DNA of 64,000 nucleotides from Kingella negevensis (lineage in GTDB: Bacteria; Pseudomonadota; Gammaproteobacteria; Burkholderiales; Neisseriaceae), in the NCBI RefSeq assembly GCF_030177895.1, contig NZ_CP123448.1:806001-870000 (forward strand). The letters run 5' to 3'. Shown here one piece after another: positions 1-64,000 of the stretch. The translations under genes were made by a program, and so were the position numbers. Numbering within the stretch: position 1 is the first letter of the stretch; every line of letters starts with the position of its first letter. The notes beneath the pieces are model-generated. The model made no database searches. It saw only the letters and a list, made by a program, of their open reading frames with translations, and was not told where the DNA came from.

Positions 1-211
1 CTTGAGGCACAACAGTACCATGCACACCGCCGCCCGATACACTCACTGAACCGCTTTTAATCAACGCCTCAGCTTCGCGACCAGTTACAAGAATGCTGCC
101 TGAAAATGGCTCGCCCAAATTAGATTGCACGTTCAACCCACCCACGCCAGCCATAGCGTAAGTTGTCATCAAAGACAAAGAGGTTGCAATCACTTTTGTA
201 TGAGTTTTCAA
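1..211 (-). CDS. TspA/FimV-type protein, N-terminal part (runs off window start)
   Basis: Only the first 70 codons are present. The most likely start is a TTG at 211, with an AGGGAG ribosome-binding site about 8 bases upstream; no ATG lies in frame there. The peptide has a signal sequence followed by GGLNVQSNLGEPFSGSI and a GREAEAL segment, the typical opening of the FimV/TspA family. These are large inner-membrane proteins with a periplasmic LysM-type region, linked to type IV pilus function and twitching in Neisseria and Pseudomonas. The family is inferred from the N-terminus alone. Confidence 0.75.
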   Translation of the reverse strand, partial: MKTHTKVIATSLSLMTTYAMAGVGGLNVQSNLGEPFSGSILVTGREAEALIKSGSVSVSGGGVHGTVVPQ

Positions 212-407
212 AATTTATCTCCCTGATATCCGTCATTCTCAAACCTGATGTGCGGATAGTGTTGTCTTAGCAATATAAAAATAACCGATATAATAGCCTT
301 TTACGCCCCTATTTGCCAATAAAAAAACACTATTTCCCTTAAGGTTTATTATAAAAAATTTACAATTTGACACAATAGAAACAATCAACCCTTTTCAGGC
401 AGCCTGA

Positions 408-1109
<702 letters not shown>

Positions 1110-1118
1110 CAAATACAA

Positions 1119-1147
1119 GCAGCCTAAAAAATATTTTTTCAGGCTGC
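1119..1147 (+). terminator. Inverted uptake-sequence hairpin after adk
   Basis: GCAGCCTaaaaaatatttttTCAGGCTGC forms a stem of about 12 bp with one irregularity. It lies between adk and the next gene on the same strand, so it may only partly terminate. Confidence 0.45.
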
Positions 1148-1166
1148 ATTTTTCCAAAGAATACCC

Positions 1167-1745
1167 ATGAAAAAACTAATATTCACCGCCCTATTTTTCT
1201 GTTTTGCCAACCCCGTCCACGCAGAATCTTCAATGGAATTTGCCGAAAAACTCCAAGATTTATCCGACCGAGTTTTTGAAGAAAGCAAAGTCCCCTTGCC
1301 AGCCGTACCCAATGCACAATCAGGTGACTGGTTCAACTTATACGTAAACAACCAGTTCACAGGCAAACCGCGCATTTTACTCAGCAGCATCACCCAAGCA
1401 CCAGACGGCAGCGTTCGTTATGTGTTCAATAATCGCTCCGCAGGCGGCAGCGACAACATCACCGCAGAAGGCATTTATTGCGTAACAGGTACAAAACTGT
1501 TGGATTCAGAAGGTTCACGCATCAAAACATTTGGTTATGCAGACACCGTAAACAATCGCTGGATTGAGCCACGAAATGCACAATGGCAAATGCTCGGCGG
1601 CAAAAACAACAGCCGCGACAAAATCCGTCGCGTGTTATACAACGCATTCTGCACACACGGCTTTTTATCACGCACCGATGATGACTTACGCACATGGGTC
1701 AAACAAGAAGGCGCAGCATTCGATAAGAATGATTACAGCAAATAA
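1167..1745 (+). CDS. CNP1-like family exported protein
   Basis: 192 residues with a cleavable signal peptide (MKKLIFTALFFCF, cleavage near VHA-ES). The mature part resembles the CNP1-like family found in Neisseria and other betaproteobacteria: a DWFNLYVN opening, RYVFNNRS, the EGIYC segment, and a CTHGF motif near the end. Two cysteines (in EGIYC and NAFCTHG) could form a disulfide. The family is linked by name to a cryptic neisserial protein, but no biochemical role is established. The gene lies 57 bases after adk. Confidence 0.7.
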   Translation: MKKLIFTALFFCFANPVHAESSMEFAEKLQDLSDRVFEESKVPLPAVPNAQSGDWFNLYVNNQFTGKPRILLSSITQAPDGSVRYVFNNRSAGGSDNITAEGIYCVTGTKLLDSEGSRIKTFGYADTVNNRWIEPRNAQWQMLGGKNNSRDKIRRVLYNAFCTHGFLSRTDDDLRTWVKQEGAAFDKNDYSK

Positions 1746-1780
1746 AAAAGCAGCCTGAAAACTTTTCAGGCTGCTTTTTT
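1744..1780. terminator. Bidirectional terminator made of an uptake-sequence pair
   Basis: A perfect inverted pair of GCAGCCTGAAAA with an A-run before and a T-run after, between the convergent CNP1-like gene and fabI. It should terminate in both directions. Confidence 0.85.
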
Positions 1781-1787
1781 TATTGAA

Positions 1788-2573
1788 TTACTCAGTATCT
1801 GCCAAAGCGTTAATACTGTAGCCACCGTCCACGTAAGTAATTTCACCCGTGATACCAGAAGCCAAGTCAGACAACAAGAATGCTGCTGCATTGCCCACTT
1901 CTTCAGTGGTTACATTGCGGCGTAACGGATTTTGTTCCGCAACGTGGTTCAACAATTTGCTGAAATCCGCAATCCCAGCCGCCGCCAAAGTTTTGATAGG
2001 ACCTGCAGAAATACCATTGCAACGGATACCTTCTTTGCCCAAGCAAGCCGCCGTGAAACGAACACCCGCTTCCAAGCTCGCTTTTGCCATGCCCATCACA
2101 TTGTAGTTTGGCACTGCACGAACCGCGCCCAAGTAAGTCAAAGCCAAGATAGAGCCATTGCGACCTTGCATCATCGGGCGCGCCGCTTTTGCCAATGCTG
2201 GCAAGCTGTACGCAGAAACTTCATGCGCTGTATTGAACGCTTCGCGCGAAATGCTATCCAAAAAATCGCCGCTCAAAGCTTCTTTTGGCGCAAACGCAAT
2301 CGCGTGAACCAAACCATCTAAACCGTCCCAATGTTTGCCTAAATCCGCAAAAGTTTGCGCGATTTCTTCATCGCTTTGCACATCGCAACGGAACACCAAT
2401 TCTGAACCAAATTCCGCCGCCAATTTGCGCACGCGATCTTCCAATTTATCTACCACATAAGTGAACGCCAATTCTGCGCCTTGTTCATGGCATGCTTTTG
2501 CAATACCGTAAGCGATTGAACGGTCTGAAATCATGCCTGTAATCAAGATTTTTTTGCCTTTTAAGAAAGCCAT
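1788..2573 (-). CDS. fabI: Enoyl-[acyl-carrier-protein] reductase, NADH type
   Basis: 261 residues, full length. It reduces trans-2-enoyl-ACP to acyl-ACP in the last step of each fatty-acid elongation cycle and is the target of triclosan-type inhibitors. The short-chain dehydrogenase fold shows [15 protein letters not shown] at the cofactor loop (residues 11-25). Catalytic residues Tyr147, Tyr157 and Lys164 sit in the Y-x6-Y / YNVMGMAK arrangement. [12 protein letters not shown] marks the substrate-binding loop. The gene is convergent with the CNP1-like gene and has its own upstream region shared with trmJ. Confidence 0.97.
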
Positions 2574-2662
2574 TTCATTGAGTCCTTTGAAATTTTCAAA
2601 ACACAGTATTATAGCAGATTGAACTATAATACTATCTTTAAATTATTTTCAGGCCGCAACAC

Positions 2663-3484
2663 ATGACACAAGCACAACCTATCCCCGATTATCTCGCCAA
2701 TATCCGCATCGTCTTATCCCGCACCAGCCACCCAGCCAACATCGGTGCCGCCGCGCGCGCCATGAAAACCATGGGTTTGAGCCAACTCGTACTCGTCGCG
2801 CCCAACATCATGGAAACGCCGATGACACCCGAACCGCCCGTGTTTAATCCAGACGATGTCGCCAATTTCAGGCTGCCTGAAGAAAGTTTCATTCTCGCGT
2901 CAGGCGCAGTAGATGTGCTGGAAAACGCCAAAATTGTCGCCACGCTGCCTGAAGCCTTGTACGGCACAGTTCTAAGCTGCGCACTCACCAGCCGTCGCCG
3001 CGAACTCACCAGCCCATTGAAAACCCCACGCGAACTCACACCAGAATTGCTCGTCGCCGCGCAAGCAGGGCAGCAAGTCGCTCTGGTATTTGGCAACGAA
3101 ACTTTCGGCTTGAGCATTGACGAAGTGCAAGAATGCAACCGCTTGATGACGATTGCAGGCAATCCCAACTACTTCTCACTCAATCTCGCCCAAGCCGTGC
3201 AAGTGGTTTGCTACGAAATTTTCAGCCAAACCCACGCCGATTTGAGCCATCTGATTCCTGAGCGCAATCTTGCCACCGCCGACCAAGTGGCAGGCATGGT
3301 TCAGCATTTGCAAAGCGCCATGGAGCAAATGGATTTCTTCCGCAAACGCAACGCCGAACGCATGATGCGCCGCTTGCATTCTCTGTTTAACCGTGCCAAC
3401 ACGACTACGGAAGACATTGATATTCTGCGCGGTTTTTTCAATATGGTTCAGACCAAGTTACCTAAAGACAAATCTGACACATAA
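2663..3484 (+). CDS. trmJ: tRNA (cytidine/uridine-2'-O-)-methyltransferase, TrmJ type
   Basis: 273 residues. A SPOUT-class RNA 2'-O-methyltransferase that uses S-adenosylmethionine; family members modify position 32 of tRNA anticodon loops. Visible motifs are IRIVLSRTSHPANIGAAARAMK (motif 1 Asn/Arg, residues 10-31), VALVFGNETFGLS (motif 2), and NYFSLNLAQAVQVVCYE (motif 3, knot). The C-terminal extension of about 100 residues is as in TrmJ rather than the shorter TrmL. It is divergent from fabI. Confidence 0.88.
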   Translation: MTQAQPIPDYLANIRIVLSRTSHPANIGAAARAMKTMGLSQLVLVAPNIMETPMTPEPPVFNPDDVANFRLPEESFILASGAVDVLENAKIVATLPEALYGTVLSCALTSRRRELTSPLKTPRELTPELLVAAQAGQQVALVFGNETFGLSIDEVQECNRLMTIAGNPNYFSLNLAQAVQVVCYEIFSQTHADLSHLIPERNLATADQVAGMVQHLQSAMEQMDFFRKRNAERMMRRLHSLFNRANTTTEDIDILRGFFNMVQTKLPKDKSDT

Positions 3485-3649
3485 AAAAGAAGGCAGCCTG
3501 AAAAGCCGCCTTAAAACTTGTGTGTGTTTTGGGGTACCGAGGTTGTACCATAACGGTTTGCACACAAATTGTGAAAGATTGTGTGCTTCTTTTCCATAGA
3601 ACAGAAAGTTATTTACCCTTTCAGGCAGCCTGAAACACCACAGTTGTCC

Positions 3650-4033
3650 TTATTCCAAAACCAAAACCGCTTCAGCTTCCACCGCCGCACCGCGTGGCAA
3701 AGAAGCCACACCCACCGCCGCACGAGCAGGAAACGGTTGAGCAAAATACTCTTCCATCACACGGTTAAACGTTGCGAAGTTCGCCAAATCCGTTAAATAC
3801 GCATTCACTTTCACAATATCGTTCAAGTTGCCACCTGCCGCTTCGCACACAGCGCGTAAATTTTTAAACACTTGATGCGCTTGTTCCTCAAAATCATCAG
3901 AAACCAGTTGCATCGTTTCAGGCACAAGCGGAATTTGACCGCTCACATACACCGTATTCCCAGCGCGAACCGCTTGGCTGTACGCACCAATTGCTGCAGG
4001 GGCTTTGTCTGTATGAATAATTGTTTTGCTCAT
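3650..4033 (-). CDS. ridA: RidA family reactive enamine/imine deaminase
   Basis: 127 residues, full length for the YjgF/YER057c/UK114 family. It hydrolyses reactive enamine/imine intermediates from PLP enzymes such as threonine dehydratase, releasing ammonia. Motifs: [12 protein letters not shown] near the N-terminus, YVSGQIPL, and the C-terminal [20 protein letters not shown] with the conserved Arg and the acidic tail. It is a single gene between trmJ and a small transposon-like element. Confidence 0.93.
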
Positions 4034-4094
4034 CTTAAAATCCTTATAATAAAATGGAAAAATAACATTATAGTCCTGAATAAATTTTCAGGCA

Positions 4095-4297
4095 GCCTGA
4101 AACCTTTGCAAAACTTCAGATTTGAGCAGTTTTCAAAGCTATAGCAGCACAGCAAGCGAATACGTACATCAAGTACGTTGAGCTTGCGAGCAGTGCATGC
4201 TAGATTTTGTCCAAATTTTAATTTGGCAACAAAATCAGTCCGCATAGTGCGGCGAAGAAAAATGCCAAAGATGAAGATTTTGCAGAGGTTTCAGTCT
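4095..4297. mobile_element. MITE-like element with IS5-type inverted ends
   Basis: The ends are near-perfect inverted repeats: GCCTGAAACCTTTGCAAAAC on the left, and on the right the complement of a segment reading GACTGAAACCTCTGCAAAAT. The CCTTTGCAAAA core resembles ends of neisserial IS5-family elements. The interior has no plausible protein but contains a strong hairpin at about 4150-4191 (AGCAAGC..TACGTAC..GTACGTT..GCTTGC). It lies directly upstream of the ligase gene and could carry its promoter. The boundary is approximate. Confidence 0.55.
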
Positions 4298-4321
4298 GAA
4301 AAACACATCACAAGGAAACTT

Positions 4322-5131
4322 ATGAAACCCCTATTTTTCGCCCTACTCTGTTTCGCCACCGCCACCCAAGCCGCCGCACCTAAAATCATACTCGCCAACC
4401 ACTATAACAAACAAAACATCACAGGCTGGGCAATGAGCGAAAAAATGGACGGCGTACGCGCCTATTGGGACGGCAAACAACTCATCAGTCGTCAAGGCAA
4501 CGTGTTCACGCCACCCGCAGGTTTCACGCGCGATTTTCCACCCTTTGCGCTAGATGGCGAACTTTACGCAGGACGCGGCACATTTGAACGCGTATCCGCC
4601 GCCGTCCGCTCCACACAAGGCAACTGGCAAGGCATCCGCCTACACGTTTTTGATGTACCTAATGCCAAAGGCAACTTATACCAGCGACTTTCCCTAGCCA
4701 AACAACACGCCGCCAAACACCCCAACGCGCAGTTTGTTGTTGTGCCGCAAATCACGGTGAAAGACGAAGCCCACGCACGACAATTTCTGCGCCAAATTGA
4801 ACAAGGTGGCGGCGAAGGCGTGATGTTGCATAACCCAAACGCGCCGTACACCTCAGGTCGCAGCAATGATTTGCTCAAGCTGAAAACCACGCATGACGCA
4901 GAATGCACCGTTACGCAACACCACCAAGGCAAAGGCAAATATGCGGACACACTCGGCGCGGTTTCCTGCAAAAACGAGTTGGGCGAATTTCGTATCGGTT
5001 CAGGTTTCAAAGACGAAGACCGTGATAATCCGCCACCCATTGGCAGCGTGATTACTTATAAATATCGCGGATTTACCGCCAAAGGAACACCTAGATTTGC
5101 CACCTTTTTGCGCCGCAGAAACGAGAAATAA
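4322..5131 (+). CDS. Exported ATP-dependent DNA ligase (LigE type)
   Basis: 269 residues starting at 4322, so that the protein begins with a signal peptide (MKPLFFALLCFATATQAAA). It is a minimal nucleotidyltransferase plus OB-fold ligase. Motif I K-x-D-G is KMDG with adenylated Lys41; GEGVML matches motif IV and LLKLK motif V. LigE-type enzymes of Neisseria and Haemophilus seal nicks in extracellular or incoming DNA in the periplasm, which suits a naturally competent host full of uptake sequences. A longer frame from 4178 reads into the MITE and lacks sense as a start. Confidence 0.85.
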   Translation: MKPLFFALLCFATATQAAAPKIILANHYNKQNITGWAMSEKMDGVRAYWDGKQLISRQGNVFTPPAGFTRDFPPFALDGELYAGRGTFERVSAAVRSTQGNWQGIRLHVFDVPNAKGNLYQRLSLAKQHAAKHPNAQFVVVPQITVKDEAHARQFLRQIEQGGGEGVMLHNPNAPYTSGRSNDLLKLKTTHDAECTVTQHHQGKGKYADTLGAVSCKNELGEFRIGSGFKDEDRDNPPPIGSVITYKYRGFTAKGTPRFATFLRRRNEK

Positions 5132-5152
5132 TAAACGCAGCCTGAAAACGAA

Positions 5153-5220
5153 AAATCGGCTCGGAGAAGCGACCTACAAACATAACAAGTCTTGTAGGTC
5201 GGCTTTCCAAGCCGACTTTT
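5153..5220. repeat. Dispersed GTAGGTCGG repeat, variant form
   Basis: Two arms, TCGGCTCGGAGAAGCGACCTACAA and its imperfect complement CTTGTAGGTCGGCTTTCCAAGCCGA, around a short loop, with a T-run at the end. It can act as terminator for the ligase gene. It is related to the repeats at 5308, 7340 and 11066. Confidence 0.6.
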
Positions 5221-5307
5221 TATCAATTTCAGTAAACTTAAAATGGAACACAAATAAATTTTGTCTCATCAAATAACAGTTTTGCAAATATTTCAGGCTG
5301 CGTCTTC

Positions 5308-5377
5308 GTAGGTCGGATACTCGTATCCGACAATTCTTGAAACTTGAACAATGTCGGATTCAAGAATCCGACCTACA
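5308..5377. repeat. Dispersed GTAGGTCGGAT inverted repeat
   Basis: Outer arms GTAGGTCGGAT / ATCCGACCTAC, with inner palindromes GGATACTCGTATCC and GGATTCAAGAATCC. A second copy with compensating changes is at 7340-7411 and a short one at 11066-11095. No coding content. Confidence 0.75.
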
Positions 5378-5388
5378 ATTTCTATTTT

Positions 5389-5895
5389 TCAGGCTGCATT
5401 CAACCCAACCAACACCCAAACCACCGCAATCGCAAAAAACGCTGCAATCACATCGTCCAACATCACGCCAAAACCACCGCTCATGCGCTGGTCAAACCAC
5501 TTAATCGGCGGCGGTTTCACGGCATCAAAAAAGCGAAACGCCACAAACGCAATCGTCCACCAGCCCAAACCTTGCGGCACACACGCGTAAACCAACATCA
5601 TCGCCACAATCTCGTCCCACACAATGCCGCCGTAATCATGCACGCCCAGCGCATATTCCGTTTCGTTGCAAATCCAAATCCCAATGAAAAACAAGGGAAT
5701 GCACAGCAACGCCAAACTCAGCTTGCTCACACCGCAACCCAGCAGCAATCCTGCAATCAACACCGCTGGCAACGTGCCAAACGTACCGGGGGCTTTGGGC
5801 GCAAGTCCCGTCCCAAAACCAAAGCCCAAAAAGCACACAGGTCTTTTGATTAACCACAACCAAGTCGGTTGAAAAATCGGTTTTTGTTTTGCCAT
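5389..5895 (-). CDS. pgpA: Phosphatidylglycerophosphatase A
   Basis: 168 residues from the ATG at 5895 (frame can be extended to 5955 but without a good start). It dephosphorylates phosphatidylglycerophosphate to phosphatidylglycerol at the inner membrane. Family motifs GFGTGLAPKAPGTFGTLPAV and, further on, GGIVWDEIVAMMLVY with catalytic acidic residues are present, along with about four membrane segments. It ends within an uptake motif. It is probably co-transcribed with nothing; the cytochrome gene upstream is on the same strand, 20 bases away. Confidence 0.92.
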   Translation of the reverse strand: MAKQKPIFQPTWLWLIKRPVCFLGFGFGTGLAPKAPGTFGTLPAVLIAGLLLGCGVSKLSLALLCIPLFFIGIWICNETEYALGVHDYGGIVWDEIVAMMLVYACVPQGLGWWTIAFVAFRFFDAVKPPPIKWFDQRMSGGFGVMLDDVIAAFFAIAVVWVLVGLNAA

Positions 5896-5915
5896 TTTAT
5901 TCCTTTCAGGCTGCG

Positions 5916-6377
5916 TTATTTTGGTTGGCGATACGTTTGATGGCACGCGCTGCAACGATTCTCAACCGTTTGATATGCCACGCGAATATTCTCTAAATTC
6001 CCCGTTTTCGCTGCCGCATTTAATTGCGCTACGGCAGCCTGAAACTTTTCTTGTTCCGCTTTAAATTCCGCAGGTTTCGCCCAAATCACAGGCAACGCGT
6101 CGCCATTGCCTTGCGGGTCGTTTTGAAAATAATTGAACGGTTCTTTGGCTTCATCTTGAAAACTGGCGGCTAAGGCTTTGAATTTTTCTACATCGTAAGC
6201 ATCGTCGCCTTTTGCCACTTTGCCCATGCTGGAAAACGTGGGCATAAACGATTTGAATGCGCTGCTGCGGTTTTGCGAAATATCGCCTTTTGTGGCAGAA
6301 ACGCCAGCCGCGCCATTGTCGCCACACGCGGCAAGACCGAAAGCGGCAAGCGCGAATAAAGTTATTTTAAAATTCAT
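5916..6377 (-). CDS. Cytochrome c'-like lipoprotein
   Basis: 153 residues from ATG 6377. A lipoprotein signal with lipobox LAAC (cysteine near residue 18) precedes a four-helix-bundle-like sequence. The haem site CSACH lies close to the C-terminus (Cys142, Cys145, His146), the arrangement of cytochrome c'. Family members bind NO and help to resist nitrosative stress; Neisseria has a lipid-anchored cytochrome c' (CycP). Lies 20 bases upstream of pgpA on the same strand and diverges from the SDR gene. Confidence 0.85.
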   Translation of the reverse strand: MNFKITLFALAAFGLAACGDNGAAGVSATKGDISQNRSSAFKSFMPTFSSMGKVAKGDDAYDVEKFKALAASFQDEAKEPFNYFQNDPQGNGDALPVIWAKPAEFKAEQEKFQAAVAQLNAAAKTGNLENIRVAYQTVENRCSACHQTYRQPK

Positions 6378-6441
6378 GGTTGTCTTCCCGTTAAAATGAT
6401 ATGATTTTAAGCGAATTTTTTTCAACCAGAAAGGACTTACC

Positions 6442-7293
6442 ATGGCTATTTTGATTACAGGTGCTTCGGCAGGTTTTGGCGCGGCGATGTGTCGCCGTTT
6501 TGTACAAGCAGGTTATCCCGTAATTGGCGCGGCGCGTCGTTTGGATAAATTAACGGAATTGCAGCAAGAATTGGGAGGGCTGTTTCTCCCTCTGGAAATG
6601 GACGTTTCCAGCAAGGAATCTGTGGACAATGCGCTGAAAAGTTTGGCAACGCAGCCTGAAAAATTCCAGCAAATTGATTGTTTGATTAACAACGCGGGTT
6701 TGGCTTTGGGTTTGGACAACGCGTATGAAGCGGACTTTGCGGACTGGGAAACGATGATTCACACAAATGTGATTGGTCTGACGTATTTAACGCGCCAAGT
6801 GCTGCCTGAAATGGTTGAACGTAATGATGGGTATATCATCAATTTAGGTTCGGTTGCTAGCACTTATCCTTATCAAGGCGGCAATGTTTACGGGGCGACT
6901 AAGGCGTTTGTGCGTCAGTTTAGCTTGAATTTGCGTGCGGATTTGCAGGGGAAAAATATTCGTGTAACCAATATTGAACCAGGCTTGTGCGGTGGCACGG
7001 AATTTTCAAACGTGCGCTTTAAAGGCGATGATGAACGGGCAACTAAGTTGTATGAAAACGTGGATTTTATTCAGGCTGATGATATTGCGCACACGGCTTT
7101 GTGGCTGTATCAATGCCCGAAACACATGAATGTAAACGCGATTGAAATCATGCCTGTGGCGCAAAGTTTTGCGGCGTTGGCAGTTACGCGGAAACCGCAA
7201 CCGCAACCTGAAAATGTGGCGGAAGTGGCAACGCAGCCTGAAGAAACGGAACATAAAGGGTTCTTTGGAAAACTCTCTTCGCTGTTTAAATAA
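6442..7293 (+). CDS. SDR family NADP-dependent oxidoreductase (YdfG-like)
   Basis: 283 residues. A Rossmann cofactor loop GASAGFGAAMCRRF is at residues 7-20, with NNAGLALG, the catalytic Ser in NLGSVAS, and Tyr/Lys in YGATKAF. The PGLCGGTEFSNVRFKGD segment is typical of YdfG-type 3-hydroxy-acid/serine dehydrogenases. A C-terminal tail of about 40 residues (from PQPQPEN) is extra relative to YdfG and contains an uptake motif in coding frame. The start lies 64 bases from the divergent cytochrome gene. Confidence 0.85.
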   Translation: MAILITGASAGFGAAMCRRFVQAGYPVIGAARRLDKLTELQQELGGLFLPLEMDVSSKESVDNALKSLATQPEKFQQIDCLINNAGLALGLDNAYEADFADWETMIHTNVIGLTYLTRQVLPEMVERNDGYIINLGSVASTYPYQGGNVYGATKAFVRQFSLNLRADLQGKNIRVTNIEPGLCGGTEFSNVRFKGDDERATKLYENVDFIQADDIAHTALWLYQCPKHMNVNAIEIMPVAQSFAALAVTRKPQPQPENVAEVATQPEETEHKGFFGKLSSLFK

Positions 7294-7339
7294 CGCATAA
7301 TGCAGCCTGAAAATTGCTTTTCAGGCTGCATTCTATCGC

Positions 7340-7411
7340 TGTAGGTTGGATACTCGTATCCAACAATTTTTCCAAGCATTGCAAATGTCGGATTCAAGAA
7401 TCCGACCTACA
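7340..7411. repeat. Dispersed GTAGGTTGGAT inverted repeat (second copy)
   Basis: Same layout as 5308-5377: GTAGGTTGGATACTCGTATCCAAC, a spacer, then GTCGGATTCAAGAATCCGACCTAC. In the left half GG-TTGG/CCAAC changes are compensated, which argues for selection on the hairpin. Confidence 0.75.
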
Positions 7412-7447
7412 AAAAGCAGCCTGAAAACTTATTTTCAGGCTGCTTTT
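7411..7447. terminator. Bidirectional uptake-sequence terminator
   Basis: AAAAAGCAGCCTGAAAA, loop, TTTTCAGGCTGCTTTTT between the convergent SDR and outer-membrane-protein genes. Confidence 0.85.
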
Positions 7448-7460
7448 TGTCTTGCAAAAA

Positions 7461-8702
7461 TTAGAACCAGTAACCCATATTAGCTGTAAAGCCTTTCGAG
7501 CCTTTGCCGTGCATATAAGTTACGCCAACGCGAATATTAGACAATTTTGGATTATTCTCCGCTTCGTCTTTATGCAAACCAACGGTTACGCCATATTCTT
7601 GCATATTGCTCATAAATGGCTTGTTACTGCCCACATAACGTGTGTCAATAACAGAGTATTCAGCTGCCAATTTTTTGCCTTTCAAATAGAAAGGTTGCGA
7701 CAACATCACACCATTACGCAAAATGGTTTCTTTGATTTTTGGGTTGAACGAATATTCGCCCGCTTTGAATTTACCTGTTGAGTAGTAGCCAACCATGTTC
7801 GCAACCGTCAATTCAAATTGGTCCAACGGAATGGTGTAGGTGCTGGTTAAAGAGCCGCTGATAACAGAAGCCACCGTTGCGCGGTCTACCGAACCTGTCA
7901 CAGCATAACGTGCAGCAGGTGTTAAAGTCCAACGGTCGTTCACAGGGAAGCGATACGCCAAACCTAAACCCACATGGTAACCTTTCGCACTACCCACTTG
8001 ATACATGCTGATTGGCACAGTGAAAATCAATTGTTTGCGTGGGTCGCTTGCCATTTTTTTGGTGTATGACAATGGCAAAGTCGCTGTATCCACTTTTTCA
8101 CCGCCAGCGATGCTGTACGAACCTACGTTCAAGCCCAAGCCCACCAAGTTGCCTGAAACGGTTTCCATTTTGGAAGTGTTGGCTACATTTGACGTACTTT
8201 CTGTTGCCGTGTCAAAATCGTTACGCGCTAAAGTAGGCATTAAACCTGCGCTGCCTGTAATCGGGCTGTTTGCGCTGTTTTTAGATTGGTATTGCATCAC
8301 TTGCGTGATAATGCCGCTTTTTTTCAACCAATCCACAAACATATCTTGCGATTCTTTACGTGTCGCGCCTGTAAATGTTTGTTTTTCCACGCCCAAGTCA
8401 GGAGAAGAAAATTCAAGCGTGGTTGAACTATCGCGATAATTCATGGTGATATCTGCATCATTAAAACGACCCAACACTTCAGTCACAGCGGTTTCATTAT
8501 AGTTAGGGTTTGAGTCTTTCAACTTTTTCACCAAATCAATAAACGTTTGCGAATTGTTGTCGCAATAAGTTTGACCCACGATGCCATTTACAGTGGATTG
8601 AATACCGTAGCTTTGTGAACAGTTTACTTCCGCAGCATAAGCATTGTTTACTGCGAAAACAGCCAACAAAGCGGCTGATAATTTTGCCAAGCGCATTTTC
8701 AT
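7461..8702 (-). CDS. Predicted outer-membrane beta-barrel protein, unknown function
   Basis: 413 residues. A classical signal peptide (MKMRLAKLSAALLAVFAVNNAYAAEV) precedes a soluble-looking N-terminal half with two cysteines, and then a C-terminal half of alternating polar and aromatic strands (SYTKKM, GLGLAYRFP, LTPAARYAV, VGVTYMHG). The last residues, TANMGYWF, end in the terminal phenylalanine expected of Bam-assembled barrels. I do not recognise a named family; repeated weakly similar strands suggest a barrel of 10-14 strands. A single gene with its own terminator. Confidence 0.6.
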   Translation of the reverse strand: MKMRLAKLSAALLAVFAVNNAYAAEVNCSQSYGIQSTVNGIVGQTYCDNNSQTFIDLVKKLKDSNPNYNETAVTEVLGRFNDADITMNYRDSSTTLEFSSPDLGVEKQTFTGATRKESQDMFVDWLKKSGIITQVMQYQSKNSANSPITGSAGLMPTLARNDFDTATESTSNVANTSKMETVSGNLVGLGLNVGSYSIAGGEKVDTATLPLSYTKKMASDPRKQLIFTVPISMYQVGSAKGYHVGLGLAYRFPVNDRWTLTPAARYAVTGSVDRATVASVISGSLTSTYTIPLDQFELTVANMVGYYSTGKFKAGEYSFNPKIKETILRNGVMLSQPFYLKGKKLAAEYSVIDTRYVGSNKPFMSNMQEYGVTVGLHKDEAENNPKLSNIRVGVTYMHGKGSKGFTANMGYWF

Positions 8703-8849
8703 AATTTTTTCCTCTTACACAGAGAACACGTGAAACAAATTGAATGTAAAAAATTATAAAACAACGCAGGTTTGAGTAAAACATAAATGGAAAGAAAACC
8801 GCCTTAAGCCATTTTCAGGCTGCCTGAAACGTTGTTTTAAAACAACAAA

Positions 8850-10061
8850 TCACGCAGCCTGAAAGATTAACAATGCTTCACAATGTAATTTTGCTTCAAT
8901 CGCACTACGCCCATTCGCCACCGCCATACACACGCCCTGTTCGTCCACAGCCACCGCCCAAAATTCACGCGCAAACGGCGGCACACCCATTTCCTGCAAC
9001 ACCTGAAACACCGATTTGCGCCCCGATTTCATCAACATCACATCATCACGCCGCGCCGCCCGAATGCAGCCTGAAAACTCAGACGCGTCCCCAATCCAAA
9101 CGCAGCCTGAAAAATCCAGCGCAAAATCCTGCCGCCACGCAAACAAAACCCCACGATACAAAATCGCCTTACCACGCGGCAGACCCCAAGTTGCCGATTC
9201 GGCTTCACTCAACACACGCGTAAAATCCCACACCGATTGTTTACGCGGCACACCCAAGCCATGCACACGTGCAAACTGCACCAACATTTGTCGCCGCCGC
9301 GCCGCACTCAACGCCAACCAACGCTCACGCAAAAACTGCCCGTTCACGCACACAAAATCCCAATCCGCCGCCACAATCTCGTCCAAAACCGCCAATTCAT
9401 CTTGCAACGATTCCACCGCCGACAACACCTGTTTCCCACTTTCAGGCAGCCTGAAAACCAATTCAGGCAGCAATTTTCCACGCAACCAATTTCGCAGCAA
9501 ACGCCCGTCATCATTGCTCGGGTCATGCACAAAATCCAAACCAAACTCAGCCGCGTAATTCAGCAAATCCTGTCGCCCAAAATTCAGCAACGGGCGCAAC
9601 AAAACCGCCCCATTATCCAGCGCACGACTTTCAGGCATCGCCGCCAGCGCACGCAATCCGCCCCCACGCAAAGCCGCCAACCAAAACGTCTCCACTTGGT
9701 CATCACGATGATGCGCCAATGCCAACACATCGCAATCCAACCGCTCGTAAACCGCATAACGCGCCAAACGCGCCGCCGATTCCAGCCCCTTGCCTTTCGT
9801 CTGCACCGACACGCGTTCCGCCACTAAACGCACGCCCCAATCCGCGCAAATCTGTTCACAAAACGCCCACCAATCATCAGCCAAATCGCTCAAGCCATGA
9901 TGAACATGCACCGCAAACAATTCCGCCAAACCGCACGATTCACGCGCACGCGTCAGCAAATGCAGTAGCACCACCGAATCCACGCCGCCGCTCAAGCCTA
10001 CACAAACTCGTTTTCCGCGCAAATCAGGCAATGATTTTGCAAATTTTGCTAATAAATCCAC
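8850..10061 (-). CDS. tilS: tRNA(Ile)-lysidine synthase
   Basis: 403 residues. It uses ATP and lysine to convert C34 of the CAU-anticodon tRNA-Ile into lysidine, changing its codon from AUG to AUA; essential in most bacteria. The PP-loop SGGVDSVVLLHLL is at about residue 24, and AVHVHHGLSD and LALAHHRDDQVETF follow. The C-terminal half is divergent with two uptake motifs in frame (DFSGCVWIG, EFSGCIRAA). The protein ends in FQAA, encoded by the uptake motif that also supplies the stop. Confidence 0.93.
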   Translation of the reverse strand: MDLLAKFAKSLPDLRGKRVCVGLSGGVDSVVLLHLLTRARESCGLAELFAVHVHHGLSDLADDWWAFCEQICADWGVRLVAERVSVQTKGKGLESAARLARYAVYERLDCDVLALAHHRDDQVETFWLAALRGGGLRALAAMPESRALDNGAVLLRPLLNFGRQDLLNYAAEFGLDFVHDPSNDDGRLLRNWLRGKLLPELVFRLPESGKQVLSAVESLQDELAVLDEIVAADWDFVCVNGQFLRERWLALSAARRRQMLVQFARVHGLGVPRKQSVWDFTRVLSEAESATWGLPRGKAILYRGVLFAWRQDFALDFSGCVWIGDASEFSGCIRAARRDDVMLMKSGRKSVFQVLQEMGVPPFAREFWAVAVDEQGVCMAVANGRSAIEAKLHCEALLIFQAA

Positions 10062-10125
10062 TTTTTCAATCCGTTTAATAAAACAGAAATTGTACTGTGA
10101 TTTTCAGGCTGCGTTTCATACAGAT

Positions 10126-10240
10126 AAAAAAAGCCTCGTGCAAAATCCGCACGAGGCATAATAAAAGGAACACAAACCACTACCAAAATAGGCTGCATAA
10201 CAACAAGTTATCTTTCAAACTGCTGCTGTGCAGTTGGTAT
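10126..10240 (-). ncRNA. Candidate Fur-controlled small RNA
   Basis: On the minus strand a -35 TTGCAA and a -10 TAATAT are 17 bp apart (10247-10275). They sit beside an AT-rich palindrome GATAATAATTATTATTTGC that matches the Fur-box pattern. A strong intrinsic terminator, GCCTCGTGC-loop-GCACGAGGC followed by seven T, lies at 10157-10126. No open reading frame with a start fits between, so the product would be an RNA of about 115 nt. The layout is that of NrrF, the Fur-repressed sRNA of Neisseria; I infer the analogy from architecture, not from sequence comparison. Confidence 0.6.
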
Positions 10241-10266
10241 GTCGCTATATTACCCATAATCTTTCT

Positions 10267-10290
10267 TATTTGCAAATAATAATTATTATC
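10267..10290 (-). promoter_or_regulatory. Fur-box-like operator with overlapping promoter
   Basis: The minus strand reads GATAATAATTATTATTTGC, close to the Fur consensus GATAATGATAATCATTATC, and it overlaps the -35 element of the candidate sRNA. Iron-loaded Fur there would block transcription. Confidence 0.5.
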
Positions 10291-10387
10291 AAATTGTAAA
10301 AATATTTTAAACGACTGATTTTAAAAGAAACAAAATTCGTGCTATAGTTTTAGTTTCACCAAAACGCAGCCTGAAAGAAAAATAAAA

Positions 10388-11056
10388 ATGTACCAATGGA
10401 TATTATTTGACGCAGACCAAACCCTCTTCAGCTTCAACGGTCATCACGGTTTAGAACACCTACTCACCCACCACAAACAAACCTTCACACCCGAAGAATA
10501 CAGCCACTTCAAAACCCTAAACGACCACCTATGGAACGACTACCAAGACGGCAAAATCAACCTAGACCAACTCAACGCCACCCGTTTCGCCCAGCTTTCG
10601 CAACGCACAGGCATCTCCCCCAAACAGCTCAACAACGAGCTACAGCTTGCCATGTCCACCATCTGCCAACCGCTAGATGGCGCAACCGAATTGCTGCACA
10701 CCTTGCGCAAACACCAAATCAAAATCGGCATCATCACCAACGGCTTCAACATTTTGCAACGCCCACGCCTAGAGCACCACCGACTTTCAGGCTGCATTGA
10801 TTTACTGGTAACATCAGAAGAAGCAGGCGTTGCCAAACCCGACAAACGTATTTTTCAATACGCATTCAAACAAATGCCCCACACGCAGCCTGAAAACGTT
10901 TTAATGGTTGGAGACAGTCTCACTTCCGACATCACAGGCGGACACAACGCAGGGATTGCAACGTGTTGGTACAATCCACAGCAAAAACCCCTTTCAGGCT
11001 GCGTGAAACCCACATACGAAATTCGCAGCCTGAAAGAATTGTTGGATTATGTGTAA
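10388..11056 (+). CDS. yjjG: HAD-family pyrimidine 5'-nucleotidase, YjjG type
   Basis: 222 residues. HAD motif I is FDADQTLF (the second position of the usual DxDxT is A, giving D-A-D-Q-T), motif II is ITNG, and motif IV is MVGDSLTSDI. The helical cap (residues 20-95) and the DGATELLHTLR segment match YjjG, which hydrolyses dUMP, dTMP and non-canonical pyrimidine nucleotides. Several uptake motifs are in coding frame (LSGCIDLL, PLSGCVKP). It faces a short GTAGGTCG repeat and then folD on the same strand. Confidence 0.85.
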   Translation: MYQWILFDADQTLFSFNGHHGLEHLLTHHKQTFTPEEYSHFKTLNDHLWNDYQDGKINLDQLNATRFAQLSQRTGISPKQLNNELQLAMSTICQPLDGATELLHTLRKHQIKIGIITNGFNILQRPRLEHHRLSGCIDLLVTSEEAGVAKPDKRIFQYAFKQMPHTQPENVLMVGDSLTSDITGGHNAGIATCWYNPQQKPLSGCVKPTYEIRSLKELLDYV

Positions 11057-11065
11057 CTATTAAAC

Positions 11066-11095
11066 TGTAGGTCGAATTCAAGAATCCGACCTACC
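11066..11095. repeat. Short GTAGGTCG inverted repeat
   Basis: TGTAGGTCGAATTCAAGAATCCGACCTACC, a minimal copy of the 5308/7340 family, between yjjG and folD, followed by a T-run. May terminate yjjG. Confidence 0.65.
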
Positions 11096-11127
11096 TTTTT
11101 CATTCCACTCTACATAAGGCAAAAAAA

Positions 11128-11982
11128 ATGACAGCTCAAATCCTTGACGGAAAAAAAGTCTCAGAAGAATGCTTGCAACGCATTGCCGAACAAGTTTCCC
11201 AACGCCAAACGCAAGGCAAACGCGTACCAGGTTTAGCCGTGGTTTTGGTTGGTGACAACCCAGCCAGCGCCGTTTACGTTCGCAACAAACAACGCGCATG
11301 CGACAAAGTTGGCTTCAAATCGTTCTCGCACATCTTGCCCGAACACACCAGCGAAACCGAGCTACTCGCGCTGATTGACACGCTCAACACGCAGCCTGAA
11401 GTTGACGGCATTCTGGTACAACTGCCCCTGCCCAAACACATCAACAGCCAAGCCGTGTTAGAGCGCATTCATCCCAATAAAGATGTGGACGGTTTTCATC
11501 CGTATAACGTCGGGCGATTGCTGCAACGCATGCCTACTTTGCGTCCTTGCACCCCCAAAGGCGTGATGACGCTGCTCAACGCGTATCAAATTCCCATCAA
11601 AGGCAAAAAAGTAACCATCATCGGCGCGTCCAATATTGTGGGGCGACCGATGGCGTTGGAAATTTTGCTGGCTGGCGGCACACCCACCATTTGCCATAGC
11701 GCAACGGAAAATTTAGCAGCAGAAGTGGCAGCAGCGGATATTGTGATTGCAGGCGTGGGCAAACCAAACTTCATCAAAGGCGAATGGATTAAGCCAAACG
11801 CAACGGTGATTGATGTCGGCATTAATCGCTTGGAAGATGGCACTTTGTGCGGCGATGTGGCATTTGCCGCAGCAAAAGAACGCGCGTTTGCGATTACGCC
11901 CGTGCCAGGTGGCGTGGGTCCGATGACGATTGCGAGCTTGTTGGAAAATACTTTGCAAGCGGCGGAAACAATTGCAGCCTGA
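11128..11982 (+). CDS. folD: Methylenetetrahydrofolate dehydrogenase/cyclohydrolase
   Basis: 284 residues, full length. It interconverts 5,10-methylene-THF and 10-formyl-THF (NADP-linked), feeding purine and formyl-Met synthesis. Motifs: [18 protein letters not shown] with the catalytic Tyr and Lys, [19 protein letters not shown], the cofactor loop [14 protein letters not shown], and [11 protein letters not shown]. Monocistronic, followed by the hairpin at 12067. Confidence 0.97.
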
Positions 11983-12066
11983 AATATGGCTGATTGCCGA
12001 TACTTCTTTCTGTATTTATCAGAATATTTGTCGGCGAGCCGCCGACGCTCCATTTTTACCCAAATT

Positions 12067-12125
12067 GCAGCCTGAAAACAAAAAACAGCACAAATTTCTC
12101 GTGCTGTTTTTTGTTTTCAGGCTGC
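12067..12125. terminator. Nested bidirectional terminator
   Basis: An outer inverted uptake pair (GCAGCCTGAAAAC / GTTTTCAGGCTGC) encloses an inner hairpin AAAAAACAGCAC..GTGCTGTTTTTT. It separates folD from the convergent pilU. Confidence 0.88.
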
Positions 12126-12128
12126 AAA

Positions 12129-13301
12129 TTATTGCGCTTGATGTTCGTAGTCTTCCATAATAGACAAACCGTCCAGCGCGCCATCTTCGCCCGCCGTGCC
12201 GTTTTTCTTACTGTTCAATTTAATTTGCAAACGCAAGTCGTTTTCAGAGTCGGCATTTTTCAACGCATCTTCAAATGTAATCATATCGTTTTCATACAAT
12301 TCAAATAACGCTTGGTCAAATGTCTGCATACCCAAATCACGCGATTTCGCCATGATTTCTTTAATGCCATGCACTTCGCCTTTCAAAATCAATTCTGAAA
12401 TCAATGGCGAGTTCAGCAAAATTTCCACCGCAGCGGAACGACCTTTACCTGTTTTGCGCGGAATCAAGCGTTGCGAAATAAAGCCTTTCAAGTTCAAAGA
12501 CAAGTCAGTCAGCAACTGCGTGCGGCGTTCTTCTGGGAAGAAGTTGATGATACGGTCAAGTGCTTGGTTGGAGTTATTCGCGTGAAGCGTTGCCATACAC
12601 AAGTGACCTGTTTCGGCAAACGCCAGCGCGTAGTCCATGGTTTCGCGGTCACGAATCTCACCAATCAAGATAACGTCTGGTGCTTGACGCAGTGTGTTTT
12701 TCAGTGCGGCAAACCAATTTTCTGTGTCCACGCCCACTTCACGCTGCGAAATGATGCAGTTTTTGTGTGGGTGAACGTATTCAATCGGGTCTTCAATTGT
12801 GATGATATGACCGAAGCTGTTTTCATTGCGGTAGTCAATCATCGCAGCCAAAGAAGTAGATTTACCTGAACCTGTACCGCCCACGAAAATCACCAAACCG
12901 CGTTTTTCCATCACCACATCACGCAATACTGGCGGCAATTTTAAATCTTCAAATTTTGGAATATCACTGGTAATTACACGGCAAACCAAAGCTGCCGCGC
13001 CGCGTTGAATCATCGCGTTGATACGGAAACGTGATACGCCTGCCAAGCTAATCGCAAAGTTACATTCGCTTGTACCAAAAAATTCTTCGGCTTGTTTGTC
13101 GTCCATGATAGAACGGGCGATTTGTGCGGTGTGTTCGGCGGTTAAAGGTTTGTCGCTCAAGCGTGTAAGTTTGCCGTCCAATTTCATGGCTGGTGGAAAA
13201 CCTGCGGTAATAAACAAGTCAGAACCTTTGTTTTTTACCATGTGAGTTAATAAACCGTGAATGAATTTCCGCATTTCTTCATTTACTGGTGGGATATTCA
13301 T
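12129..13301 (-). CDS. pilU: Type IV pilus retraction ATPase, PilU
   Basis: 390 residues from MNIPPV; the frame can be extended to 13343 but this start matches family N-termini. A PilT-class secretion ATPase that assists pilus retraction at the inner membrane. Walker A is FVGGTGSGKSTS, with Asp box IITIEDPIEYVH, Walker B LIGEIRDRETM, and His box HLCMATLHANNS. The long C-terminal region beyond residue 340 (ITFEDALKNADSENDL) is characteristic of PilU and absent from PilT. No pilT adjoins it in this window. Confidence 0.9.
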   Translation of the reverse strand: MNIPPVNEEMRKFIHGLLTHMVKNKGSDLFITAGFPPAMKLDGKLTRLSDKPLTAEHTAQIARSIMDDKQAEEFFGTSECNFAISLAGVSRFRINAMIQRGAAALVCRVITSDIPKFEDLKLPPVLRDVVMEKRGLVIFVGGTGSGKSTSLAAMIDYRNENSFGHIITIEDPIEYVHPHKNCIISQREVGVDTENWFAALKNTLRQAPDVILIGEIRDRETMDYALAFAETGHLCMATLHANNSNQALDRIINFFPEERRTQLLTDLSLNLKGFISQRLIPRKTGKGRSAAVEILLNSPLISELILKGEVHGIKEIMAKSRDLGMQTFDQALFELYENDMITFEDALKNADSENDLRLQIKLNSKKNGTAGEDGALDGLSIMEDYEHQAQ

Positions 13302-13601
13302 GTATTTTCTTTCCTTTAGATATAAATAAGGTGTGTCAAACAACCGACTTATTTTATCGCTTTCAGGCTGCTTTGTCGTGTATTTGCATCATTTTATCCA
13401 TAATATTTCAGGCTGCCTAAAAACTGTAAAATAATGTAATAGTTGAATTTTATTTTTAGGAATTTGACTGGCGTTAAATTTCAATAAAATAAGTTTTTGA
13501 ACAGTATTGTGCTTTAAACAGGCGTAGATTATGATGAACTAGACTATTCAATCCACTCAAGAATACAACACTGTTTTATCCAAATAAAAAAGGAATCCAT
13601 C

Positions 13602-14081
13602 ATGACAACAGAAATCGTTTTAGACAAGACAGACCTCAAGATACTTCAAGTGCTGCAAGAAAATGGACGATTGAGCAATGTGGAATTGTCAGAGCGTGTT
13701 GCGCTATCTCCATCGCCCTGCTTGCGCCGATTGAAGCAACTGGAAGACAATGGCGTGATTCAGCAATATGCCGCATTATTATCACCAACCGCATTGGGAT
13801 TGGGTTTGCAAGTGATTATTCGCGTAACCACCAACAAAACCGCCGAAGCGCGCGCCGAATTTTCAGAAGCCGTGCAAACATGGTCTGAAGTCTTGTCTTG
13901 CCTTGCACTCACAGGCGAAGCCGATTATCTGCTGCATGCGTTTTTCACCGACATGAACGCATTTTCTCATTTCGTTATGAATGTGTTGCTGGCGCAGACG
14001 TGCGTGTTGGACGCAAAATCTAGTTTCGTATTGAAAGAAATCAAAAATACAACCGCTTTGCCGTTGAACCATTTAAGCTAA
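13602..14081 (+). CDS. Lrp/AsnC family transcriptional regulator
   Basis: 159 residues. An N-terminal winged helix-turn-helix (LDKTDLKILQVLQENGRLSNVELSERVALSPSPCLRRLKQLE, residues 7-48) precedes a RAM-type ligand-binding domain (GLGLQVIIRVTT.. EVLSCLALTGEADYLLHAF). It is close to the general Lrp size and to neisserial Lrp-type regulators that sense leucine or methionine. Its target is unknown; no amino-acid gene is next to it. An uptake-sequence hairpin follows. Confidence 0.9.
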   Translation: MTTEIVLDKTDLKILQVLQENGRLSNVELSERVALSPSPCLRRLKQLEDNGVIQQYAALLSPTALGLGLQVIIRVTTNKTAEARAEFSEAVQTWSEVLSCLALTGEADYLLHAFFTDMNAFSHFVMNVLLAQTCVLDAKSSFVLKEIKNTTALPLNHLS

Positions 14082-14094
14082 TCTAATATCAATC

Positions 14095-14128
14095 GCAGCC
14101 TGAAAACTTTGCAAAGGTTTCAGGCTGC
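14095..14128 (+). terminator. Uptake-sequence hairpin after the Lrp-type gene
   Basis: GCAGCCTGAAAacTTTGCAAAGGTTTCAGGCTGC forms a stem of about 14 bp. There is no long T-run on the plus side, so termination is likely but not certain. Confidence 0.55.
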
Positions 14129-14178
14129 CTTTATACTTTGCAGCCTGAAAAGTTTATTGCTGAAAAAAGAAAGACCCA

Positions 14179-15429
14179 ATGAAAAAACAAGAACGCACTT
14201 GCTCATTTTGCGGCAAACACGAAGACGAAGTAAAACACCTGATTGAAGGAGACAACGAAGTCTATATCTGTAACGAATGCGTCGCCTCATGCGGCACATT
14301 GCTCACAGAAAACCACACCAAAACCGAAACCGAAAAAACCGTTTCATTCAACGAACAAGAATTGCCCACACCAGCCGAATTGGTCAGCCAATTAAACGAC
14401 CATGTTATTGGGCAAGATACCGCCAAAAAAGCCCTAGCCGTTGCCGTGTATAACCACTACAAACGCTTGCGCCAACCCAAATTCGACAACAACGTAGAAT
14501 TATCCAAATCCAACATTCTGCTGATTGGTCCAACAGGTTCAGGCAAAACCTTGCTCGCCCAATCATTGGCGCGCAAATTGAACGTACCATTTGTGATGGC
14601 AGACGCAACCACCTTAACCGAAGCAGGTTACGTTGGCGAAGACGTGGAACAAATCATCACCAAATTGCTGGGTAAATGCGATTTCAACGTAGAACAAGCG
14701 CAGCGCGGCATTGTGTATATTGATGAAATCGACAAAATTTCACGTAAATCCGACAATCCATCTATCACGCGCGATGTGTCAGGCGAAGGCGTACAACAAG
14801 CCTTGCTGAAACTGATTGAAGGCACCATGGCAAGCGTGCCACCACAAGGCGGTCGTCGCAATCCAAACCAGCAATTTATTGATGTGGATACGACCAACAT
14901 TCTGTTCATCTGCGGCGGTGCGTTTGCTGGCTTAGAAAAAGTCATTCGCCAGCGCACCGAAAAAGGCGGCATTGGCTTTGGCGCACAAGTCCACAGCAAA
15001 GATGACGACGCGAACATCACCGAATTGTTTGAAACCGTTGAGCCTGAAGACTTGATTAAATTTGGTTTAATTCCTGAATTGATTGGTCGTTTGCCTGTGA
15101 TTGCCACTTTGGCGGAATTGGACGAAGCGGCTTTGGTAAACATCTTAACTGAGCCGAAAAATGCGCTGGTGAAACAATATCAAGCCCTGTTTGCCATGGA
15201 AGAAACCGAGCTGGAATTTGAAACAGACGCGCTACACGCCATCGCCAAATTGGCAATGGAACGCAAAACAGGTGCGCGTGGTTTGCGCTCAATCGTGGAA
15301 CGCGCTTTGTTGGACACCATGTATTTGCTGCCTGATTTGAAAGATGTGGCGAAAGTGGTGGTTACGCGTGATGTGATTGAAAACAACGCTAAACCTAAAA
15401 TGTTCAAAAAAAACGACAAACCTGTCTAA
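14179..15429 (+). CDS. clpX: ClpX, ATP-dependent unfoldase subunit of ClpXP
   Basis: 416 residues. It recognises tagged proteins, unfolds them and feeds them to ClpP. An N-terminal zinc-binding domain has [14 protein letters not shown] (residues 9-38). The AAA+ core follows with Walker [13 protein letters not shown], pore loop GYVGED, Walker [11 protein letters not shown], sensor and arginine finger segments, and the ClpP-binding IGF loop (GGIGFGAQV). It is monocistronic here: clpP is not adjacent. Confidence 0.98.
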
Positions 15430-15435
15430 CCATAT

Positions 15436-15470
15436 AAAAAGCAGCCTGAAAAATTTTCAGGCTGCTTTTT
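15436..15470. terminator. Bidirectional uptake-sequence terminator
   Basis: AAAAAGCAGCCTGAAAA / TTTTCAGGCTGCTTTTT between the convergent clpX and cvpA genes. Confidence 0.88.
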
Positions 15471-16059
15471 ATTGGAACTCCGCCGCAGGTTTTGCAGAAG
15501 ATTTCTTTTTCAACAAAGGTGGGCTTTTCAACTTACCTTCACTTTTCGTTTCTTCATCGTGTTTAAACTCAATTTGTCTCGCCAGAAAAGGCGGCAAATA
15601 CGGTTTTCCTAGTGATGCCGTGCTTTCAAAAAAAGATGAAGTCATCGCATTTTTCCATTCTGGCGTACTCGGCAAATCGCTAAACGAACAAGCCAACGTG
15701 CCAATGCTCACCATAATCACCCCTTTCGCCGCACCCAGCGCACCGCCTGCAATGCGATTGATTGAAGACAGATGCGCTTTCTTCACAAACATTTCCAACA
15801 CTTCACGGATAAGTGCCACCGCCACTCTTGCCACCACATAAGTAATCACAAAAGCGAACACCACCCCAATTTCGCGCGGATTCATGTTAGGAAACACCAA
15901 ATCAGCCACTTGCACCGAAAAGATTTTGGCAGCCAATAACGCCACGATAAAGCTGGCAAAAGAGAACACCTCTCCCACCAAGCCGCGCAGCACAGAAATC
16001 ACCACGCAGCCCAATATTGTGCCTAATGAAAGCAAGTCAAAAGTTGTAAATTCCGTCAT
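15469..16059 (-). CDS. cvpA: CvpA family inner-membrane protein
   Basis: 196 residues with four predicted membrane segments (about 8-25, 30-50, 65-85, 105-125). The TFDLLSLGTILGCVVISVLRGLVGEVF opening is typical of CvpA, required for colicin V production in E. coli and envelope homeostasis elsewhere. The hydrophilic C-terminal tail is Lys/Ser/Pro rich. Its start overlaps the stop of the SPOR gene, so it belongs to the folC-SPOR-cvpA operon; a purF partner, common in this family, is not in the window. Confidence 0.88.
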   Translation of the reverse strand: MTEFTTFDLLSLGTILGCVVISVLRGLVGEVFSFASFIVALLAAKIFSVQVADLVFPNMNPREIGVVFAFVITYVVARVAVALIREVLEMFVKKAHLSSINRIAGGALGAAKGVIMVSIGTLACSFSDLPSTPEWKNAMTSSFFESTASLGKPYLPPFLARQIEFKHDEETKSEGKLKSPPLLKKKSSAKPAAEFQ

Positions 16060-17204
16060 TATTTATGCTCAACAATCATACTCGCTAAACCGCGACCTTT
16101 AATTTTCTCTGCCGCTTTATTAGCTTCTTCACGGTTCGCAAAACTGCCCGTTTGCACGCGATACATCGTGCCTTTGCTGGTTTTCACTTCCTCAATATGC
16201 GCAGAATAATTCAGGCTGCGTAATTTTTGTTGGGCTTGCACCGCACGATTTTTATCGCTGAACGCACCCACTTGAATCGCTGCTTTAACACTTGCTTTTT
16301 CTTTCGCTTTTTCTGTCGCAGCCGCCTCCGCTTTTACTTTCGCCGCTTGTTCCGCTTTCGCTTTTTCCGCTAACGCCGCTTGGCGTTTTTGCTCAGCCGC
16401 TTTGTCTGCCGCTGCTTTACGACGCGCTTCATCAGCCGCTTTGCGTTGTGCCAACAATTTTTCACGTTCTGCTTTACGTGCTGCTTCTGCCGCCATTTGT
16501 GCTTGACGCGCACGCTCCGCTGCCGCTTTTTGTTCTGCTGCACGTTCTGCTGCCGCTTGCGCCACAATCGCTTGCGCTTTTTGACGACGAATTTCATCTT
16601 CTTTGGCTTTGGCAATGCGCTCTTGCTGCGCTTTCAAACGCGCTTGTTCGCGTTCTTTGCGCTCTTGTTCTCGTTTTTGCTCCACTTCTTTGCGCGCTTT
16701 TTCTCGCTCAATGCGGCGTTGCTCTTGCGCTTTTTGACGCTCTTCACGCAAACGGCGACGACGTTGTGCTGGCGTTTCGCCTGTGTCGGTTGTTGCATCT
16801 ACTTGCGCAGTGCTAATGCTTGGTTTAGTGGTTGGTTTCGTCAGTGGTGCAGGTGAAGCAATGTCAGTTAATTGTTGCGCCACTTCAGGGATTCTTTTGT
16901 TTTTGCTGCCTGAATTTTTGGCAGTTTCACTTTCCGCTGAAGCCTCAGACGCTGCGGGTGTTGAAGCCATTGCACCAGCAGGACGCAGAATTTCTGTATG
17001 CGTGGTTTGCTTGGGTACGCTGGTTTCTACTGCTTGCGGCGTTTCTTGAGGTCCGTTATTCGCCACACCCAAAAACAACCCGCCTGCTACCAATGTAATA
17101 GCAGTCGCGCCAATCAAGCGGCTGCGATTCTGACTCTTAAGCAATTCGTATCCATCGGTGATAGGATTTTGCTCATTAGGTGAATGGGGTTGTTGATTGT
17201 CCAT
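16059..17204 (-). CDS. SPOR-domain cell-division-type protein
   Basis: 381 residues from MDNQQPHSP. One membrane anchor (RLIGATAITLVAGGLFLGV, about residues 34-52) is followed by a Pro/Ser/Thr linker. Next comes a charged Ala/Glu/Lys/Arg-rich coiled coil of about 150 residues (from QRRRRLREERQ), then a C-terminal SPOR domain (IQVGAFSDKNRAVQAQQKL to the end). SPOR domains bind denuded septal peptidoglycan; DedD has the same anchor-linker-SPOR plan but not so long a coil. The stop overlaps the cvpA start. Confidence 0.85.
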   Translation of the reverse strand: MDNQQPHSPNEQNPITDGYELLKSQNRSRLIGATAITLVAGGLFLGVANNGPQETPQAVETSVPKQTTHTEILRPAGAMASTPAASEASAESETAKNSGSKNKRIPEVAQQLTDIASPAPLTKPTTKPSISTAQVDATTDTGETPAQRRRRLREERQKAQEQRRIEREKARKEVEQKREQERKEREQARLKAQQERIAKAKEDEIRRQKAQAIVAQAAAERAAEQKAAAERARQAQMAAEAARKAEREKLLAQRKAADEARRKAAADKAAEQKRQAALAEKAKAEQAAKVKAEAAATEKAKEKASVKAAIQVGAFSDKNRAVQAQQKLRSLNYSAHIEEVKTSKGTMYRVQTGSFANREEANKAAEKIKGRGLASMIVEHK

Positions 17205-17228
17205 GGGTAATTCTTTCAAAAACGGTTT

Positions 17229-18500
17229 TCAGGCTGCAACGCCTTGTTTAAATAAAGTAATAGTTTCAGATACGGTATGGAATGAACCAAAGACCACTAT
17301 TCTATCATTTTCCTCTGATTCCGAGAATGCAGCTTGATAGGCAGCCTGAACGCTGTCAAATGCGTGAACGTTTTGGATTTGGTGCGTGACTAATTTGTTA
17401 GCAAGTTCGGCTTGGGTCATGCCGCGCTGCAGGTGCAAGGGGGCAATGTACCATTCATCAAATTCGTCGCGCAGGATTTCTAAAACGCTGTCGCTGTCTT
17501 TGTCTGCCAAAATGCTGAACACGGCGCGGCTTTTGCCTGACACGGCGTGGGTTTTCAGGCTGCGTTTGAGGGCACGTGCGGCATGTGGGTTGTGTCCTAC
17601 GTCCATAATCACAAGCGGTTTTTGCTGCATGATTTGGAAGCGTCCGATATTGCGGGCATTTTGCAAACCTGCATTGATAGCGGCTTCGCTAACGGGAAGT
17701 TGGTCGCGCAAACATTCTATGGCGGTGAGGGTGCAGGCGGCGTTGTTGAGTTGGTAATCGCCTTGCAATGTAGGTTTGAATAGGTTTTTCAGGCTGCCTG
17801 AAAATTGGTATTGCCATTGGGTTTCTTGGTCTTGGTAAACAAAATCTTGCTGCACGGTAAGCAGTTTTGCGCCGATTTTTTGGGCGTGTTGGACAAGGCT
17901 TTGCGGCGGTGGATTTTGTCCGCAAATGGCGGGTTTGTTGGCGCGGAAAATGCCTGCTTTTTCGTGGGCGACTTGTTCAATCGTGTTGCCCAAAAAGGCT
18001 TGGTGGTCTAAGTCCACACTTGTGGTAATGGCGCAATCGGTATCAAAAATGTTCACTGCGTCTAATCGTCCGCCCAAACCGACTTCTAAAATCATTACAT
18101 CAACATCATGCAGCCTGAAAATATCGACGGCGGCGAGTGTGTTGAATTCAAAATAGGTGAGCGAAATGTTGCCACGCGCGGCTTCTATGCGTTCAAAGGC
18201 GGCGATGATGGTTTCATCGCTGACGGGTTGGCAGTTGATGGCGATGCGTTCGTTGAATGTGAGTAGGTGTGGGCTGGTGAGTGTGCCGACTGTGTAGCCT
18301 GCTTCGGTGTAGATTTGTGAGAGAAACGCGCAGGTTGAGCCTTTGCCGTTTGTGCCGCCAACGGTGATGACGGGGCAATTAGGCGTGAGATTCATGGCGT
18401 TTTTGACTTGGGTGATACGCTCTAATCCCATGTCGATTAAGCCTTTGCTGTGGGCGGTTTCTAGGTGGGCGAGCCATTGAGAGAGTGTTTTTTTGTTCAT
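17229..18500 (-). CDS. folC: Folylpolyglutamate / dihydrofolate synthase
   Basis: 423 residues. It adds glutamate to dihydropteroate and polyglutamylates folates. ATP-binding P-loop VGGTNGKGSTCAFL is near residue 43, with LTSPHLLTFNERI, EVGLGGRLDAVN and DVGHNPHAA in the expected order. It is the first gene of the folC-SPOR-cvpA group, with 24 bases to the next start. Uptake motifs are in coding frame (FSGSLKNL). Confidence 0.95.
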   Translation of the reverse strand: MNKKTLSQWLAHLETAHSKGLIDMGLERITQVKNAMNLTPNCPVITVGGTNGKGSTCAFLSQIYTEAGYTVGTLTSPHLLTFNERIAINCQPVSDETIIAAFERIEAARGNISLTYFEFNTLAAVDIFRLHDVDVMILEVGLGGRLDAVNIFDTDCAITTSVDLDHQAFLGNTIEQVAHEKAGIFRANKPAICGQNPPPQSLVQHAQKIGAKLLTVQQDFVYQDQETQWQYQFSGSLKNLFKPTLQGDYQLNNAACTLTAIECLRDQLPVSEAAINAGLQNARNIGRFQIMQQKPLVIMDVGHNPHAARALKRSLKTHAVSGKSRAVFSILADKDSDSVLEILRDEFDEWYIAPLHLQRGMTQAELANKLVTHQIQNVHAFDSVQAAYQAAFSESEENDRIVVFGSFHTVSETITLFKQGVAA

Positions 18501-18509
18501 GGTGTATTT

Positions 18510-18543
18510 GCAGCCTGAAAACTGGTTTTCAGGCTGCTTTTTT
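18510..18543. terminator. Uptake-sequence hairpin upstream of folC
   Basis: GCAGCCTGAAAactggTTTTCAGGCTGC followed on the plus strand by T6. It lies before folC, so if it terminates it acts on plus-strand readthrough or on a minus-strand transcript entering from the pseudogene region. Confidence 0.45.
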
Positions 18544-18764
18544 GTGATTGGAAATGGGATTTATTTTAACGCAGTTTAACGAGCTTTGTATTTGAAAATA
18601 AATGTTTGTTTTGATTTTCACACAGGCGTTAAAATTTACACAATCTAACTATTGCTTACAAATAGAGAATAGCAATGAGGTGTTTGCTTTTTCAGGCTGC
18701 CATTTTCTGGTAACGCTAAAGAAATGCCCCGCCCTATTTTCTAACTTGATTTTTGAGGTATGTA

Positions 18765-19096
18765 ATGGAAACGCAACTTAAATTGGTAACCGTTTCCGTA
18801 TTAAGCGTATTTGTCTCTATTTGTCTCTATTTGTCTCTGCCAGCGGCAGTGGTGGCGTGAATGCGTCTTTAACGTTAGGACCTGGTACAAGCAACGTTCT
18901 AGGCGGTAAAACAAACAACAAATCTAATCAATCAGTAGATGAAACAATCACCGCTAAAGGCAGCTATGCGCAAGCGGCGGCTGATAAAAAAGCAGCCAAA
19001 ACGGGTTAAGGTGTGTTTATTGGTTTGGTGGATACAGGCTTAGACCCAGATGGGACAGGGTTGAAAAATCGAAATAGTCAAATCAGGTCTTGTTGA
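18765..19096 (+). pseudogene. Decayed subtilisin-like autotransporter gene with 10-bp tandem repeat
   Basis: An ATG at 18765 opens a signal-peptide-like frame (METQLKLVTVSVLSVF) that enters three copies of TATTTGTCTC (18810-18840). It leaves the repeat in the wrong frame and stops at 18860. The other frame continues SASGSGGVNASLTLGPG and later reads KTG-stop-GVFIGLVDTGLDPDGTG. V-D-T-G is the catalytic Asp motif of S8 subtilases; NalP/AspA-type autotransporters of Neisseria begin this way. A TAA in place of a Lys codon (19006-19008) and an early end show that the gene is dead. Confidence 0.6.
18810..18840 (+). repeat. 10-bp tandem repeat, three units
   Basis: TATTTGTCTC repeated three times inside the signal-peptide region of the decayed gene. 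Because 10 is not a multiple of 3, gain or loss of units shifts frame. One or four units would join the signal peptide to the downstream frame; three do not. Confidence 0.85.
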
Positions 19097-19261
19097 ACAT
19101 TAGGCGAGGCATGGCGAATGGTAAGGTTTTTTTGTGAAAATTGAATTTTACTCATTCGCCATTTTTTTATCTAATCAATTATGGATACTCATTTTTTTAA
19201 ATGAAATGTCCACACGACCTAGCGTAGGGTGCACCGCGTGCACCATTTTTCAAGCTGCGTT

Positions 19262-22200
19262 TCACAACCATTTTTTCAAACTGCTCACAGGAATATCCCA
19301 AATCCAAACCCCATTATCATTAATCCCATTCAACCCACGTAAAAACAGATAACGCACAAAAATCGTTTCAGGCTGCATATTTCGGCTACGCAAATAACGC
19401 GCTGTTGCAATCGCATAAATCAAGGCTTGCAAATAATAGTGATGTTCCGCAATCGCCTGATTGAGCACGGCTGGCGTGTAATCATCAGGCGATTCGCCCA
19501 ACCAGTTGGACTTATAGTCAATCACGCAAATCTTGCCGCTCGGGCTTTGCGCCAACATATCAATAAAGCCACTCACAAACCCATACACATCACGAAAACT
19601 CAATTTTTTCGCCGCCTGAACCATGTTTTCAGGCAGCCCAGATTGTTCCGCAAACCACGTTTGCAAATCACGCAGCCTGAAATTGTTAGTGTGCAACAAA
19701 AAGTCCATTTCAGGCAGCAATTTGTCGGCAGAGACGCTGTGCAAAGTTAAATCGGGCAACAGGGGCGTGTGGCGCGTGTCGTCAATCATTTGCTCCACCG
19801 CTGGCAACCATGTTTCTGCGGCAAACCCGTGTTTTTCCAGCACATCGCCAATGCGCTGCGCTTGGCTTTCTGGCGATTGGGCAAAGCAGTATTTTTCCAG
19901 CACTTCATGCAAACACACACCAGCCGCCGCGCCTTGTGGAAACGCGGAAATATCATTCGGGCAGCCTGAAAACGGCTCGGCGGTTTCTACTGTTGGCGTT
20001 TGTTCGCTGCTGTCTAACGCGGGCAAAAGTTCATCGTCAAACGCGTTTTGCTCGGCAGCGTGGGCGCGTTCGGTTTGGCGACTGAGCGATGTGAAACTGG
20101 TGTGCGTGGTGAAATAGTATTTGCGTGGGGCGTACTGTGCGGCGGTGTATTCAGTTGGGGCGGCGTTTTCAGGCTGCGTTTGGGTTTTCAGGCTGCCTAA
20201 AACGGGGTTGGGCTGAAATTGGGCGTTCCACGCGAAGTCGGTTTCTTCGCGGTTTTGTTGGTTGATGAATGCTTGCCATTTTTCGCGGTAAATGTCGGGC
20301 TTGCTGGCGGTGTCTTGGCAGCCGAGCAAATAGGCAAATGGGCTGTGTTTGCTATCGCGATAGCTACCCATATAAATGTTGAGCTGCTCTTCGGCGCGTG
20401 TGAGCGCAACGTACAACAGGCGCAAGTCTTCGGACAGGCGTTCGCGTTCAATTTGCGCTTTGTCGCTGTCTTGGATTTGGTCTTTGTGCAGCAATTCGCT
20501 GCTGCCGTTTTCGTGATGAATGATGAACCATTTTTGGCGATTGTTGTCGCTGCTTTTCCATGCAAACGGGCAGTACACAATCGGGTATTGCAAGCCTTTG
20601 GACGCGTGCATGGTAACGATTTTCACGAGGTTTTCATCGCTTTCTAAGCGCAAAATGGCGTTGCCTGCGGCGGCTGTGCCGTCTTTTGCAGCCTGAATGT
20701 TCTCGCCCAGCCATTGATATAGGGCGACTGGGGTGCGTCCGTTTTCGTCTTCCGCAGCTAGGATTTCCATGATTTGGTGCAGGTTGGTCAGCGTGCGGTC
20801 GTTGCCTTGGGCGAGCAGTTGCTGTTCGGTTTTGTGTTCGGCTAGAAATTTTTGCAGCGCGGTAAACACGCCGTTAATTTTCCATTCTTCGTAGGCGCGT
20901 GTGGCTGCGTCTGTCCATTGGGTCATGGCGTGTTCGTTTTCGTTTAGCTCGGTGAGTTGCGCGGCAGTGTAACCAAATAGGCAGCCTGAAAGCACATAGT
21001 TGAGCTGTTGGACGCGTTGCGGCTGAATGAAAAATCCGAGCAAGGCGTAAATGGCTAGGGCTTCGTCTTCGCCAAATATGCTGTCACGGCTGAGCAGCAC
21101 GCTTTGTACGCCGTGTTTTTTTAGCTCTTGTTGGACGCGTGCGCCGTCTTTTCGGGCGCGGACTAATACGGCGATTTGCCCTGCGTGTAGGGTTTTTTCG
21201 CCGTTTTCGGTTTGCAGCCTGAAACGCCCTGCGGCGGCGGTTCGCAGGGTTTGGGCGATTTCATCGGCACACCATTGGGCGGCGCGTTTGGTTAATACGT
21301 CTGAATTTTCGGTTTTGGGTGCGTCTGGGTCGTTTAACCATGATACGCGCACGGCGGCGTTGCCTTGCGGCAGGTTGTTTTGTTCGCGGCTAGCGTTCAC
21401 GGAGGTGTAGTCAATTTGCGACAACACAAACGGGGCTGGGTGGGCGAACAATGCGCTTATGCTGTTGATTAACTTGCGGTGGCTGCGGTGGTTGGTTCGC
21501 AAGGTGTAGCGGTTTTTGGCGTGTTGCGCGGCGGTTAGGTAGGCGAAAATGTCTGCGCCGCGAAAGCTGTAAATGGCTTGTTTTGGGTCGCCTACCATGA
21601 ATAATGTGGGGCGCAATTTTTCAGGCAGCCTGAATGCGGATTGGATAAATGCAGCCTGAAAAATGTTGTATTGCAGGGGGTCGGTGTCTTGAAATTCGTC
21701 AATCAGAGCGACACGCCAGTTTTGGGCAATGGCGTTGGCGAGTGCTTGGGCGTGTTCGCGGTTGTCTTGCAGGGCGGCGAATACGTCTAGCAGTAGGTCG
21801 TCAAATTGGCGCGTGGGGCTGCTTTTTTTGTTTTGTTCGTGGGCTTCGCGCAAATAGTGGGCGAGTTCGTGGGCGATTCGGATTAACTCTTGGTCTTCTG
21901 CGGTGGCGACTTTCAGGCTGCATTGTAAGAGTTCGCCCAGTAATAACACTTGGTTGAGCTGGGTTTCATCTAAAATTTGTTTGCTGCGCGTGCGTTTTTC
22001 TAACAGAAATTGGCTGAATGGGTTTTCTATCCATTTGCGTGTGATGCCTGTTGCTTTGTCTTTTTCAGAAACTTCTATGGCGAACATTGCCCATAAATCG
22101 CTGGCGCGTGGGCAGCCTGAAAATTGGGTTAATTTGGCGAATTTGTCGCGGTATTGGGCTTCATCGTAATATTTTAATTGGGGGTGCAATGCCCAGAATG

Positions 22201-22942
22201 CGTCTGTGAGTGCAGCGAATTGTGGCGCGGTGTGTTGCCATGCGCGTTCAAATTCGTCTTGTGCGTCTGCCAATAAAAAGGCGTTTTCAGGCTGCCTGAA
22301 TTGTAGATAAGGTCGCCCCACGAAGCTGGCGAGTTGTTTTGCCATGTCTTGTGGGCTGACGTTGCGGTGGTATACCAAGTCTGCGCGTTGGGCGTGGTGG
22401 GCGATTTGGCTGCGCCAGTAATCTTGGGCAAATGTGGGGTCGTTTGGGGCGTTGTCTTCGTCTAGTTCTATGCTGAATGGGACTTGGCAGTAAAAGGCAA
22501 AGTCTTGCAAGATGCGTTGGCAAAAGCCGTGAATAGTGTAAATGGCGGCGTTATCAAAATTGCTGATGGCGGCTTTTAGGCGCAGTTGGATTTTGGTTTG
22601 GTCGGGTTCTTGTTCTAATGCTTGTTGCAGGAGTTGGTAGAGAAAATCGTTGGGGTCGTTGTGGCAGTTGGCAAGCAAGGTTTCTGGATTTTCAGCGGCG
22701 TTGGGCGTTTGCAGCAACACGCGCAGGGCTTCGTCTAGTCTGTCGCGCAGACGGGTTTTGAGTTCAGCGGTGGCAGCTTTGGTAAACGTAACCACTAGCA
22801 CGTTGTCCACGCTGAGTTTTTCTAACACAATCAGTCGGGTAAACAGAGCGGCGATGTTCCATGTTTTGCCTGTGCCTGCGCTGGCTTCAATCAGGTTGGT
22901 TTGGGAAATGGGGGCTTTTAGGGGGTGGAATTCGTTTGACAT
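19262..22942 (-). CDS. recB: Exodeoxyribonuclease V (RecBCD) beta subunit
   Basis: 1226 residues, full length. It is the 3'-5' helicase and nuclease subunit of RecBCD, which repairs double-strand breaks and degrades foreign linear DNA. Walker A IEASAGTGKTWNIAALF is at residues 18-34. Helicase motif II is ALIDEFQDTDPLQY, and UvrD-type motifs continue (VGDPKQAIYSFRGAD, LRTNHRS, TMHASKGLQYPIV, LLYVALTRAEEQL). The C-terminal nuclease domain has CVIDYKSNWLG with the catalytic Asp and Lys. recC and recD are not adjacent, as in other Neisseriaceae where the genes are scattered. Several uptake motifs lie in frame. Confidence 0.96.
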   Translation of the reverse strand: MSNEFHPLKAPISQTNLIEASAGTGKTWNIAALFTRLIVLEKLSVDNVLVVTFTKAATAELKTRLRDRLDEALRVLLQTPNAAENPETLLANCHNDPNDFLYQLLQQALEQEPDQTKIQLRLKAAISNFDNAAIYTIHGFCQRILQDFAFYCQVPFSIELDEDNAPNDPTFAQDYWRSQIAHHAQRADLVYHRNVSPQDMAKQLASFVGRPYLQFRQPENAFLLADAQDEFERAWQHTAPQFAALTDAFWALHPQLKYYDEAQYRDKFAKLTQFSGCPRASDLWAMFAIEVSEKDKATGITRKWIENPFSQFLLEKRTRSKQILDETQLNQVLLLGELLQCSLKVATAEDQELIRIAHELAHYLREAHEQNKKSSPTRQFDDLLLDVFAALQDNREHAQALANAIAQNWRVALIDEFQDTDPLQYNIFQAAFIQSAFRLPEKLRPTLFMVGDPKQAIYSFRGADIFAYLTAAQHAKNRYTLRTNHRSHRKLINSISALFAHPAPFVLSQIDYTSVNASREQNNLPQGNAAVRVSWLNDPDAPKTENSDVLTKRAAQWCADEIAQTLRTAAAGRFRLQTENGEKTLHAGQIAVLVRARKDGARVQQELKKHGVQSVLLSRDSIFGEDEALAIYALLGFFIQPQRVQQLNYVLSGCLFGYTAAQLTELNENEHAMTQWTDAATRAYEEWKINGVFTALQKFLAEHKTEQQLLAQGNDRTLTNLHQIMEILAAEDENGRTPVALYQWLGENIQAAKDGTAAAGNAILRLESDENLVKIVTMHASKGLQYPIVYCPFAWKSSDNNRQKWFIIHHENGSSELLHKDQIQDSDKAQIERERLSEDLRLLYVALTRAEEQLNIYMGSYRDSKHSPFAYLLGCQDTASKPDIYREKWQAFINQQNREETDFAWNAQFQPNPVLGSLKTQTQPENAAPTEYTAAQYAPRKYYFTTHTSFTSLSRQTERAHAAEQNAFDDELLPALDSSEQTPTVETAEPFSGCPNDISAFPQGAAAGVCLHEVLEKYCFAQSPESQAQRIGDVLEKHGFAAETWLPAVEQMIDDTRHTPLLPDLTLHSVSADKLLPEMDFLLHTNNFRLRDLQTWFAEQSGLPENMVQAAKKLSFRDVYGFVSGFIDMLAQSPSGKICVIDYKSNWLGESPDDYTPAVLNQAIAEHHYYLQALIYAIATARYLRSRNMQPETIFVRYLFLRGLNGINDNGVWIWDIPVSSLKKWL

Positions 22943-23091
22943 GACTGGGAATTTTTAAGATTTTTTGTGATGTGGAATGATACCATTTTCAGGCTGCATT
23001 TTTTGCATTACATACTTTTACAAAACGCTTTTAGTGCTATAATCCTCGCACCCTTTTATCTTTAAAACTATTACCAAAAGGAAAGCATAAA

Positions 23092-24315
23092 ATGGCTTTA
23101 ATCGTACAAAAATACGGTGGCACATCGGTTGGTTCTGCAGAACGCATTAAGAATGTTGCCAATCGCGTGAAAAAAGCGCGCGATGAAGGACACGATGTGG
23201 TTGTGGTGGTTTCAGCGATGAGCGGCGAAACCAATCGCTTAGTTGCTTTGGCGCACGAAATGCAAGAGTTCCCAGACCCACGCGAATTGGACGTGGTTTT
23301 AGCAACAGGCGAGCAAGTTACCATCGGTTTGCTGGCAATGGCGTTGAAAAACATCGGCGTGGACGCGAAAAGTTACACAGGTTGGCAAGTTGCCGTGAAA
23401 ACCGATACCGCACACACCAAGGCGCGTATTGAAGATATTGACGGCGACAAAATGATGGCTGATGTGAAAGCTGGCAAAGTTGTGATTGTGGCAGGTTTCC
23501 AAGGCATCAGCAGCGAAGGCGATATTTCCACGCTCGGTCGCGGCGGTTCAGACACTTCAGCCGTAGCACTCGCTGCCGCGTTAAAAGCCGATGAATGCCA
23601 AATCTACACTGACGTGGACGGCGTTTACACTACAGACCCACGCGTTGTTCCAGAAGCGCGCCGCATGGATACCATTACATTTGAAGAAATGTTGGAACTA
23701 GCGAGCTTGGGCAGCAAAGTGTTGCAAATCCGCTCTGTGGAATTTGCAGGCAAATACAAAGTTCGCCTACGCGTTTTAAGCAGCCTGCAAGAAGGTGGCG
23801 AAGGCACATTAATTTCTTTTGAGGAAGACGATAATATGGAAAAAGCGGTTGTATCAGGCATCGCCTTTGACAAAAACCAAGCGCGTATCAATGTTCGTGG
23901 CGTGCCAGATAAACCAGGCATTGCCTACCAAATCTTGGGCGCAGTTGCCGATGCCAACATTGATGTGGACATGATTATTCAAAACGTGGGCAGCGAAGGC
24001 ACAACTGACTTCTCATTTACCGTGCCACGTGGCGATTTCAAACCAACTTTAGATTTGTTGAGTAGCCTGAAAAGCACCATCGGCATGGCAGAAATCAGCG
24101 GCGATGACGCGGTTTGCAAAGTGTCTATCGTGGGCTTGGGTATGCGTTCACATGTGGGCGTTGCAGCGCAAATGTTCCGCGCCTTGGCGGCTGAAAGCAT
24201 TAATTTGCAAATGATTTCTACATCTGAAATCAAAGTTTCTGTGTTGATTGATGAAAAATACATGGAATTGGCAACGCGTGTTTTGCATAAAGAATTTGGT
24301 TTAGATAAAGCATAA
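23092..24315 (+). CDS. lysC: Aspartate kinase
   Basis: 407 residues. It phosphorylates aspartate in the first step of Lys, Thr, Met and diaminopimelate synthesis. The N-terminus IVQKYGGTSVGS is the kinase signature. GRGGSDTSAVALAAAL and YTDVDGVYTTDPR follow, and two ACT domains lie in the last 150 residues (ARINVRGVPDKPGIAYQ; VSIVGLGMRSHVGVAAQMF), implying feedback control by lysine and/or threonine. An upstream TATAAT at 23038 with a weak TTTACA may be the promoter. Confidence 0.97.
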   Translation: MALIVQKYGGTSVGSAERIKNVANRVKKARDEGHDVVVVVSAMSGETNRLVALAHEMQEFPDPRELDVVLATGEQVTIGLLAMALKNIGVDAKSYTGWQVAVKTDTAHTKARIEDIDGDKMMADVKAGKVVIVAGFQGISSEGDISTLGRGGSDTSAVALAAALKADECQIYTDVDGVYTTDPRVVPEARRMDTITFEEMLELASLGSKVLQIRSVEFAGKYKVRLRVLSSLQEGGEGTLISFEEDDNMEKAVVSGIAFDKNQARINVRGVPDKPGIAYQILGAVADANIDVDMIIQNVGSEGTTDFSFTVPRGDFKPTLDLLSSLKSTIGMAEISGDDAVCKVSIVGLGMRSHVGVAAQMFRALAAESINLQMISTSEIKVSVLIDEKYMELATRVLHKEFGLDKA

Positions 24316-24389
24316 TCGCTTTTTCAGGCAGCCTGAAAAACTAAATTTTATTTCTTAACAATAAGTTAAAAATAATTTACGAATAGTGT

Positions 24390-24417
24390 TTGACAGGTTT
24401 CAGAATTCGTATATAAT
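24390..24417 (+). promoter_or_regulatory. Sigma-70 promoter of tRNA-Asn
   Basis: Consensus -35 TTGACA and -10 TATAAT, 16 bp apart, ending 11 bases before the tRNA 5' end. Confidence 0.85.
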
Positions 24418-24428
24418 TCAGATTTCAT

Positions 24429-24504
24429 TCCCTGATAGCTCAGTCGGTAGAGCGACGGACTGTTAATCCGCAGGTCGCTGGTTCGAGCCCAGCTCGGGGA
24501 GCCA
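24429..24504 (+). tRNA. tRNA-Asn (anticodon GTT), ICE attachment target
   Basis: 76 nt including encoded CCA... here GCCA. The acceptor stem TCCCTGA pairs with TCGGGGA (one G-T pair), the anticodon loop is CTGTTAA, and the T arm is GGTTCGAGCCC. Bases 24455-24504 are the attL copy of the 50-bp repeat that recurs at 62487-62536, so the 3' two thirds of this tRNA come from the island and the gene is kept intact. Confidence 0.97.
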
Positions 24505-25585
24505 AATTTAAACCGTCTAAACAATCGTTTAGGCGGTTTTCTTTTTGCGCCACAATTTCGCTTGTGTCCATTTTGTGCCCCAAAGTGTAAATTGTGTCCA
24601 GAATATCCGCATGACTTTGCAAATGTTCGGTTGCTAAATGCGCGTATCGCATCACCATATCCAGCTTCTCCCAACCACCCATTTCTTTTAATGCCAAAAG
24701 CGGTACACCACTTTGCACCAACCAACTTGCCCAAGTATGGCGCAAATCATGCCATCTGAAATTTTTGATGTGCGCCTTTTTCAGGCTACGTTCCCATACG
24801 CGGCTATCCAGTTCGCAGATTGGATTGTTCACGCTATTGGTAAAAACGTAGGTTTGATGAATACCAACCCTATCTGACAAAATCTGAACCGCTGTTTGGT
24901 TCAGCGGTACACCTATTGCTTTTGCCGCTTTGGTTTCATCAGGATAAATCCACGCAATGCGCTTAGCCAAATCCACCTGTTCCCATTTCAGCCCAAATAC
25001 ATTACTTTGCCGCAAACCTGTACATAAGCTAAATATTGCCATTTGCCGCCAAAAGTTTTCAGGCAGCGCAGCAATTAATCGCTGTGCTTCATCAGGTTTG
25101 AGCCAACGAATGCGTTTGTTTGGCTCTTTATATTGCGTGAGTTTTGGGGCGGTATCAATCCAGTTCCATTCATCACGCGCTTTATATAAAATCGCCCGAA
25201 TCAATGCAATATAGCGGTTTTTTGTACTGTTACCACAAGGCAAATTACCAATCACCGCCATGATAGTTTCGCGGCTCAATTCGTCCAAAAAAATACCCCT
25301 GAATTGGGGCAAATTTCGCAAGCGACTGATGTCATCTTTAATGCTTTTTTTGTCATGCTCCTTTTCTTTTAGCCATTGCAGAGCAGCTTCGTCCCACAAT
25401 TTTTTGGGCTTTACGCCTAAACGGCTTTGTTGCCAAAATTCGTGTTCTAATTTCGCGCGCAATTCTTGGGCTTTTTGTTTGTCTTGTGTGCCAAGAGAGC
25501 GTCTAATGCGCTCACCACTTGGCGATCTGATATCCATGTACCATGTACCATTACGTTGGTACAATCCGTTTGAATTTTTTGACAT
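24440..25585 (-). CDS. int: Tyrosine recombinase (ICE integrase)
   Basis: 381 residues. It catalyses site-specific integration into and excision from tRNA-Asn. An N-terminal Arm-type DNA-binding region (MSKNSNGLYQRNGTWYMDI) and a SAM-like core-binding domain precede the catalytic domain: Arg in SLCTGLRQSNVFGLKW, HDLRHTWASWL (His-x-x-Arg), and nucleophile Tyr in VMRYAHLATEHL. The last 22 codons lie in the tRNA repeat and its 5' flank (LAPRAGLEPATCGLT.. to stop at 24440-24442), so the C-terminus depends on what adjoins the repeat. It overlaps the excisionase-like gene by 139 bases. Confidence 0.96.
   Translation of the reverse strand: MSKNSNGLYQRNGTWYMDIRSPSGERIRRSLGTQDKQKAQELRAKLEHEFWQQSRLGVKPKKLWDEAALQWLKEKEHDKKSIKDDISRLRNLPQFRGIFLDELSRETIMAVIGNLPCGNSTKNRYIALIRAILYKARDEWNWIDTAPKLTQYKEPNKRIRWLKPDEAQRLIAALPENFWRQMAIFSLCTGLRQSNVFGLKWEQVDLAKRIAWIYPDETKAAKAIGVPLNQTAVQILSDRVGIHQTYVFTNSVNNPICELDSRVWERSLKKAHIKNFRWHDLRHTWASWLVQSGVPLLALKEMGGWEKLDMVMRYAHLATEHLQSHADILDTIYTLGHKMDTSEIVAQKENRLNDCLDGLNLAPRAGLEPATCGLTVRRSTD
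24455..24504 (+). repeat. attL, 50-bp direct repeat
   Basis: Identical to 62487-62536. The repeat begins in the anticodon arm and ends with the 3' GCCA of tRNA-Asn. Confidence 0.95.
24509..24546 (+). terminator. ICE-borne terminator behind tRNA-Asn
   Basis: AAACCGTCTAAAC / GTTTAGGCGGTTT hairpin followed by a T-rich run, 5 bases after the tRNA. It lies inside the ICE and antisense to the integrase 3' end. It replaces the original tRNA terminator, now at 62542-62571. Confidence 0.85.
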
Positions 25586-25788
25586 TTTTGTTTACTCCGT
25601 TTGATGAGTGATGCCTGTACGGTATCATTTTCAAGTTGTGCTAAAAATTCGTCAAGTTTTGTTTGACGAATACAATAGGCTCGCCCTACTTTGCTGGCGA
25701 CCAGTTTTCCTGCTCGTATGTATTCGCGCAGGGTTTCGGGGTGGCAGCAGCAATATTCGGCGGCTTCGTTTACGGTGTAGGTTTTCAT
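25447..25788 (-). CDS. Excisionase-like helix-turn-helix protein
   Basis: 113 residues. The N-terminal half (TVNEAAEYCCCHPETLREYIRAGKLVASKVGRAYCI) is a MerR/excisionase-type winged helix of the kind found in small recombination directionality factors. The C-terminal half overlaps the start of int in another frame for 139 bases and looks composition-driven, so the functional part may be only the first 70 residues. The position directly upstream of int on the same strand supports an excisionase role. Confidence 0.75.
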   Translation of the reverse strand: MKTYTVNEAAEYCCCHPETLREYIRAGKLVASKVGRAYCIRQTKLDEFLAQLENDTVQASLIKRSKQKCQKIQTDCTNVMVHGTWISDRQVVSALDALLAHKTNKKPKNCARN

Positions 25789-25829
25789 GATTACTCCGTT
25801 TCAGGCAGCCTGAAACAAGCTGCCTGTTG

Positions 25830-26291
25830 TTATTTCAACAAAAAAATCATCACAGCAAAAATCAGCATTTGCACCACCGCCCAAACCATCACGCCCATTT
25901 TCAGGCTGCCAGAAATGTGTTTGGCTAACTCGGCAGCTTGTGCCTGAAATTGTGTTTGAATGCGCTGACTGATGCTGCCAAACAATTTCTGTTCTATTTC
26001 GGCGCGGTCGTTGGCGTTGGCTTGCATCAACTCTGCAACCATTTGTTGCTTTTGATTTTGCAATTCGGCAGCAGCAGTGATGATGCCGTCTGAAAGCGTT
26101 TTGAAATCCGCTAAAAAGCGTTGATGTTGCGCGGTTTGTTCATCGCTGGATTGCTGCAAAAACTTGGCTAATTCACGCTTTTGAGCAAACAGCATGGCAA
26201 CAATCGGGTCGTCAGCATCAATGCGAATACCAGTATCGCGCATCACATCGGCAATCAGTTGGCGGATTTCCGCTTCATGAACTTGGCTCAT
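25830..26291 (-). CDS. TraM-like conjugation-associated coiled-coil membrane protein
   Basis: 153 residues; the start is taken at the third of three consecutive ATG codons (26291). The N-terminal half is charged, the middle an extended coiled coil (LQNQKQQMVAELMQANANDRAEIEQ), and the C-terminal 25 residues one membrane helix (MGVMVWAVVQMLIFAVMIFLLK). It directly follows the TraL-like ATPase with overlapping ends. This gene pair, size and membrane-anchored coil match TraL-TraM of IncP plasmids; the match is by layout and character. Confidence 0.6.
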   Translation of the reverse strand: MSQVHEAEIRQLIADVMRDTGIRIDADDPIVAMLFAQKRELAKFLQQSSDEQTAQHQRFLADFKTLSDGIITAAAELQNQKQQMVAELMQANANDRAEIEQKLFGSISQRIQTQFQAQAAELAKHISGSLKMGVMVWAVVQMLIFAVMIFLLK

Positions 26292-27021
26292 CATCATCTT
26301 TCAGGGTGGCGATGAATGAGATTTTGTCCAAATCTTCAAACATTTCACGCGCAAAATGTTTCAGGCGGTTGCGTTCCATACCTTTGAAGATTTTGGATTC
26401 TTGCACTTCATCAAAGGTTAAATTCATTTCGGTCATGCGTTCCAAATCTTTGCCGAATGTATCAGAATCTTTGTTCTGAATTTCCATGATACCAATGATG
26501 CGGTCTTTGTATTCTTTGTAAACCTGTGTTTCTTGGAAATTTGTGATTTTCCCCTGAAAATGGTTTAACCAAATCACGACATCGCAACCCATGCTACTCA
26601 AAATTTGGTCTAGCACTACCAAGCAATCATTGAATGCTTGACCGCCGACAATCGGCACATGAACCACCAAATTGACTTCACAATCAAACAAATATTCAGC
26701 AATATGGTTTTCAGAAAAATAATACATCAATGGTACGAATGTCCCTGCGCCTGTATCTACTACGCCGATGCCATCTTGCGCTTCAATGATTTCCATGAGT
26801 TCGTCAAAATGGCGACTGTTGATTTTGCCATCTTCCAACAAGTGAATAATGGTGGGATTGAGAGCGGCATAGCGACTCAATGTCGGGTTAATCGGGTCGG
26901 TGTCAAAACAAGTAACGTTTTTATCGCCGATGCGTTTTTTTAGATATTGCGCCAAAATAGAAGTGATAAACGACTTGCCAGCACCGCCTTTGCCTTGCAT
27001 GGTAAAATGTACTTCTTTCAT
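26275..27021 (-). CDS. TraL-like ParA-family ATPase
   Basis: 248 residues from ATG 27021 (an ATG two codons earlier has no spacing for a ribosome-binding site). A deviant Walker A, MQGKGGAGKSFIT, is at residues 7-19, with CFDTDPINPT and VVDTGAGTF as further MinD/ParA signatures. IncP TraL is a ParA-like NTPase needed for efficient transfer and lies next to traM, as here. A partition role is an alternative, but no ParB-like gene is adjacent. Confidence 0.75.
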   Translation of the reverse strand: MKEVHFTMQGKGGAGKSFITSILAQYLKKRIGDKNVTCFDTDPINPTLSRYAALNPTIIHLLEDGKINSRHFDELMEIIEAQDGIGVVDTGAGTFVPLMYYFSENHIAEYLFDCEVNLVVHVPIVGGQAFNDCLVVLDQILSSMGCDVVIWLNHFQGKITNFQETQVYKEYKDRIIGIMEIQNKDSDTFGKDLERMTEMNLTFDEVQESKIFKGMERNRLKHFAREMFEDLDKISFIATLKDDDEPSS

Positions 27022-27045
27022 AATCATCTTTCTTCAATGAGATTT

Positions 27046-27091
27046 AACTATTCAGGCAGCCTGCACTTTATTTTGCAGGCTGCCTGAAACG
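27046..27091 (-). terminator. Uptake-sequence hairpin
   Basis: TTCAGGCAGCCTGCAcTTTATTTTGCAGGCTGCCTGAA, a perfect long inverted repeat between the TrbM-like and TraL-like genes, both on the minus strand. It may attenuate transcription into traL. Confidence 0.5.
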
Positions 27092-27143
27092 CATAAAAAA
27101 CCGTCCAATGCGAACGGTAAAACTGCCATCAAGCAGAGTGAAA

Positions 27144-27695
27144 CTATTGGACATCAACCCATTTTTGCCCACATTGGTATTTTTCCACACGTTTTTTCCG
27201 CCAAGGTGTGTCACCTGTGGTGTAATTACAGTAAATCGGTTCTAATTTAGTAGTCGTAACACGCGTCCACGCATGATTTTCATACGCTTTGCAATAATCA
27301 GGTTTTTGCGTATTGACAATAAAACGGCGTGTACCATCACGGCTACTGCCTGTGTAATGCCCCCTACGATTGAGAGCAGCCGCATCACAACGCCCTGCAC
27401 CATTGGCAATCGCATCAATCAGTTGTGGCATTCCTTGAGCATTACCCGATGGACATAAATTTAAAAAACTGCGGCGAGCATTGATAGTATCGCTCAATTT
27501 CTTATGATTGATAGAGAAATAGCGTTTGATAGACGGCGCACATTCACTTGGGCGATTACCACTAGACAAACACAGCACCGCTTCACACGCCAAGCGAACA
27601 TCACCTGTCAGCAAATTATCGTCTGCGCTGGCGGTCATAGGCGCAAGCAGCGCGGCAGTCAGCGCGGAAACCGCTAAAAATGGTTTAACTTTCAT
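27144..27695 (-). CDS. TrbM-like exported conjugation protein
   Basis: 183 residues from ATG 27695, with GGGAG eight bases upstream. A signal peptide (MKVKPFLAVSALTAALLAPMTASA) precedes a cysteine-rich mature part: LACEAVLCLSSGNRPSECAPSIKRYFSI, SFLNLCP, AGRCDAA. This is the signature of the TrbM/KikA family, small periplasmic proteins of IncP-type transfer systems. Six to eight cysteines suggest disulfides. It is upstream of traL on the same strand. Confidence 0.82.
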   Translation of the reverse strand: MKVKPFLAVSALTAALLAPMTASADDNLLTGDVRLACEAVLCLSSGNRPSECAPSIKRYFSINHKKLSDTINARRSFLNLCPSGNAQGMPQLIDAIANGAGRCDAAALNRRGHYTGSSRDGTRRFIVNTQKPDYCKAYENHAWTRVTTTKLEPIYCNYTTGDTPWRKKRVEKYQCGQKWVDVQ

Positions 27696-27763
27696 TTTTG
27701 AAACTCCCATTGTTTTTTTCAGGAAAAAAAAGCAGTCTGAAAATGGATTCAGGCTGCCTGAAA

Positions 27764-27921
27764 CTAAATTTCTAATTCATTGACGTATTCAATCGCCATT
27801 TGCAAATAATCGCGGTCAAGCGCGAGCAGAAAATCAATTCACGCATCATCAACGCGCCCTGCGTACATCGGTTTGACCGTATCGCAAAGATATTCGTTGT
27901 AAAACAATTTCAGCAGCTTTG
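27764..27921 (-). pseudogene. Fragment of an unrecognised gene with one in-frame stop
   Basis: The minus strand reads KLLKLFYNEYLCDTVKPMYAG, RVDDA, a TGA stop, then IDFLLALDRDYLQMAIEYV and NELEI before a final stop. Composition is protein-like on both sides of the TGA and no start is present, so it looks like the 3' end of a broken gene. I do not recognise it. A small hairpin GGCTACTTT-CTA-AAAGTAGCC lies at its upstream edge. Confidence 0.4.
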
Positions 27922-28182
27922 GCTACTTTCTAAAAGTAGCCTGAAACACCCAATCACACAAACAATAATCCGATATAAACACATCAATCCGCCTAAAACA
28001 CCAAATAAACCAAATAGATACAAAGGTAAATTTGTTGCAAATGTTATTAACGATGGTGGCACTTGGCGAAAATCCACCACTCCATTGATTTGCATAGACA
28101 AAGGAATGGCACAAGGCAACAAAGACATTAAAACAGCTTGTAGTTCGGTTTTTAGGTATGCTGTAATTTTGTTGGTTTTCAT
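27910..28182 (-). CDS. Hypothetical small membrane protein
   Basis: 90 residues with two hydrophobic segments (SLITFATNLPLYLFGLFGVLGGLMCLY.. and the C-terminal IIVCVIGCFRLLL). No clear ribosome-binding site; the bases before the ATG are an uptake motif. It overlaps the broken fragment downstream. No family recognised; may not be expressed. Confidence 0.35.
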   Translation of the reverse strand: MKTNKITAYLKTELQAVLMSLLPCAIPLSMQINGVVDFRQVPPSLITFATNLPLYLFGLFGVLGGLMCLYRIIVCVIGCFRLLLESSQSC

Positions 28183-28272
28183 ATTCAGGCTGCCTGAAAA
28201 AAGGTGGGCGTTTTTCTCTGTGTTATGATTGAGTTACCACACCTTTTCATAACTTATCAAAGGAAAACGCCC

Positions 28273-28743
28273 ATGAAACTTGACATTGATACCGCAACTT
28301 TAGCTCTCATTGTTTCTATCATTGCACTGATTTTGAGCATTATTCCATATCGTCATAAAATTAAACCTCAAATTAAAGTTAAGTTATTAACAGATAATGA
28401 ATTTTATGATATAGCTTTGATTGAAATTCAACGACAAAAACACGGATTTTTGTTTTATCACGCTAAAATTATTGGAATAGAAGATTACCGTTTTTTTGCT
28501 TATGGCACTGGCTTATATGATGAAAATTATCGCTTTCCTAAAACGCCAACACGAACTATCCATCTAGATTATTGGCTAAATCCAAATTTTTCAGATGAAA
28601 CGCCAACCGTTCATTTTTGGTTTGCGCTTTCTAAATCCAAGCAAGAAAAACGTTTTATTCGCTGCAAATTTCGCAGTATTTGTTTTCCATACTGGTCTAG
28701 TTGCCTTATTCCAATCTCAACATACACACATGAACTTATTTAA
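28273..28743 (+). CDS. Hypothetical membrane-anchored protein
   Basis: 156 residues from ATG 28273 with AAGGA six bases upstream. One N-terminal membrane helix (LALIVSIIALILSIIPY) leads to a basic stretch and an all-beta-looking domain rich in Tyr/Phe. Low GC and isolated orientation relative to the transfer genes suggest recent cargo. No family recognised. Confidence 0.55.
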   Translation: MKLDIDTATLALIVSIIALILSIIPYRHKIKPQIKVKLLTDNEFYDIALIEIQRQKHGFLFYHAKIIGIEDYRFFAYGTGLYDENYRFPKTPTRTIHLDYWLNPNFSDETPTVHFWFALSKSKQEKRFIRCKFRSICFPYWSSCLIPISTYTHELI

Positions 28744-28771
28744 ATTTCTGTTTTGAATAATCAAAATGAAC

Positions 28772-29134
28772 TCATTTAACTAAATTTTGATATTCTTCGT
28801 GCTGTAAACATTTATCCATAAAATCTGCATAATCTACTTGATTTTGTTGGCTAAATTTTTCAAAGCAATGACGAACATCGTGATTTTTTCCGTCAAATTG
28901 GTAAACATAAAAATATGTAGCTGTTGGCGTTTTTAAAATCTCATTTTGGAAGCGAGCCAATGATAGCGTTGCCGTCAGAGCAATAACTGCCAAACCTACA
29001 TACCAAAAATAACACGCGATATATTGCGGATAACGTGCTGTCGTAAAACTGTAACGTATTGCGATGACGCCAACGGCAAGCAAAACGTAATAAATTTCAG
29101 GATAATCAAATAGCAATGATGGAAGATAATACAT
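28772..29134 (-). CDS. Hypothetical two-helix membrane protein
   Basis: 120 residues from MYYLPSLLF at 29134, chosen because AAAGGG sits six bases upstream; the frame can be extended to 29206. Two membrane helices (EIYYVLLAVGVIAIRY and ACYFWYVGLAVIALTATLSLA) precede a soluble C-terminal part with two cysteines (RHCFEKF, DKCLQHE). Convergent with the previous gene. Function unknown. Confidence 0.5.
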   Translation of the reverse strand: MYYLPSLLFDYPEIYYVLLAVGVIAIRYSFTTARYPQYIACYFWYVGLAVIALTATLSLARFQNEILKTPTATYFYVYQFDGKNHDVRHCFEKFSQQNQVDYADFMDKCLQHEEYQNLVK

Positions 29135-29178
29135 CGCAGCCCTTTCTGTGATACTCATGTAGCCTGAAAACATAAGTT

Positions 29179-29478
29179 TTACATGGTGTTCAGGCGATAT
29201 TCCCACAAAGAAACCTGCTCATAGCGAACAGGTTTGATTTTGGAAACATGGGGCGCACTGAACGTCTCATAACCGTCCATTGCACCCGATTTCCGACACG
29301 TTTCAGCGCGGAGTAAACTCAACGCTGCCTGAAACTGTGTATTCGCCACCGCAATTTTTGTGGCGTTAGGATTTGTCCGTAGATAATCCCAGCATCGGGG
29401 ATACGCCCCGATTAACAAGATACGTTCAAATTGCCGCCTGTTCACGGACGCACAACGCGCTACCCGTATGCACGACAT
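29179..29478 (-). CDS. Hypothetical protein
   Basis: 99 residues, basic N-terminus (MSCIRVARCASVNRRQFERILLI) and no recognised domain. The ribosome-binding site is weak. It lies downstream of the TTTAAG operator pair at 29605-29654, so if real it is under repressor control and expressed with the phage-type switch. Confidence 0.4.
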   Translation of the reverse strand: MSCIRVARCASVNRRQFERILLIGAYPRCWDYLRTNPNATKIAVANTQFQAALSLLRAETCRKSGAMDGYETFSAPHVSKIKPVRYEQVSLWEYRLNTM

Positions 29479-29604
29479 TTGTATTTGGGCGGATTGAACG
29501 CCGCCTGCAACCGCTTAACGACTTGCTCGCCTGAAACCAATCAGGCTAGTGGGTTGCTGCGCTACTAGATTGTTAAAGAACTTAAATTTATTAACTGAAA
29601 CAAT

Positions 29605-29654
29605 TTTAAGATAACTTAAAATAAAAGACAAGAATTTTTTTAAGTTTTCTTAAA
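29605..29654. promoter_or_regulatory. Two repressor operators, distal cluster
   Basis: Perfect palindromes TTTAAG-ATAA-CTTAAA (29605-29620) and TTTAAG-TTTT-CTTAAA (29639-29654), 34 bp centre to centre. The same palindrome lies in the repressor/Cro intergenic region. They precede the leftward gene at 29179-29478. Confidence 0.65.
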
Positions 29655-29669
29655 TTAAAGATAACAAAA

Positions 29670-29702
29670 AACCTGCTGCTTTGACTTTAAAGCAACAGGT
29701 TT
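29670..29702 (-). terminator. Terminator of the repressor gene
   Basis: On the minus strand AAACCTGTTGCTTT-loop-AAAGCAGCAGGTTTTTTG, a strong hairpin with a T-run 20 bases after the repressor stop. Confidence 0.8.
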
Positions 29703-29722
29703 CAATAATAATCAATGGATTA

Positions 29723-30385
29723 CTAACGTTTTCTTCTGTAAATACGGTGTTCCACCATTGTACCAATAATGAGCAACTCTACATTTACAGAATGCAACCT
29801 ACCATAATCGTCATTCAATGGAATTAAGATGAAATTATTTGATTTCATTGAATTATCATTATCTAATTTGAATTTACGGAAAATAAAATCGTCTCCATAT
29901 TTTGCGATTACAAATTCTCCTGCTTGTGGTTCTACATCAGGGTCAATAATAATGACGTCGCCAATTTTAAATTCAGGCGACATTGAATCATCTTTGATTT
30001 TCAAACCAAAGGCATTTTTAGACTTTTTAAAATCGGTCATAATGTACTCTCTTGTTAAATCAACAAGTTGAGTAGTATCACATTCTTTTAATTTATCTAA
30101 TGACTGCCAATCATAAATAGGTAATTTCATCTCATCAAGAGGCGAATATGGGATTACAGATAGAGATTTATTTGGGTTAGGAGAACCACGCAATAACCAG
30201 CCAAATTCGCAATTTAAGATTATAGATAAATCAAGTAAATTTTCTGCATTTGGTTTTGTGGTGTCATTTTCCCATTGAGAAATAGCAGCATGGCTAACTC
30301 CTTGCATTCTTCTTGATAAGTCCATCTGCGTGAGTTTTAAGGCTTTTCTACGCTCCTTAATTCGTTGTCCGAGTGTTTCAATCAT
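29723..30385 (-). CDS. Phage-type repressor, HTH plus S24/LexA-like domain
   Basis: 220 residues. The N-terminal HTH (GQRIKERRKALKLTQMDLSRRM.., residues 5-60) is of the XRE/CI type. A C-terminal S24 fold carries the catalytic Ser in DDSMSPEFKIGD and Lys in VIAKYGDD. I see no Ala-Gly or Cys-Gly bond in the linker before the Ser, so RecA-stimulated self-cleavage is doubtful. It likely keeps the ICE quiescent by binding TTTAAG-N4-CTTAAA sites around its gene. Divergent from the Cro-like gene. Confidence 0.92.
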   Translation of the reverse strand: MIETLGQRIKERRKALKLTQMDLSRRMQGVSHAAISQWENDTTKPNAENLLDLSIILNCEFGWLLRGSPNPNKSLSVIPYSPLDEMKLPIYDWQSLDKLKECDTTQLVDLTREYIMTDFKKSKNAFGLKIKDDSMSPEFKIGDVIIIDPDVEPQAGEFVIAKYGDDFIFRKFKLDNDNSMKSNNFILIPLNDDYGRLHSVNVELLIIGTMVEHRIYRRKR

Positions 30386-30399
30386 AAGACCACCTAAAA

Positions 30400-30471
30400 T
30401 TTAAGTTTTAGCAATCTTAAAACATATTGATTTAAGAGTGCTTTCAACCTATAATTTTAAGAAATCTTAAA
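30400..30471. promoter_or_regulatory. Operators between repressor and Cro-like gene
   Basis: TTTAAG-AAAT-CTTAAA (30456-30471) is a perfect copy of the distal operators. TTTAAG-AGTG-CTTTCA (30431-30446) is a degenerate copy. TTTAAG and CTTAAA half-sites with a 10-base gap are at 30400-30421. This is the expected three-site switch region for divergent promoters. Confidence 0.65.
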
Positions 30472-30488
30472 TTTTATGGAGAAAGGCT

Positions 30489-30668
30489 ATGTACAAAGAA
30501 GATGTCTTAAATTACTACGGAACACTTGTCAAACTAGCAGAAGTTCTAAAAATATCGCCATCGGCAATTAGCCAATGGAAAGAAATTATCCCCGAGAAAC
30601 AGGCATATAAATTACAGCGTATCAGTAATAATGCCTTAATTGTTAATCCAGAATTATACAAACGCTAA
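30489..30668 (+). CDS. Cro-like helix-turn-helix protein
   Basis: 59 residues, ATG 30489, with a GGAGAAAGG ribosome-binding site. The protein reads as a single HTH: YYGTLVKLAEVLKISPSAIS then QWKEIIPEKQAYKLQRIS, the Cro/YdaS pattern. It diverges from the S24 repressor across the operator region, and would antagonise it to switch on ICE functions. It overlaps the possible upstream start of the following gene, so the two are co-transcribed. Confidence 0.8.
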   Translation: MYKEDVLNYYGTLVKLAEVLKISPSAISQWKEIIPEKQAYKLQRISNNALIVNPELYKR

Positions 30669-30672
30669 AATC

Positions 30673-31461
30673 ATGATGCTAACCGCCGACATTCGCCAAC
30701 ATCTCACGCCCAACTTCACAGCAATTTATGTGGAGTTTTTTGCGTTGTGCGGTCAAAACAGCGAAGCCGCGCTTGTGCTGGCAAACCTGTTCGGCTGGTC
30801 TGAATGGCTGGACAATCACCGCCCCAAAAAACAAGGCTGGATTACCAAAACCGCCGAAGATTTCGCCAACGAACTCAAATTAACACGCCACAAATATGAA
30901 AAAGCGCGTGAATGCCTATTGGAAATGGGCTTGATTGAATACAAACGCGCTGGCGTGTTTGGCAAAATGGCGTACCGTCTTTGCCGTGAAAAACTGTTTG
31001 AACTGATTTACACCAAAGTTCGCGGTATGTCGCAGCCTGAATTTCAGTCGGCGTTCCATACCGATAAAGACGGTTATCACGTTCCCCGATTTATTCCGTT
31101 GCACGAATGGAATGAATTTCTCAAAATGCGCGAAAACAAAAGTAAATCTAAACAACCACTTGGCGCAGAGCAAAAGAAACAGCTTATTCAACAATTAACC
31201 GATTTACGCGAAAAAAAATTTGATTTGAAACACGTGATGCAAAAATCGCTGATTTCGGGTTGGGCTGGTTTTTACCGCCCCGATAAATCCGCTCCGAACC
31301 ATGCCCCTGCTCCGACTAGCTCCGTAGCCGAATACGAAGCGTTTATGAAGCAGAAGCAACAAGAAGCCGAGCAAGAGCAGCAACAACCTAAAAAGCCACG
31401 AGATTTGAATACAGCAGGACGTTTAGACCTGCTAAAAAATCTAGGGTTGAGTAAAAAATAG
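30673..31461 (+). CDS. Winged-helix replication-type protein
   Basis: 262 residues from the first of two ATGs at 30673/30676, 4 bases after the Cro-like stop. A winged-helix region (LANLFGWSEWL.. GWITKTAEDFANELKLTRHKYEKARECLLEMGLIEYKR, about residues 40-100) resembles the N-terminal domains of phage replisome organisers. The middle part is basic, and the C-terminal 70 residues are Gln/Glu/Lys-rich. A role in ICE replication is inferred from position behind Cro and from the fold; no catalytic motif is seen. Confidence 0.6.
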   Translation: MMLTADIRQHLTPNFTAIYVEFFALCGQNSEAALVLANLFGWSEWLDNHRPKKQGWITKTAEDFANELKLTRHKYEKARECLLEMGLIEYKRAGVFGKMAYRLCREKLFELIYTKVRGMSQPEFQSAFHTDKDGYHVPRFIPLHEWNEFLKMRENKSKSKQPLGAEQKKQLIQQLTDLREKKFDLKHVMQKSLISGWAGFYRPDKSAPNHAPAPTSSVAEYEAFMKQKQQEAEQEQQQPKKPRDLNTAGRLDLLKNLGLSKK

Positions 31462-32072
31462 CAGCAAGTGAATAGCTTGCTGTACTTAAACACGTCTATA
31501 CATTGAATTTTGCGCGATTTTGGCGCATTTTTTGGGCTTTCGGGCTGCCTGAAAATGTGTTTGCACCCTTTGGGGTGTTTTTTTTCGTCTGATGATTGGT
31601 TTTGCCTATTTTTTAGGTAGAATTTGACGTTACAGAGCAGTTTCAGGCAGCCTTTTTATCAAGAAAAAAGTTTTTTAAAAACTTATGTTTGCTGATTTTC
31701 GGCGGACTACTTCGCTGATAAACCACAGATTAGATTGCACCAAATCAACGCGCTATATACAAAGATTACAAAATAAAGATTACACTCAAAGAAATTTTAT
31801 TCGGCTACGCCGAGCGGTGTGTTTTTTTTAATTTTTTCTTTTTTTAGAGATGGTAGATAGTGAACTGATTGATTTATCAAGAAAAAAATTGTGGTATGAT
31901 GACTATTGTTGATGATATTGCAGGCTGCCTGAAATGGTTTAGTTTATTGAAAATTTATTTTTAAAATTAGGCGAAAAATGCTTGATTACTCTCTAAAAGA
32001 GAGTATAATGGGCAGCAGTTAAAGGAAAGCACAACGCTAAACCTTTCGTAAATCAATACAAGGAATTGAGAT
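31462..32072. other. Non-coding region, possible origin/regulatory tract
   Basis: AT-rich and without convincing genes. It holds uptake motifs, an inverted repeat CGGCTACGCCG (about 31803), two direct AAAGATTACA copies 14 bases apart (31761, 31775), and the promoter of module A at its right end. Its position after the replication-type gene makes a vegetative origin possible but unproven. Confidence 0.4.
31982..32009 (+). promoter_or_regulatory. Promoter of module A with embedded palindrome
   Basis: -35 TTGATT and -10 TATAAT, 16 bp apart. The spacer is a perfect palindrome ACTCTCT-AAA-AGAGAGT (31988-32004) that should be an operator. Module B has a similarly placed promoter at 34166-34194. 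Confidence 0.7.
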
Positions 32073-32306
32073 ATGAATGAAGCCGAAGAAAATAAAATCA
32101 ATGCCGAAGCAATCCAAATTCTCATTGATGCTTTGATTAAATATGAAACGCATCAGCAACAACTCCAATTTAATCAAGAAAAGCACAATGCAGACATGGA
32201 AGCGCAAAAAATCAAAAATGCTGTTGATAAAAAATTAGCCTTTTGGCAAGCATTAGCAGGGTTACTGATGATGATTTTAAGTAGCTTGGCAGTTTATTTA
32301 AAATAG
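32073..32306 (+). CDS. Module A gene 1: coiled-coil, single-helix membrane protein
   Basis: 77 residues. A charged coiled coil (residues 1-55, with QQLQFNQEKHNADMEAQKI) leads to one C-terminal membrane helix (FWQALAGLLMMILSSLAVYL). The same plan appears in module B gene 1 (34231-34533) with little identity. AAGGAATTGAGAT upstream gives a ribosome-binding site. Function unknown. Confidence 0.6.
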   Translation: MNEAEENKINAEAIQILIDALIKYETHQQQLQFNQEKHNADMEAQKIKNAVDKKLAFWQALAGLLMMILSSLAVYLK

Positions 32307-32390
32307 TGGTTATTGGTGGGTTTTGTAAAAGAAACCTACCCAACGGCTTATCTTGTCTCAATTCCTTGACGTATATTTTGGAGTATCAAT

Positions 32391-32492
32391 ATGAAAGTTA
32401 ATGACAAATTTTATGAAACTGGTGCAAAAGTATTCACTATTTTGAGCGTAATTGTATTTTGCATTACAATGATTTTATTCTTTTTGAAATAA
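32391..32492 (+). CDS. Module A gene 2: very small membrane protein
   Basis: 33 residues, MKVNDKFYETGAKVFTILSV then IVFCITMILFFLK. GGAG lies 7 bases upstream. The preceding TATTTTGGAGTAT is nearly identical to the bases before module B gene 2, supporting a genuine gene. One membrane helix; function unknown. Confidence 0.55.
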   Translation: MKVNDKFYETGAKVFTILSVIVFCITMILFFLK

Positions 32493-32503
32493 TAGGTTAT
32501 GAA

Positions 32504-32728
32504 ATGGAGAATTTTCCTGATGTGGGTTATACCCAAGATAATTTAAGGCATTTGCTGAAATTATTGAATTTGAACCAACGTGAAGCCGCTGAACAATTAG
32601 GCTGCTCGGTGCGTAATGTGCAAAATTGGCTCATGGACGATGATAAAAATGGACATCGTGATATGCCCTTACATCATTGGAAAGCATTGTTTTCTATGCT
32701 GGAAGATAAAAATAGGCAAAGTGAATAA
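32504..32728 (+). CDS. Module A gene 3: small helix-turn-helix regulator
   Basis: 74 residues from MENFPDVGYTQDNLRHLLKL; the frame extends back to 32459 but this start matches module B. The HTH is LNLNQREAAEQLGCSVRNVQNWL, and DMPLHHWKALFSML follows. The paralogue at 34743-34943 shares FPDVGYT-DNLRHLL, LNLNQREAAE-LG and DMPL--W. Probably controls the module promoter palindrome. Confidence 0.75.
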   Translation: MENFPDVGYTQDNLRHLLKLLNLNQREAAEQLGCSVRNVQNWLMDDDKNGHRDMPLHHWKALFSMLEDKNRQSE

Positions 32729-32783
32729 GTAGGAATATTGCGTATTGAGAAATTCCCAAGAATTGATTTTCTTGGGGATTTTG

Positions 32784-33182
32784 CTATTTCAGGCTTTCGG
32801 GGTCGGGTTTATCTTCCCAGTTAAATTTTTTAGTGGGTGTTGGTCTTCGTAAACCACGCCGTACAGGTGCATTTTCTGCTTGATTTTGGGCTGTTTCAAC
32901 CGTTTGAGTGGTTTGTATTGCTGCAACGCTATCTGTTGCCATAATCGGCTTGATTTGCGCCGTGTTGTGCATTTGAGCCGAACGTGAGCGGATAAATTGA
33001 TTAACGGCTTGACGGCTGACATTTACGCCTTTCATTTCAGATAAAAATTCAACGATGATTTTTTCTGCGTAGCCCATATTTTTCAACTGAAAAATTTCGT
33101 CTTTGTACGGTTCAAGAACAGAAACCTTGTCCGATTTCGCGGCATGATTTCGCTGATTTAAAAAAGTCTCAATGTCGTTCAT
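32784..33182 (-). CDS. Module A gene 4: TraK-like protein
   Basis: 132 residues from MNDIETFL. A helical N-terminal half (FQLKNMGYAEKIIVEFLSEMKGVNVSRQAVNQFIRSR) looks like a DNA-binding fold of the type seen in relaxosome accessory proteins that bind oriT. A low-complexity linker follows, then a conserved tail VRRGLRRPTPTKKFNWEDK. The module B paralogue (34992-35378) keeps the tail nearly identical. The repeat array at 33227-33349 lies just upstream, as the TraK-binding region lies before traK in IncP plasmids. The TraK assignment is inferred. Confidence 0.6.
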   Translation of the reverse strand: MNDIETFLNQRNHAAKSDKVSVLEPYKDEIFQLKNMGYAEKIIVEFLSEMKGVNVSRQAVNQFIRSRSAQMHNTAQIKPIMATDSVAAIQTTQTVETAQNQAENAPVRRGLRRPTPTKKFNWEDKPDPESLK

Positions 33183-33226
33183 GGCGTGAATCCCCTTTTT
33201 CTTGAAAAAAATGATTATGCAACATT

Positions 33227-33349
33227 TAGCAAGCAATAAGCAAGATATTTTCTGGTATTAGCAAGTTTTGGGAAATGAAAAATAAAGGTTATCAATCTAT
33301 TTGCAATATATAGCAAGTTTTTGCAATCAAATTTAAATAGTCTAGCAAG
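33227..33349. repeat. TAGCAAG array, helically phased
   Basis: TAGCAAG at 33227, 33259, 33311 and 33343, plus AAGCAAG at 33238. Spacings are 11, 21, 52 and 32 bases, close to 1, 2, 5 and 3 DNA turns. It lies upstream of the module A TraK-like gene. Likely binding sites for that protein. Confidence 0.7.
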
Positions 33350-33418
33350 GTTTGAGCAATATTTTTGCTTGTTTTTAATTTTTACCCCCTATAAAATCGT
33401 TTAAACCCATTTAAAAAC

Positions 33419-33757
33419 TAGAACGCAGGAAAATTTGAAAATCATCAAGAAAATGGCGGACTTCATGCAACTGAACGCGGATAATGGGCGTTTTGCTCAA
33501 TGGGATGCAAAACCACATCGCCACATCATGCAGGGTATTTCAGGGAAGTAGATTATGGCAAGAGTATCCAATATTGGATAGTTCCTGCGGTATTTGAACA
33601 GGAAATTTTTCAGGGCATTGATGTTCAAAAAGCGTGTCAGGTTTTGTGTGATTTGGGGTGGTTGAAACGATTAGATGAAAAGCGCTGGAAATACCCAAAA
33701 CGTGATAAAGGGCGTTTTTATGTTATCAATGGAATTGAAATTCCTGAAAAAACATAA
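33419..33757 (+). pseudogene. Truncated, frameshifted helicase/primase-type gene (DUF927-like C-terminus)
   Basis: No start. One frame reads ENLKIIKKMADFMQLNADNG, RFAQWDAKP; after a +1 shift the next continues AGYFREVDYGKSIQYWIVPA to a stop at 33757 (RFYVINGIEIPEKT). The order of motifs resembles the C-terminal end of DUF927 proteins. The fragment abuts TAGAACGCAGGA at 33419-33430, the same 12 bases that hold the candidate nic site of module B. Family assignment is tentative. Confidence 0.45.
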
Positions 33758-33774
33758 ATTTATAAAAAATTCGT

Positions 33775-33808
33775 CAAATCTAGCTTAAAGATTTGGCGAC
33801 TTTTTTGT
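33775..33808 (+). terminator. Intrinsic terminator after the broken gene
   Basis: CAAATCT-loop-AGATTTG followed by GCGAC and T6. Confidence 0.6.
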
Positions 33809-33815
33809 GAATACT

Positions 33816-33916
33816 GTAACCACCATAACCACTATGGGAATAATGTGTAACCAGTCAATTTTAAATTAAATTCATTAAAATTCAAATAATTATATATTTG
33901 TAACCATTGTAACCAC
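33816..33916. repeat. GTAACCA repeats
   Basis: GTAACCA(C) at 33816, 33847, 33900 and 33909, with ATAACCA at 33825. Spacings are irregular (9, 22, 53, 9). The stretch 33758-34230 has no gene besides this and the module B promoter. Could be a binding array or leftover of the broken gene's tail. Confidence 0.45.
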
Positions 33917-34165
33917 AAAAATTTATCAGAATATTTTTCTGATGAAAGGTTTCAGATAGCTTGAAACAACATAAATATGTTTCTTTTGATAATTTTTTTC
34001 TTATTCGGGTGTTACAAGATTGTTATATTTGATTTTTCAGGAAAAAATTCATCAGAAGAAAAAATGCTCTTTGGTGGAGTTTGGGGCGTGGTGGGTAAGT
34101 CTGTTTTCTGATGATTATTTCATTGAATTTAAATGAAAAAAGTTTAATTTTTTACGAGAAAATGC

Positions 34166-34194
34166 TTGAATTACGTCTTTAAATAACGTGTAAT
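34166..34194 (+). promoter_or_regulatory. Promoter of module B
   Basis: -35 TTGAAT and -10 TGTAAT, 17 bp apart, preceded by GAAAATGC as in module A. The spacer contains an imperfect palindrome ATTACGT..AACGTGTAAT, different in sequence from the module A operator. Confidence 0.55.
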
Positions 34195-34230
34195 TTACCC
34201 ATAAATTAAGCAAAGCTACAGGAGCTAAAT

Positions 34231-34533
34231 ATGAGTAACAATCAAAAAGACCTAGACCTTGAATTTAAGAAAGCCGAGCTAAAACGCAAACAGCTTGAAA
34301 ATCGTAAATTTGAAGCCGAAGTCAGAAGTTTGGAATTGGACGTTGAATTGAAAGCCCAAGTCCAAGAGTTTGAAGTAGAAAAGGCGAAAGCCGAAGCCTT
34401 AAAACAACAAGCCATCGCAAAGCGTGAAAGCAGTCGTTCTAATTGGTTAATGGTTTGGGTGGTGTTCTTTACAGGGGTGGTAACTTGGTTGGATAATGTG
34501 GTTGCCTTGATTAAAAAGATTTTTGGTTTTTAA
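34231..34533 (+). CDS. Module B gene 1: coiled-coil, single-helix membrane protein
   Basis: 100 residues. A long Lys/Glu coiled coil (residues 5-70) and one C-terminal membrane helix (WLMVWVVFFTGVVTWLDNVVALI). It has the same plan and position as 32073-32306. AGGAG upstream. Function unknown. Confidence 0.6.
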   Translation: MSNNQKDLDLEFKKAELKRKQLENRKFEAEVRSLELDVELKAQVQEFEVEKAKAEALKQQAIAKRESSRSNWLMVWVVFFTGVVTWLDNVVALIKKIFGF

Positions 34534-34597
34534 ATAAAGGGGTTGGGAAAATGGATTTTCCCAACCTACCCACTTAAAATTATTTTGGAGTATTAAA

Positions 34598-34732
34598 ATG
34601 AAATCATTTCAAGACAAAGTGAATGAACAAAATGAACAAATTGAAAAAGAAATTTCTTTACAGCATAAATTATTGAAATGGGGGGTAATTTTGCTGGTTA
34701 CAGGTTACATTTTCCGTTTGTTTATTTCATAA
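34598..34732 (+). CDS. Module B gene 2: very small membrane protein
   Basis: 44 residues: a hydrophilic N-terminal part MKSFQDKVNEQNEQIEKEIS, then one membrane helix LLKWGVILLVTGYIFRLFI. GGAG seven bases upstream, as in module A gene 2. Confidence 0.55.
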   Translation: MKSFQDKVNEQNEQIEKEISLQHKLLKWGVILLVTGYIFRLFIS

Positions 34733-34742
34733 GGATAGCATA

Positions 34743-34943
34743 ATGGGTTTTCCTGATGTAGGCTATACGCCCGATAATCTCCGCCATTTATTGCACGAAC
34801 TCAATTTAAATCAACGTGAAGCCGCAGAAAAATTAGGCGTACAAACCCGAGCAATGCAACGCTGGCTTGCGTCTGTTGATTTGCCCACTCATTCAGATAT
34901 GCCATTGAAAAAATGGAATGAATTATTGAGTTTATTGAGTTAG
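34743..34943 (+). CDS. Module B gene 3: small helix-turn-helix regulator
   Basis: 66 residues, MGFPDVGYTPDNLRHLLHEL then the HTH LNLNQREAAEKLGVQTRAM. Paralogue of 32504-32728 with about half the residues identical. The HTH recognition helix differs from module A, in step with a different promoter palindrome. Confidence 0.75.
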   Translation: MGFPDVGYTPDNLRHLLHELNLNQREAAEKLGVQTRAMQRWLASVDLPTHSDMPLKKWNELLSLLS

Positions 34944-34991
34944 TTGGATAAAAAATCCCCAAGATGGTTTGTGTGCCATCTTGGGGATTTT

Positions 34992-35378
34992 TTATTTCAA
35001 AGTTTCGGGGTCGGGACGTTCGTCCCAGTTGAATTTTCGGGTGGGTGTGGGTTTTCGTAAACCACGCCGAACAGGGGCGTTTTCCGCTTGATTTTGGGGT
35101 ATTTCGGTGTTTGTGGGCGGTGGTGGGGTTATTTGGGTGTGGCTAACGTTGTTTTTGGCAGGTTGAACAGTTTGATTGCGTGTTTTTCTTTTGATAAATT
35201 CATTGAGTGTGCTTTGGGCTACTCTGACCCCATTCATTGCTAAAAATTCTAAAACTTGGCTATCGGTATAGCCGTTTTGTTTCAGAAGCAAAATGTCATC
35301 TTGAAACGGCGTGAGTTTTGAACGTTTTGGTATGGTGTTTTGTTGCATAAATTCGGTTGCGGTAATCTTTTTTTCCAT
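34992..35378 (-). CDS. Module B gene 4: TraK-like protein
   Basis: 128 residues. N-terminal helical region LTPFQDDILLLKQNGYTDSQVLEFLAMNGVRVAQSTLNEFIKRK parallels module A residue for residue in spacing. A Thr/Asn/Pro linker follows, then VRRGLRKPTPTRKFNWDER and PDPETLK. Directly upstream lie the TTATCGTA array and then the candidate nic site. Likely the active oriT-binding accessory protein of the element. Confidence 0.6.
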   Translation of the reverse strand: MEKKITATEFMQQNTIPKRSKLTPFQDDILLLKQNGYTDSQVLEFLAMNGVRVAQSTLNEFIKRKTRNQTVQPAKNNVSHTQITPPPPTNTEIPQNQAENAPVRRGLRKPTPTRKFNWDERPDPETLK

Positions 35379-35388
35379 GATGACTCCA

Positions 35389-35470
35389 TTATCGCTAAAA
35401 AATTGTATTTTATCGTAAAAAATCTATTATGGAATAAATTTTATCGTATTTAAAATGCATCTTTATCGTA
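35389..35470. repeat. TTATCG(T/C)(A/T) array, helically phased
   Basis: TTATCG-type repeats with ATCG at 35391, 35412, 35443 and 35465; spacings 21, 31 and 22 bases (about 2, 3 and 2 turns). They lie between the module B TraK-like gene and the candidate nic. The repeat differs from the TAGCAAG repeat of module A. Confidence 0.65.
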
Positions 35471-35590
35471 TTAAGTTGAATTTAACCTGCTTTTTATTGC
35501 ATATAAATCGTATTGTATCCGTATTTATCATTTTTCATCGGTAATTTATCGGTTTTAGGTATTTTTCTTTATTTAAAAACCTTAAAAATT

Positions 35591-35689
35591 TAGAACGCAG
35601 GATAGGCACAGTGTGCCAAAAAACGGACTAAATCGCCGTTTTTTTACATTCCGCTCGTGCGGAAACGCCGCGATGCGGCTATTTTTTTC
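35591..35689 (-). other. Candidate origin of transfer (oriT) with IncP-like nic
   Basis: On the minus strand TATCCTG|CG (35604-35597) fits the IncP/T-DNA-border nic pattern YATCCTGY. Directly 5' of it, on that strand, are GGCACA-C-TGTGCC (35605-35617), AAAAAACGG-N9-CCGTTTTTT (35618-35644), TTCCGC-N4-GCGGAA and GCCGC-N3-GCGGC. IncP oriTs have the same order: inverted repeat, nic, TraK-binding region, traK. A MOBP-type relaxase is encoded in the same island. Inferred, not shown experimentally. Confidence 0.55.
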
Positions 35690-35705
35690 ATGAAGAATAA
35701 TTTAT

Positions 35706-37124
35706 CCGAATGCGCCGTAAAACTTCGCCGTTCACGGCACAGATATCAGGCGCGGACTGCGAAGCAGTCCAATCAATGTTAAAATTTAGCCAATTTTTTA
35801 AAACTGAAACCTAAAAATGTTGATACTCAAAGCGTTCAAATTTGAACTCATACCAAACGGCGAGCAAATCCGCAAACTGAAACAATTTTGCGGCTGTTCG
35901 CGTTTCGTATTCAATCGGGCTTTGGCGTATCAAAATGAACAATATCAGTTAGATAAATCATTCAAATTTAGCTATTCAAAACTAACCGCATTGTTGCCTG
36001 AATGGAAACGTGAGTTAGTTTGGCTCAAAGACTGCCACAGTCAGGTTTTGCAACAAAGTCTAAAAGACTTGGAAAGTGCATTCAAAAACTTTTTTGCCAA
36101 ACGTTCGGACTTTCCAAAATTTAAACGCAAGGGAGAAAAAGACAGTTTCAGATTTCCGCAAGGTTGCAAATTGGAACAAGGAAATAACCGCATCTATTTG
36201 CCTAAAATAGGATTTGTGCGTTATCGCAATAGCCGAGCTATTTCAGGCTGCCTAAAAAACGTAACCGTCAGCCAAAAATGCGGTAAGTGGTATGTTTCTA
36301 TTCAAACAGAGTTTGAGACAGAAACGCCAAAACCCAACGGCGGAGAAATCGGTATTGATATGGGCATCGTTCGTTTTGCTACTTTGTCCAACGGCGAATA
36401 TTTTGAACCGATTAACGCTTTCAAAGCCTTAAAAGGCAAACTAGCGAAATTGCAAAAGCAGTTCAAACACAAAACTAAATTCAGCAAAAATTGGCAAAAG
36501 CTAAAAGCCAAAATTTCAAAATTGCACCACAAAATCAGCAATATCCGCAAAAACTACTTGCATCAAATCAGCAGCAAAATCAGCCAAAACCACGCGATTG
36601 TGTATGTTGAAGATTTGCAAGTGGTGAATATGTCTAAATCGGCAAAAGGTAATGCTGAACAACATGGCAAGAATGTGAAACAAAAATCAGGCTTAAATCG
36701 GGCGATTTTAGACCAATCTTGGTATGAATTTAGGCGACAGTTAGCATATAAATTGGCTTGGAATAGTGGTTTTTTGTTTGCTGTTCCGCCACAAAATACC
36801 AGCCGATGTTGCCCGAATTGCGGATATACGACAAAAGACAACCGCCAAACGCAGGCGAATTTTGAATGCGTAGAGTGTGGCTATCAAAACAATGCTGATG
36901 TTGTTGGTGCAATCAATGTGTTAAAACGTGGGCAAGCCATTCAGGCTGCCTGAAACGAAGTTCAGCGAAGCTAAAAACAAAAATCAGGGCAGGACGTGTC
37001 CGTAGTGCGTGTGAAGTGAACAATGCAGTCAGGTTGTCAGCAGCACGAACCCACCGAAGCGAGTCAGCAAAACATTGCTGGCCGCAGTAGGAATCCCCTT
37101 GCTTTAGCAAGGGGAGGACGTCAA
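35706..37124 (+). mobile_element. TnpB-only IS200/IS605-type element, copy 1
   Basis: Shared with copy 2 from about 35706 (after TTTAT) to GGACGTCAA at 37124. It has no tnpA and no terminal inverted repeats, as expected for the IS1341-like group. TTTAT directly left of both copies is the likely target/TAM motif. Confidence 0.8.
35817..36953 (+). CDS. tnpB: TnpB RNA-guided nuclease, copy 1
   Basis: 378 residues, a complete RuvC-type TnpB. Catalytic residues are Asp181 (GIDMGIVRFA), Glu265 (VYVEDLQVV) and Asp361 (NADVVGAIN). A zinc finger Cys332/335-Cys351/354 sits between the last two. TnpB cuts DNA next to a TAM as directed by reRNA from the element's right end, helping the element persist at sites it has left. 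About 95% identical to copy 2. The last residues IQAA come from an uptake motif. Confidence 0.95.
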   Translation: MLILKAFKFELIPNGEQIRKLKQFCGCSRFVFNRALAYQNEQYQLDKSFKFSYSKLTALLPEWKRELVWLKDCHSQVLQQSLKDLESAFKNFFAKRSDFPKFKRKGEKDSFRFPQGCKLEQGNNRIYLPKIGFVRYRNSRAISGCLKNVTVSQKCGKWYVSIQTEFETETPKPNGGEIGIDMGIVRFATLSNGEYFEPINAFKALKGKLAKLQKQFKHKTKFSKNWQKLKAKISKLHHKISNIRKNYLHQISSKISQNHAIVYVEDLQVVNMSKSAKGNAEQHGKNVKQKSGLNRAILDQSWYEFRRQLAYKLAWNSGFLFAVPPQNTSRCCPNCGYTTKDNRQTQANFECVECGYQNNADVVGAINVLKRGQAIQAA

Positions 37125-37144
37125 CAAAGAGAGAGTAGGGGCAA
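36954..37144 (+). ncRNA. Predicted TnpB guide RNA (reRNA), copy 1
   Basis: The conserved right end after tnpB has several hairpins, the last CCCCTTGC-ttta-GCAAGGGG (37095-37114), then AGGACGTCAA. The guide would be the next ~20 bases, CAAAGAGAGAGTAGGGGCAA. The RNA probably begins inside tnpB. Stem changes against copy 2 are compensated. Confidence 0.65.
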
Positions 37145-37154
37145 TTTTCAGGCG

Positions 37155-37200
37155 TAAAAAAAACCTACGGCTACCTGATATTTTTCAGGCAGCCGTAGGC
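37155..37200 (-). terminator. Terminator of the AbiEii-type gene
   Basis: On the minus strand, GCCTACGGCTGCCTGA-loop-TCAGGTAGCCGTAGG followed by T8. Confidence 0.85.
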
Positions 37201-37203
37201 TTT

Positions 37204-38085
37204 TTAGCGTTCTATTTCGGGTTCATCATGAGAAAAATGTTGGGATTGTCTCTGATTGATTTCATCTAGCTGATTCTGATACAAATTTGAACGTGTTTGC
37301 AGTTGGGTTTCGGGCTGTAAAACGTGAGCATTTTGTTCAAAAACGGCAGCAACTTGTTTTTGTTCAGGTGTGAGCAGATTTTGTTTAGCTTGGTATTCTT
37401 GTGATAAGGCAATATGATTTGCCATTTCATTCAATTCCAAAGCCATTGTTTCCAAATCTGTGTTGATTAAAAGTGGGTCGCGTTCTGCATCAGTTTCATA
37501 CGCGCTGACTAATTTATCAGGGTCTTGTGAAAAGGATTGTAGGCGTTGCGCTAGATTCTCGTTGAAATTATCGGGAAAGTTTTTAGCAAGATAATGTAAA
37601 TCAAATAAATCTCGTGCTTTTGTGCGTGTATTATCGCCGTCAAAAGCAGCGTGTAATTTATTGTCAATAATCCGTTCTATTGATGAAAAGCGAATGCCAT
37701 CTTTAACCGTAACCTGTTCTTCGGGAACAGGTGTACGGTAAGAAATTTCCATTTTCAGCGCATCTTGTAAACCAATTTTAGGTACGGAATACTGGATTAC
37801 ATAACGGCTAACTGTTTCAGTATCTTTTTTAACATTGATATTATCAATCTTAAAACCGACAGGTGTAGATTCTTTTATTTTGTTCAATAAATTCAATTTC
37901 TTATTGGAATCAAAATCCAAATCTTCTGAAAATCGGTTTAGACCATAGCCCAAATATAAAGCCGTGCCGCCTTTGAGTACCAAAGGAGTATCAGAAAGAT
38001 TTTGCAGAATGGCAACCATTAACTTTTCATGGGCGGCATTCCGCTCTTCTTGTGAAATCAGTTGATTGGATTTTTCTGTTTCCAT
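37204..38085 (-). CDS. AbiEii/AbiGii-type nucleotidyltransferase toxin
   Basis: 293 residues from METEKSNQ. Nucleotidyltransferase motif VLKGGTALYLGYGLNRFSEDLDFD (G-G-T..S-x-D-x-D), then ALKMEISYR and a KARDLFDLHYLAK segment, match the AbiEii toxin family that modifies tRNA or NTP targets and gives abortive phage resistance. The C-terminal 85 residues are Gln-rich and end SHDEPEIER, a tail very like that of the relaxase (SHDNEMER). The partner gene overlaps its start by 28 bases. Confidence 0.85.
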   Translation of the reverse strand: METEKSNQLISQEERNAAHEKLMVAILQNLSDTPLVLKGGTALYLGYGLNRFSEDLDFDSNKKLNLLNKIKESTPVGFKIDNINVKKDTETVSRYVIQYSVPKIGLQDALKMEISYRTPVPEEQVTVKDGIRFSSIERIIDNKLHAAFDGDNTRTKARDLFDLHYLAKNFPDNFNENLAQRLQSFSQDPDKLVSAYETDAERDPLLINTDLETMALELNEMANHIALSQEYQAKQNLLTPEQKQVAAVFEQNAHVLQPETQLQTRSNLYQNQLDEINQRQSQHFSHDEPEIER

Positions 38086-38522
38086 GTGGCTAATCTTTCT
38101 TTTTGTTGATGATTTAAATAAGGTTCGGCAGCCTGAATCAGCGCGTACACGGCTCGCTTGTCTTCGGGTGCTGGAAACCAATCATCTAAAATTACGCTAT
38201 TGATTGCGCCTTTTTGCAAAACAACGGTGTAAAGCAAATCAAAACAGGCGCGTGGGTGGTCGGCAATGAAAACTGGGCTATTTTCAGGAAAAATACCCAT
38301 GCTATTCAATCGTTTTGTACCGTCAATAACACCTTTTGCGCCTAATAGTTGATTGGTGTTGTATGGTTGATTATCGCCATAAACAAAAACACGTTCAGGT
38401 AGCGCACTGGCGAATGTTGCGGCTGAATGCCAATCACCTGTACCTTGTGGACTGCGAATATTGAGCGCGACCATATCACTGATGTAACGCTGTTTGCTGG
38501 TTGGGGGGATATGTAAAGGCAT
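38058..38522 (-). CDS. Putative antitoxin partner of the AbiEii-type gene
   Basis: 154 residues. It lies upstream of and overlaps the toxin gene, the position of AbiEi. It lacks the N-terminal winged helix I would expect of classic AbiEi; the middle (LLGAKGVIDGTKRLNSMGIF.. VFIADHPRACFDLLYTVVLQKG) resembles the C-terminal, toxin-neutralising half of such proteins. Function is inferred from position. Confidence 0.55.
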   Translation of the reverse strand: MPLHIPPTSKQRYISDMVALNIRSPQGTGDWHSAATFASALPERVFVYGDNQPYNTNQLLGAKGVIDGTKRLNSMGIFPENSPVFIADHPRACFDLLYTVVLQKGAINSVILDDWFPAPEDKRAVYALIQAAEPYLNHQQKERLATWKQKNPIN

Positions 38523-38561
38523 GATTATTCCTTTTTCAACAGTTTATTAAATTGTACCAAA

Positions 38562-38609
38562 AACGCCTATGACTACCTGAATTTTTTCAGGCAGCCATGG
38601 GCGTTTTTT
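38562..38609 (-). terminator. Terminator orphaned by TnpB copy 2
   Basis: ACGCCcATGgCTgCCTGAAAAAATTCAGGtAGtCATaGGCGTTTTTT on the minus strand. With the TnpB element removed it would lie about 25 bases after the stop of the lipoprotein gene at 40042-40494. Confidence 0.75.
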
Positions 38610-38636
38610 CATTTTGATGCGTTTATCTGAATGCGC

Positions 38637-40045
38637 CGTAAAACTTCGCCGTTCACGGCGGAGATATCAGGCGCGGACTGCGAAGCAGCCCAATCAATGT
38701 TAAAATTTAGCCAATTTTTTAAAACTGAAACCTAAAAATGTTGATACTCAAAGCGTTCAAATTTGAACTTATACCCAACGGAGAACAAATCCGCAAACTG
38801 AAACAATTTTGCGGCTGTTCGCGTTTCGTATTCAATCGGGCTTTGGCGTATCAAAATGAACAATATCAGTTAGATAAATCATTCAAATTTAGCTATTCAA
38901 AACTAACCGCATTGTTGCCTGAATGGAAACGTGAGTTAGTTTGGCTCAAAGACTGCCACAGTCAGGTTTTGCAACAAAGTCTAAAAGACTTGGAAAGTGC
39001 ATTCAAAAACTTTTTTGCCAAACGTTCGGACTTTCCAAAATTTAAACGCAAGGGAGAAAAAGACAGTTTCAGATTTCCGCAAGGTTGCAAATTGGAACAA
39101 GGAAATAACCGCATCTATTTACCCAAAATGGGTTGGGTACGCTATCGCAATAGCCGAGCTATTTCAGGCAGCCTGAAAAACGTAACCGTCAGCCAAAAAT
39201 GCGGTAAGTGGTATGTTTCTATTCAAACAGAATTTGAGACGGAAACGCCTACGCCAAACGGTGGAGAAGTCGGTATTGATATGGGTATCGTGCGCTTCGC
39301 GACTTTGTCCAACGGCGAATATTTTGAGCCGATTAACGCGTTTAAGAACCTAAAAGGCAAATTAGCGAAACTACAAAAACGTTTCAAAAACAAGACCAAA
39401 TTTTCTAAAAATTGGCAAAAGTTAAAAGCCAAAATTGCCAAATTGCACCATAAAATCAGCAATATCCGTAAAAACTACTTGCATCAAATCAGCAGCCAAA
39501 TCAGCCAAAACCACGCGATTGTGTACGTTGAAGATTTGCAAGTAGCTAATATGTCTAAGTCAGCAAAAGGCGATGCTGAACAGCATGGCAAAAATGTGAA
39601 ACAGAAATCAGGCTTAAATCGGGCGATTTTAGACCAGTCTTGGGCGGAATTTAGGCGACAATTGGCGTATAAATTGGCTTGGAATGGTGGTTTTGTGTTT
39701 GCTGTTCCACCACAAAATACCAGCCGATGTTGCCCGAATTGCGGACATACGACAAAAGACAACCGCCAAACGCAGGCGAATTTTGAATGCGTAGAGTGTG
39801 GCTATCAAAACAATGCCGATGTAGTCGGTGCAATCAATATATTAAAACGTGGGCAAGCCATTCAGGCTGCCTGAAACGAAGTTCAGCGAAGCTAAAAACA
39901 AAAATCAGGGCAGGACGTGTCCGTAGCGCGTGTGAAGTGAACAATGCAGTCAGGTTGTCAGCAGCACGAACCCACCGAAGCGAGTGAGCAAAACATTGCT
40001 AACCGCCGTAGGAATTCCCTTCGTTCACGGAGGGAAGGACGTCAA
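38637..40045 (+). mobile_element. TnpB-only IS200/IS605-type element, copy 2
   Basis: Same boundaries as copy 1 (TTTAT on the left at 38632-38636, GGACGTCAA on the right). It is inserted at the 3' end of the lipoprotein gene. Confidence 0.8.
38738..39874 (+). CDS. tnpB: TnpB RNA-guided nuclease, copy 2
   Basis: 378 residues with the same catalytic Asp181, Glu265, Asp361 and zinc-finger cysteines as copy 1. The differences (for instance GWVRYRNSR, NGGFVFAVP) avoid the active site, and many codon differences are silent, which suggests both copies have been under selection since duplication. Start and ribosome-binding region are identical to copy 1. Confidence 0.95.
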   Translation: MLILKAFKFELIPNGEQIRKLKQFCGCSRFVFNRALAYQNEQYQLDKSFKFSYSKLTALLPEWKRELVWLKDCHSQVLQQSLKDLESAFKNFFAKRSDFPKFKRKGEKDSFRFPQGCKLEQGNNRIYLPKMGWVRYRNSRAISGSLKNVTVSQKCGKWYVSIQTEFETETPTPNGGEVGIDMGIVRFATLSNGEYFEPINAFKNLKGKLAKLQKRFKNKTKFSKNWQKLKAKIAKLHHKISNIRKNYLHQISSQISQNHAIVYVEDLQVANMSKSAKGDAEQHGKNVKQKSGLNRAILDQSWAEFRRQLAYKLAWNGGFVFAVPPQNTSRCCPNCGHTTKDNRQTQANFECVECGYQNNADVVGAINILKRGQAIQAA

Positions 40046-40065
40046 TTTTTACTACATTGACTGAT
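39875..40065 (+). ncRNA. Predicted TnpB guide RNA (reRNA), copy 2
   Basis: Same scaffold as copy 1, with final hairpin TCCCTTCG-ttca-CGGAGGGA (40016-40035) and GGACGTCAA. Predicted guide TTTTTACTACATTGACTGAT is the 3' end of the neighbouring lipoprotein gene, so the RNA would target the uninserted allele. Confidence 0.65.
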
Positions 40066-40494
40066 GTATTTTTCGCTAATTGCTTTGATATTTGCGCTTG
40101 CTTGTTTAAATTCATTACTCAATGCGTTCAGTGGTAATTTTCCTTGTGCAGTTTGCAATTCTGCAATCAACTGTTTACAAGATTCATCTTCCACTTTAAA
40201 AAAACGGTTGCTACCGCTTGAATACAAATTAGCTGACAGCGTTTTTCTATCGTCAGACAGCGTAAATGGAATTTCTCCCAATCCTGTGTTCAATACCAAT
40301 TCCCCATTCTTTTCAGAAAAAGTGTAGTTTTGTGTTTCTTGTGAAAATAGGTAATTGCCACCGTCTTTTTTGATTTCTACAAATTGCAAAAATTCAGCAT
40401 CATCACGTTGCCAAACACCGACATAATCATCTGTGTTTTTACCGCCACACGCTGCCAACATCAAAACAAGAACCGATAAAGTGATGCGTTTCAT
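40042..40494 (-). CDS. Small lipoprotein, possible entry-exclusion factor
   Basis: 150 residues. A lipoprotein signal MKRITLSVLVLMLAACGGK (lipobox LAAC, Cys16) is followed by a beta-rich domain (YVGVWQRDDAEFLQFVEI..) and a helical end. Size, anchoring and position near the relaxase gene fit entry-exclusion lipoproteins of conjugative elements, but there is no sequence proof. The TnpB element supplies its stop codon (TGA from GTCAA); see findings. Confidence 0.65.
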   Translation of the reverse strand: MKRITLSVLVLMLAACGGKNTDDYVGVWQRDDAEFLQFVEIKKDGGNYLFSQETQNYTFSEKNGELVLNTGLGEIPFTLSDDRKTLSANLYSSGSNRFFKVEDESCKQLIAELQTAQGKLPLNALSNEFKQASANIKAISEKYISQCSKN

Positions 40495-40588
40495 TTTTGA
40501 AACTCCGTATAGGGTTGAAAAAATAGGCTATCAGCATAGGGGTTTTCTTGGTACGTTGTCAAATTGAAACAGGCAGCCTGAAAATATT

Positions 40589-41632
40589 TCAGCGTTCCAT
40601 TTCATTATCGTGTGAGCGGTCGGGCGATTTTTCAGGCTGCCTGATTTGTATCTGAACCTTGTCAAATTCCTGTTGCGCTTGGGTGGTAAATCCTTTTTCA
40701 GACACTTCTTGGGCAAATTTGCTCATGGCTTTGGCTTCGGTTTTGTAGCCATTCATGTACAGTTCACGCGCAATCATTTTGTATTCTGCAACAATCTTTT
40801 GGCGCGTTTTGTCCGCTTGATTCAAAAATGGGTGTTCAGGGCGTTTCCCTGACAAAATAGCTTGTGAAATGGCTAGTTTCTGCTGCAACTCTGCTTTGCT
40901 GCTTTGTCCACGTTCACGCATGGCGCGGATTGTGCTGTTTTCAGGCTTTTGGGTTTTACCACGATGTACGCGCTTGGTGGCGGCGCAATCAACGCCATTT
41001 TCACGCAACTTTTCGGCAAAACGGACACGCCACTCAAACAAATCATTTTTGCGTGGATTGAGTCGCTGACCGCGTTCATCTCGCATCAGTACGCATAGAT
41101 GAACGTGTGGGTGTTCGGGTTCGTCAGGGTCATGGCTGTTGTGGTGCAAGCCTAGAAAATATTGGTGTCCTTGAAATTGCTCTGCGGCAAAATCACGCGC
41201 TGCCTGTAATAGGGCATCGGGTGGCGTTTCTTTGGGCATGGACAAGACAATATTCAGGGCTTCTTTGTGTCGTGTCTCATCGGCGATACCGCAATGGCTT
41301 TGCCAGTCGTTCAAAAATTCTTTTACCGCTCGTTTACCATGAAAAATTTCGCCGTCTTGGTTTTCCAGTGCAATTTCTCCATTGCGTGAAACATAATCCG
41401 CATGGTTGCGTATCCCTTTCATGCCTTTGGAATTTTTGCTGTGGCGTTTGGGAATTTTTACCATGACTTCGGGCTTTTTTTGTGCGGCGGCACGTAGATT
41501 GGTTAAACCTGTACCTGTTTTGAGTGGTTTGGACGAGTGGCGACTACCAAAATTCAGGCTGCCTGATTTGGTGTGAACGCTGCGTGTGTAGCCAAGAAAC
41601 CAGTTATCAATTCTTCTATCTATCTGTTTCAT
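40589..41632 (-). CDS. MOBP-type relaxase
   Basis: 347 residues from ATG 41632, one base after the mobC stop. It nicks oriT and stays covalently bound to the transferred strand. The His-rich metal site is PEHPHVHLCVLM (H-x-H-x), preceded by FLGLHHNSHD; N-terminal MKGIRNHADYVSR may hold the nucleophile Tyr. The C-terminal 120 residues are helical and end RSHDNEMER. It is translationally coupled to mobC upstream. Confidence 0.88.
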   Translation of the reverse strand: MKQIDRRIDNWFLGYTRSVHTKSGSLNFGSRHSSKPLKTGTGLTNLRAAAQKKPEVMVKIPKRHSKNSKGMKGIRNHADYVSRNGEIALENQDGEIFHGKRAVKEFLNDWQSHCGIADETRHKEALNIVLSMPKETPPDALLQAARDFAAEQFQGHQYFLGLHHNSHDPDEPEHPHVHLCVLMRDERGQRLNPRKNDLFEWRVRFAEKLRENGVDCAATKRVHRGKTQKPENSTIRAMRERGQSSKAELQQKLAISQAILSGKRPEHPFLNQADKTRQKIVAEYKMIARELYMNGYKTEAKAMSKFAQEVSEKGFTTQAQQEFDKVQIQIRQPEKSPDRSHDNEMER

Positions 41633-41633
41633 T

Positions 41634-42176
41634 TTAAATATTTTCAATAGGACGATATTTGAACGGTTTATTTTGCTTGCGTAAAACTTTACCGACTGTT
41701 TCAGCGTGTTGCTTTAAAAATGCTGATAATTCAGTTAATTGCTGACTTGTCAAAGAATTAGGTGTAATGCTATTGAGTTGTCGCGCAATTTGATTGATGT
41801 TGCGCCCCAAACGCAAAAGTTGGTAATTAGACTGATATAGAGCCTGTACTTCGTCATTACTCAATACAGGATTTTGCGTAATGTACTCAGCGATAATATC
41901 GCGTACTACATCGTTTAAACTACTGTATTGCAGTTGGGCTTTTTGGTTTAGGTAATGTTGCTGCTGTGGTGGCAGGCGTAAAGTTAAGCGTTGATTTTGC
42001 TTGTTTTCTTGATAATTTTCAGTAGGAATATTTTCAGGCTGCCTGATTTGTTTCTCTGCCAGTTTTCGTAACATTAAAGATGCGCTGGCTTTACCATAGC
42101 GTTCTAATGCCATTAGTTGAAGCTGATTGATGACATCATGACTTAAACCAAAAACACGGATTTCTTGTTGTTTCAT
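41634..42176 (-). CDS. mobC: MobC-family relaxosome accessory protein
   Basis: 180 residues; of two adjacent ATGs the second (42176) is better spaced from AAAGGA. N-terminal part is ribbon-helix-helix-like (EIRVFGLSHDVINQLQLMALERYG; RLTLRLPPQQQHYLNQKAQ). The C-terminal motif YQLLRLGRNINQIARQLN is the MobC signature. MobC-type proteins melt or mark oriT for the relaxase. Confidence 0.85.
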   Translation of the reverse strand: MKQQEIRVFGLSHDVINQLQLMALERYGKASASLMLRKLAEKQIRQPENIPTENYQENKQNQRLTLRLPPQQQHYLNQKAQLQYSSLNDVVRDIIAEYITQNPVLSNDEVQALYQSNYQLLRLGRNINQIARQLNSITPNSLTSQQLTELSAFLKQHAETVGKVLRKQNKPFKYRPIENI

Positions 42177-42193
42177 CATTATTCCTTTTATCA

Positions 42194-42230
42194 AAATAAA
42201 ACCCTGTTTAGCGCAATGCTAAGCAGGGCT
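42194..42230 (-). terminator. Intrinsic terminator between primase and mobC
   Basis: On the minus strand, CCCTGCTTAGC-loop-GCTAAACAGGG then TTTTATTTT, followed by GATAAAAGGAA before mobC. It should limit readthrough from the primase gene into mobC and the relaxase. Confidence 0.75.
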
Positions 42231-42245
42231 TTTTGTTGAAAAAAA

Positions 42246-45200
42246 TCAGCGTTCCATTTCAAAATCTTGGCTGTTGGACTGTTGCGGTTCATGTGCCTGA
42301 TGATGAGTGGGGGCGCGGTTTTGCATTGGTTGTGGCAAATTCAATTCTGTGCCGTTCATGGCATTGGTCGTGTATTCATAGTAATTCCTTAACGCATGAT
42401 TACGCGCATCGCCCTGAACATCGCGCAGCACGTCCATTGTGTTGCGCTCGTAGGCTTTTAGCCGCGCTTGGTTGGGTTCGCTTAACTGTTGCGCTTTTTG
42501 GTCGTAGGCGGCTTTGGCGTTTGCCACTTCGGGCGACAGGGCGGCGGTTGTCATTTCTTGGCTACTTCGTAGCACTTCGGGCTGAATGGTTTTGTTACCC
42601 AAACTCTCTATTTTTGGCGCGGCTTCGGTGTCGGCAATCGGAGATGAATTGATTTGGCGTTCATCGGGCATCGCGCTTTGTGTTTTGAGTTTATCAGCAG
42701 CAGAAAGCGCGGCAACATCGGGCTTTTCAGGCTGCTTGCTCGGGTCAAGCTCGGGTTTATGGGTGCTTTGAATACCATTCAAGGAACGGTCTTCACGCAA
42801 TTTTTCTACCATTGCTAAATCCGCAGGAGTGGGTTTGTAGCCTGTGGTTTTGATGCCCTGACTTTCAGCAGCAACGTACATCATGGATTTAAATTCAGGG
42901 CTGCCTGAAATTTTGATGCTATCCCAACCTTTGGCTTTGGCGACTTCCAACATATCCTGAATGGTTTGCTGGTCGGATTTGGCGGTTTTGAGCGCGTTAC
43001 CTTTGTCTTCAAACAAAACAGTGGTGTGATTGTCGGCAGACAAATATTGCCCATTCTCCGCAACGATGTAGCGCGATTGCAGATGTTTGGGTGGTTTCTC
43101 ATACGTTAAATCCAAAATCGGCTGTGGTTGTTCCAATGTTTCGGGGCGTGATAATTCAGGCTCTTCCACATCGGGTTGTGGGGCTGGCTGCACTTTCTCG
43201 GCTGTGGGTGGAGTGGGTTGAACTGGTTCTGTGGCTGGTTCAGTTTGTGGCTCTGGTTGTAATTCGGGCTGTTTTTCAGGCAGCCTGATTTCGCGCTGGA
43301 AACCACCGTATTCAATGCCGTTGAACATTTCAGGTTGCTGTTCTGTTTGAATTTCAGGAGTAGTTTCTTGCTGCTCTGAAACGGGAACAGCCACATCTTT
43401 TTCTGATGTGGCTGTGGGTTGCGCCAATTCACTTTCAGGCTGCCTACGTTGTGGCGGCTCGGGAATGGTGGTTTCGGGGGCTGGCTGTACAGATTGATTG
43501 CGTTGCTGCAACGCTATTTCCACATCTTGCGGACGGATATGTTCGCCTTGTGCGTAACGGTCGGCATATTGGTTAAACACATCAGCCGCCAACTGCGGCG
43601 ATGTTTGCTGTGTGTCCACGCTGTACACAATATCCCGACCACCGTCCACATCGTTTTCGCCCAACGTCAAATATTGCTCATTGGCGTATGCTACCAAAGT
43701 GCGTTCATCGTCCACATTTTTGTAGGCGCGGTCTTCTCCGCCTTGTGTCCAGCCGTGTTGCTGCGATAATTCCGAAATCATCTGTTTGGCGTATTCCGAA
43801 ACGATTTTTTCAGGCTGCTCTTCCTGCTCTGAAACGGAAACAGCCACATCTTTTTCTGATGTGGCTGTGGGTGGTTCAGTAGATAATTGTTCAAAATATT
43901 CAGGTGGATAATAGGGTGGTAACTCGTTATCATCAGATGAATATTCAGGCATATAATCGTATTCAGGTGGTGCATTTTCAGGCTGCATTGCTTCTGCTTG
44001 CATTTTCAAATCTTGCTCTTTAATCCATTCTGCTGGATTTTGTAAAAAGTCATTGGCTTGTTGAAGTGCATCATCAAGATGATTGGTGTAAACATAGTGG
44101 ACAATTTCATCATTTTCATGAAAAGACATCGTAAAATCATGGGCAGCTTCATAAGTAGCCATAGAGCCATGATTTTTAAATTGACCGTCAATTTCTACAT
44201 GATAGGTTTCATTGACCCATTTATCCGCCTGAAAAACGCCCAATTCTCCACTACTGCTTTCAATGCGCGTAGTAAAACCGTATTGCTCGGCTTGCTGATT
44301 AAAATGAGCCAATCTCTCATTGGTTAAAGGTGTCCGCATTTCCCAACTATCTGCATTATGACGAACTTCATCATCATGTTCTGCCCATTGTGCATAGGGA
44401 TTGTCAGCAGAGTAGGTGGTTTGCTCGGGCTGTTGGTCATTTTCAGGCAAAGGGTCGTAGCCATTTTGGACACGCCAGTAATTGTTTTTCAGCAACTCTT
44501 CGCGTGGTACATCGGGTTTATCGTGTTCTTGCATGATGTCTGCTCCATGTTGTTCAATTTCAGATTTAATTTCACTTTCAGGCTGCCTGTTAAGTTCAAT
44601 ATCCGTTTCTGTTTCAATGATATAAGGTTCAGGCTCAATGCCAAATGTCTCGCGCACCGCTTCAATACCAGCTAATTTGTGCAAGTCGTTAAAATCAGTC
44701 GGTACGTTTTCATTGCCATGACTATCAAATTTGCCATGTTCTGCTTGATATTCATCAATCTGTTTAGCAGAAAATGTCGGCATGGCAATTTGAGCGCGTT
44801 CGCCCCAAATTTGCGCGGCAGCTTGTGCTTTCACTAAACCTGTTTCTTTCGGGTCGTTGTCGGCGGCAAAATAAACAGGCACGTTTTCAGGCAGCACGTT
44901 TACCAATTTTTCCGATACCGCTTTCAAATTGCCAGCATCAAACGCCACAATCACAGGTTTACCAGTTGCCTGATGAACGCTTGCGGCGGTCGCATAACCC
45001 TCCGCCAAAATCACGCCGTTTTGATGCTGCCTGAAATCGCCGATGACCGTGTACGCGCCTTGCTTTTGTCCGCCGCTCAAAAAACTTTTGTTGCCGTCTT
45101 CGTCAATGGTTTGCACGTTTACCAGTTTTTTGTCTGAATACAAAGGGATAATCAACTGCTTTTTGCCGTTGTATTCATTTTGACGAATGGCATTCATCGC

Positions 45201-45656
45201 AGCTTCACTCAATCCCAAGCCTTTATTTTTTGCGTAGGCATGATTGGGGTCAGCAGGGCTGGCGTTTTTCCAAATGCCATAAGCGGTTTTTGCAGCTTTG
45301 GCGTGGTCTTTGGCGATGCGTTCGGCTTCGGCACGTTGTTTTTCTTGCGCGGCTTGGGCGCGTTTGGCTAACTCTTCCGCGCTTGGTGGCGTGTAGGGCT
45401 TGTCGGGACGGTAGCCGTTTTCACGCGCATGATAAAACAGCGTTCCGATATGAATATGTCCTTGTTTCAAGGATTTCCAAACGGCTTTTGCATCATTGGG
45501 CTTGTAGGTGTCCGACTGGCGCGACCATTCGTCCCACAATTCAAAACCATCTTCGCCCAATTCATCTTTCACGGCAGCACCCATTCTGACCCAAAAATCA
45601 CGGTCATTCGCATCAAGATGAGTTAAGGCTTTGCGGATTTCTTCGTAATCACTCAT
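42246..45656 (-). CDS. Conjugative DNA primase with Toprim and LPD7-like domains
   Basis: 1136 residues. A PriCT-type N-terminus (ALTHLDANDRDFWVRMGAAVK) is followed by a zinc-less primase region and a Toprim domain at about residues 200-320 (VILAEGYATAASVHQATG; YFAADNDPKETG). A long low-complexity Pro/Glu/Gln region follows. Near residue 900 lies an LPD7-like domain (KGWDSIKISGSPEFKSMMYVAAESQGIKTTGYKP). The end reads NSQDFEMER. TraC-type primases are sent into recipients by IncP T4SS to prime the complementary strand. A duplicated TATSEKDVAV segment occurs in the linker. Confidence 0.88.
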   Translation of the reverse strand: MSDYEEIRKALTHLDANDRDFWVRMGAAVKDELGEDGFELWDEWSRQSDTYKPNDAKAVWKSLKQGHIHIGTLFYHARENGYRPDKPYTPPSAEELAKRAQAAQEKQRAEAERIAKDHAKAAKTAYGIWKNASPADPNHAYAKNKGLGLSEAAMNAIRQNEYNGKKQLIIPLYSDKKLVNVQTIDEDGNKSFLSGGQKQGAYTVIGDFRQHQNGVILAEGYATAASVHQATGKPVIVAFDAGNLKAVSEKLVNVLPENVPVYFAADNDPKETGLVKAQAAAQIWGERAQIAMPTFSAKQIDEYQAEHGKFDSHGNENVPTDFNDLHKLAGIEAVRETFGIEPEPYIIETETDIELNRQPESEIKSEIEQHGADIMQEHDKPDVPREELLKNNYWRVQNGYDPLPENDQQPEQTTYSADNPYAQWAEHDDEVRHNADSWEMRTPLTNERLAHFNQQAEQYGFTTRIESSSGELGVFQADKWVNETYHVEIDGQFKNHGSMATYEAAHDFTMSFHENDEIVHYVYTNHLDDALQQANDFLQNPAEWIKEQDLKMQAEAMQPENAPPEYDYMPEYSSDDNELPPYYPPEYFEQLSTEPPTATSEKDVAVSVSEQEEQPEKIVSEYAKQMISELSQQHGWTQGGEDRAYKNVDDERTLVAYANEQYLTLGENDVDGGRDIVYSVDTQQTSPQLAADVFNQYADRYAQGEHIRPQDVEIALQQRNQSVQPAPETTIPEPPQRRQPESELAQPTATSEKDVAVPVSEQQETTPEIQTEQQPEMFNGIEYGGFQREIRLPEKQPELQPEPQTEPATEPVQPTPPTAEKVQPAPQPDVEEPELSRPETLEQPQPILDLTYEKPPKHLQSRYIVAENGQYLSADNHTTVLFEDKGNALKTAKSDQQTIQDMLEVAKAKGWDSIKISGSPEFKSMMYVAAESQGIKTTGYKPTPADLAMVEKLREDRSLNGIQSTHKPELDPSKQPEKPDVAALSAADKLKTQSAMPDERQINSSPIADTEAAPKIESLGNKTIQPEVLRSSQEMTTAALSPEVANAKAAYDQKAQQLSEPNQARLKAYERNTMDVLRDVQGDARNHALRNYYEYTTNAMNGTELNLPQPMQNRAPTHHQAHEPQQSNSQDFEMER

Positions 45657-45727
45657 TTTGTTTTTTCTCCCAAAAATTCAGGCAGCCTGAAAAACACAAC
45701 TTTCAGGCTGCCTTGTTCACAACATCA

Positions 45728-47734
45728 TCAAACGAATAATTTTGCCAAGACTTGCTCGCTGTCTTTGCCCCATTGTTTTGCCATACCTGCCACAATTTGC
45801 TTGATGTATTCAGGCGGACTGTCGGGCGTAACCAACGCACGAGCCATTGTGTAAAACAATTCATCGTTGTTGGCACAGGTTTTAAAATCGGTTTCAGGCA
45901 GCTTTTCATCGGGAACAGGCTCGGTTTTGGCGGTTTGAGCGGTGGCAGATTTCGGCTGACTGCGGTGGGTTTTGATTTCAAGATTGGGGACATCGGGGCG
46001 CGGTAAATTGGCGCGAACTTTGAACACATCATCTTGCCAATACACGATTTTTTGCGCGTAAATGGCACGACTGCTGCCCAAATTGATGATGCAATCCGAG
46101 TTCGGCATCATCTTGATTTCATCGGGGTTCATCACGGCACGTTGTTGGTCGCTGATGCTGGTGCTACGGCTGCCGCCTTTGCCTTGCGAACGCGATGTAG
46201 AACGCGCTTTAAATGTTTCATAACCGATTGATTTACTGTACTCTTCGGCATCTTTCTGAACGCGTGGCGTGTAGAAAATCCGACAAGTAAAGTTGGTAAA
46301 AAACGTTTCCATGTTTTCACGTCCGTAAATCGCTTCCACTTGGGACGGAGCTTGAATAATGATGAGTAGCCGCAATTCGTAACCTGCAATGTACGACACG
46401 CCGTGTTGCACGGCTGGAATCACGCCGAGCGCGGTAAATTCGTCCATCAACAATAAGCATTGGTATTTGAGCAATGCTTTGTTGTCTTGTGGTAAACCTT
46501 GTTGCACGTTCACGTCAATAATTTGCGAAAACAACAAATTAGTTAAACGGCTGAATGTTTCGGTTTCGGTCGGCACAACGCCAATGAAAATTGTCATGCG
46601 CTTTTTGCGGAGTTCATCAAGACGGAAATCATCGCCCGATGTTGCCGCTTCGCAAACAGGGTCAAGGAAAATGCCGAGCGGTGCGGTCAGCGATGCCAAA
46701 ATATCCGCGCCTGTTTTCGGGCTGCCATTGGCAAAACCGAGCAACAGCGTTTTGCATTGACTGGATAACGGCGTTTTTTCAGGGTCGTTATCGCGTTCGG
46801 CGATTTCAGCCAACAACCATTCATTAAGCGGTTTGCCGTCAGTCGGCGCGGTTAAACGGAACAAATTTGCCAATGTGGTGCGTTGCGTGTAATCGTCTAA
46901 ATCGCGTTCACGTTCGGTTTCAATCATGTACAAACCCAAGCCGACAAATAATTTCCGCGCGCTTTCCACAAAAAATGTACCGCTGCCGTTGTCTTTGGCA
47001 GGTTTGGGCAACAAAATGGCTGCCATATTGGACAAATCTTTGTAGCTGTATCGCGCATCACGGCGAATGTAGGTCATCGGATTCCAGCGATGGCTAACAA
47101 GCGGCAACATCGGATTGCGTTCATGTTCGGGCATACGTCCACCGGGATTGAACAAGAAAACCTGTTGCCCCAATTTTTGCTGCCTGAAACCGCCTGTGAT
47201 GATGAAATTTTCCAATTTCGGGTCGTACACCACCATAGAATCACGATAATGCAAGCAATTTGGAATAACCACGCCCACGCCTTTACCCGAGCGTGTCGGT
47301 GCGGCTAAATACAGAAACTCGTTACCAGCCCAACGCAAATATTTGTTTCTGTATTTGCCGATGAGCAAATCGGGTTTTTCTTTGCTGTAATCGGCTTTGA
47401 GTAAGCCAGCTTGTTGTACTTCAACCGCGTTGGCAAAACGTGAAGAGCCGTGTAATTCGCGTTTGGGTTTGGCGAACACCGCCGCCAACATAATCAGCGT
47501 AGGTAAAATGCTGATTAGCAGCGCAATCATCACGCTGATTTTATATGGCATCAGCAACTTGGCAGACAGTTTGTCCAAATGTTGCGCGTATTCGTATAGC
47601 AAAAATACGGACGGTTTGCTGTTCAATTTTTGCCAGCGCACAAATATCATACTGCCAACATAACCACCGCCAGCCATTGCGAGCGGTAGCGTAAACAAAA
47701 TAAATAAAACAATGGGTAGTGCTTTATTTTTCAT
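45728..47734 (-). CDS. virD4: Type IV coupling protein, VirD4/TraG family
   Basis: 668 residues from MKNKALP (frame extends to 47818). It links relaxosome to the secretion channel. Two N-terminal membrane helices (LPIVLFILFTLPLAMAGGGYVG; ISVMIALLISILPTLIMLAAVF), Walker A APTRSGKGVGVVIPN and Walker B QCLLLMDEFTALG are present. The C-terminal ~60 residues are variable and Pro/Thr/Glu-rich. It lies between topB and the primase on the same strand. Confidence 0.95.
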   Translation of the reverse strand: MKNKALPIVLFILFTLPLAMAGGGYVGSMIFVRWQKLNSKPSVFLLYEYAQHLDKLSAKLLMPYKISVMIALLISILPTLIMLAAVFAKPKRELHGSSRFANAVEVQQAGLLKADYSKEKPDLLIGKYRNKYLRWAGNEFLYLAAPTRSGKGVGVVIPNCLHYRDSMVVYDPKLENFIITGGFRQQKLGQQVFLFNPGGRMPEHERNPMLPLVSHRWNPMTYIRRDARYSYKDLSNMAAILLPKPAKDNGSGTFFVESARKLFVGLGLYMIETERERDLDDYTQRTTLANLFRLTAPTDGKPLNEWLLAEIAERDNDPEKTPLSSQCKTLLLGFANGSPKTGADILASLTAPLGIFLDPVCEAATSGDDFRLDELRKKRMTIFIGVVPTETETFSRLTNLLFSQIIDVNVQQGLPQDNKALLKYQCLLLMDEFTALGVIPAVQHGVSYIAGYELRLLIIIQAPSQVEAIYGRENMETFFTNFTCRIFYTPRVQKDAEEYSKSIGYETFKARSTSRSQGKGGSRSTSISDQQRAVMNPDEIKMMPNSDCIINLGSSRAIYAQKIVYWQDDVFKVRANLPRPDVPNLEIKTHRSQPKSATAQTAKTEPVPDEKLPETDFKTCANNDELFYTMARALVTPDSPPEYIKQIVAGMAKQWGKDSEQVLAKLFV

Positions 47735-47792
47735 GATGAAATTCCCAAAAAATTCAGGCAGCCTGAATTTATCCAAGCTGCCTGAAAACTCA

Positions 47793-50171
47793 TTATTTTT
47801 TACGCGGCACAAAACCAATCTTCTTATTCACTTTGTCCACGCACAATGCCGCATCAAATGTGCTGCCGTCTTTTCGGTTCAAGCCTTTAATCAAACCGCT
47901 TTCGCCTTTTTCAATCAACGATTTAAGCTGATTTTCGGTCAAGCGTTTGCCAAATTGCGTTTTCCATAATTTGAAACCACATTCACATTCGTACAAACCA
48001 CCTTTGTCGTGCAGGCTGCCTGAACAACACGGACAGGTTTCCGTTTTGCGTTCGGGAAACGCCATGCCGATTTTCAGGCTGCCTGTATCATCGCGTTCCA
48101 GCTTTAAGACAGCAGCGTATTTTGTGCCTTTTTCTTTGGACACAAAATCTTGCAGCAAATCGGTTTTGCCGTGTTCAATCAGTTGGCGCAATTCATCTGC
48201 CGACATGGCACGACCGCGCTGTTCTTTGTAGAGTTTGAAACCGCATTCACAATGCCAACTGAATTTTTGGCTTTGCAGGCTGCCTGAACCGCAATTCGGA
48301 CACGCACACAAGATTTCTGCTTGATGTGCGTTCGGACGATGCGGCAACACCGTTGCTACAAATTTTTTCACGAACCCATGAATTTCCGCACGAAAATCAT
48401 CGGCAGCAAATTGACCGTGTTCTATTTGATGCAATTTGTCTTCCCATTCAGCAGTTAAAATTGGGTCGGCGGTTTCAGGGAAAAACTGGCGGACGTGGGC
48501 AATCGCATCAAGCGCACGTTGGCTCGGGATTAACTGGTTCTTTTCCAGCAACAAATAGGCTGATTCATGTTCGGGCGGCGTTTTCAATTTTTTGATGATG
48601 GGCGCGCGTGTAGCAGATGTGCCGATGCCTTTCACGTCTTTCATCACGTCTGCCAAATGCTTGTCGTCCAAATCGCGCCCTGCGGTTTTCATGGCTTGGA
48701 TTAAACGGCTTTCGGTCATGAGCGGCGGTGCTTTGGTGGTTAATTTTTTGGCGGACACGCTGTCCAGTTGCGCGGTTTCATCGGGCGACAACGGCGGCAA
48801 TTTATCCGACTGCTGCTTGTCTTCGTCATCATCAATGCCACCGTACACGTTCAGCCAGCCTTGTTTTTGCAACACGCGCCCAGTTGTCCGCAGTTTCAGG
48901 CTGCCTGAAAACGTGATACGCGTGGTTACGGCGTATTCGGCAGCAGGATAAAGTGCGGCGAGCGTTCGCAACGCCACCAAATGAAACACGGTATATTCAT
49001 CAGCCGACAAAGTTTCGTGCAACACATTGGGCGGACAATCCGACAAAGCGCGTTCGCCGTCTGCCGTCTGAATGAAACCAGTTGGCACAATCGCATAGTG
49101 TGAGCCGATGCGCTTGTCGTCAAAAACACGCGGATTGTGTTTAATCAAATCATGGGCTTGCATATCATTTACGATGTTACTGTATTCCGCCAACGCGCCT
49201 AATCCTGCAATCGTGGTGCTTAACGTGGGCAAGTAATCGTCAGGCAGCGCGTTAAAATCGGAACGCGGATAAGTCAAAACTTTGTGCTTTTCGTACAAAC
49301 TTTGCATGATAGACAAGGTTTTATCGGCAGCAAAACCAAGTTTTTTATTGGCGATTTTTTGCAATTCATTGGCATCAAACAAATACGGCGCGTGAGCGTA
49401 TTCCGTTTCGGCAGCATCGTTCACAGCAAATCTGTTTTGATTGTGGATGTGTTCACAGGCAGCCTGCGCGGTTTCGTCATCGGCAAAACGGGAGATTTTG
49501 TCGTTTTTGTCCAATAATTTTGCGGTATAACTGCCTGATTGAATAGCAAATTGCGCCGATACTTCCCAATAGTTTTCAGGTCTGAAATTTTTGTTGGCGA
49601 GATAAGCATCAACCACCATCGCCAGCGTAGGGGTCATCACGCGCCCAAACTGATTGCTCAATGCGCGAGAGCCGTTCATGCCGAGCAGCCAATCGGCTTC
49701 GGCGCGGCATTGTTCGGCAGCAGCGAGATTATCGTAATCTGTGCCGTTTTTCAGATGGTCAAACGCTTGGCGTAAACCTTGTTGCGTAGTGGATTGAATC
49801 CACATACGTTTTACAGGTTTCAGGCAGCCTGAATGTTGGTAAACCAACCGAAAAATATGTTCACCTGCACGGTCGGCATCGCAAGCGTTTACGAGCGTGG
49901 ACACGTCCGCACGATGAATTAAACCGCGCAAAAACTGATAATGTTGCGCGGTTTGTTCTTTGATTTTCAGGGAAAAAGTTTGCGGAATAACAGGCAATGA
50001 TGCGTTCTTGTCGCGCCATTCGGGAACATCAAATTCAATCAAATGCCCGATGCAGTTACTGACGATGAATTGCTCGTTTTCGTAGCAACCTTTGGTTTTG
50101 GGGACATTCAGCACGGCGGCGATGGCTTTTGCCATATCGGGTTTTTCAGCGATGATTAGGGTTTTGGACAT
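47793..50171 (-). CDS. topB: DNA topoisomerase III
   Basis: 792 residues. Toprim opening TLIIAEKPDMAKAIAAVL, active-site Tyr in LTYPRSDFNALPDDYLP, and an ESRLIQAMKTAGRDLDDKHL, GIGTSATRA segment are present. Two C-terminal zinc-ribbon-like repeats with CxxC pairs (CACPNCGS.. and CPCCSGS.., each ending ECGFKLYK/ECGFKLWK) follow. TopB is common on large conjugative elements, where it resolves intermediates of transfer or integration. It is the gene after ssb with a 27-base gap. Confidence 0.95.
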   Translation of the reverse strand: MSKTLIIAEKPDMAKAIAAVLNVPKTKGCYENEQFIVSNCIGHLIEFDVPEWRDKNASLPVIPQTFSLKIKEQTAQHYQFLRGLIHRADVSTLVNACDADRAGEHIFRLVYQHSGCLKPVKRMWIQSTTQQGLRQAFDHLKNGTDYDNLAAAEQCRAEADWLLGMNGSRALSNQFGRVMTPTLAMVVDAYLANKNFRPENYWEVSAQFAIQSGSYTAKLLDKNDKISRFADDETAQAACEHIHNQNRFAVNDAAETEYAHAPYLFDANELQKIANKKLGFAADKTLSIMQSLYEKHKVLTYPRSDFNALPDDYLPTLSTTIAGLGALAEYSNIVNDMQAHDLIKHNPRVFDDKRIGSHYAIVPTGFIQTADGERALSDCPPNVLHETLSADEYTVFHLVALRTLAALYPAAEYAVTTRITFSGSLKLRTTGRVLQKQGWLNVYGGIDDDEDKQQSDKLPPLSPDETAQLDSVSAKKLTTKAPPLMTESRLIQAMKTAGRDLDDKHLADVMKDVKGIGTSATRAPIIKKLKTPPEHESAYLLLEKNQLIPSQRALDAIAHVRQFFPETADPILTAEWEDKLHQIEHGQFAADDFRAEIHGFVKKFVATVLPHRPNAHQAEILCACPNCGSGSLQSQKFSWHCECGFKLYKEQRGRAMSADELRQLIEHGKTDLLQDFVSKEKGTKYAAVLKLERDDTGSLKIGMAFPERKTETCPCCSGSLHDKGGLYECECGFKLWKTQFGKRLTENQLKSLIEKGESGLIKGLNRKDGSTFDAALCVDKVNKKIGFVPRKK

Positions 50172-50198
50172 GGGATTTTTTCCTTGAAAATAAAATGA

Positions 50199-50576
50199 TT
50201 ACATTGGCAAATCTTCGGGTAAATCCGCCATTTCAGGTTCGGCGGATTGGCGCGTTTTAATCATCAAAAATTCGTTGGCGTGGATTTCGTACACGGTGCG
50301 GTTTGCGCCGTCTTTGTCGGTATAATGGCGCGACAGCAGCTTGCCAGCCACTTGAACGGTATCGCCTTTGTGCAAATATTTGGCGGCGGTTTCGGCTTGT
50401 TTTTTGGTTAAAAGCACAGTAAACCATTCGGTGCGCTCGTGCTGCTCGCCGTTTTTGTCGCGCCATTTTTCGGAGTAGGCAACGGACAATTTCGCCGATG
50501 CTGTGCCGTCAGGGAAATAGCGAATTTCGGGGTTTTTGCCCAGATTACCCATGATTTGAATACGGTTGTAGTACAT
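50199..50576 (-). CDS. ssb: Single-stranded DNA-binding protein
   Basis: 125 residues. OB-fold: MYYNRIQIMGNLGKNPEIRY.. FTVLLTKKQAETAAKYLHKGDTVQVAGKL. The C-terminus EPEMADLPEDLPM is short but still acidic and ends DLPM, related to the usual DDDIPF partner-binding tip. It coats the transferred strand; being upstream of topB suggests a shared transcript. Confidence 0.95.
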   Translation of the reverse strand: MYYNRIQIMGNLGKNPEIRYFPDGTASAKLSVAYSEKWRDKNGEQHERTEWFTVLLTKKQAETAAKYLHKGDTVQVAGKLLSRHYTDKDGANRTVYEIHANEFLMIKTRQSAEPEMADLPEDLPM

Positions 50577-50603
50577 AATGTTACCTTTTCAGGAGAAAGT
50601 TAA

Positions 50604-50705
50604 ATGAATGAATTTAATGAAAATTTAACGGTAGAAGATTTAAATACCGAAACGCTAGGCTTTCTGTTTATGGAAAAAGGGGCGGTTAATCAGAAGTTTG
50701 ATTGA
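50604..50705 (+). CDS. Possible small protein
   Basis: 33 residues, MNEFNENLTVEDLNTETLGF then LFMEKGAVNQKFD, with AGGAGA seven bases before the ATG. It is divergent from ssb and its end overlaps the end of the convergent gene at 50686. Acidic. No other support. Confidence 0.3.
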   Translation: MNEFNENLTVEDLNTETLGFLFMEKGAVNQKFD

Positions 50706-50958
50706 TGCCTAATTCTTGTAAAACTGATGCCATTTGTTCATGCCATTCTTCCCTTGTGTGTGAACCTGTTGCCATTAACAGGCTGAATTGGTTAAATAAA
50801 ATATGCTTTTGCGTTGGCGTGTAGTCGTGATTGGGAAGCACACCAAACCGTATTAAACGATTCACACATTCATCATATTGCGCCAACACGCGCTGATTGA
50901 GTAATGTGTTCATGGTTTGTTGTTGGCGATTTAAAATATTGATTTCGTTTTGGTTCAT
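50686..50958 (-). CDS. Hypothetical protein of the transfer region
   Basis: 90 residues from MNQNEINILNRQQQ. Helical, no membrane segment, no recognised domain. It lies between virB11 and ssb on the same strand, the bases before it being an uptake motif. It may belong to a conserved small-gene slot of this ICE type. Confidence 0.5.
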   Translation of the reverse strand: MNQNEINILNRQQQTMNTLLNQRVLAQYDECVNRLIRFGVLPNHDYTPTQKHILFNQFSLLMATGSHTREEWHEQMASVLQELGINQTSD

Positions 50959-51027
50959 ATCCAATTCCTTTACAAATTTCAGGCTGCCTGAATGGTTTAA
51001 CAATCTTTCATTTCGTTTTGAATACAT

Positions 51028-52122
51028 TTACGACCGTCCACTTAACGCCCGATACTTTGCCACAGGGTCAAAATACAGTTCAGTCATGCGCGTTCGGTCA
51101 AAAAAGCACACAATATCAATGGTGGAACGGACAGTATTCAAAATGAAATCATAGTCCATTGTGCGCCCTGTGGCGGATTCTTTCGCCAGTTGTGCGATGC
51201 GGTAAAACACCGATTGGGCATCGTTGGCATGGACGGAAGTTAAACCGCCAGCGTGTCCAGTATTCAGCGCAGACAAATAATCCCACGCTTCATCGCCGCG
51301 TAGCTCGGTCAGAAAAATGCGGTCGGGTTTCAGGCGCATACAGGCGGCGATAATTTGTTTGGCTGTGATGTGTTCTTTGTAGAACAAGTGAACATGGTTC
51401 GGGTGTTTAGGCAAATCCAGCTCGTGCGTGTCTTCAATCGTGATGATGCGCGTGGTCGGGTCAATCATATCTGCCAATGCTTTTGTGAACGTGGTTTTGC
51501 CCGAACCTGTACCGCCGACCATGCAAATATTCAGCTTGTGGGCAATCGCTAATTCAAAAAAGGCGTTCAAATCACGGTTAGCTTTGTGGTTTAACATTTC
51601 GTATTGCCAATTTGCCAACGGTATATCGTGCGGTACGTTCATTTTGTCGGCAATATCATGGAAATGTTTACCGTCAATTTCGGTTTTCAGGCTGCCTGAA
51701 ACGCCGTATTGTGCGCTGTCGCGGAACTGGCTCAATCGCCCTGTATTGATGTAATCATCAACCGAAAAACGTGTTTTAGACGGTTTGCGGAATGCGTACA
51801 CGATGGTTTTGTCTTCGCAAGACGGCGGTATCATGATGTGTCCGCGTTCGCCATTGGGCAGCGTTACCGAATGAATGGGGTTGGCGGCGGAAATATGCTT
51901 GCTGTTAAACACGCATAAGGTGTTGGCTAAATGTTCCAATGCTTTGAAATCTAAACGGTTGTCGTCAAAACGTTGCCAGCCGTTTGCGCTTTCAATAAAC
52001 ACTTCATTCGGGCGATTGATGATGACTTCGGTAACGCCGTCTTGGTTCAAATAATCGCTGATGCCCAAGCGGTCTAGGGCGTTTCGTGCGCTGGTATCGG
52101 CGCGGATGGTTTGGTTTTCCAT
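51028..52122 (-). CDS. virB11: VirB11/TrbB secretion ATPase
   Basis: 364 residues from MENQTIRAD. N-terminal domain (LNQDGVTEVIINRPNEVFIE), then Walker A MVGGTGSGKTTFTKAL, Asp box RIITIEDTHEL, Walker B FLTELRGDEAWDYL and His box GGLTSVHAND. The hexameric traffic ATPase at the base of the T4SS. Separated from virB10 by the inserted toxin pair. Confidence 0.95.
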   Translation of the reverse strand: MENQTIRADTSARNALDRLGISDYLNQDGVTEVIINRPNEVFIESANGWQRFDDNRLDFKALEHLANTLCVFNSKHISAANPIHSVTLPNGERGHIMIPPSCEDKTIVYAFRKPSKTRFSVDDYINTGRLSQFRDSAQYGVSGSLKTEIDGKHFHDIADKMNVPHDIPLANWQYEMLNHKANRDLNAFFELAIAHKLNICMVGGTGSGKTTFTKALADMIDPTTRIITIEDTHELDLPKHPNHVHLFYKEHITAKQIIAACMRLKPDRIFLTELRGDEAWDYLSALNTGHAGGLTSVHANDAQSVFYRIAQLAKESATGRTMDYDFILNTVRSTIDIVCFFDRTRMTELYFDPVAKYRALSGRS

Positions 52123-52185
52123 TTTTATTCCTATCAAAAATTCAGGCAGCCTGAATAGTGTTTTCAGGCTGCCTGTAATCTATCA

Positions 52186-52455
52186 TTAACCAAAAAGTTC
52201 TGAATGTGAACCTAATCGTGCAAGATGAACTTCATCATCATCTGATGTATAAAGCAACAGTAGGTCAGGTTTAACATGACATTCACGAAAGTTGTTTAAA
52301 TTTCCTTTTAATTCATGGTCTTTAAATTTTTCTGGCATAGGTTGATTGTTGATGAGAGACCAAGAAACGGTTGTCCATTCAGAAGTAAGCAATAAATCCA
52401 ATCTATTTTTAACATCTCGTTTGAATTGTTTGCTTGGTACAAGTTTTCTAGTCAT
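52186..52455 (-). CDS. RelE/YafQ-type mRNA interferase toxin
   Basis: 89 residues. Family motifs SKQFKRDVKNR, DHELKGNLNNFRECHVKPDLLLLYTSDD and LARLGSHSELF match YafQ; His residues in DHEL, CHVKP and SHSEL fit the catalytic set. It overlaps the antitoxin by 4 bases. Cleaves mRNA on the ribosome; here it likely stabilises the ICE. Confidence 0.92.
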   Translation of the reverse strand: MTRKLVPSKQFKRDVKNRLDLLLTSEWTTVSWSLINNQPMPEKFKDHELKGNLNNFRECHVKPDLLLLYTSDDDEVHLARLGSHSELFG

Positions 52456-52745
52456 TCATCAAACTCCGCGATGTCATTCATCATTTCTTCCATGCTGCTG
52501 TATCGCTTCAAATGCCGTGTTTCCTTGTCTTCAAGAATTTCTTGAATAGCGGCAAGCGTTGTTTCATTAGGAATACGGCTTGTACCATGATGATTGAAAG
52601 ACAATGGCACAGTTTGCGTATCTGCTACTTGTTTTAAAAATAGCTTAATGGCTTGTGCAGGGGCTAATCCGTAGCTTTCTAAAACAGAAAAGGCTTTGTC
52701 GCGTAAATCTTGCTCAATGCGAATATTATAATTAGTTGTTGCCAT
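52452..52745 (-). CDS. RelB/DinJ-type antitoxin
   Basis: 97 residues from MATTNYNIRI. N-terminal ribbon-helix-helix (YNIRIEQDLRDKAFSVLESYGLAPAQAIKLFLKQV) and an acidic C-terminal toxin-binding tail (YSSMEEMMNDIAEFDE). It overlaps the toxin start and presumably represses the pair. Confidence 0.92.
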   Translation of the reverse strand: MATTNYNIRIEQDLRDKAFSVLESYGLAPAQAIKLFLKQVADTQTVPLSFNHHGTSRIPNETTLAAIQEILEDKETRHLKRYSSMEEMMNDIAEFDE

Positions 52746-52820
52746 TGTTTTACTCCTGTACATTAAATGTAATGCTTATTGTATTTCAGGCTGCCTGAAA
52801 ACACAAGCTGCCTGAAATCA

Positions 52821-54161
52821 TCAAAACATTTCATACGGTTTGACAACTTCATACACACCGCCAAAGTCCACATCACGCGCCACCATCACATTGATGAGCG
52901 TACCGTGATTGATGAAACCAGTTGGCGGAATATTGATGCTGTTTTTGAGTGCTTCGGTTGCCATTTCTTGCGCGGCTTCGGACGAATTTTCAAAAGAAAT
53001 ATTTTGCCCATTGCTTTGTGAGCGGTTGCTGTAATAATCGCCCAAATCGCCGATTAAACTAATCATAACCGCGCCGCCAAAACGTTGCCAAAAATGATAT
53101 TTCATGCGTGCGCCATGACCCGATGCGCCCAACTGTCCTGCACCGCCGCTCGCTAATGATACTTTCACGCCTTTGGGGGTTTCGGCTTCGTTCCACAACA
53201 CAAATACACGCGCTTGACCGTGTAACATCGCGATGGTTTGTTCGCCGATGATTTTTGTGCCGCGTTCCAATAACAACACTTTGCCGTTAGCAGAATACAC
53301 GTCTTTTGTTACCAAACAGCGCGTAATGCCTGCGTGGGTCGTAATGATTTGCGTGTCCAATGTACACGGAATACTTGTGCCTTTTGCCAACAAGTACGTT
53401 ACATCGGCGCGGCGTTGTGCTTTTACGCTCGGCGTAACCGTTGGATTTAAACGCGCTGCAAAACTGTTTTGCGCTGGCGGATTGTCGCTGCTTTCTGATG
53501 AGCTTTCAGAAAAAGAAACATTTTGTGTTTCGCCTTGTTCAAAGCTGCCTGAAACCGTTTGACCGCTCATGTCTGATGACTGATTACTAACCAATACATC
53601 GCCCAATAATCGGCTATCGATTGGTGGTTCTTTGGGTTCGGCAACAGGTGCGGCTTGTGTTTCGGGCGTGGCTTCAACCGTGTTCGTGGGCTGTGGTGGC
53701 GGTGCTTCTACCGTATCAATCGGCGGTACGGTTCGCGGTTCGGGGGCAGATGCTGCCGATGCCGCAACAGGTGCAGATGCCGTAGCGATTTCTTCTTGTC
53801 CAAAATCCAGTTTTTCAGTAGAAAAATCTTTGGATTGGGTGTTTTTCACGCGTTCTAATTCCTGCTGTTTGGCAGCGACTGCTTCATCTTCATTGCTGCT
53901 GCCTGAAAACGCAATTAAACCAGCCACCGCCATACCCACGCCCAATAGCCCAACCCCTACCACCACGACTTTCGTCATATTGTTTTTGCCGCCTGATGAA
54001 TTGAGTGGCAAACCAGCTTCTACATTTACATCATTGATTTGTTCACTCAACGGCATGGGTTCGGTGTTTTCAATGCTGTTTTCTGCATTTTCAGGCTGCC
54101 TGAAATCAGGCTCGGGCAAATTGGACACTTCTTTTTTGCGGTTTAAAAATTTTTTTAACAT
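52821..54161 (-). CDS. virB10: VirB10/TrbI channel protein
   Basis: 446 residues. One inner-membrane helix (VVVVGVGLLGVGMAVAGLIAF, about residues 65-85), a Pro/Ala-rich periplasmic linker and a C-terminal beta-barrel domain (GTSIPCTLDTQIITTHAGITRCLVTKDVYSANGKVLLLERGT). It spans both membranes in the T4SS core complex. Starts right after the virB9 stop. Confidence 0.95.
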   Translation of the reverse strand: MLKKFLNRKKEVSNLPEPDFRQPENAENSIENTEPMPLSEQINDVNVEAGLPLNSSGGKNNMTKVVVVGVGLLGVGMAVAGLIAFSGSSNEDEAVAAKQQELERVKNTQSKDFSTEKLDFGQEEIATASAPVAASAASAPEPRTVPPIDTVEAPPPQPTNTVEATPETQAAPVAEPKEPPIDSRLLGDVLVSNQSSDMSGQTVSGSFEQGETQNVSFSESSSESSDNPPAQNSFAARLNPTVTPSVKAQRRADVTYLLAKGTSIPCTLDTQIITTHAGITRCLVTKDVYSANGKVLLLERGTKIIGEQTIAMLHGQARVFVLWNEAETPKGVKVSLASGGAGQLGASGHGARMKYHFWQRFGGAVMISLIGDLGDYYSNRSQSNGQNISFENSSEAAQEMATEALKNSINIPPTGFINHGTLINVMVARDVDFGGVYEVVKPYEMF

Positions 54162-54977
54162 TTAAAATCCTTTCAGTAAACGAACAGATGAATTGTCGTC
54201 TGTGCCAGTTTGATTGAATTGACCGTTGCTGTTAAATCCTCGATTTTCAATACCCAAAACTTGCTTGTTCAAACGCAAAATGAAATGTTGCGCGGTTTCG
54301 TGAACAACAACTGTGTCGCCGTCCATGTGTGTGTTCAGCAGAACTTCGCTGCCATCGTCCAATACTTTGTAAATGGTCGGTAAGTCGCGCCCATTATTGA
54401 AACGGAAGTAGGTAAATCGTCCGTTGTCGTAAATGTGTGTCGGTGCGAGATGTTTGTTGCCAAGTCCCCAATAATTGGTATTGGTGTTAAGCGGTGGCGC
54501 AGATTGTGCTTGCCCGAATACTTCGGCTGACTGAATGCGTTTTTGTGCGGCGGTGCGCCGTTGGGCAAATGCGGTATCAGGGTAATTGAAACGCAGAATG
54601 TATGTTGGCGTCGGTGTGCCGTTGGTGGATTTCAGGTCAAAGGCATAGGTGCGTTTATTGGTGGTAATCAGCAAGTTGGTATCGGGGTGTTCGGCGGTGG
54701 GTTTGAAGAAAATATTGTTGCCGCGAGCGGTCATTTTCCATGCTTCGGCATGACCGATGCCCATTGCGCTGCTTTCGCCGATAATGCGTTCATCGCTTTC
54801 CAACTGAATAACGGTGGCTACGCCGACTTTGGTACGAACCACAAATACATCATCAGGCGTATAAACAGCCGTCTGAATGCGTTTGTCTTTGGGCGAGCCT
54901 TTTGGAATATTGGCTGCCTGAACGGAAAATGGCAGCACAATGGCTGCCATAGCGAGATAAATCAATTTATTTTTCAT
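54162..54977 (-). CDS. virB9: VirB9/TrbG channel protein
   Basis: 271 residues with a signal peptide (MKNKLIYLAMAAIVLPFSVQA). N- and C-terminal domains (IPKGSPKDKRIQTAVYTPDDVFVVRTKVGVATVIQL; NYWGLGNKHLAPTHIYDNGRFTYFRFNNGRDLPTIY) are as in VirB9. Outer-membrane part of the core complex. Confidence 0.95.
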   Translation of the reverse strand: MKNKLIYLAMAAIVLPFSVQAANIPKGSPKDKRIQTAVYTPDDVFVVRTKVGVATVIQLESDERIIGESSAMGIGHAEAWKMTARGNNIFFKPTAEHPDTNLLITTNKRTYAFDLKSTNGTPTPTYILRFNYPDTAFAQRRTAAQKRIQSAEVFGQAQSAPPLNTNTNYWGLGNKHLAPTHIYDNGRFTYFRFNNGRDLPTIYKVLDDGSEVLLNTHMDGDTVVVHETAQHFILRLNKQVLGIENRGFNSNGQFNQTGTDDNSSVRLLKGF

Positions 54978-54986
54978 GAGATTATC

Positions 54987-55700
54987 CTATTGGTTCGGTG
55001 TGTTTTCAGGGTCTACGCGATAGCTGGTAATCTGAAAACCCAATGGATTGATTAAACGGTCTTTTTCTTCCTGTGGCTGATTTTTATACGCATAGCCAAC
55101 GGTGGCAATATAACGTTGTGGCGGCAACGGCTGGTTCACGCTGTTTACAGGAATGGTTTGTTTTTCAAAACGAATTTGTGCGACTTCGTTACCCAAAAAA
55201 CTGATGGCATTCACTTTCACAATAACTTTGTATTGGTCGCGCAAGATTTTGTGTGGCGCGGCAGTTGGGTTATTGTAGAGTTTGGCAAATTCTGCCTGAA
55301 TGTTTGGGTCGCTCAACAACATGGCGGCATCATAAGTAGATTGAATAGTTTGCCAATCGTAGCTTTCACGATGGCGGACGTATTGCGCCAACCAAAATTT
55401 GTCCACGACTTCGCCGTAACTTTTTTCAGATGTTTTGAGTGTGGTAACAATATCGGTTACGCCTGTATTGTTGTCTACACGCACTACAAACGGTTGTGTG
55501 GTTTTAAGCGGCGTTAAACCAGCCACCGCACCAACGGCAAGCCCTGTAATCACAAGGCATACGCCTGAAATACGCCAAGCAATGCGGCTGTTTTTGCGGA
55601 CACGGTCTAGTTCGGCTTTGTGAAATTCTTTGGCTTCTTGGATAAATTTCAGCCCTTGTTGGCGTGGATTGGGGGCTTTGGGTGTGGGATTGGTTTTCAT
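54987..55700 (-). CDS. virB8: VirB8/TrbF inner-membrane protein
   Basis: 237 residues. One N-terminal membrane helix (AWRISGVCLVITGLAVGAVAGL) and an NTF2-like periplasmic domain (SYGEVVDKFWLAQYVRHRESYDWQTIQ; VNAISFLGNEVAQIRFEKQ). Its ATG overlaps the virB7 stop (ATGA). Confidence 0.95.
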   Translation of the reverse strand: MKTNPTPKAPNPRQQGLKFIQEAKEFHKAELDRVRKNSRIAWRISGVCLVITGLAVGAVAGLTPLKTTQPFVVRVDNNTGVTDIVTTLKTSEKSYGEVVDKFWLAQYVRHRESYDWQTIQSTYDAAMLLSDPNIQAEFAKLYNNPTAAPHKILRDQYKVIVKVNAISFLGNEVAQIRFEKQTIPVNSVNQPLPPQRYIATVGYAYKNQPQEEKDRLINPLGFQITSYRVDPENTPNQ

Positions 55701-55831
55701 GGATTAGCCTTTTCTGTGGTCATGGTAGGTTGTGGGTTAATTGGAAAAGGTTTGCCGTAAGGCTTGGGTGGATTGTGCGAGCAAGCAGCGAGTAGAGCGG
55801 TTGTCGTGAGCATGATGAGCAATTTTTTCAT
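55697..55831 (-). CDS. virB7: VirB7 lipoprotein
   Basis: 44 residues, shorter than usual ORF cut-offs. A signal MKKLLIMLTTTALLAACSHN with lipobox LLAAC (Cys17) is followed by a Pro-rich tail. Its TGA overlaps the virB8 ATG by 4 bases. VirB7 stabilises VirB9 in the outer membrane. Position and lipobox make the assignment firm. Confidence 0.85.
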   Translation of the reverse strand: MKKLLIMLTTTALLAACSHNPPKPYGKPFPINPQPTMTTEKANP

Positions 55832-55951
55832 GATAAAAGTTCCATAGAAAAAGGCAGCCTGAAAATAGATTTCAGGCTGCTTGTGGATTGAAAAATAGGC
55901 TTTTTGTGTTAAAATTTAATTGAAATTTCTTTATAAAATAAGGGGTTTAAG

Positions 55952-56542
55952 ATGAACAATCAAACCATTCAGTATAAGAACTATACGATTGAAATTGATA
56001 GGGGTACGGTGGCAGATATTCAACAAAATTCGCAAGTTGAAGTATCAGGAAGTGGGAGCTTTGGACACGTTACAGTAAACAGCACAACAACCCAGTACAC
56101 ACAATTTTTTCTGACTGATGAACAGGGTACAGAAAAATGTTTCCATTTAACAAATTGGTCTATTCCTATGCGTATAGGTAATGAAATTTTGGTATTTTCT
56201 ATTGTTAATCAATATGGTAAATCCATTATTGGTCTTAAAAATAAAACATTAACCAATGCTGATTGGAATTTAGAAAACATGAAGAAATTTGCAAAATCTC
56301 AATATTCACGATACTTGCTTTTTGCACTCATGCTATTTTTATCTCCTATTTTATTGTTTATTTTCAAATTTATGATTGAATGGCTATTTACTACTTACAT
56401 TGATATTCCTACTTGGCTTGATACATTATTTGACAATACAGTTTTGTTTGGCTGTATTGGTCTAGTTGCTTTTTATCAAATTCAATGGCGTAGGTTGTTT
56501 CATTCAATGAAAAATCATTTAAATAATGCCATGTTTGCATAA
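55952..56542 (+). CDS. Hypothetical two-helix membrane protein (cargo)
   Basis: 196 residues with AAGGGG before the ATG. A beta-rich N-terminal domain (with GSGSFGHVTVNSTTTQYTQ) and two membrane helices (YLLFALMLFLSPILLFIFKFMI; FDNTVLFGCIGLVAFYQI). It lies on the opposite strand between virB6 and virB7, is AT-rich, and has its own hairpin after the stop. It is likely an acquired cargo gene; function unknown. Confidence 0.6.
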   Translation: MNNQTIQYKNYTIEIDRGTVADIQQNSQVEVSGSGSFGHVTVNSTTTQYTQFFLTDEQGTEKCFHLTNWSIPMRIGNEILVFSIVNQYGKSIIGLKNKTLTNADWNLENMKKFAKSQYSRYLLFALMLFLSPILLFIFKFMIEWLFTTYIDIPTWLDTLFDNTVLFGCIGLVAFYQIQWRRLFHSMKNHLNNAMFA

Positions 56543-56581
56543 ATAAAGGCTGTTTGAATAATAATTCAGACAGCCTTTATC

Positions 56582-57538
56582 TTATTTTGGTTTAACGCTA
56601 TTACCTTGTAATCGCTGATAAAATCGTTGTGCTGCATTCCACCCACGCGCTGGCATTCCTGCTCCAACGCTAGCACCTTTGGATAGTCCTACCATGCTAC
56701 GCATCACGCCACTAAATCCACCAATAGTTGCCCCACCAGTTAAAGCTGTTGCAATAGACGGTATAGAGAGCGTAACCACTAGAAAAATCATGGTAGCTGT
56801 AAAATACATTGCAGCAATAATTAATAGCGTAGTCAGTCCAACCCAATCATCAGTAATTTGATTTTTTAAACTGGATTCAAAAAAGGTTTGCTGAATTGCT
56901 CCTAGTGCAATGTAGAATGTAACCATAAGTGAGTAACTCATAATCTGTCCAATCCAATTCATGCCCCATTGCCGTGTTGCTGGAAATAGCATTGAGCCGA
57001 TGAAGATTGGACCGACTAAAATAACCATAGCTAATGAGATTTTAGCAACCAAATAAAATGCAGCAACAATCGTCAAGAAAATAATGCCACACAATAAAAT
57101 AACTAAAACCATTATTTTTAATGCAAGCCTATCTCCTACATTTAAAGGCGGTATTTCTTTTTGACCATAGGCTTCTACACGCCCCATTGATGCTAATAAT
57201 TCATTGAAATTAGCATCTAATTGATTTGCTGAATATGGTGCGCCTGTAATGAGTGATGCCATTTGTTCGGGAAATTCATACAGCATATTTGCAATTTTTA
57301 GATACTGTGTAGCATTAAACGCGCAAGAAATAATAATCAACCAGCCAACTACCTTTTTTGTCAAATCCAATACATTACCATCTAAACCGCGATTGTATGC
57401 GTTTAAAGCGACTATCATAATGTAAATGCCAAATCCTGCGGCAAATAGTGGCGATAATTCAGCAATCAGTTTGGTGGTTTTTTGAAATAAATCAGTACCG
57501 AGACCTGTCAAAAGAGATTCAAATAGTGATTCAAACAT
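56582..57538 (-). CDS. virB6: VirB6/TrbL polytopic membrane protein
   Basis: 318 residues with at least six membrane helices (LSPLFAAGFGIYIMIVALNAYN; KIMVLVILLCGIIFLTIVAAFYLV; LAMVILVGPIFIGSMLF) and the C-terminal soluble tail. AGGAG lies 8 bases upstream. VirB6 forms part of the inner-membrane channel. Confidence 0.93.
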   Translation of the reverse strand: MFESLFESLLTGLGTDLFQKTTKLIAELSPLFAAGFGIYIMIVALNAYNRGLDGNVLDLTKKVVGWLIIISCAFNATQYLKIANMLYEFPEQMASLITGAPYSANQLDANFNELLASMGRVEAYGQKEIPPLNVGDRLALKIMVLVILLCGIIFLTIVAAFYLVAKISLAMVILVGPIFIGSMLFPATRQWGMNWIGQIMSYSLMVTFYIALGAIQQTFFESSLKNQITDDWVGLTTLLIIAAMYFTATMIFLVVTLSIPSIATALTGGATIGGFSGVMRSMVGLSKGASVGAGMPARGWNAAQRFYQRLQGNSVKPK

Positions 57539-57601
57539 GGTTGCACTCCTAATTGTGATATTCAGGCAGCCTGAAAAATTATCTTTTCAGGCTGCCTATT
57601 A

Positions 57602-58252
57602 TTATTTACAAGCAGCGTAATTTTTATCTACCAAATGCCGAGCCAAACACGCTTCACGATTTGAATACTGGCGAGCCTGAACTTTCTCCTGCAAATCATA
57701 CATACGCGCCATTTGGTCTAACATGGTTTGCTGGTTTTGAAATTTAAGCTGTTCTGCCGATAAGCGGTTACGCAAATCGCTAGATGCTTTGATGTCGGTT
57801 GTGGTATTGATTTGGTTAATCAAACTATCAATCGTATTCAAACGTTGCTGATTTTCTGACGTAAATTTAGACAACATGGTTAAATTTTGGTTCAGCAAAT
57901 TGTCGGATTGAGCCGCATCGTATTGATTGCCTTTCAAACGTGCCTGTTGTTGTGCGCTGGTTAATTTGTGCAAATCGCCCCATTCACTCGGTACGTTCAA
58001 ATCGTAATTAATAGCTTTACGCGCCAAGTCGCCCATACCGCGTGAGCCTTTCATAGCAGCCAATTGGTTTCTCATTTCCTGAATTTGGGAAATTTGGTTT
58101 TCAATCTGTGCTTTTAATTGTTTGCCGCGTTCAATAGATTCCAGCACCGCTTTTACGTCATAAGTTGGAATACCTTGTGCAAATGCAGGTGTTGAAATAA
58201 TCAGGCAGCCTGAAAGCACAACGGCGGCAATTTGAGTTAATTTTGTTTTCAT
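57602..58252 (-). CDS. virB5: VirB5/TrbJ pilus-tip protein
   Basis: 216 residues from MKTKLTQIAAV. Signal peptide (cleavage near AFA-QG), then a helical bundle (GIPTYDVKAVLESIERGKQLKAQIENQISQIQEMRNQL..) typical of VirB5. Preceded by a hairpin with a T-run (58269-58296). Confidence 0.9.
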   Translation of the reverse strand: MKTKLTQIAAVVLSGCLIISTPAFAQGIPTYDVKAVLESIERGKQLKAQIENQISQIQEMRNQLAAMKGSRGMGDLARKAINYDLNVPSEWGDLHKLTSAQQQARLKGNQYDAAQSDNLLNQNLTMLSKFTSENQQRLNTIDSLINQINTTTDIKASSDLRNRLSAEQLKFQNQQTMLDQMARMYDLQEKVQARQYSNREACLARHLVDKNYAACK

Positions 58253-58268
58253 GGTTGAAAAGTCCTTC

Positions 58269-58296
58269 TCAAAAAGAAAAAACCGCATTAAGCGGT
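58269..58296 (-). terminator. Intra-operon terminator between virB4 and virB5
   Basis: Minus strand ACCGC-TTAAT-GCGGT followed by T6CT5. Lies within the intergenic leader of virB5. Confidence 0.6.
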
Positions 58297-58336
58297 CGGG
58301 TTGCAGCTATTATCATTACGACAACAGCAATTTCAA

Positions 58337-60757
58337 TTAAACACGTTTTTTCATGGCTCTACGTTCACGGACAGCCTGAATAAACGGTTCGTACCAAATT
58401 TCAGAGCTTTCGCTACCACATTCCGCCATCACACGATGTAACAATTCCACGTTATCCGCCGAACCCGACAACACCGCCATTTCATCTGAAAAACCTTGTA
58501 GATTCAGTTTAGCAAAAGCAGATTGTGTGGACTGCTTAACCAAAAACATGCGACTATCCACCGATAATTCCACCAGTTCGCAGTATTCTTTTTCGGTAAT
58601 GCCGCAGCGTTCGTAGCTGTTTTTGTATTCCGCATCGGGATTTGGCAGAAAAATTTTGGTCGGCGTTTGTTGCACAATCGCAGGAAAAATCGGGCAAGCA
58701 ATCGCATCTTCGGGCGATTGTGAGACCAAAATCAGCCAACCGCCCAATTTGCGGTCGGTTTTCAGGATTTTCAGCATCAATTCCTGTAAAACTGGAAAAC
58801 GTGCTGCCCACCAAAATTCTTCAACGATACTGGCAAGAATGCCGTTTTTCTCCGCCACGCCTTTCATCATAATGCCGCGCAAATGGAACATATATGCCAT
58901 GACAGGCGCAGTCGGCGGATAGTCTTCTTTCAGAATATCGGTTAAATCAAATCCCACACGATAAAACTGTTCGGCATCAAACAGATTGGTATCATTGTCC
59001 AAGCACCATGCAAACCGTCCGTTTTCACTCCGACACCAACGCCCCAAGCGTTCACGCAAACTATTTTCTTGATTAACCATCGGAATGTTTTGTAACAAAT
59101 GGCTGAAATTGCGTAATTCGTGGTCTAGTCCCATCAACGTATCAACGGCGACTTGAATTTGCTTTTCTTCTTCGGCGGTTAATGTACCGTTGTGATTTGC
59201 GCCACACATACCCACGAGCGTGTACAAAAATTCACGGTTAGACGGCGTATCAGGCAGTTGGAACGGATTTAAACCAGTTGGCACACCTGCTTCCAATGCA
59301 AAATATTGACCGCCCAACACACGGATAAAAATTTCCATACCCCTATCTAAATCCAGCGCGAAAATGTAAGGGTCAAACCGCTCCACAAACGCCATCAGCG
59401 ATGTTTGCAAGGTGGTTTTACCTGTGCCTGTCGCTCCTAAAATCAGCGTATGTCCTGCGATTTTTTCGCCTGTGTTGTCTTCTTGTGGATTGGAAAAGTG
59501 GAAATTGAAATCGTACAAAGTGCGTGATTTGGTTTGCAACGGTATGACCGCCGAACCATCGCCAATCGGGTTGCCCCGACTTTTACCGCATGAATAATTG
59601 TGAATGCCGAATGTGGTTGCTAAATTGGTTGTGGTTTTGGGAAACGAACGCGGACGTTCGCGGCTGCCTGCAATTTGGCTGAAATAAGTGGACAACGCCG
59701 ATGCGCCAGCTTTGGTAAACCGATAACCACCCGAGTTCATAAATGCCGCATAGGCTTTTGAACCGTTGGTGGCGGCTTCTTGCGGTGTATCGCCATACAC
59801 AACCAATGCCGCATGATAATCGCCGAACATCAAATCGCCAGCCGTTAATTTACCCATACCACTATACAACTCTTCTTGCTGTTCTATGGCTTGGTCGCCA
59901 ACCGATTTCAAATTGTTCAGTTGTTTACGGATTTCAGCCTGCATGGTGTGCGAATTGATGTAAATCAGGCTTTGCGTGAGCGTAAATTCACACGGCAACG
60001 TCAAAATATCCGTGAGAATTTTAGGCTTGCTGATGCCAAAATCTTTCAAATCGTAGCAAGTAGCAAATTTGCGTTGTCCGTGCATCGGGCGGATTTCGCC
60101 AATATCGCTGCCAAAATGCAAATACGCGCTGCCGAGCGTTTGATAAGTGTCTACAAACGACAAGGGAACTGGCTCATCTTGACCGTTTATCAGGCTGCCA
60201 AAAAAGCGGTACACATCAGAAAAAAGTACGCCGTTTTGATTTTGGTACGCGGTCAGCAACGTGGGTTCATACGGCGTGAGTGATGACATCATGCTGGCGA
60301 TTAACTCTTCGGCTTCTTTGATACCATCGTCTATGTCGCTGTTTTTAATCAGAACGGTAATATGGAACACGTTTTCAAAATAATTGTCATTGTGAAAACG
60401 CTGTACATATTTTTCGGCAAATTGTTGGCAAAAACGCGTTTTGAAGTTGTATTCACGGTCAAAGTTGATTTTTTTGCGCTGTAACGTTGTCCATACGGCT
60501 AAACGGTTGCCCAATGTTTTGCCGATGCCTGCCAACATATTTTTTAAACCGACAAATTGCGTGTACAAATAACTGTCTTCTACGCCATCAAAAGGCAAGC
60601 CATTCATTCTGATGACAAAAGCAACATGACCTGTTTCATACCAAACAATATTATTGGTAACGTGTTGGCAAATTGGCGGCAGTAAGTCTGAATGCGCTGG
60701 CTGCTGATTGAATGTCTTGCTGAAAAAATCGCTGGTAATCACTGTTTTGTCTCCCAT
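58337..60757 (-). CDS. virB4: VirB4/TrbE secretion ATPase
   Basis: 806 residues from MGDKTVITSDFF. Walker A LGATGTGKTTLQTSL (about residue 450), Walker B region ASIVEEFWWAARFPV and the LVSQSPEDAI motif. The largest ATPase of the T4SS, powering pilus assembly and substrate passage. The start lies 107 bases inside virB3. Confidence 0.95.
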   Translation of the reverse strand: MGDKTVITSDFFSKTFNQQPAHSDLLPPICQHVTNNIVWYETGHVAFVIRMNGLPFDGVEDSYLYTQFVGLKNMLAGIGKTLGNRLAVWTTLQRKKINFDREYNFKTRFCQQFAEKYVQRFHNDNYFENVFHITVLIKNSDIDDGIKEAEELIASMMSSLTPYEPTLLTAYQNQNGVLFSDVYRFFGSLINGQDEPVPLSFVDTYQTLGSAYLHFGSDIGEIRPMHGQRKFATCYDLKDFGISKPKILTDILTLPCEFTLTQSLIYINSHTMQAEIRKQLNNLKSVGDQAIEQQEELYSGMGKLTAGDLMFGDYHAALVVYGDTPQEAATNGSKAYAAFMNSGGYRFTKAGASALSTYFSQIAGSRERPRSFPKTTTNLATTFGIHNYSCGKSRGNPIGDGSAVIPLQTKSRTLYDFNFHFSNPQEDNTGEKIAGHTLILGATGTGKTTLQTSLMAFVERFDPYIFALDLDRGMEIFIRVLGGQYFALEAGVPTGLNPFQLPDTPSNREFLYTLVGMCGANHNGTLTAEEEKQIQVAVDTLMGLDHELRNFSHLLQNIPMVNQENSLRERLGRWCRSENGRFAWCLDNDTNLFDAEQFYRVGFDLTDILKEDYPPTAPVMAYMFHLRGIMMKGVAEKNGILASIVEEFWWAARFPVLQELMLKILKTDRKLGGWLILVSQSPEDAIACPIFPAIVQQTPTKIFLPNPDAEYKNSYERCGITEKEYCELVELSVDSRMFLVKQSTQSAFAKLNLQGFSDEMAVLSGSADNVELLHRVMAECGSESSEIWYEPFIQAVRERRAMKKRV

Positions 60758-61079
60758 ATTTGGTCGGAATAACGGTGGTGGTATTGTTGAACATTTTGGC
60801 GTTTCTTTTTCTGAAAAACCATTTAATTTCATACACATAAATGCGTAAGGCTTGGTCGTCTGTTTCACACACCGTCCGTAGACCAATAAAAATCGGTATC
60901 AGTAAGGCTAATATCAGCAATGCCCGACCTTGCAGGAAAGGCATTGCCAACATTGTTGCCATTACCAAAACAAAACTACTCATCGCCAATGCAACGACTG
61001 GTACACCCATAATCATGGCTTGTCTGCCGAGCGCGTTGTAAGTGGCGTATTCTGTGTTAATGTTTTCGTAATCGCTCAT
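60651..61079 (-). CDS. virB3: VirB3/TrbD inner-membrane protein
   Basis: 142 residues. Two membrane helices (MIMGVPVVALAMSSFVLVMATML; LLILALLIPIFIGLRTV) then ETDDQALRIYVYEIKWFFRKRN, all as in VirB3. The last 35 residues come from bases that are the start of virB4 in another frame and look unconstrained. AGGGT upstream. Confidence 0.9.
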   Translation of the reverse strand: MSDYENINTEYATYNALGRQAMIMGVPVVALAMSSFVLVMATMLAMPFLQGRALLILALLIPIFIGLRTVCETDDQALRIYVYEIKWFFRKRNAKMFNNTTTVIPTKYGRQNSDYQRFFQQDIQSAASAFRLTAANLPTRYQ

Positions 61080-61089
61080 GATTGAAACC

Positions 61090-61419
61090 CTAGAAAGTCA
61101 TTGAGCCGCCTTTGGTAAACAGCCATGTTGCCAATGCAATACCAGCACCTGCGCCAACAATCCACATAGATGTTTCTAAAATGTCGCCCCACGTTTTACG
61201 CCCCATAAAGCCTTGTGCGAATTGCCACAACAAAGCAATGGTTGCGACCACACCCACAATGATGTTGATGCCATCACGAATGCTTTCCACCATCGTTTTT
61301 GCTTCGCTGGCGAAACCACCTGCTGCCATTGCGGATTGTGTCGCCAAACCCAAAGCAACCATCAGAGCAAATTTAGCTGTTTTGCCTTGCGCGATACGCG
61401 TTAAAGTATTTGTTTTCAT
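61090..61419 (-). CDS. virB2: VirB2/TrbC major pilin
   Basis: 109 residues from MKTNTLTRIAQ. Long signal sequence (cleavage near SAMA-AGG) and two hydrophobic helices (GINIIVGVVATIALLWQFAQGF; MWIVGAGAGIALATWLF) in the mature pilin. Confidence 0.92.
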   Translation of the reverse strand: MKTNTLTRIAQGKTAKFALMVALGLATQSAMAAGGFASEAKTMVESIRDGINIIVGVVATIALLWQFAQGFMGRKTWGDILETSMWIVGAGAGIALATWLFTKGGSMTF

Positions 61420-61440
61420 ATACAAAGTTCCTTAAATTTA

Positions 61441-61466
61441 AAAAAGAAAAAACCGCCATTTGGCGG
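61441..61466 (-). terminator. Intra-operon terminator between virB1 and virB2
   Basis: Minus strand CCGCCA-AA-TGGCGG followed by T6CT5, 22 bases before virB2. The T-run pattern equals that before virB5. Confidence 0.7.
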
Positions 61467-61482
61467 TATCGGATTGCTGCCA

Positions 61483-62292
61483 TCAGAAATCGGCGAATAC
61501 GTCCCAATCGGCGGTAGCCTTTGCGACTTTCACGGGTTCTGCTGACGAAACGGCAACTGTTTGTTCAGTAACCGAATGGGGTTGCGCCACTTGCTGTTCT
61601 GCTTGTGGCATCGGAATATATTCAGGCTGCTTGCTGTTGCTCGGTTGTGGCACATAACTGGTTTTGAGTAAATGAGATTGTGCCGAATAGTTGTTGCTGG
61701 CTTTCAGGCTGCCTGAAAAATCAATGGTTTGATTCGGAGAATTATCCATCGCTGCCAAAATGATTTTGGTAACGTAAGGCGGTTGTCCTTTGAAATCGCT
61801 TTTGAAACCAAAGCGAAAATTCCCCGAGTAATAACAAGAAAATGCTTTTTGCAATGCGGTTTGTCCGTTGCCACCTGTGCGGTCAAAGCAAGATTTCAAG
61901 ATTTGTGCGCCAGCGTTAATGTTTTTGCACGGCTCAAACACGGTTTCATAATTCAAGCCGTAACTTGCCAAGTTGTAACGGTTAATCTGCATCAAACCCA
62001 TGCTGAAATTTTTGCCCTGTGCGTGTAATGATTTGGCGGTAGCGACCGCTTCGGCAAGATTGCGCGGTTGGCGTATCAGGCTGCCTTTAACAACGCCGAT
62101 GGCGTAGGGATTGAAATGGCTTTCCACACGAGCGACCGCTTGCAATGTGTTGGGGTGGACACCTTTACTGCATTGTTGCGCCAAATCGTTAAACCGCATT
62201 TGTGAATAATTGATTGGTGGCGATGGTGCAGCAAAAGTTGGCAGCGCGGTTGCAATAGCTGCCGTCATCATCAAAAAATGTGCTGTGTGCAT
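61483..62292 (-). CDS. virB1: VirB1 lytic transglycosylase
   Basis: 269 residues from MHTAHFLMM. Signal peptide, then a goose-lysozyme-like SLT domain: catalytic Glu in AVARVESHFNPYAIG, FSMGLMQINRYNLASYG and AGAQILKSCFDR. The C-terminal 90 residues are Pro/Gln-rich, as the VirB1* tail. Opens the cell wall for T4SS assembly. Confidence 0.93.
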   Translation of the reverse strand: MHTAHFLMMTAAIATALPTFAAPSPPINYSQMRFNDLAQQCSKGVHPNTLQAVARVESHFNPYAIGVVKGSLIRQPRNLAEAVATAKSLHAQGKNFSMGLMQINRYNLASYGLNYETVFEPCKNINAGAQILKSCFDRTGGNGQTALQKAFSCYYSGNFRFGFKSDFKGQPPYVTKIILAAMDNSPNQTIDFSGSLKASNNYSAQSHLLKTSYVPQPSNSKQPEYIPMPQAEQQVAQPHSVTEQTVAVSSAEPVKVAKATADWDVFADF

Positions 62293-62316
62293 AGATTTTC
62301 CTTTTATCAAAGTGAA

Positions 62317-62362
62317 AAAACACACTTTAAAAAGCGAGTGAACGCGGTTTTAAGTGTGTTTT
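62317..62362 (-). terminator. Hairpin upstream of virB1
   Basis: AAAACACACTTTAAAA and TTTTAAGTGTGTTTT, arms of about 15 bp with one mismatch, 15-base loop, then a T-run on the minus strand. Followed by GATAAAAGGAA as before mobC. It could be a leader attenuator or a protein-binding site near attR. Confidence 0.55.
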
Positions 62363-62486
62363 CTTGTGTGTCCAATTTGTGCTAAAATGCGATTGTTATG
62401 AGACTTTATGTGATGGTATGTGCAGACACCACAAAATAAATAATCTATAAAAATCAGTTAATTGAATTTTTTAAAAGTGGGCGATT

Positions 62487-62536
62487 ACGGACTGTTAATC
62501 CGCAGGTCGCTGGTTCGAGCCCAGCTCGGGGAGCCA
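62487..62536 (+). repeat. attR, 50-bp direct repeat
   Basis: Identical to 24455-24504. It is the 3' part of tRNA-Asn left at the right edge of the ICE; the upstream bases GGGCGATT do not restore the 5' half of a tRNA. Confidence 0.95.
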
Positions 62537-62541
62537 GATAT

Positions 62542-62571
62542 AAGCCCAAACAGAAATGTTTGGGCTTTTTC
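62542..62571 (+). terminator. Original tRNA-Asn terminator, displaced by the ICE
   Basis: AAGCCCAAACA-GAAA-TGTTTGGGCTT then T4, 5 bases after attR, the same distance as the ICE-borne terminator from attL. Confidence 0.85.
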
Positions 62572-62600
62572 TCTAATTAGTTATTCAGACAGCCTGAAAA

Positions 62601-64000
62601 ATGCAAGATACTTATCAATATTTAGAAAATCTCCATTCTCCCGAAACGCAAAAATTCCACCAATCTGCCCACGCCAAAACGCTGGCGAAATTTTGCCAAT
62701 CCGAAAATTTCCACAAAACAAAACAACAAATTACCGAACAATTACAAGACGAGCGACAAATCCCATTTTGCCAAGAACACCGCGCCCGAATGTACCATTT
62801 TCATCAGTCGGCGGATTTGCCCAAAGGCGTGTATCGCGTGTGCAGTGCGGCAAGCTATCGTGCTGGCATTCCCGATTGGGAAATTTTATTTTCAGTTGCG
62901 GATTTTGATGAAATTTTGGGCGATGATGTGTATTTAGACGGCGTGTCGCATTATGTGGAACGCCCTGAATTAGCGTTGATTTCGCTGTCTTCACAAGGTT
63001 CGGATAGTGCGTACACGATTGAATTTAATCTGAAAACTAGCGAAATTGTATCGGGTGGTTTTCATTTTCCATTGGGCAAAAATCATGTGGCTTGGCGCGA
63101 TGAAAACAGCGTTTGGGTTTGCCCTGCATGGGACGAGCGGCAGCTCACGACTTCGGGTTATCCGCGTCAGGTTTGGTTGATGCAGCGCGGTCAGTCGTTT
63201 GACGAAGCCACGCCTGTTTACGAAATGGACGCGGACGGCGTAATGGTCAGCGCGTGGCGTTATTTGGACGCGCAGGGTGCGCCGTTGGATTTGATTGAAG
63301 CGAATACGTCTTTCTTTCAAAAGGATTATTTTTATGTGAATGCGGATTTGGCAGCGGTGAAATTGGCTCTGCCGCGTGATTGTGAAGTCGTGGGTTATTT
63401 GGCTGGGCAATTATTTTTGCATTTGAAATCGGATTGGCAGCGCAGTAAGCAAAAATATGTTTCAGGCAGCCTGATTGCGGTGAAATTGAATAAGGGCGAG
63501 TTGGGCGAAGCGTTTTGTCTGTTTGCGCCAACGAGTTCGCAAGCGTTGGAACTGATTGAAACGACACGGAAATTTGTGATTGCGAGTTTGTTGGACAATG
63601 TTTCAGGCAGCCTGAAAGCGTGGAAATGGGAAAATGGCGCGTGGGTTGAGCAGGCGTTGCCGCGTTTTCCGAATGGCGCGATTGAGCTTGCCGACCAGCC
63701 TTGGGGCGGCGATACGGTTTACTTGGCGGCGAGCGATTTTGTTACGCCTTTGACTTTGTTTGCGTTGGATTTAAATGTGATGGAATTGACGGTTTTGCGC
63801 CGTCAGCCGAAGCAGTTTAACGCGCAAGATATTGTGGTTACGCAGAATTTTGCTACTTCGGCGGACGGTACGCGCATTCCGTATTATCACGTTGGCAAAA
63901 CGCAATCGCCCGATACGCCGACTTTGGTTTATGTGTACGGCGGTTTTGCTGTGCCTGAATTGCCGCATTATATGGGCGCGATTGGGCGGCATTGGTTGGA
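62601..64000 (+). CDS. S9 family prolyl oligopeptidase, N-terminal part (runs off window end)
   Basis: The ATG at 62601 opens a frame without stop to the window end (466 codons). MQDTYQYLENLHSPETQKFH is the usual opening of prolyl oligopeptidases of the PreP/S9A kind. A seven-bladed propeller follows (VYRVCSAASYRAGIPDWEIL; NSVWVCPAWDER; VTPLTLFALDL). The catalytic alpha/beta-hydrolase domain has just begun (IPYYHVGK; TLVYVYGGF, oxyanion region); the Ser-Asp-His set is beyond the edge. Two uptake motifs are in frame (VSGSLIAVK, VSGSLKAWK). Confidence 0.9.
   Translation, partial: MQDTYQYLENLHSPETQKFHQSAHAKTLAKFCQSENFHKTKQQITEQLQDERQIPFCQEHRARMYHFHQSADLPKGVYRVCSAASYRAGIPDWEILFSVADFDEILGDDVYLDGVSHYVERPELALISLSSQGSDSAYTIEFNLKTSEIVSGGFHFPLGKNHVAWRDENSVWVCPAWDERQLTTSGYPRQVWLMQRGQSFDEATPVYEMDADGVMVSAWRYLDAQGAPLDLIEANTSFFQKDYFYVNADLAAVKLALPRDCEVVGYLAGQLFLHLKSDWQRSKQKYVSGSLIAVKLNKGELGEAFCLFAPTSSQALELIETTRKFVIASLLDNVSGSLKAWKWENGAWVEQALPRFPNGAIELADQPWGGDTVYLAASDFVTPLTLFALDLNVMELTVLRRQPKQFNAQDIVVTQNFATSADGTRIPYYHVGKTQSPDTPTLVYVYGGFAVPELPHYMGAIGRHWL

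Follow-up and report, generated by a model that had tools for sequence, protein, structure and literature searches.

A shared C-terminal tail on a relaxase, a primase, and an AbiEii-type toxin of a Kingella negevensis integrative conjugative element: a candidate signal for conjugative delivery

Why should a relaxase, a primase, and a toxin-family protein encoded by one stretch of K. negevensis DNA end in nearly the same residues? The window, by which we mean the whole stretch of 64,000 nucleotides analyzed, carries an integrative conjugative element of ∼38 kb, with an integrase, a relaxase, a coupling protein, and VirB/VirD4-type type IV secretion system (T4SS) genes between direct repeats:

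24455..24514, plus strand: left end repeat (3' part of tRNA-Asn), a 60-nt direct repeat 95% identical to 62487-62546
62487..62546, plus strand: right end repeat, direct
24429-24504: tRNA-Asn
24440..25585, minus strand: tyrosine integrase (PF00589, E 9e-32)
37204..38085, minus strand: AbiEii-type nucleotidyltransferase, a toxin-family protein of 293 aa that ends in a C-terminal module and the tail (PF08843, E 9e-28)
38058..38522, minus strand: AbiEi-like partner, 154 aa, no tail, ending in KQKNPIN (PADLOC AbiEi PDLC02280, E 8e-66)
40589..41647, minus strand: MOBP-type relaxase (PF03432, E 1e-9; MobP1 NF041450, E 9e-32, below the NF041450 cut-off)
41634..42194, minus strand: MobC/NikA-like accessory protein, no tail (matches below Pfam cut-offs)
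42246..45656, minus strand: primase, PriCT_2 + Toprim_3 + LPD7 (Pfam)
45728..47818, minus strand: VirD4-type coupling protein, no tail (PF02534, E 7e-91)
51028..60886, minus strand: type IV secretion genes VirB11, VirB10/TrbI, VirB9/CagX, VirB8, VirB6/TrbL, VirB5, and VirB4 (Pfam)

As the preliminary description had it, on the minus strand the AbiEii-type protein ends in FSHDEPEIER (stop 37204), the relaxase in RSHDNEMER (stop 40589), and the primase in NSQDFEMER (stop 42246), and the plus-strand 12-mers that it gave for these ends match exactly at 37207, 40592, and 42249; a 12-mer search allowing at most one mismatch returned 5 matches against 1.1 expected from shuffles. The claim that no other window protein ends so was borne out among 480 ORFs of at least 40 aa, where an E[MILV]ER or [DE]R end occurs in these three only. 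Its label "IncP-type primase" was inexact, the protein being PriCT_2/Toprim/LPD7. For wider comparison we used a tail rule (an R end with at least two D/E among the last eight residues) that was defined only after the tails had been seen and was applied to related, non-independent loci; 3 of the 109 window ORFs of at least 100 aa follow it. The AbiEii and relaxase tails are predicted to be disordered:

37207..37233, minus strand: terminal tail of AbiEii, ...DEPEIER (block-mean pLDDT 65 and 55, last 13 residues)
40592..40621, minus strand: terminal tail of the relaxase, ...HDNEMER (pLDDT <50, residues 341-350 of the 350-aa model)
42249..42275, minus strand: terminal tail of the primase, ...QDFEMER

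Such likeness could reflect shared ancestry without present function, a C-terminal piece having passed between genes through fusion or DNA duplication and persisted passively. The relaxase and primase ends, with 21 of 24 bp in common including the stop (E 2e-4, within 300-bp ends), are what such a history might leave; upstream of the shared end, however, the two genes gave no match better than E 0.1. The AbiEii end has 12 of 13 bp in common with the relaxase or primase end (E 0.38). In Advenella pWTk445 the primase (DLTLER), ArdC (LEVER), and relaxase (KNIER) tails are written in different codons. Because the similarity is confined to the last codons and the Advenella codons differ, recent DNA duplication, which the preliminary description had raised as a possible cause, does not explain the tails. 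Homologous relaxases also keep the tail rather than lacking it: among the 120 listed, the most divergent being about 48% identical to the window relaxase, 92 follow the tail rule and 105 end in R. These results, together with the co-variation of tails among unrelated proteins of one element described below, make passive retention very improbable.

The AbiEii-type protein forms an AbiE pair with its neighbor, in that it has the nucleotidyltransferase domain (PADLOC AbiEii, E 7e-78) and the AbiEi ORF lies directly upstream, overlapping its start; the partner itself matched no Pfam family at E 0.01. We take the ATG at 38085 as a more likely start than the listed TTG at 38181 because the resulting 293 aa is the length of close homologues. 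The pair is that of the AbiE type IV toxin-antitoxin/abortive infection system (PMC3985639), from which the window AbiEii differs by a C-terminal module and the tail. By Foldseek, it is 56% identical over 223 columns to JHP933 (PDB 4o8s), an AbiEii-type nucleotidyltransferase from an H. pylori plasticity region, of which residues 11-243 were solved in a paper whose main text does not use the word "toxin" (PMC4125220). The tfs3 and tfs4 T4SS are located in H. pylori plasticity zones. Going beyond the preliminary description, we found that the tails of AbiEii and of the primase are the ends of a folded C-terminal module:

37207..37407, minus strand: helical C-terminal module of AbiEii, residues 227-293, common to the Zeta protein L153 and the Fic protein L149
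42351..42536, minus strand: C-terminal module of the primase, about residues 1041-1102 (hhalign probability 97.3%, E 2.4e-11, against a toxin + ArdC module profile)

On AbiEii the module consists of ∼67 helical residues (AlphaFold helices at 240-255 and 258-284) followed by the tail. It matches Zeta L153 at 48% (E 1e-11) and Fic L149 at 43% (E 6e-5 or 5e-9, depending on the search direction), so that one module is found on three unrelated toxin heads, AbiEii, Zeta, and Fic, of sister elements. The blastp labels of L138, L139, L149, and L153 as AbiEii were rejected, since Pfam identifies these proteins as Zeta and Fic and the match came from the shared C terminus. Pfam includes a model of the BID domain, and no BID family is among the Pfam matches (E 0.01) of the window AbiEii or the Zeta and Fic proteins. 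Some ArdC proteins were likewise matched by an HMM built from the toxin ends; the Pfam-confirmed ArdC proteins L163 and L164 were not. The relaxase C terminus was rejected as a homologue of the module (hhalign against the module profile, 1.2% only) and thus shares the terminal tail only. In AlphaFold models the relaxase has a similar three-helix layout ahead of its tail.

At E 0.01 the toxin-module HMM matched at 38 places, distributed over 19 of the 83 Neisseriaceae genomes; the combined HMM was trained on most of its own matches, and its E-values are evidential only for the untrained L165 and L183. These searches took the place of a homologue search with the Zeta C terminus, which gave 2 proteins among 10 candidates, one being the query's own cluster. 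The known module-bearing AbiEii proteins comprise only the window protein and four unplaced homologues (P0121-P0124), plus the weaker L183 (module E 2e-6, protein end KGIDI). Only six of the 120 listed AbiEii homologues follow the tail rule, and AbiEii occurs at E 1e-15 in only 2 of the 83 genomes.

Across 36 Neisseriaceae stretches, an R end after an acidic stretch was seen in 78 of 93 relaxase, primase, and module-bearing ORFs (the last being toxins, ArdC, and unnamed proteins) compared with 9 of 462 other genes. Four of these nine are ArdC-type or module proteins missed by the toxin HMM, and one, L161 (tail EPEIER), is without assigned identity. Neither MobC (0/31) nor VirD4 (0/13) of the Neisseriaceae relatives carries the tail, and the antitoxin partners are without it. 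Likeness between cognate relaxase and primase tails in Neisseriaceae is modest, with phylogeny not removed (p 0.003 across 26 elements; 0.001 after dereplication to 23). A module present on toxins and on the DNA-processing primase and ArdC alike, with the relaxase having the tail only, would suit a role in docking to some other partner (the relaxosome, SSB, single-stranded DNA, or the antitoxin), holding proteins at the transfer site, with export incidental or absent. We consider this unlikely: MobC lacks the tail, toxins whose heads are unrelated and whose upstream partners differ have the module in common, and, as described next, tail chemistry follows the element, basic-tailed elements included.

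Other conjugative elements encode a similar protein set with a common but different, often basic, tail. By element, AbiEii ends in EIER, KRRR, or LRKNK; Zeta in PDIER, KKFKR, or GRRLR; and Fic in EPEIDR, NIRKQK, or SGRRI. Toxin tail charge correlated with that of the relaxase, primase, and ArdC-type proteins with which the toxin shares its element (r = 0.92, 2/720 permutations, six lineages), with r staying at 0.89-0.97 whichever single lineage was omitted. The co-variation was unchanged after subtraction of other genes, which therefore do not explain it. For C. corcagiensis the sole "processing" protein used was an annotated ImmA/IrrE metallopeptidase; without this lineage, r was 0.93 (1/120 permutations). 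The test omits L182, L183, and L192, in whose stretches relaxase, primase, and ArdC were not identified, G605, a near copy of G556 with an interrupted AbiEii, and any element lacking a toxin; L141 and Acaryochloris, absent from its first version, are included in the final one. Proteases commonly recognize short, disordered C-terminal tails, so the tails here might instead be stability or proteolysis tags keeping these proteins scarce until transfer. The acidic and basic chemistries within the same protein families, tracking the relaxase and primase, speak against this, a host protease not being expected to vary by element, and we give it very little credence.

Mismatches were also seen. In Variovorax the relaxase ends in KGRGR, whereas the LPD7 protein ends in ERTR and the next protein in GIER; in L174 the primase ends in MEIER, whereas ArdC ends in LSLEI and the relaxase in IEQTY. 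The L171 primase ends in EISY, the C. jejuni relaxase in NNEIERDG; the tail is weak in S. maltophilia and missing in Asticcacaulis. On the C. jejuni plasmid, a 214-aa fragment annotated as relaxase next to tet(O) has no Pfam match and was not counted as the cognate relaxase.

Overall, comparison gives good support to the suggestion of the preliminary description that the T4SS, through its coupling protein, would recognize the tail and export AbiEii, be it as toxin or as protector. From sequence comparison we infer, with a probability of roughly 0.7, that the acidic ...[DE]x[IM]ER tail serves as an element-specific signal from which VirD4, presumably the window protein at 45728..47818, would recognize the proteins to be transferred, and that AbiEii is an AbiE toxin that has become an effector delivered by conjugation, comparable to Bartonella VbhT except that it has no BID domain. 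The ∼67-residue helical module would present the tail on the primase and AbiEii. In the donor, AbiEi would keep AbiEii in check; AbiEii would be sent without AbiEi and would act in the recipient until the incoming element makes AbiEi, the outcome being either addiction on arrival or a brief shutdown aiding establishment. A broader version, in which each recipient-bound protein (relaxase, primase, ArdC, KfrB-type proteins, and the AbiEii-, Zeta-, and Fic-family toxins of toxin-antitoxin pairs) would bear a tail matched to the coupling protein of its element, with acidic-ER tails in one branch and basic tails in other branches, and with toxin heads traded by gaining the local module and tail, seems to us about evenly balanced.

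A tail shared by DNA-transfer enzymes and toxins suggests that these elements mark the proteins travelling with their DNA. For most conjugative systems, the set of proteins co-transferred besides the relaxase is open, and the signals had looked too varied for prediction. If the reading is correct, the delivered proteins of such an element could be listed from their C termini alone, the C-terminal extensions on its toxin-antitoxin toxins would be explained, and a second, BID-independent case of conjugation-delivered toxins would be at hand.

In the first case, VbhT of Bartonella schoenbuchensis (Fic + BID), whose transfer is demonstrated, and the BID-bearing FicT and PezT are toxin-antitoxin toxins encoded beside conjugative T4SS relaxase genes (PMC5675462), as is the window AbiEii. 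The VbhT-type delivery piece also occurs on the relaxase, itself a transferred protein (PMC5675462), whereas here the relaxase shares the terminal tail only. The module here is a different one, occurs also on the primase and ArdC, and carries AbiEii and Zeta heads; one Fic head on it is a relative of VbhT (E 2e-27 to NF045983, under the cut-off). ArdC, LPD7, and Toprim polyvalent proteins of conjugative elements are presumed to accompany the DNA into the recipient, as proposed here, and TraC1 and pSa ArdC are transferred proteins (PMC5512222); the passages of that paper used here describe no common C-terminal tail, and its main text mentions neither "AbiEii" nor "fic" and has a single "zeta". 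A point against delivery is that the ArdC of R388 acts as a requirement in the recipient, its export being possible though not required (PMC7213743). In the F-type pED208 system, the DNA is accompanied by several proteins of plasmid and host origin, some of them relying on C-terminal signals (PMC11288057, PMC8406263), with no common sequence tail described in the passages used from PMC11288057.

AbiEii relatives were also sought in genome contigs (80 of 316 relatives) and viral contigs (9 loci), giving distant loci. On Marinobacter plasmids AbiEii follows an annotated helix-turn-helix gene, and the stretches contain no annotated relaxase. AbiE pairs were present in 10 of 140 Pasteurellaceae genomes; by blastp, with the search confined to the window relaxase and VirD4, their stretches gave no match to either, and the Pasteurellaceae AbiEii tail was dropped as an element-matched case because no cognate was found for comparison. 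One of these stretches contained VirB11-like and topoisomerase-like matches.

The AbiE pair lies in an element of ~38 kb, bounded by two 60-nt direct repeats of the tRNA-Asn 3' end, that we take to be an integrative conjugative element of Neisseriaceae. The element carries genes for an integrase, a ParA-like protein, a topoisomerase, VirB4/5/6/8/9/10/11-type proteins, VirD4, a MobC/NikA-like protein, the relaxase and a PriCT_2+Toprim+LPD7 primase. The AbiE pair is located downstream of the relaxase, between two copies of a presumably TnpB-like gene (a label taken from the neighbours of short matches), whose starts form a 300-nt repeat (95% identical). Positions within the window are as follows.

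24455-24514, left end repeat, tRNA-Asn 3' end, 95% identical to the right copy
35817-36953 and 38738-39874, two near-identical TnpB-like genes, either side of the AbiE pair
37204-38085, AbiEii (PF08843)
38058-38522, AbiEi-like ORF (PADLOC E 8e-66)
62487-62546, right end repeat, tRNA-Asn 3' end, 95% identical to the left copy

Two small paralogous ORFs that end alike (...FNWEDKPDPESLK and ...FNWDERPDPETLK) lie at 32784-33236 and 34992-35378, where the surrounding DNA is also repeated, and the primase gene contains an internal 54-nt repeat (96%; 43366-43419 and 43819-43872) between its Toprim and LPD7 matches. The window is dense in uptake-signal-like words, with 47 copies of AGGCAGCCTGAA and 36 of AGGCTGCCTGAA on both strands, which we take to be Neisseriaceae DNA uptake dialects; one such word is in frame (RQPE) in the relaxase linker ahead of the tail.

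The preliminary description had noted that AbiEii (...FSHDEPEIER), the relaxase (...RSHDNEMER) and the primase (...NSQDFEMER) end alike and had proposed that this tail is a recognition signal for the coupling protein. The three tails were found exactly where it had placed them and, as it had claimed, no other window protein ends so: E[MILV]ER or [DE]R ends occur only on these three out of 480 ORFs (≥40 aa). The relaxase and primase genes have 21/24 terminal bp in common, stop included, and the AbiEii gene end has 12/13 bp in common with that of the relaxase or the primase. Upstream of the tail codons, no blastn match better than E 0.1 was found among the three genes; the DNA likeness is limited to the final codons. 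The signal is real, and its meaning was probably well guessed.

The window-type relaxase occurs in 31/83 Neisseriaceae genomes, at 37 places. Stretches of up to 20 kb were taken around 36 relaxase places (two places in one genome, G364, forming a single stretch), together with six order-level loci from beyond Neisseriaceae (four and two). In the 36 family stretches (L138-L173), we counted as tailed any protein ending in R with ≥2 D/E among its last eight residues. This search of C-termini, which had been suggested for Neisseriaceae elements, found the tail on 30 of the 38 ORFs for relaxase, 25 of the 27 for primase and 23 of the 28 for proteins bearing the C-terminal module described below, compared with 9 of 462 other genes. 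The Fisher p of 9e-69 for the tailed classes versus other genes should not be read as a true probability, given the relatedness of the loci and a tail rule chosen after inspection. Four of the nine tailed other genes encode ArdC-type or module proteins missed by the toxin-end HMM (L150, L163, L164 and L165), and one further gene, in L161, is an ORF ending EPEIER without an assigned identity. In the same stretches, the tail was absent from MobC (0/31), VirD4 (0/13) and Rep (0/15). As for the eight untailed relaxase ORFs, four stop early (L161, L168, L170 and L172), and the others end ISRS, DISR, DPTR or PTER. Relaxase and primase tails of the same element resembled each other more than shuffled pairs did (p 0.003 for 26 Neisseriaceae elements and p 0.001 for 23 dereplicated ones, with phylogeny not removed in either test). 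Tail agreement was looser in the six loci outside the family; in L174, for example, the primase ends MEIER, ArdC LSLEI and the relaxase IEQTY. A further local tail type, lacking R, may exist in L182, a locus from the Neisseriaceae search, where a 140-aa protein beside a VirD4-like gene (5052-5474) ends VEIDL and an AbiEii (10001-10795) ends DHDLDL.

Loss of the tail from homologous relaxases would have told against the proposed signal. Among 120 listed relaxase homologues (896 found), 105 end in R and 92 keep the tail as defined; the nearest named relatives listed come from Neisseria blantyrii, at 88%, and Kingella kingae, at 85%. Only 6 of 120 listed AbiEii homologues (1075 found) are tailed, four of them close relatives (P0121-P0124). 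Many listed Pasteurellaceae AbiEii end in LKFK- or LKMK- followed by a single residue, those of Rodentibacter in GLKRR/GLKRE and many of Helicobacter in KRRR. Thus, the tail characterizes the relaxase family, whereas the AbiEii end depends on the source. The Pasteurellaceae stretches fetched (L207, L210, L213, L216 and others) contain AbiEi/AbiEii pairs, with AbiEii ending LKFKF/LKMKF-like or LKRR/LKRE, and no match to the window relaxase or VirD4.

On AbiEii and the primase, the tail is preceded by a helical C-terminal module of ~67 residues. Related elements carry Zeta toxins (L138, L139, L140, L141 and L153) or a Fic protein (L149) downstream of the relaxase. The last ~67 residues of the window AbiEii match the end of the L153 Zeta (48%, E 1e-11) and that of the L149 Fic protein (43%, E 6e-5 in one direction and 5e-9 in the reverse), yet the three toxins have unrelated heads. 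Aligned ends of one AbiEii, five Zeta and one Fic protein have ten invariant columns. An HMM made from these seven ends matches ArdC-type and "middle" proteins of many loci (best E ~2e-9), nearly always within ~20 residues of the C terminus, with a core like GLPxxxQxQARxNFYxSQ. Between primase and MobC, ArdC-type genes (ArdcN + MPTase-PolyVal) lie in L140, L148, L163 and L164, those of L163 and L164 giving no match with this HMM; the interval proteins of L138 (two) and L147 (one) have no Pfam match. At E 0.01, the HMM found 38 places in 19 of the 83 Neisseriaceae genomes, the weakest perhaps by chance. By hhalign, the toxin and ArdC module profiles match at 98.6% (E 1e-15) and their joint profile matches the primase C terminus at 97.3% (E 2e-11); the relaxase C terminus was not joined (1.2%). 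AlphaFold predicts for the window AbiEii (pLDDT 91.9) a catalytic domain, helices 211-233, 240-255 and 258-284 and a low-confidence tail, and for the relaxase (pLDDT 80.7) terminal helices 273-296, 300-315 and 321-334 and a disordered tail (341-350); the resemblance between these predicted layouts is suggestive only. The module-bearing AbiEii known are the window protein, four unplaced homologues and, as a weaker case, that of L183; at E 1e-15, AbiEii was found in only 2/83 Neisseriaceae genomes.

NPIM-like or otherwise non-tail ends were seen on the AbiEi-like partners of the window and of eight further loci (nine rows, with one locus counted twice). Five Zeta or Fic genes are immediately preceded by small ORFs, probably antitoxin genes judging by position and by VbhA/antitoxin names in related plasmids, that also lack the tail. 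The absence of the tail from the partners is as expected if the toxin is exported without its antitoxin.

Other conjugative elements have tails of their own. In Advenella pWTk445 (NC_017965.1, typed conjugative MOBP/MPF_T), primase (...DLTLER), ArdC (...LEVER) and relaxase (...KNIER) tails are encoded by different codons. In pIPO2T, which we take to be a PromA-type plasmid, TraR relaxase ends ...DEQSR, TraO ...ERNAERTR and a 25-kDa KfrB protein ...TGIER. A Variovorax relaxase ends KGRGR, its LPD7 protein ERTR and the next protein GIER; tails are partly similar in Agrobacterium pAtCFBP6625c and a Xanthomonas plasmid, agree weakly in Stenotrophomonas and are absent in Asticcacaulis. Basic ends occur in a Helicobacter-like element (G556, Campylobacterales; two adjoining stretches) on the relaxase (...KGRNR), a Toprim protein and a partial ArdC match (both ...KGRGR) and two AbiEii (...PKRRR). 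Campylobacter corcagiensis pCCORG has AbiEii ...SNLRKNK, Fic ...SNIRKQK, an annotated ImmA/IrrE protein ...KNRQR and two further proteins ending ...TNIKKQR and ...SNVKKQR; AbiEii, Fic and unknown proteins there (L193 4494-9682, L256 11025-13544) have a common basic end like N(I/L/V)(R/K)K(Q/N)(K/R). In C. jejuni pAR-0413-1, AbiEii ends ...REPQRER, a Toprim protein ...KEPERER and the annotated MobP1 relaxase ...NNEIERDG. Two Fic and one Zeta protein of the Eikenella exigua IncP-like plasmid NZ_CP038019.1 (L265 20001-21029, L267 15616-18261) have basic ends and C-terminal KfrB matches, one just under the Pfam cut-off, alongside TraI ...GKGRNK and TraC-like ...SGPRR. A Haemophilus parainfluenzae plasmid encodes Zeta ...KKFKR, TraI ...SKRGKK and TraC-like ...SKIKR. 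KfrB, with basic tails in E. exigua and the acidic GIER tail in pIPO2T, looks like another delivery module. Together, these ends indicate that AbiEii, Zeta, Fic and KfrB each wear various tails that fit the element and not the family.

Judging from these sequence comparisons, we favor the reading that the tail would be an element-specific type IV secretion address, on a module swappable among three toxin families. VbhT exemplifies a toxin-antitoxin toxin deliverable by conjugation via a C-terminal piece also on the relaxase (PMC5675462); TraC1 and pSa ArdC are transferred proteins (PMC5512222); R388 ArdC works when produced in the recipient, its export being "not ruled out" (PMC7213743); and F-type systems transfer many proteins with varied signals (PMC11288057). 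In the portion of the literature searched, no description was found of a tail common to relaxase, primase, ArdC and toxins or of AbiEii as a conjugation effector.

Tail charge was compared in elements encoding a toxin plus one or more processing proteins (relaxase, primase or ArdC-type), as encountered and not as a systematic sample, using the mean net charge of the last 12 residues. With seven Neisseriaceae elements averaged into one, toxins and processing proteins correlated across six lineages (r=0.92, 2/720 permutations) and, with Acaryochloris added, across seven (r=0.94, 5/5040 permutations). Other genes of the same stretches had mean tail charges of -0.1 to 1.5 and correlated with toxins at r -0.57 (six lineages) and 0.36 (seven). 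Subtracting their charge left r at 0.92 and 0.94, respectively, and thus it does not account for the correlation. Leaving out each of the six lineages in turn gave r 0.89-0.97 (1 or 2 of 120 permutations).
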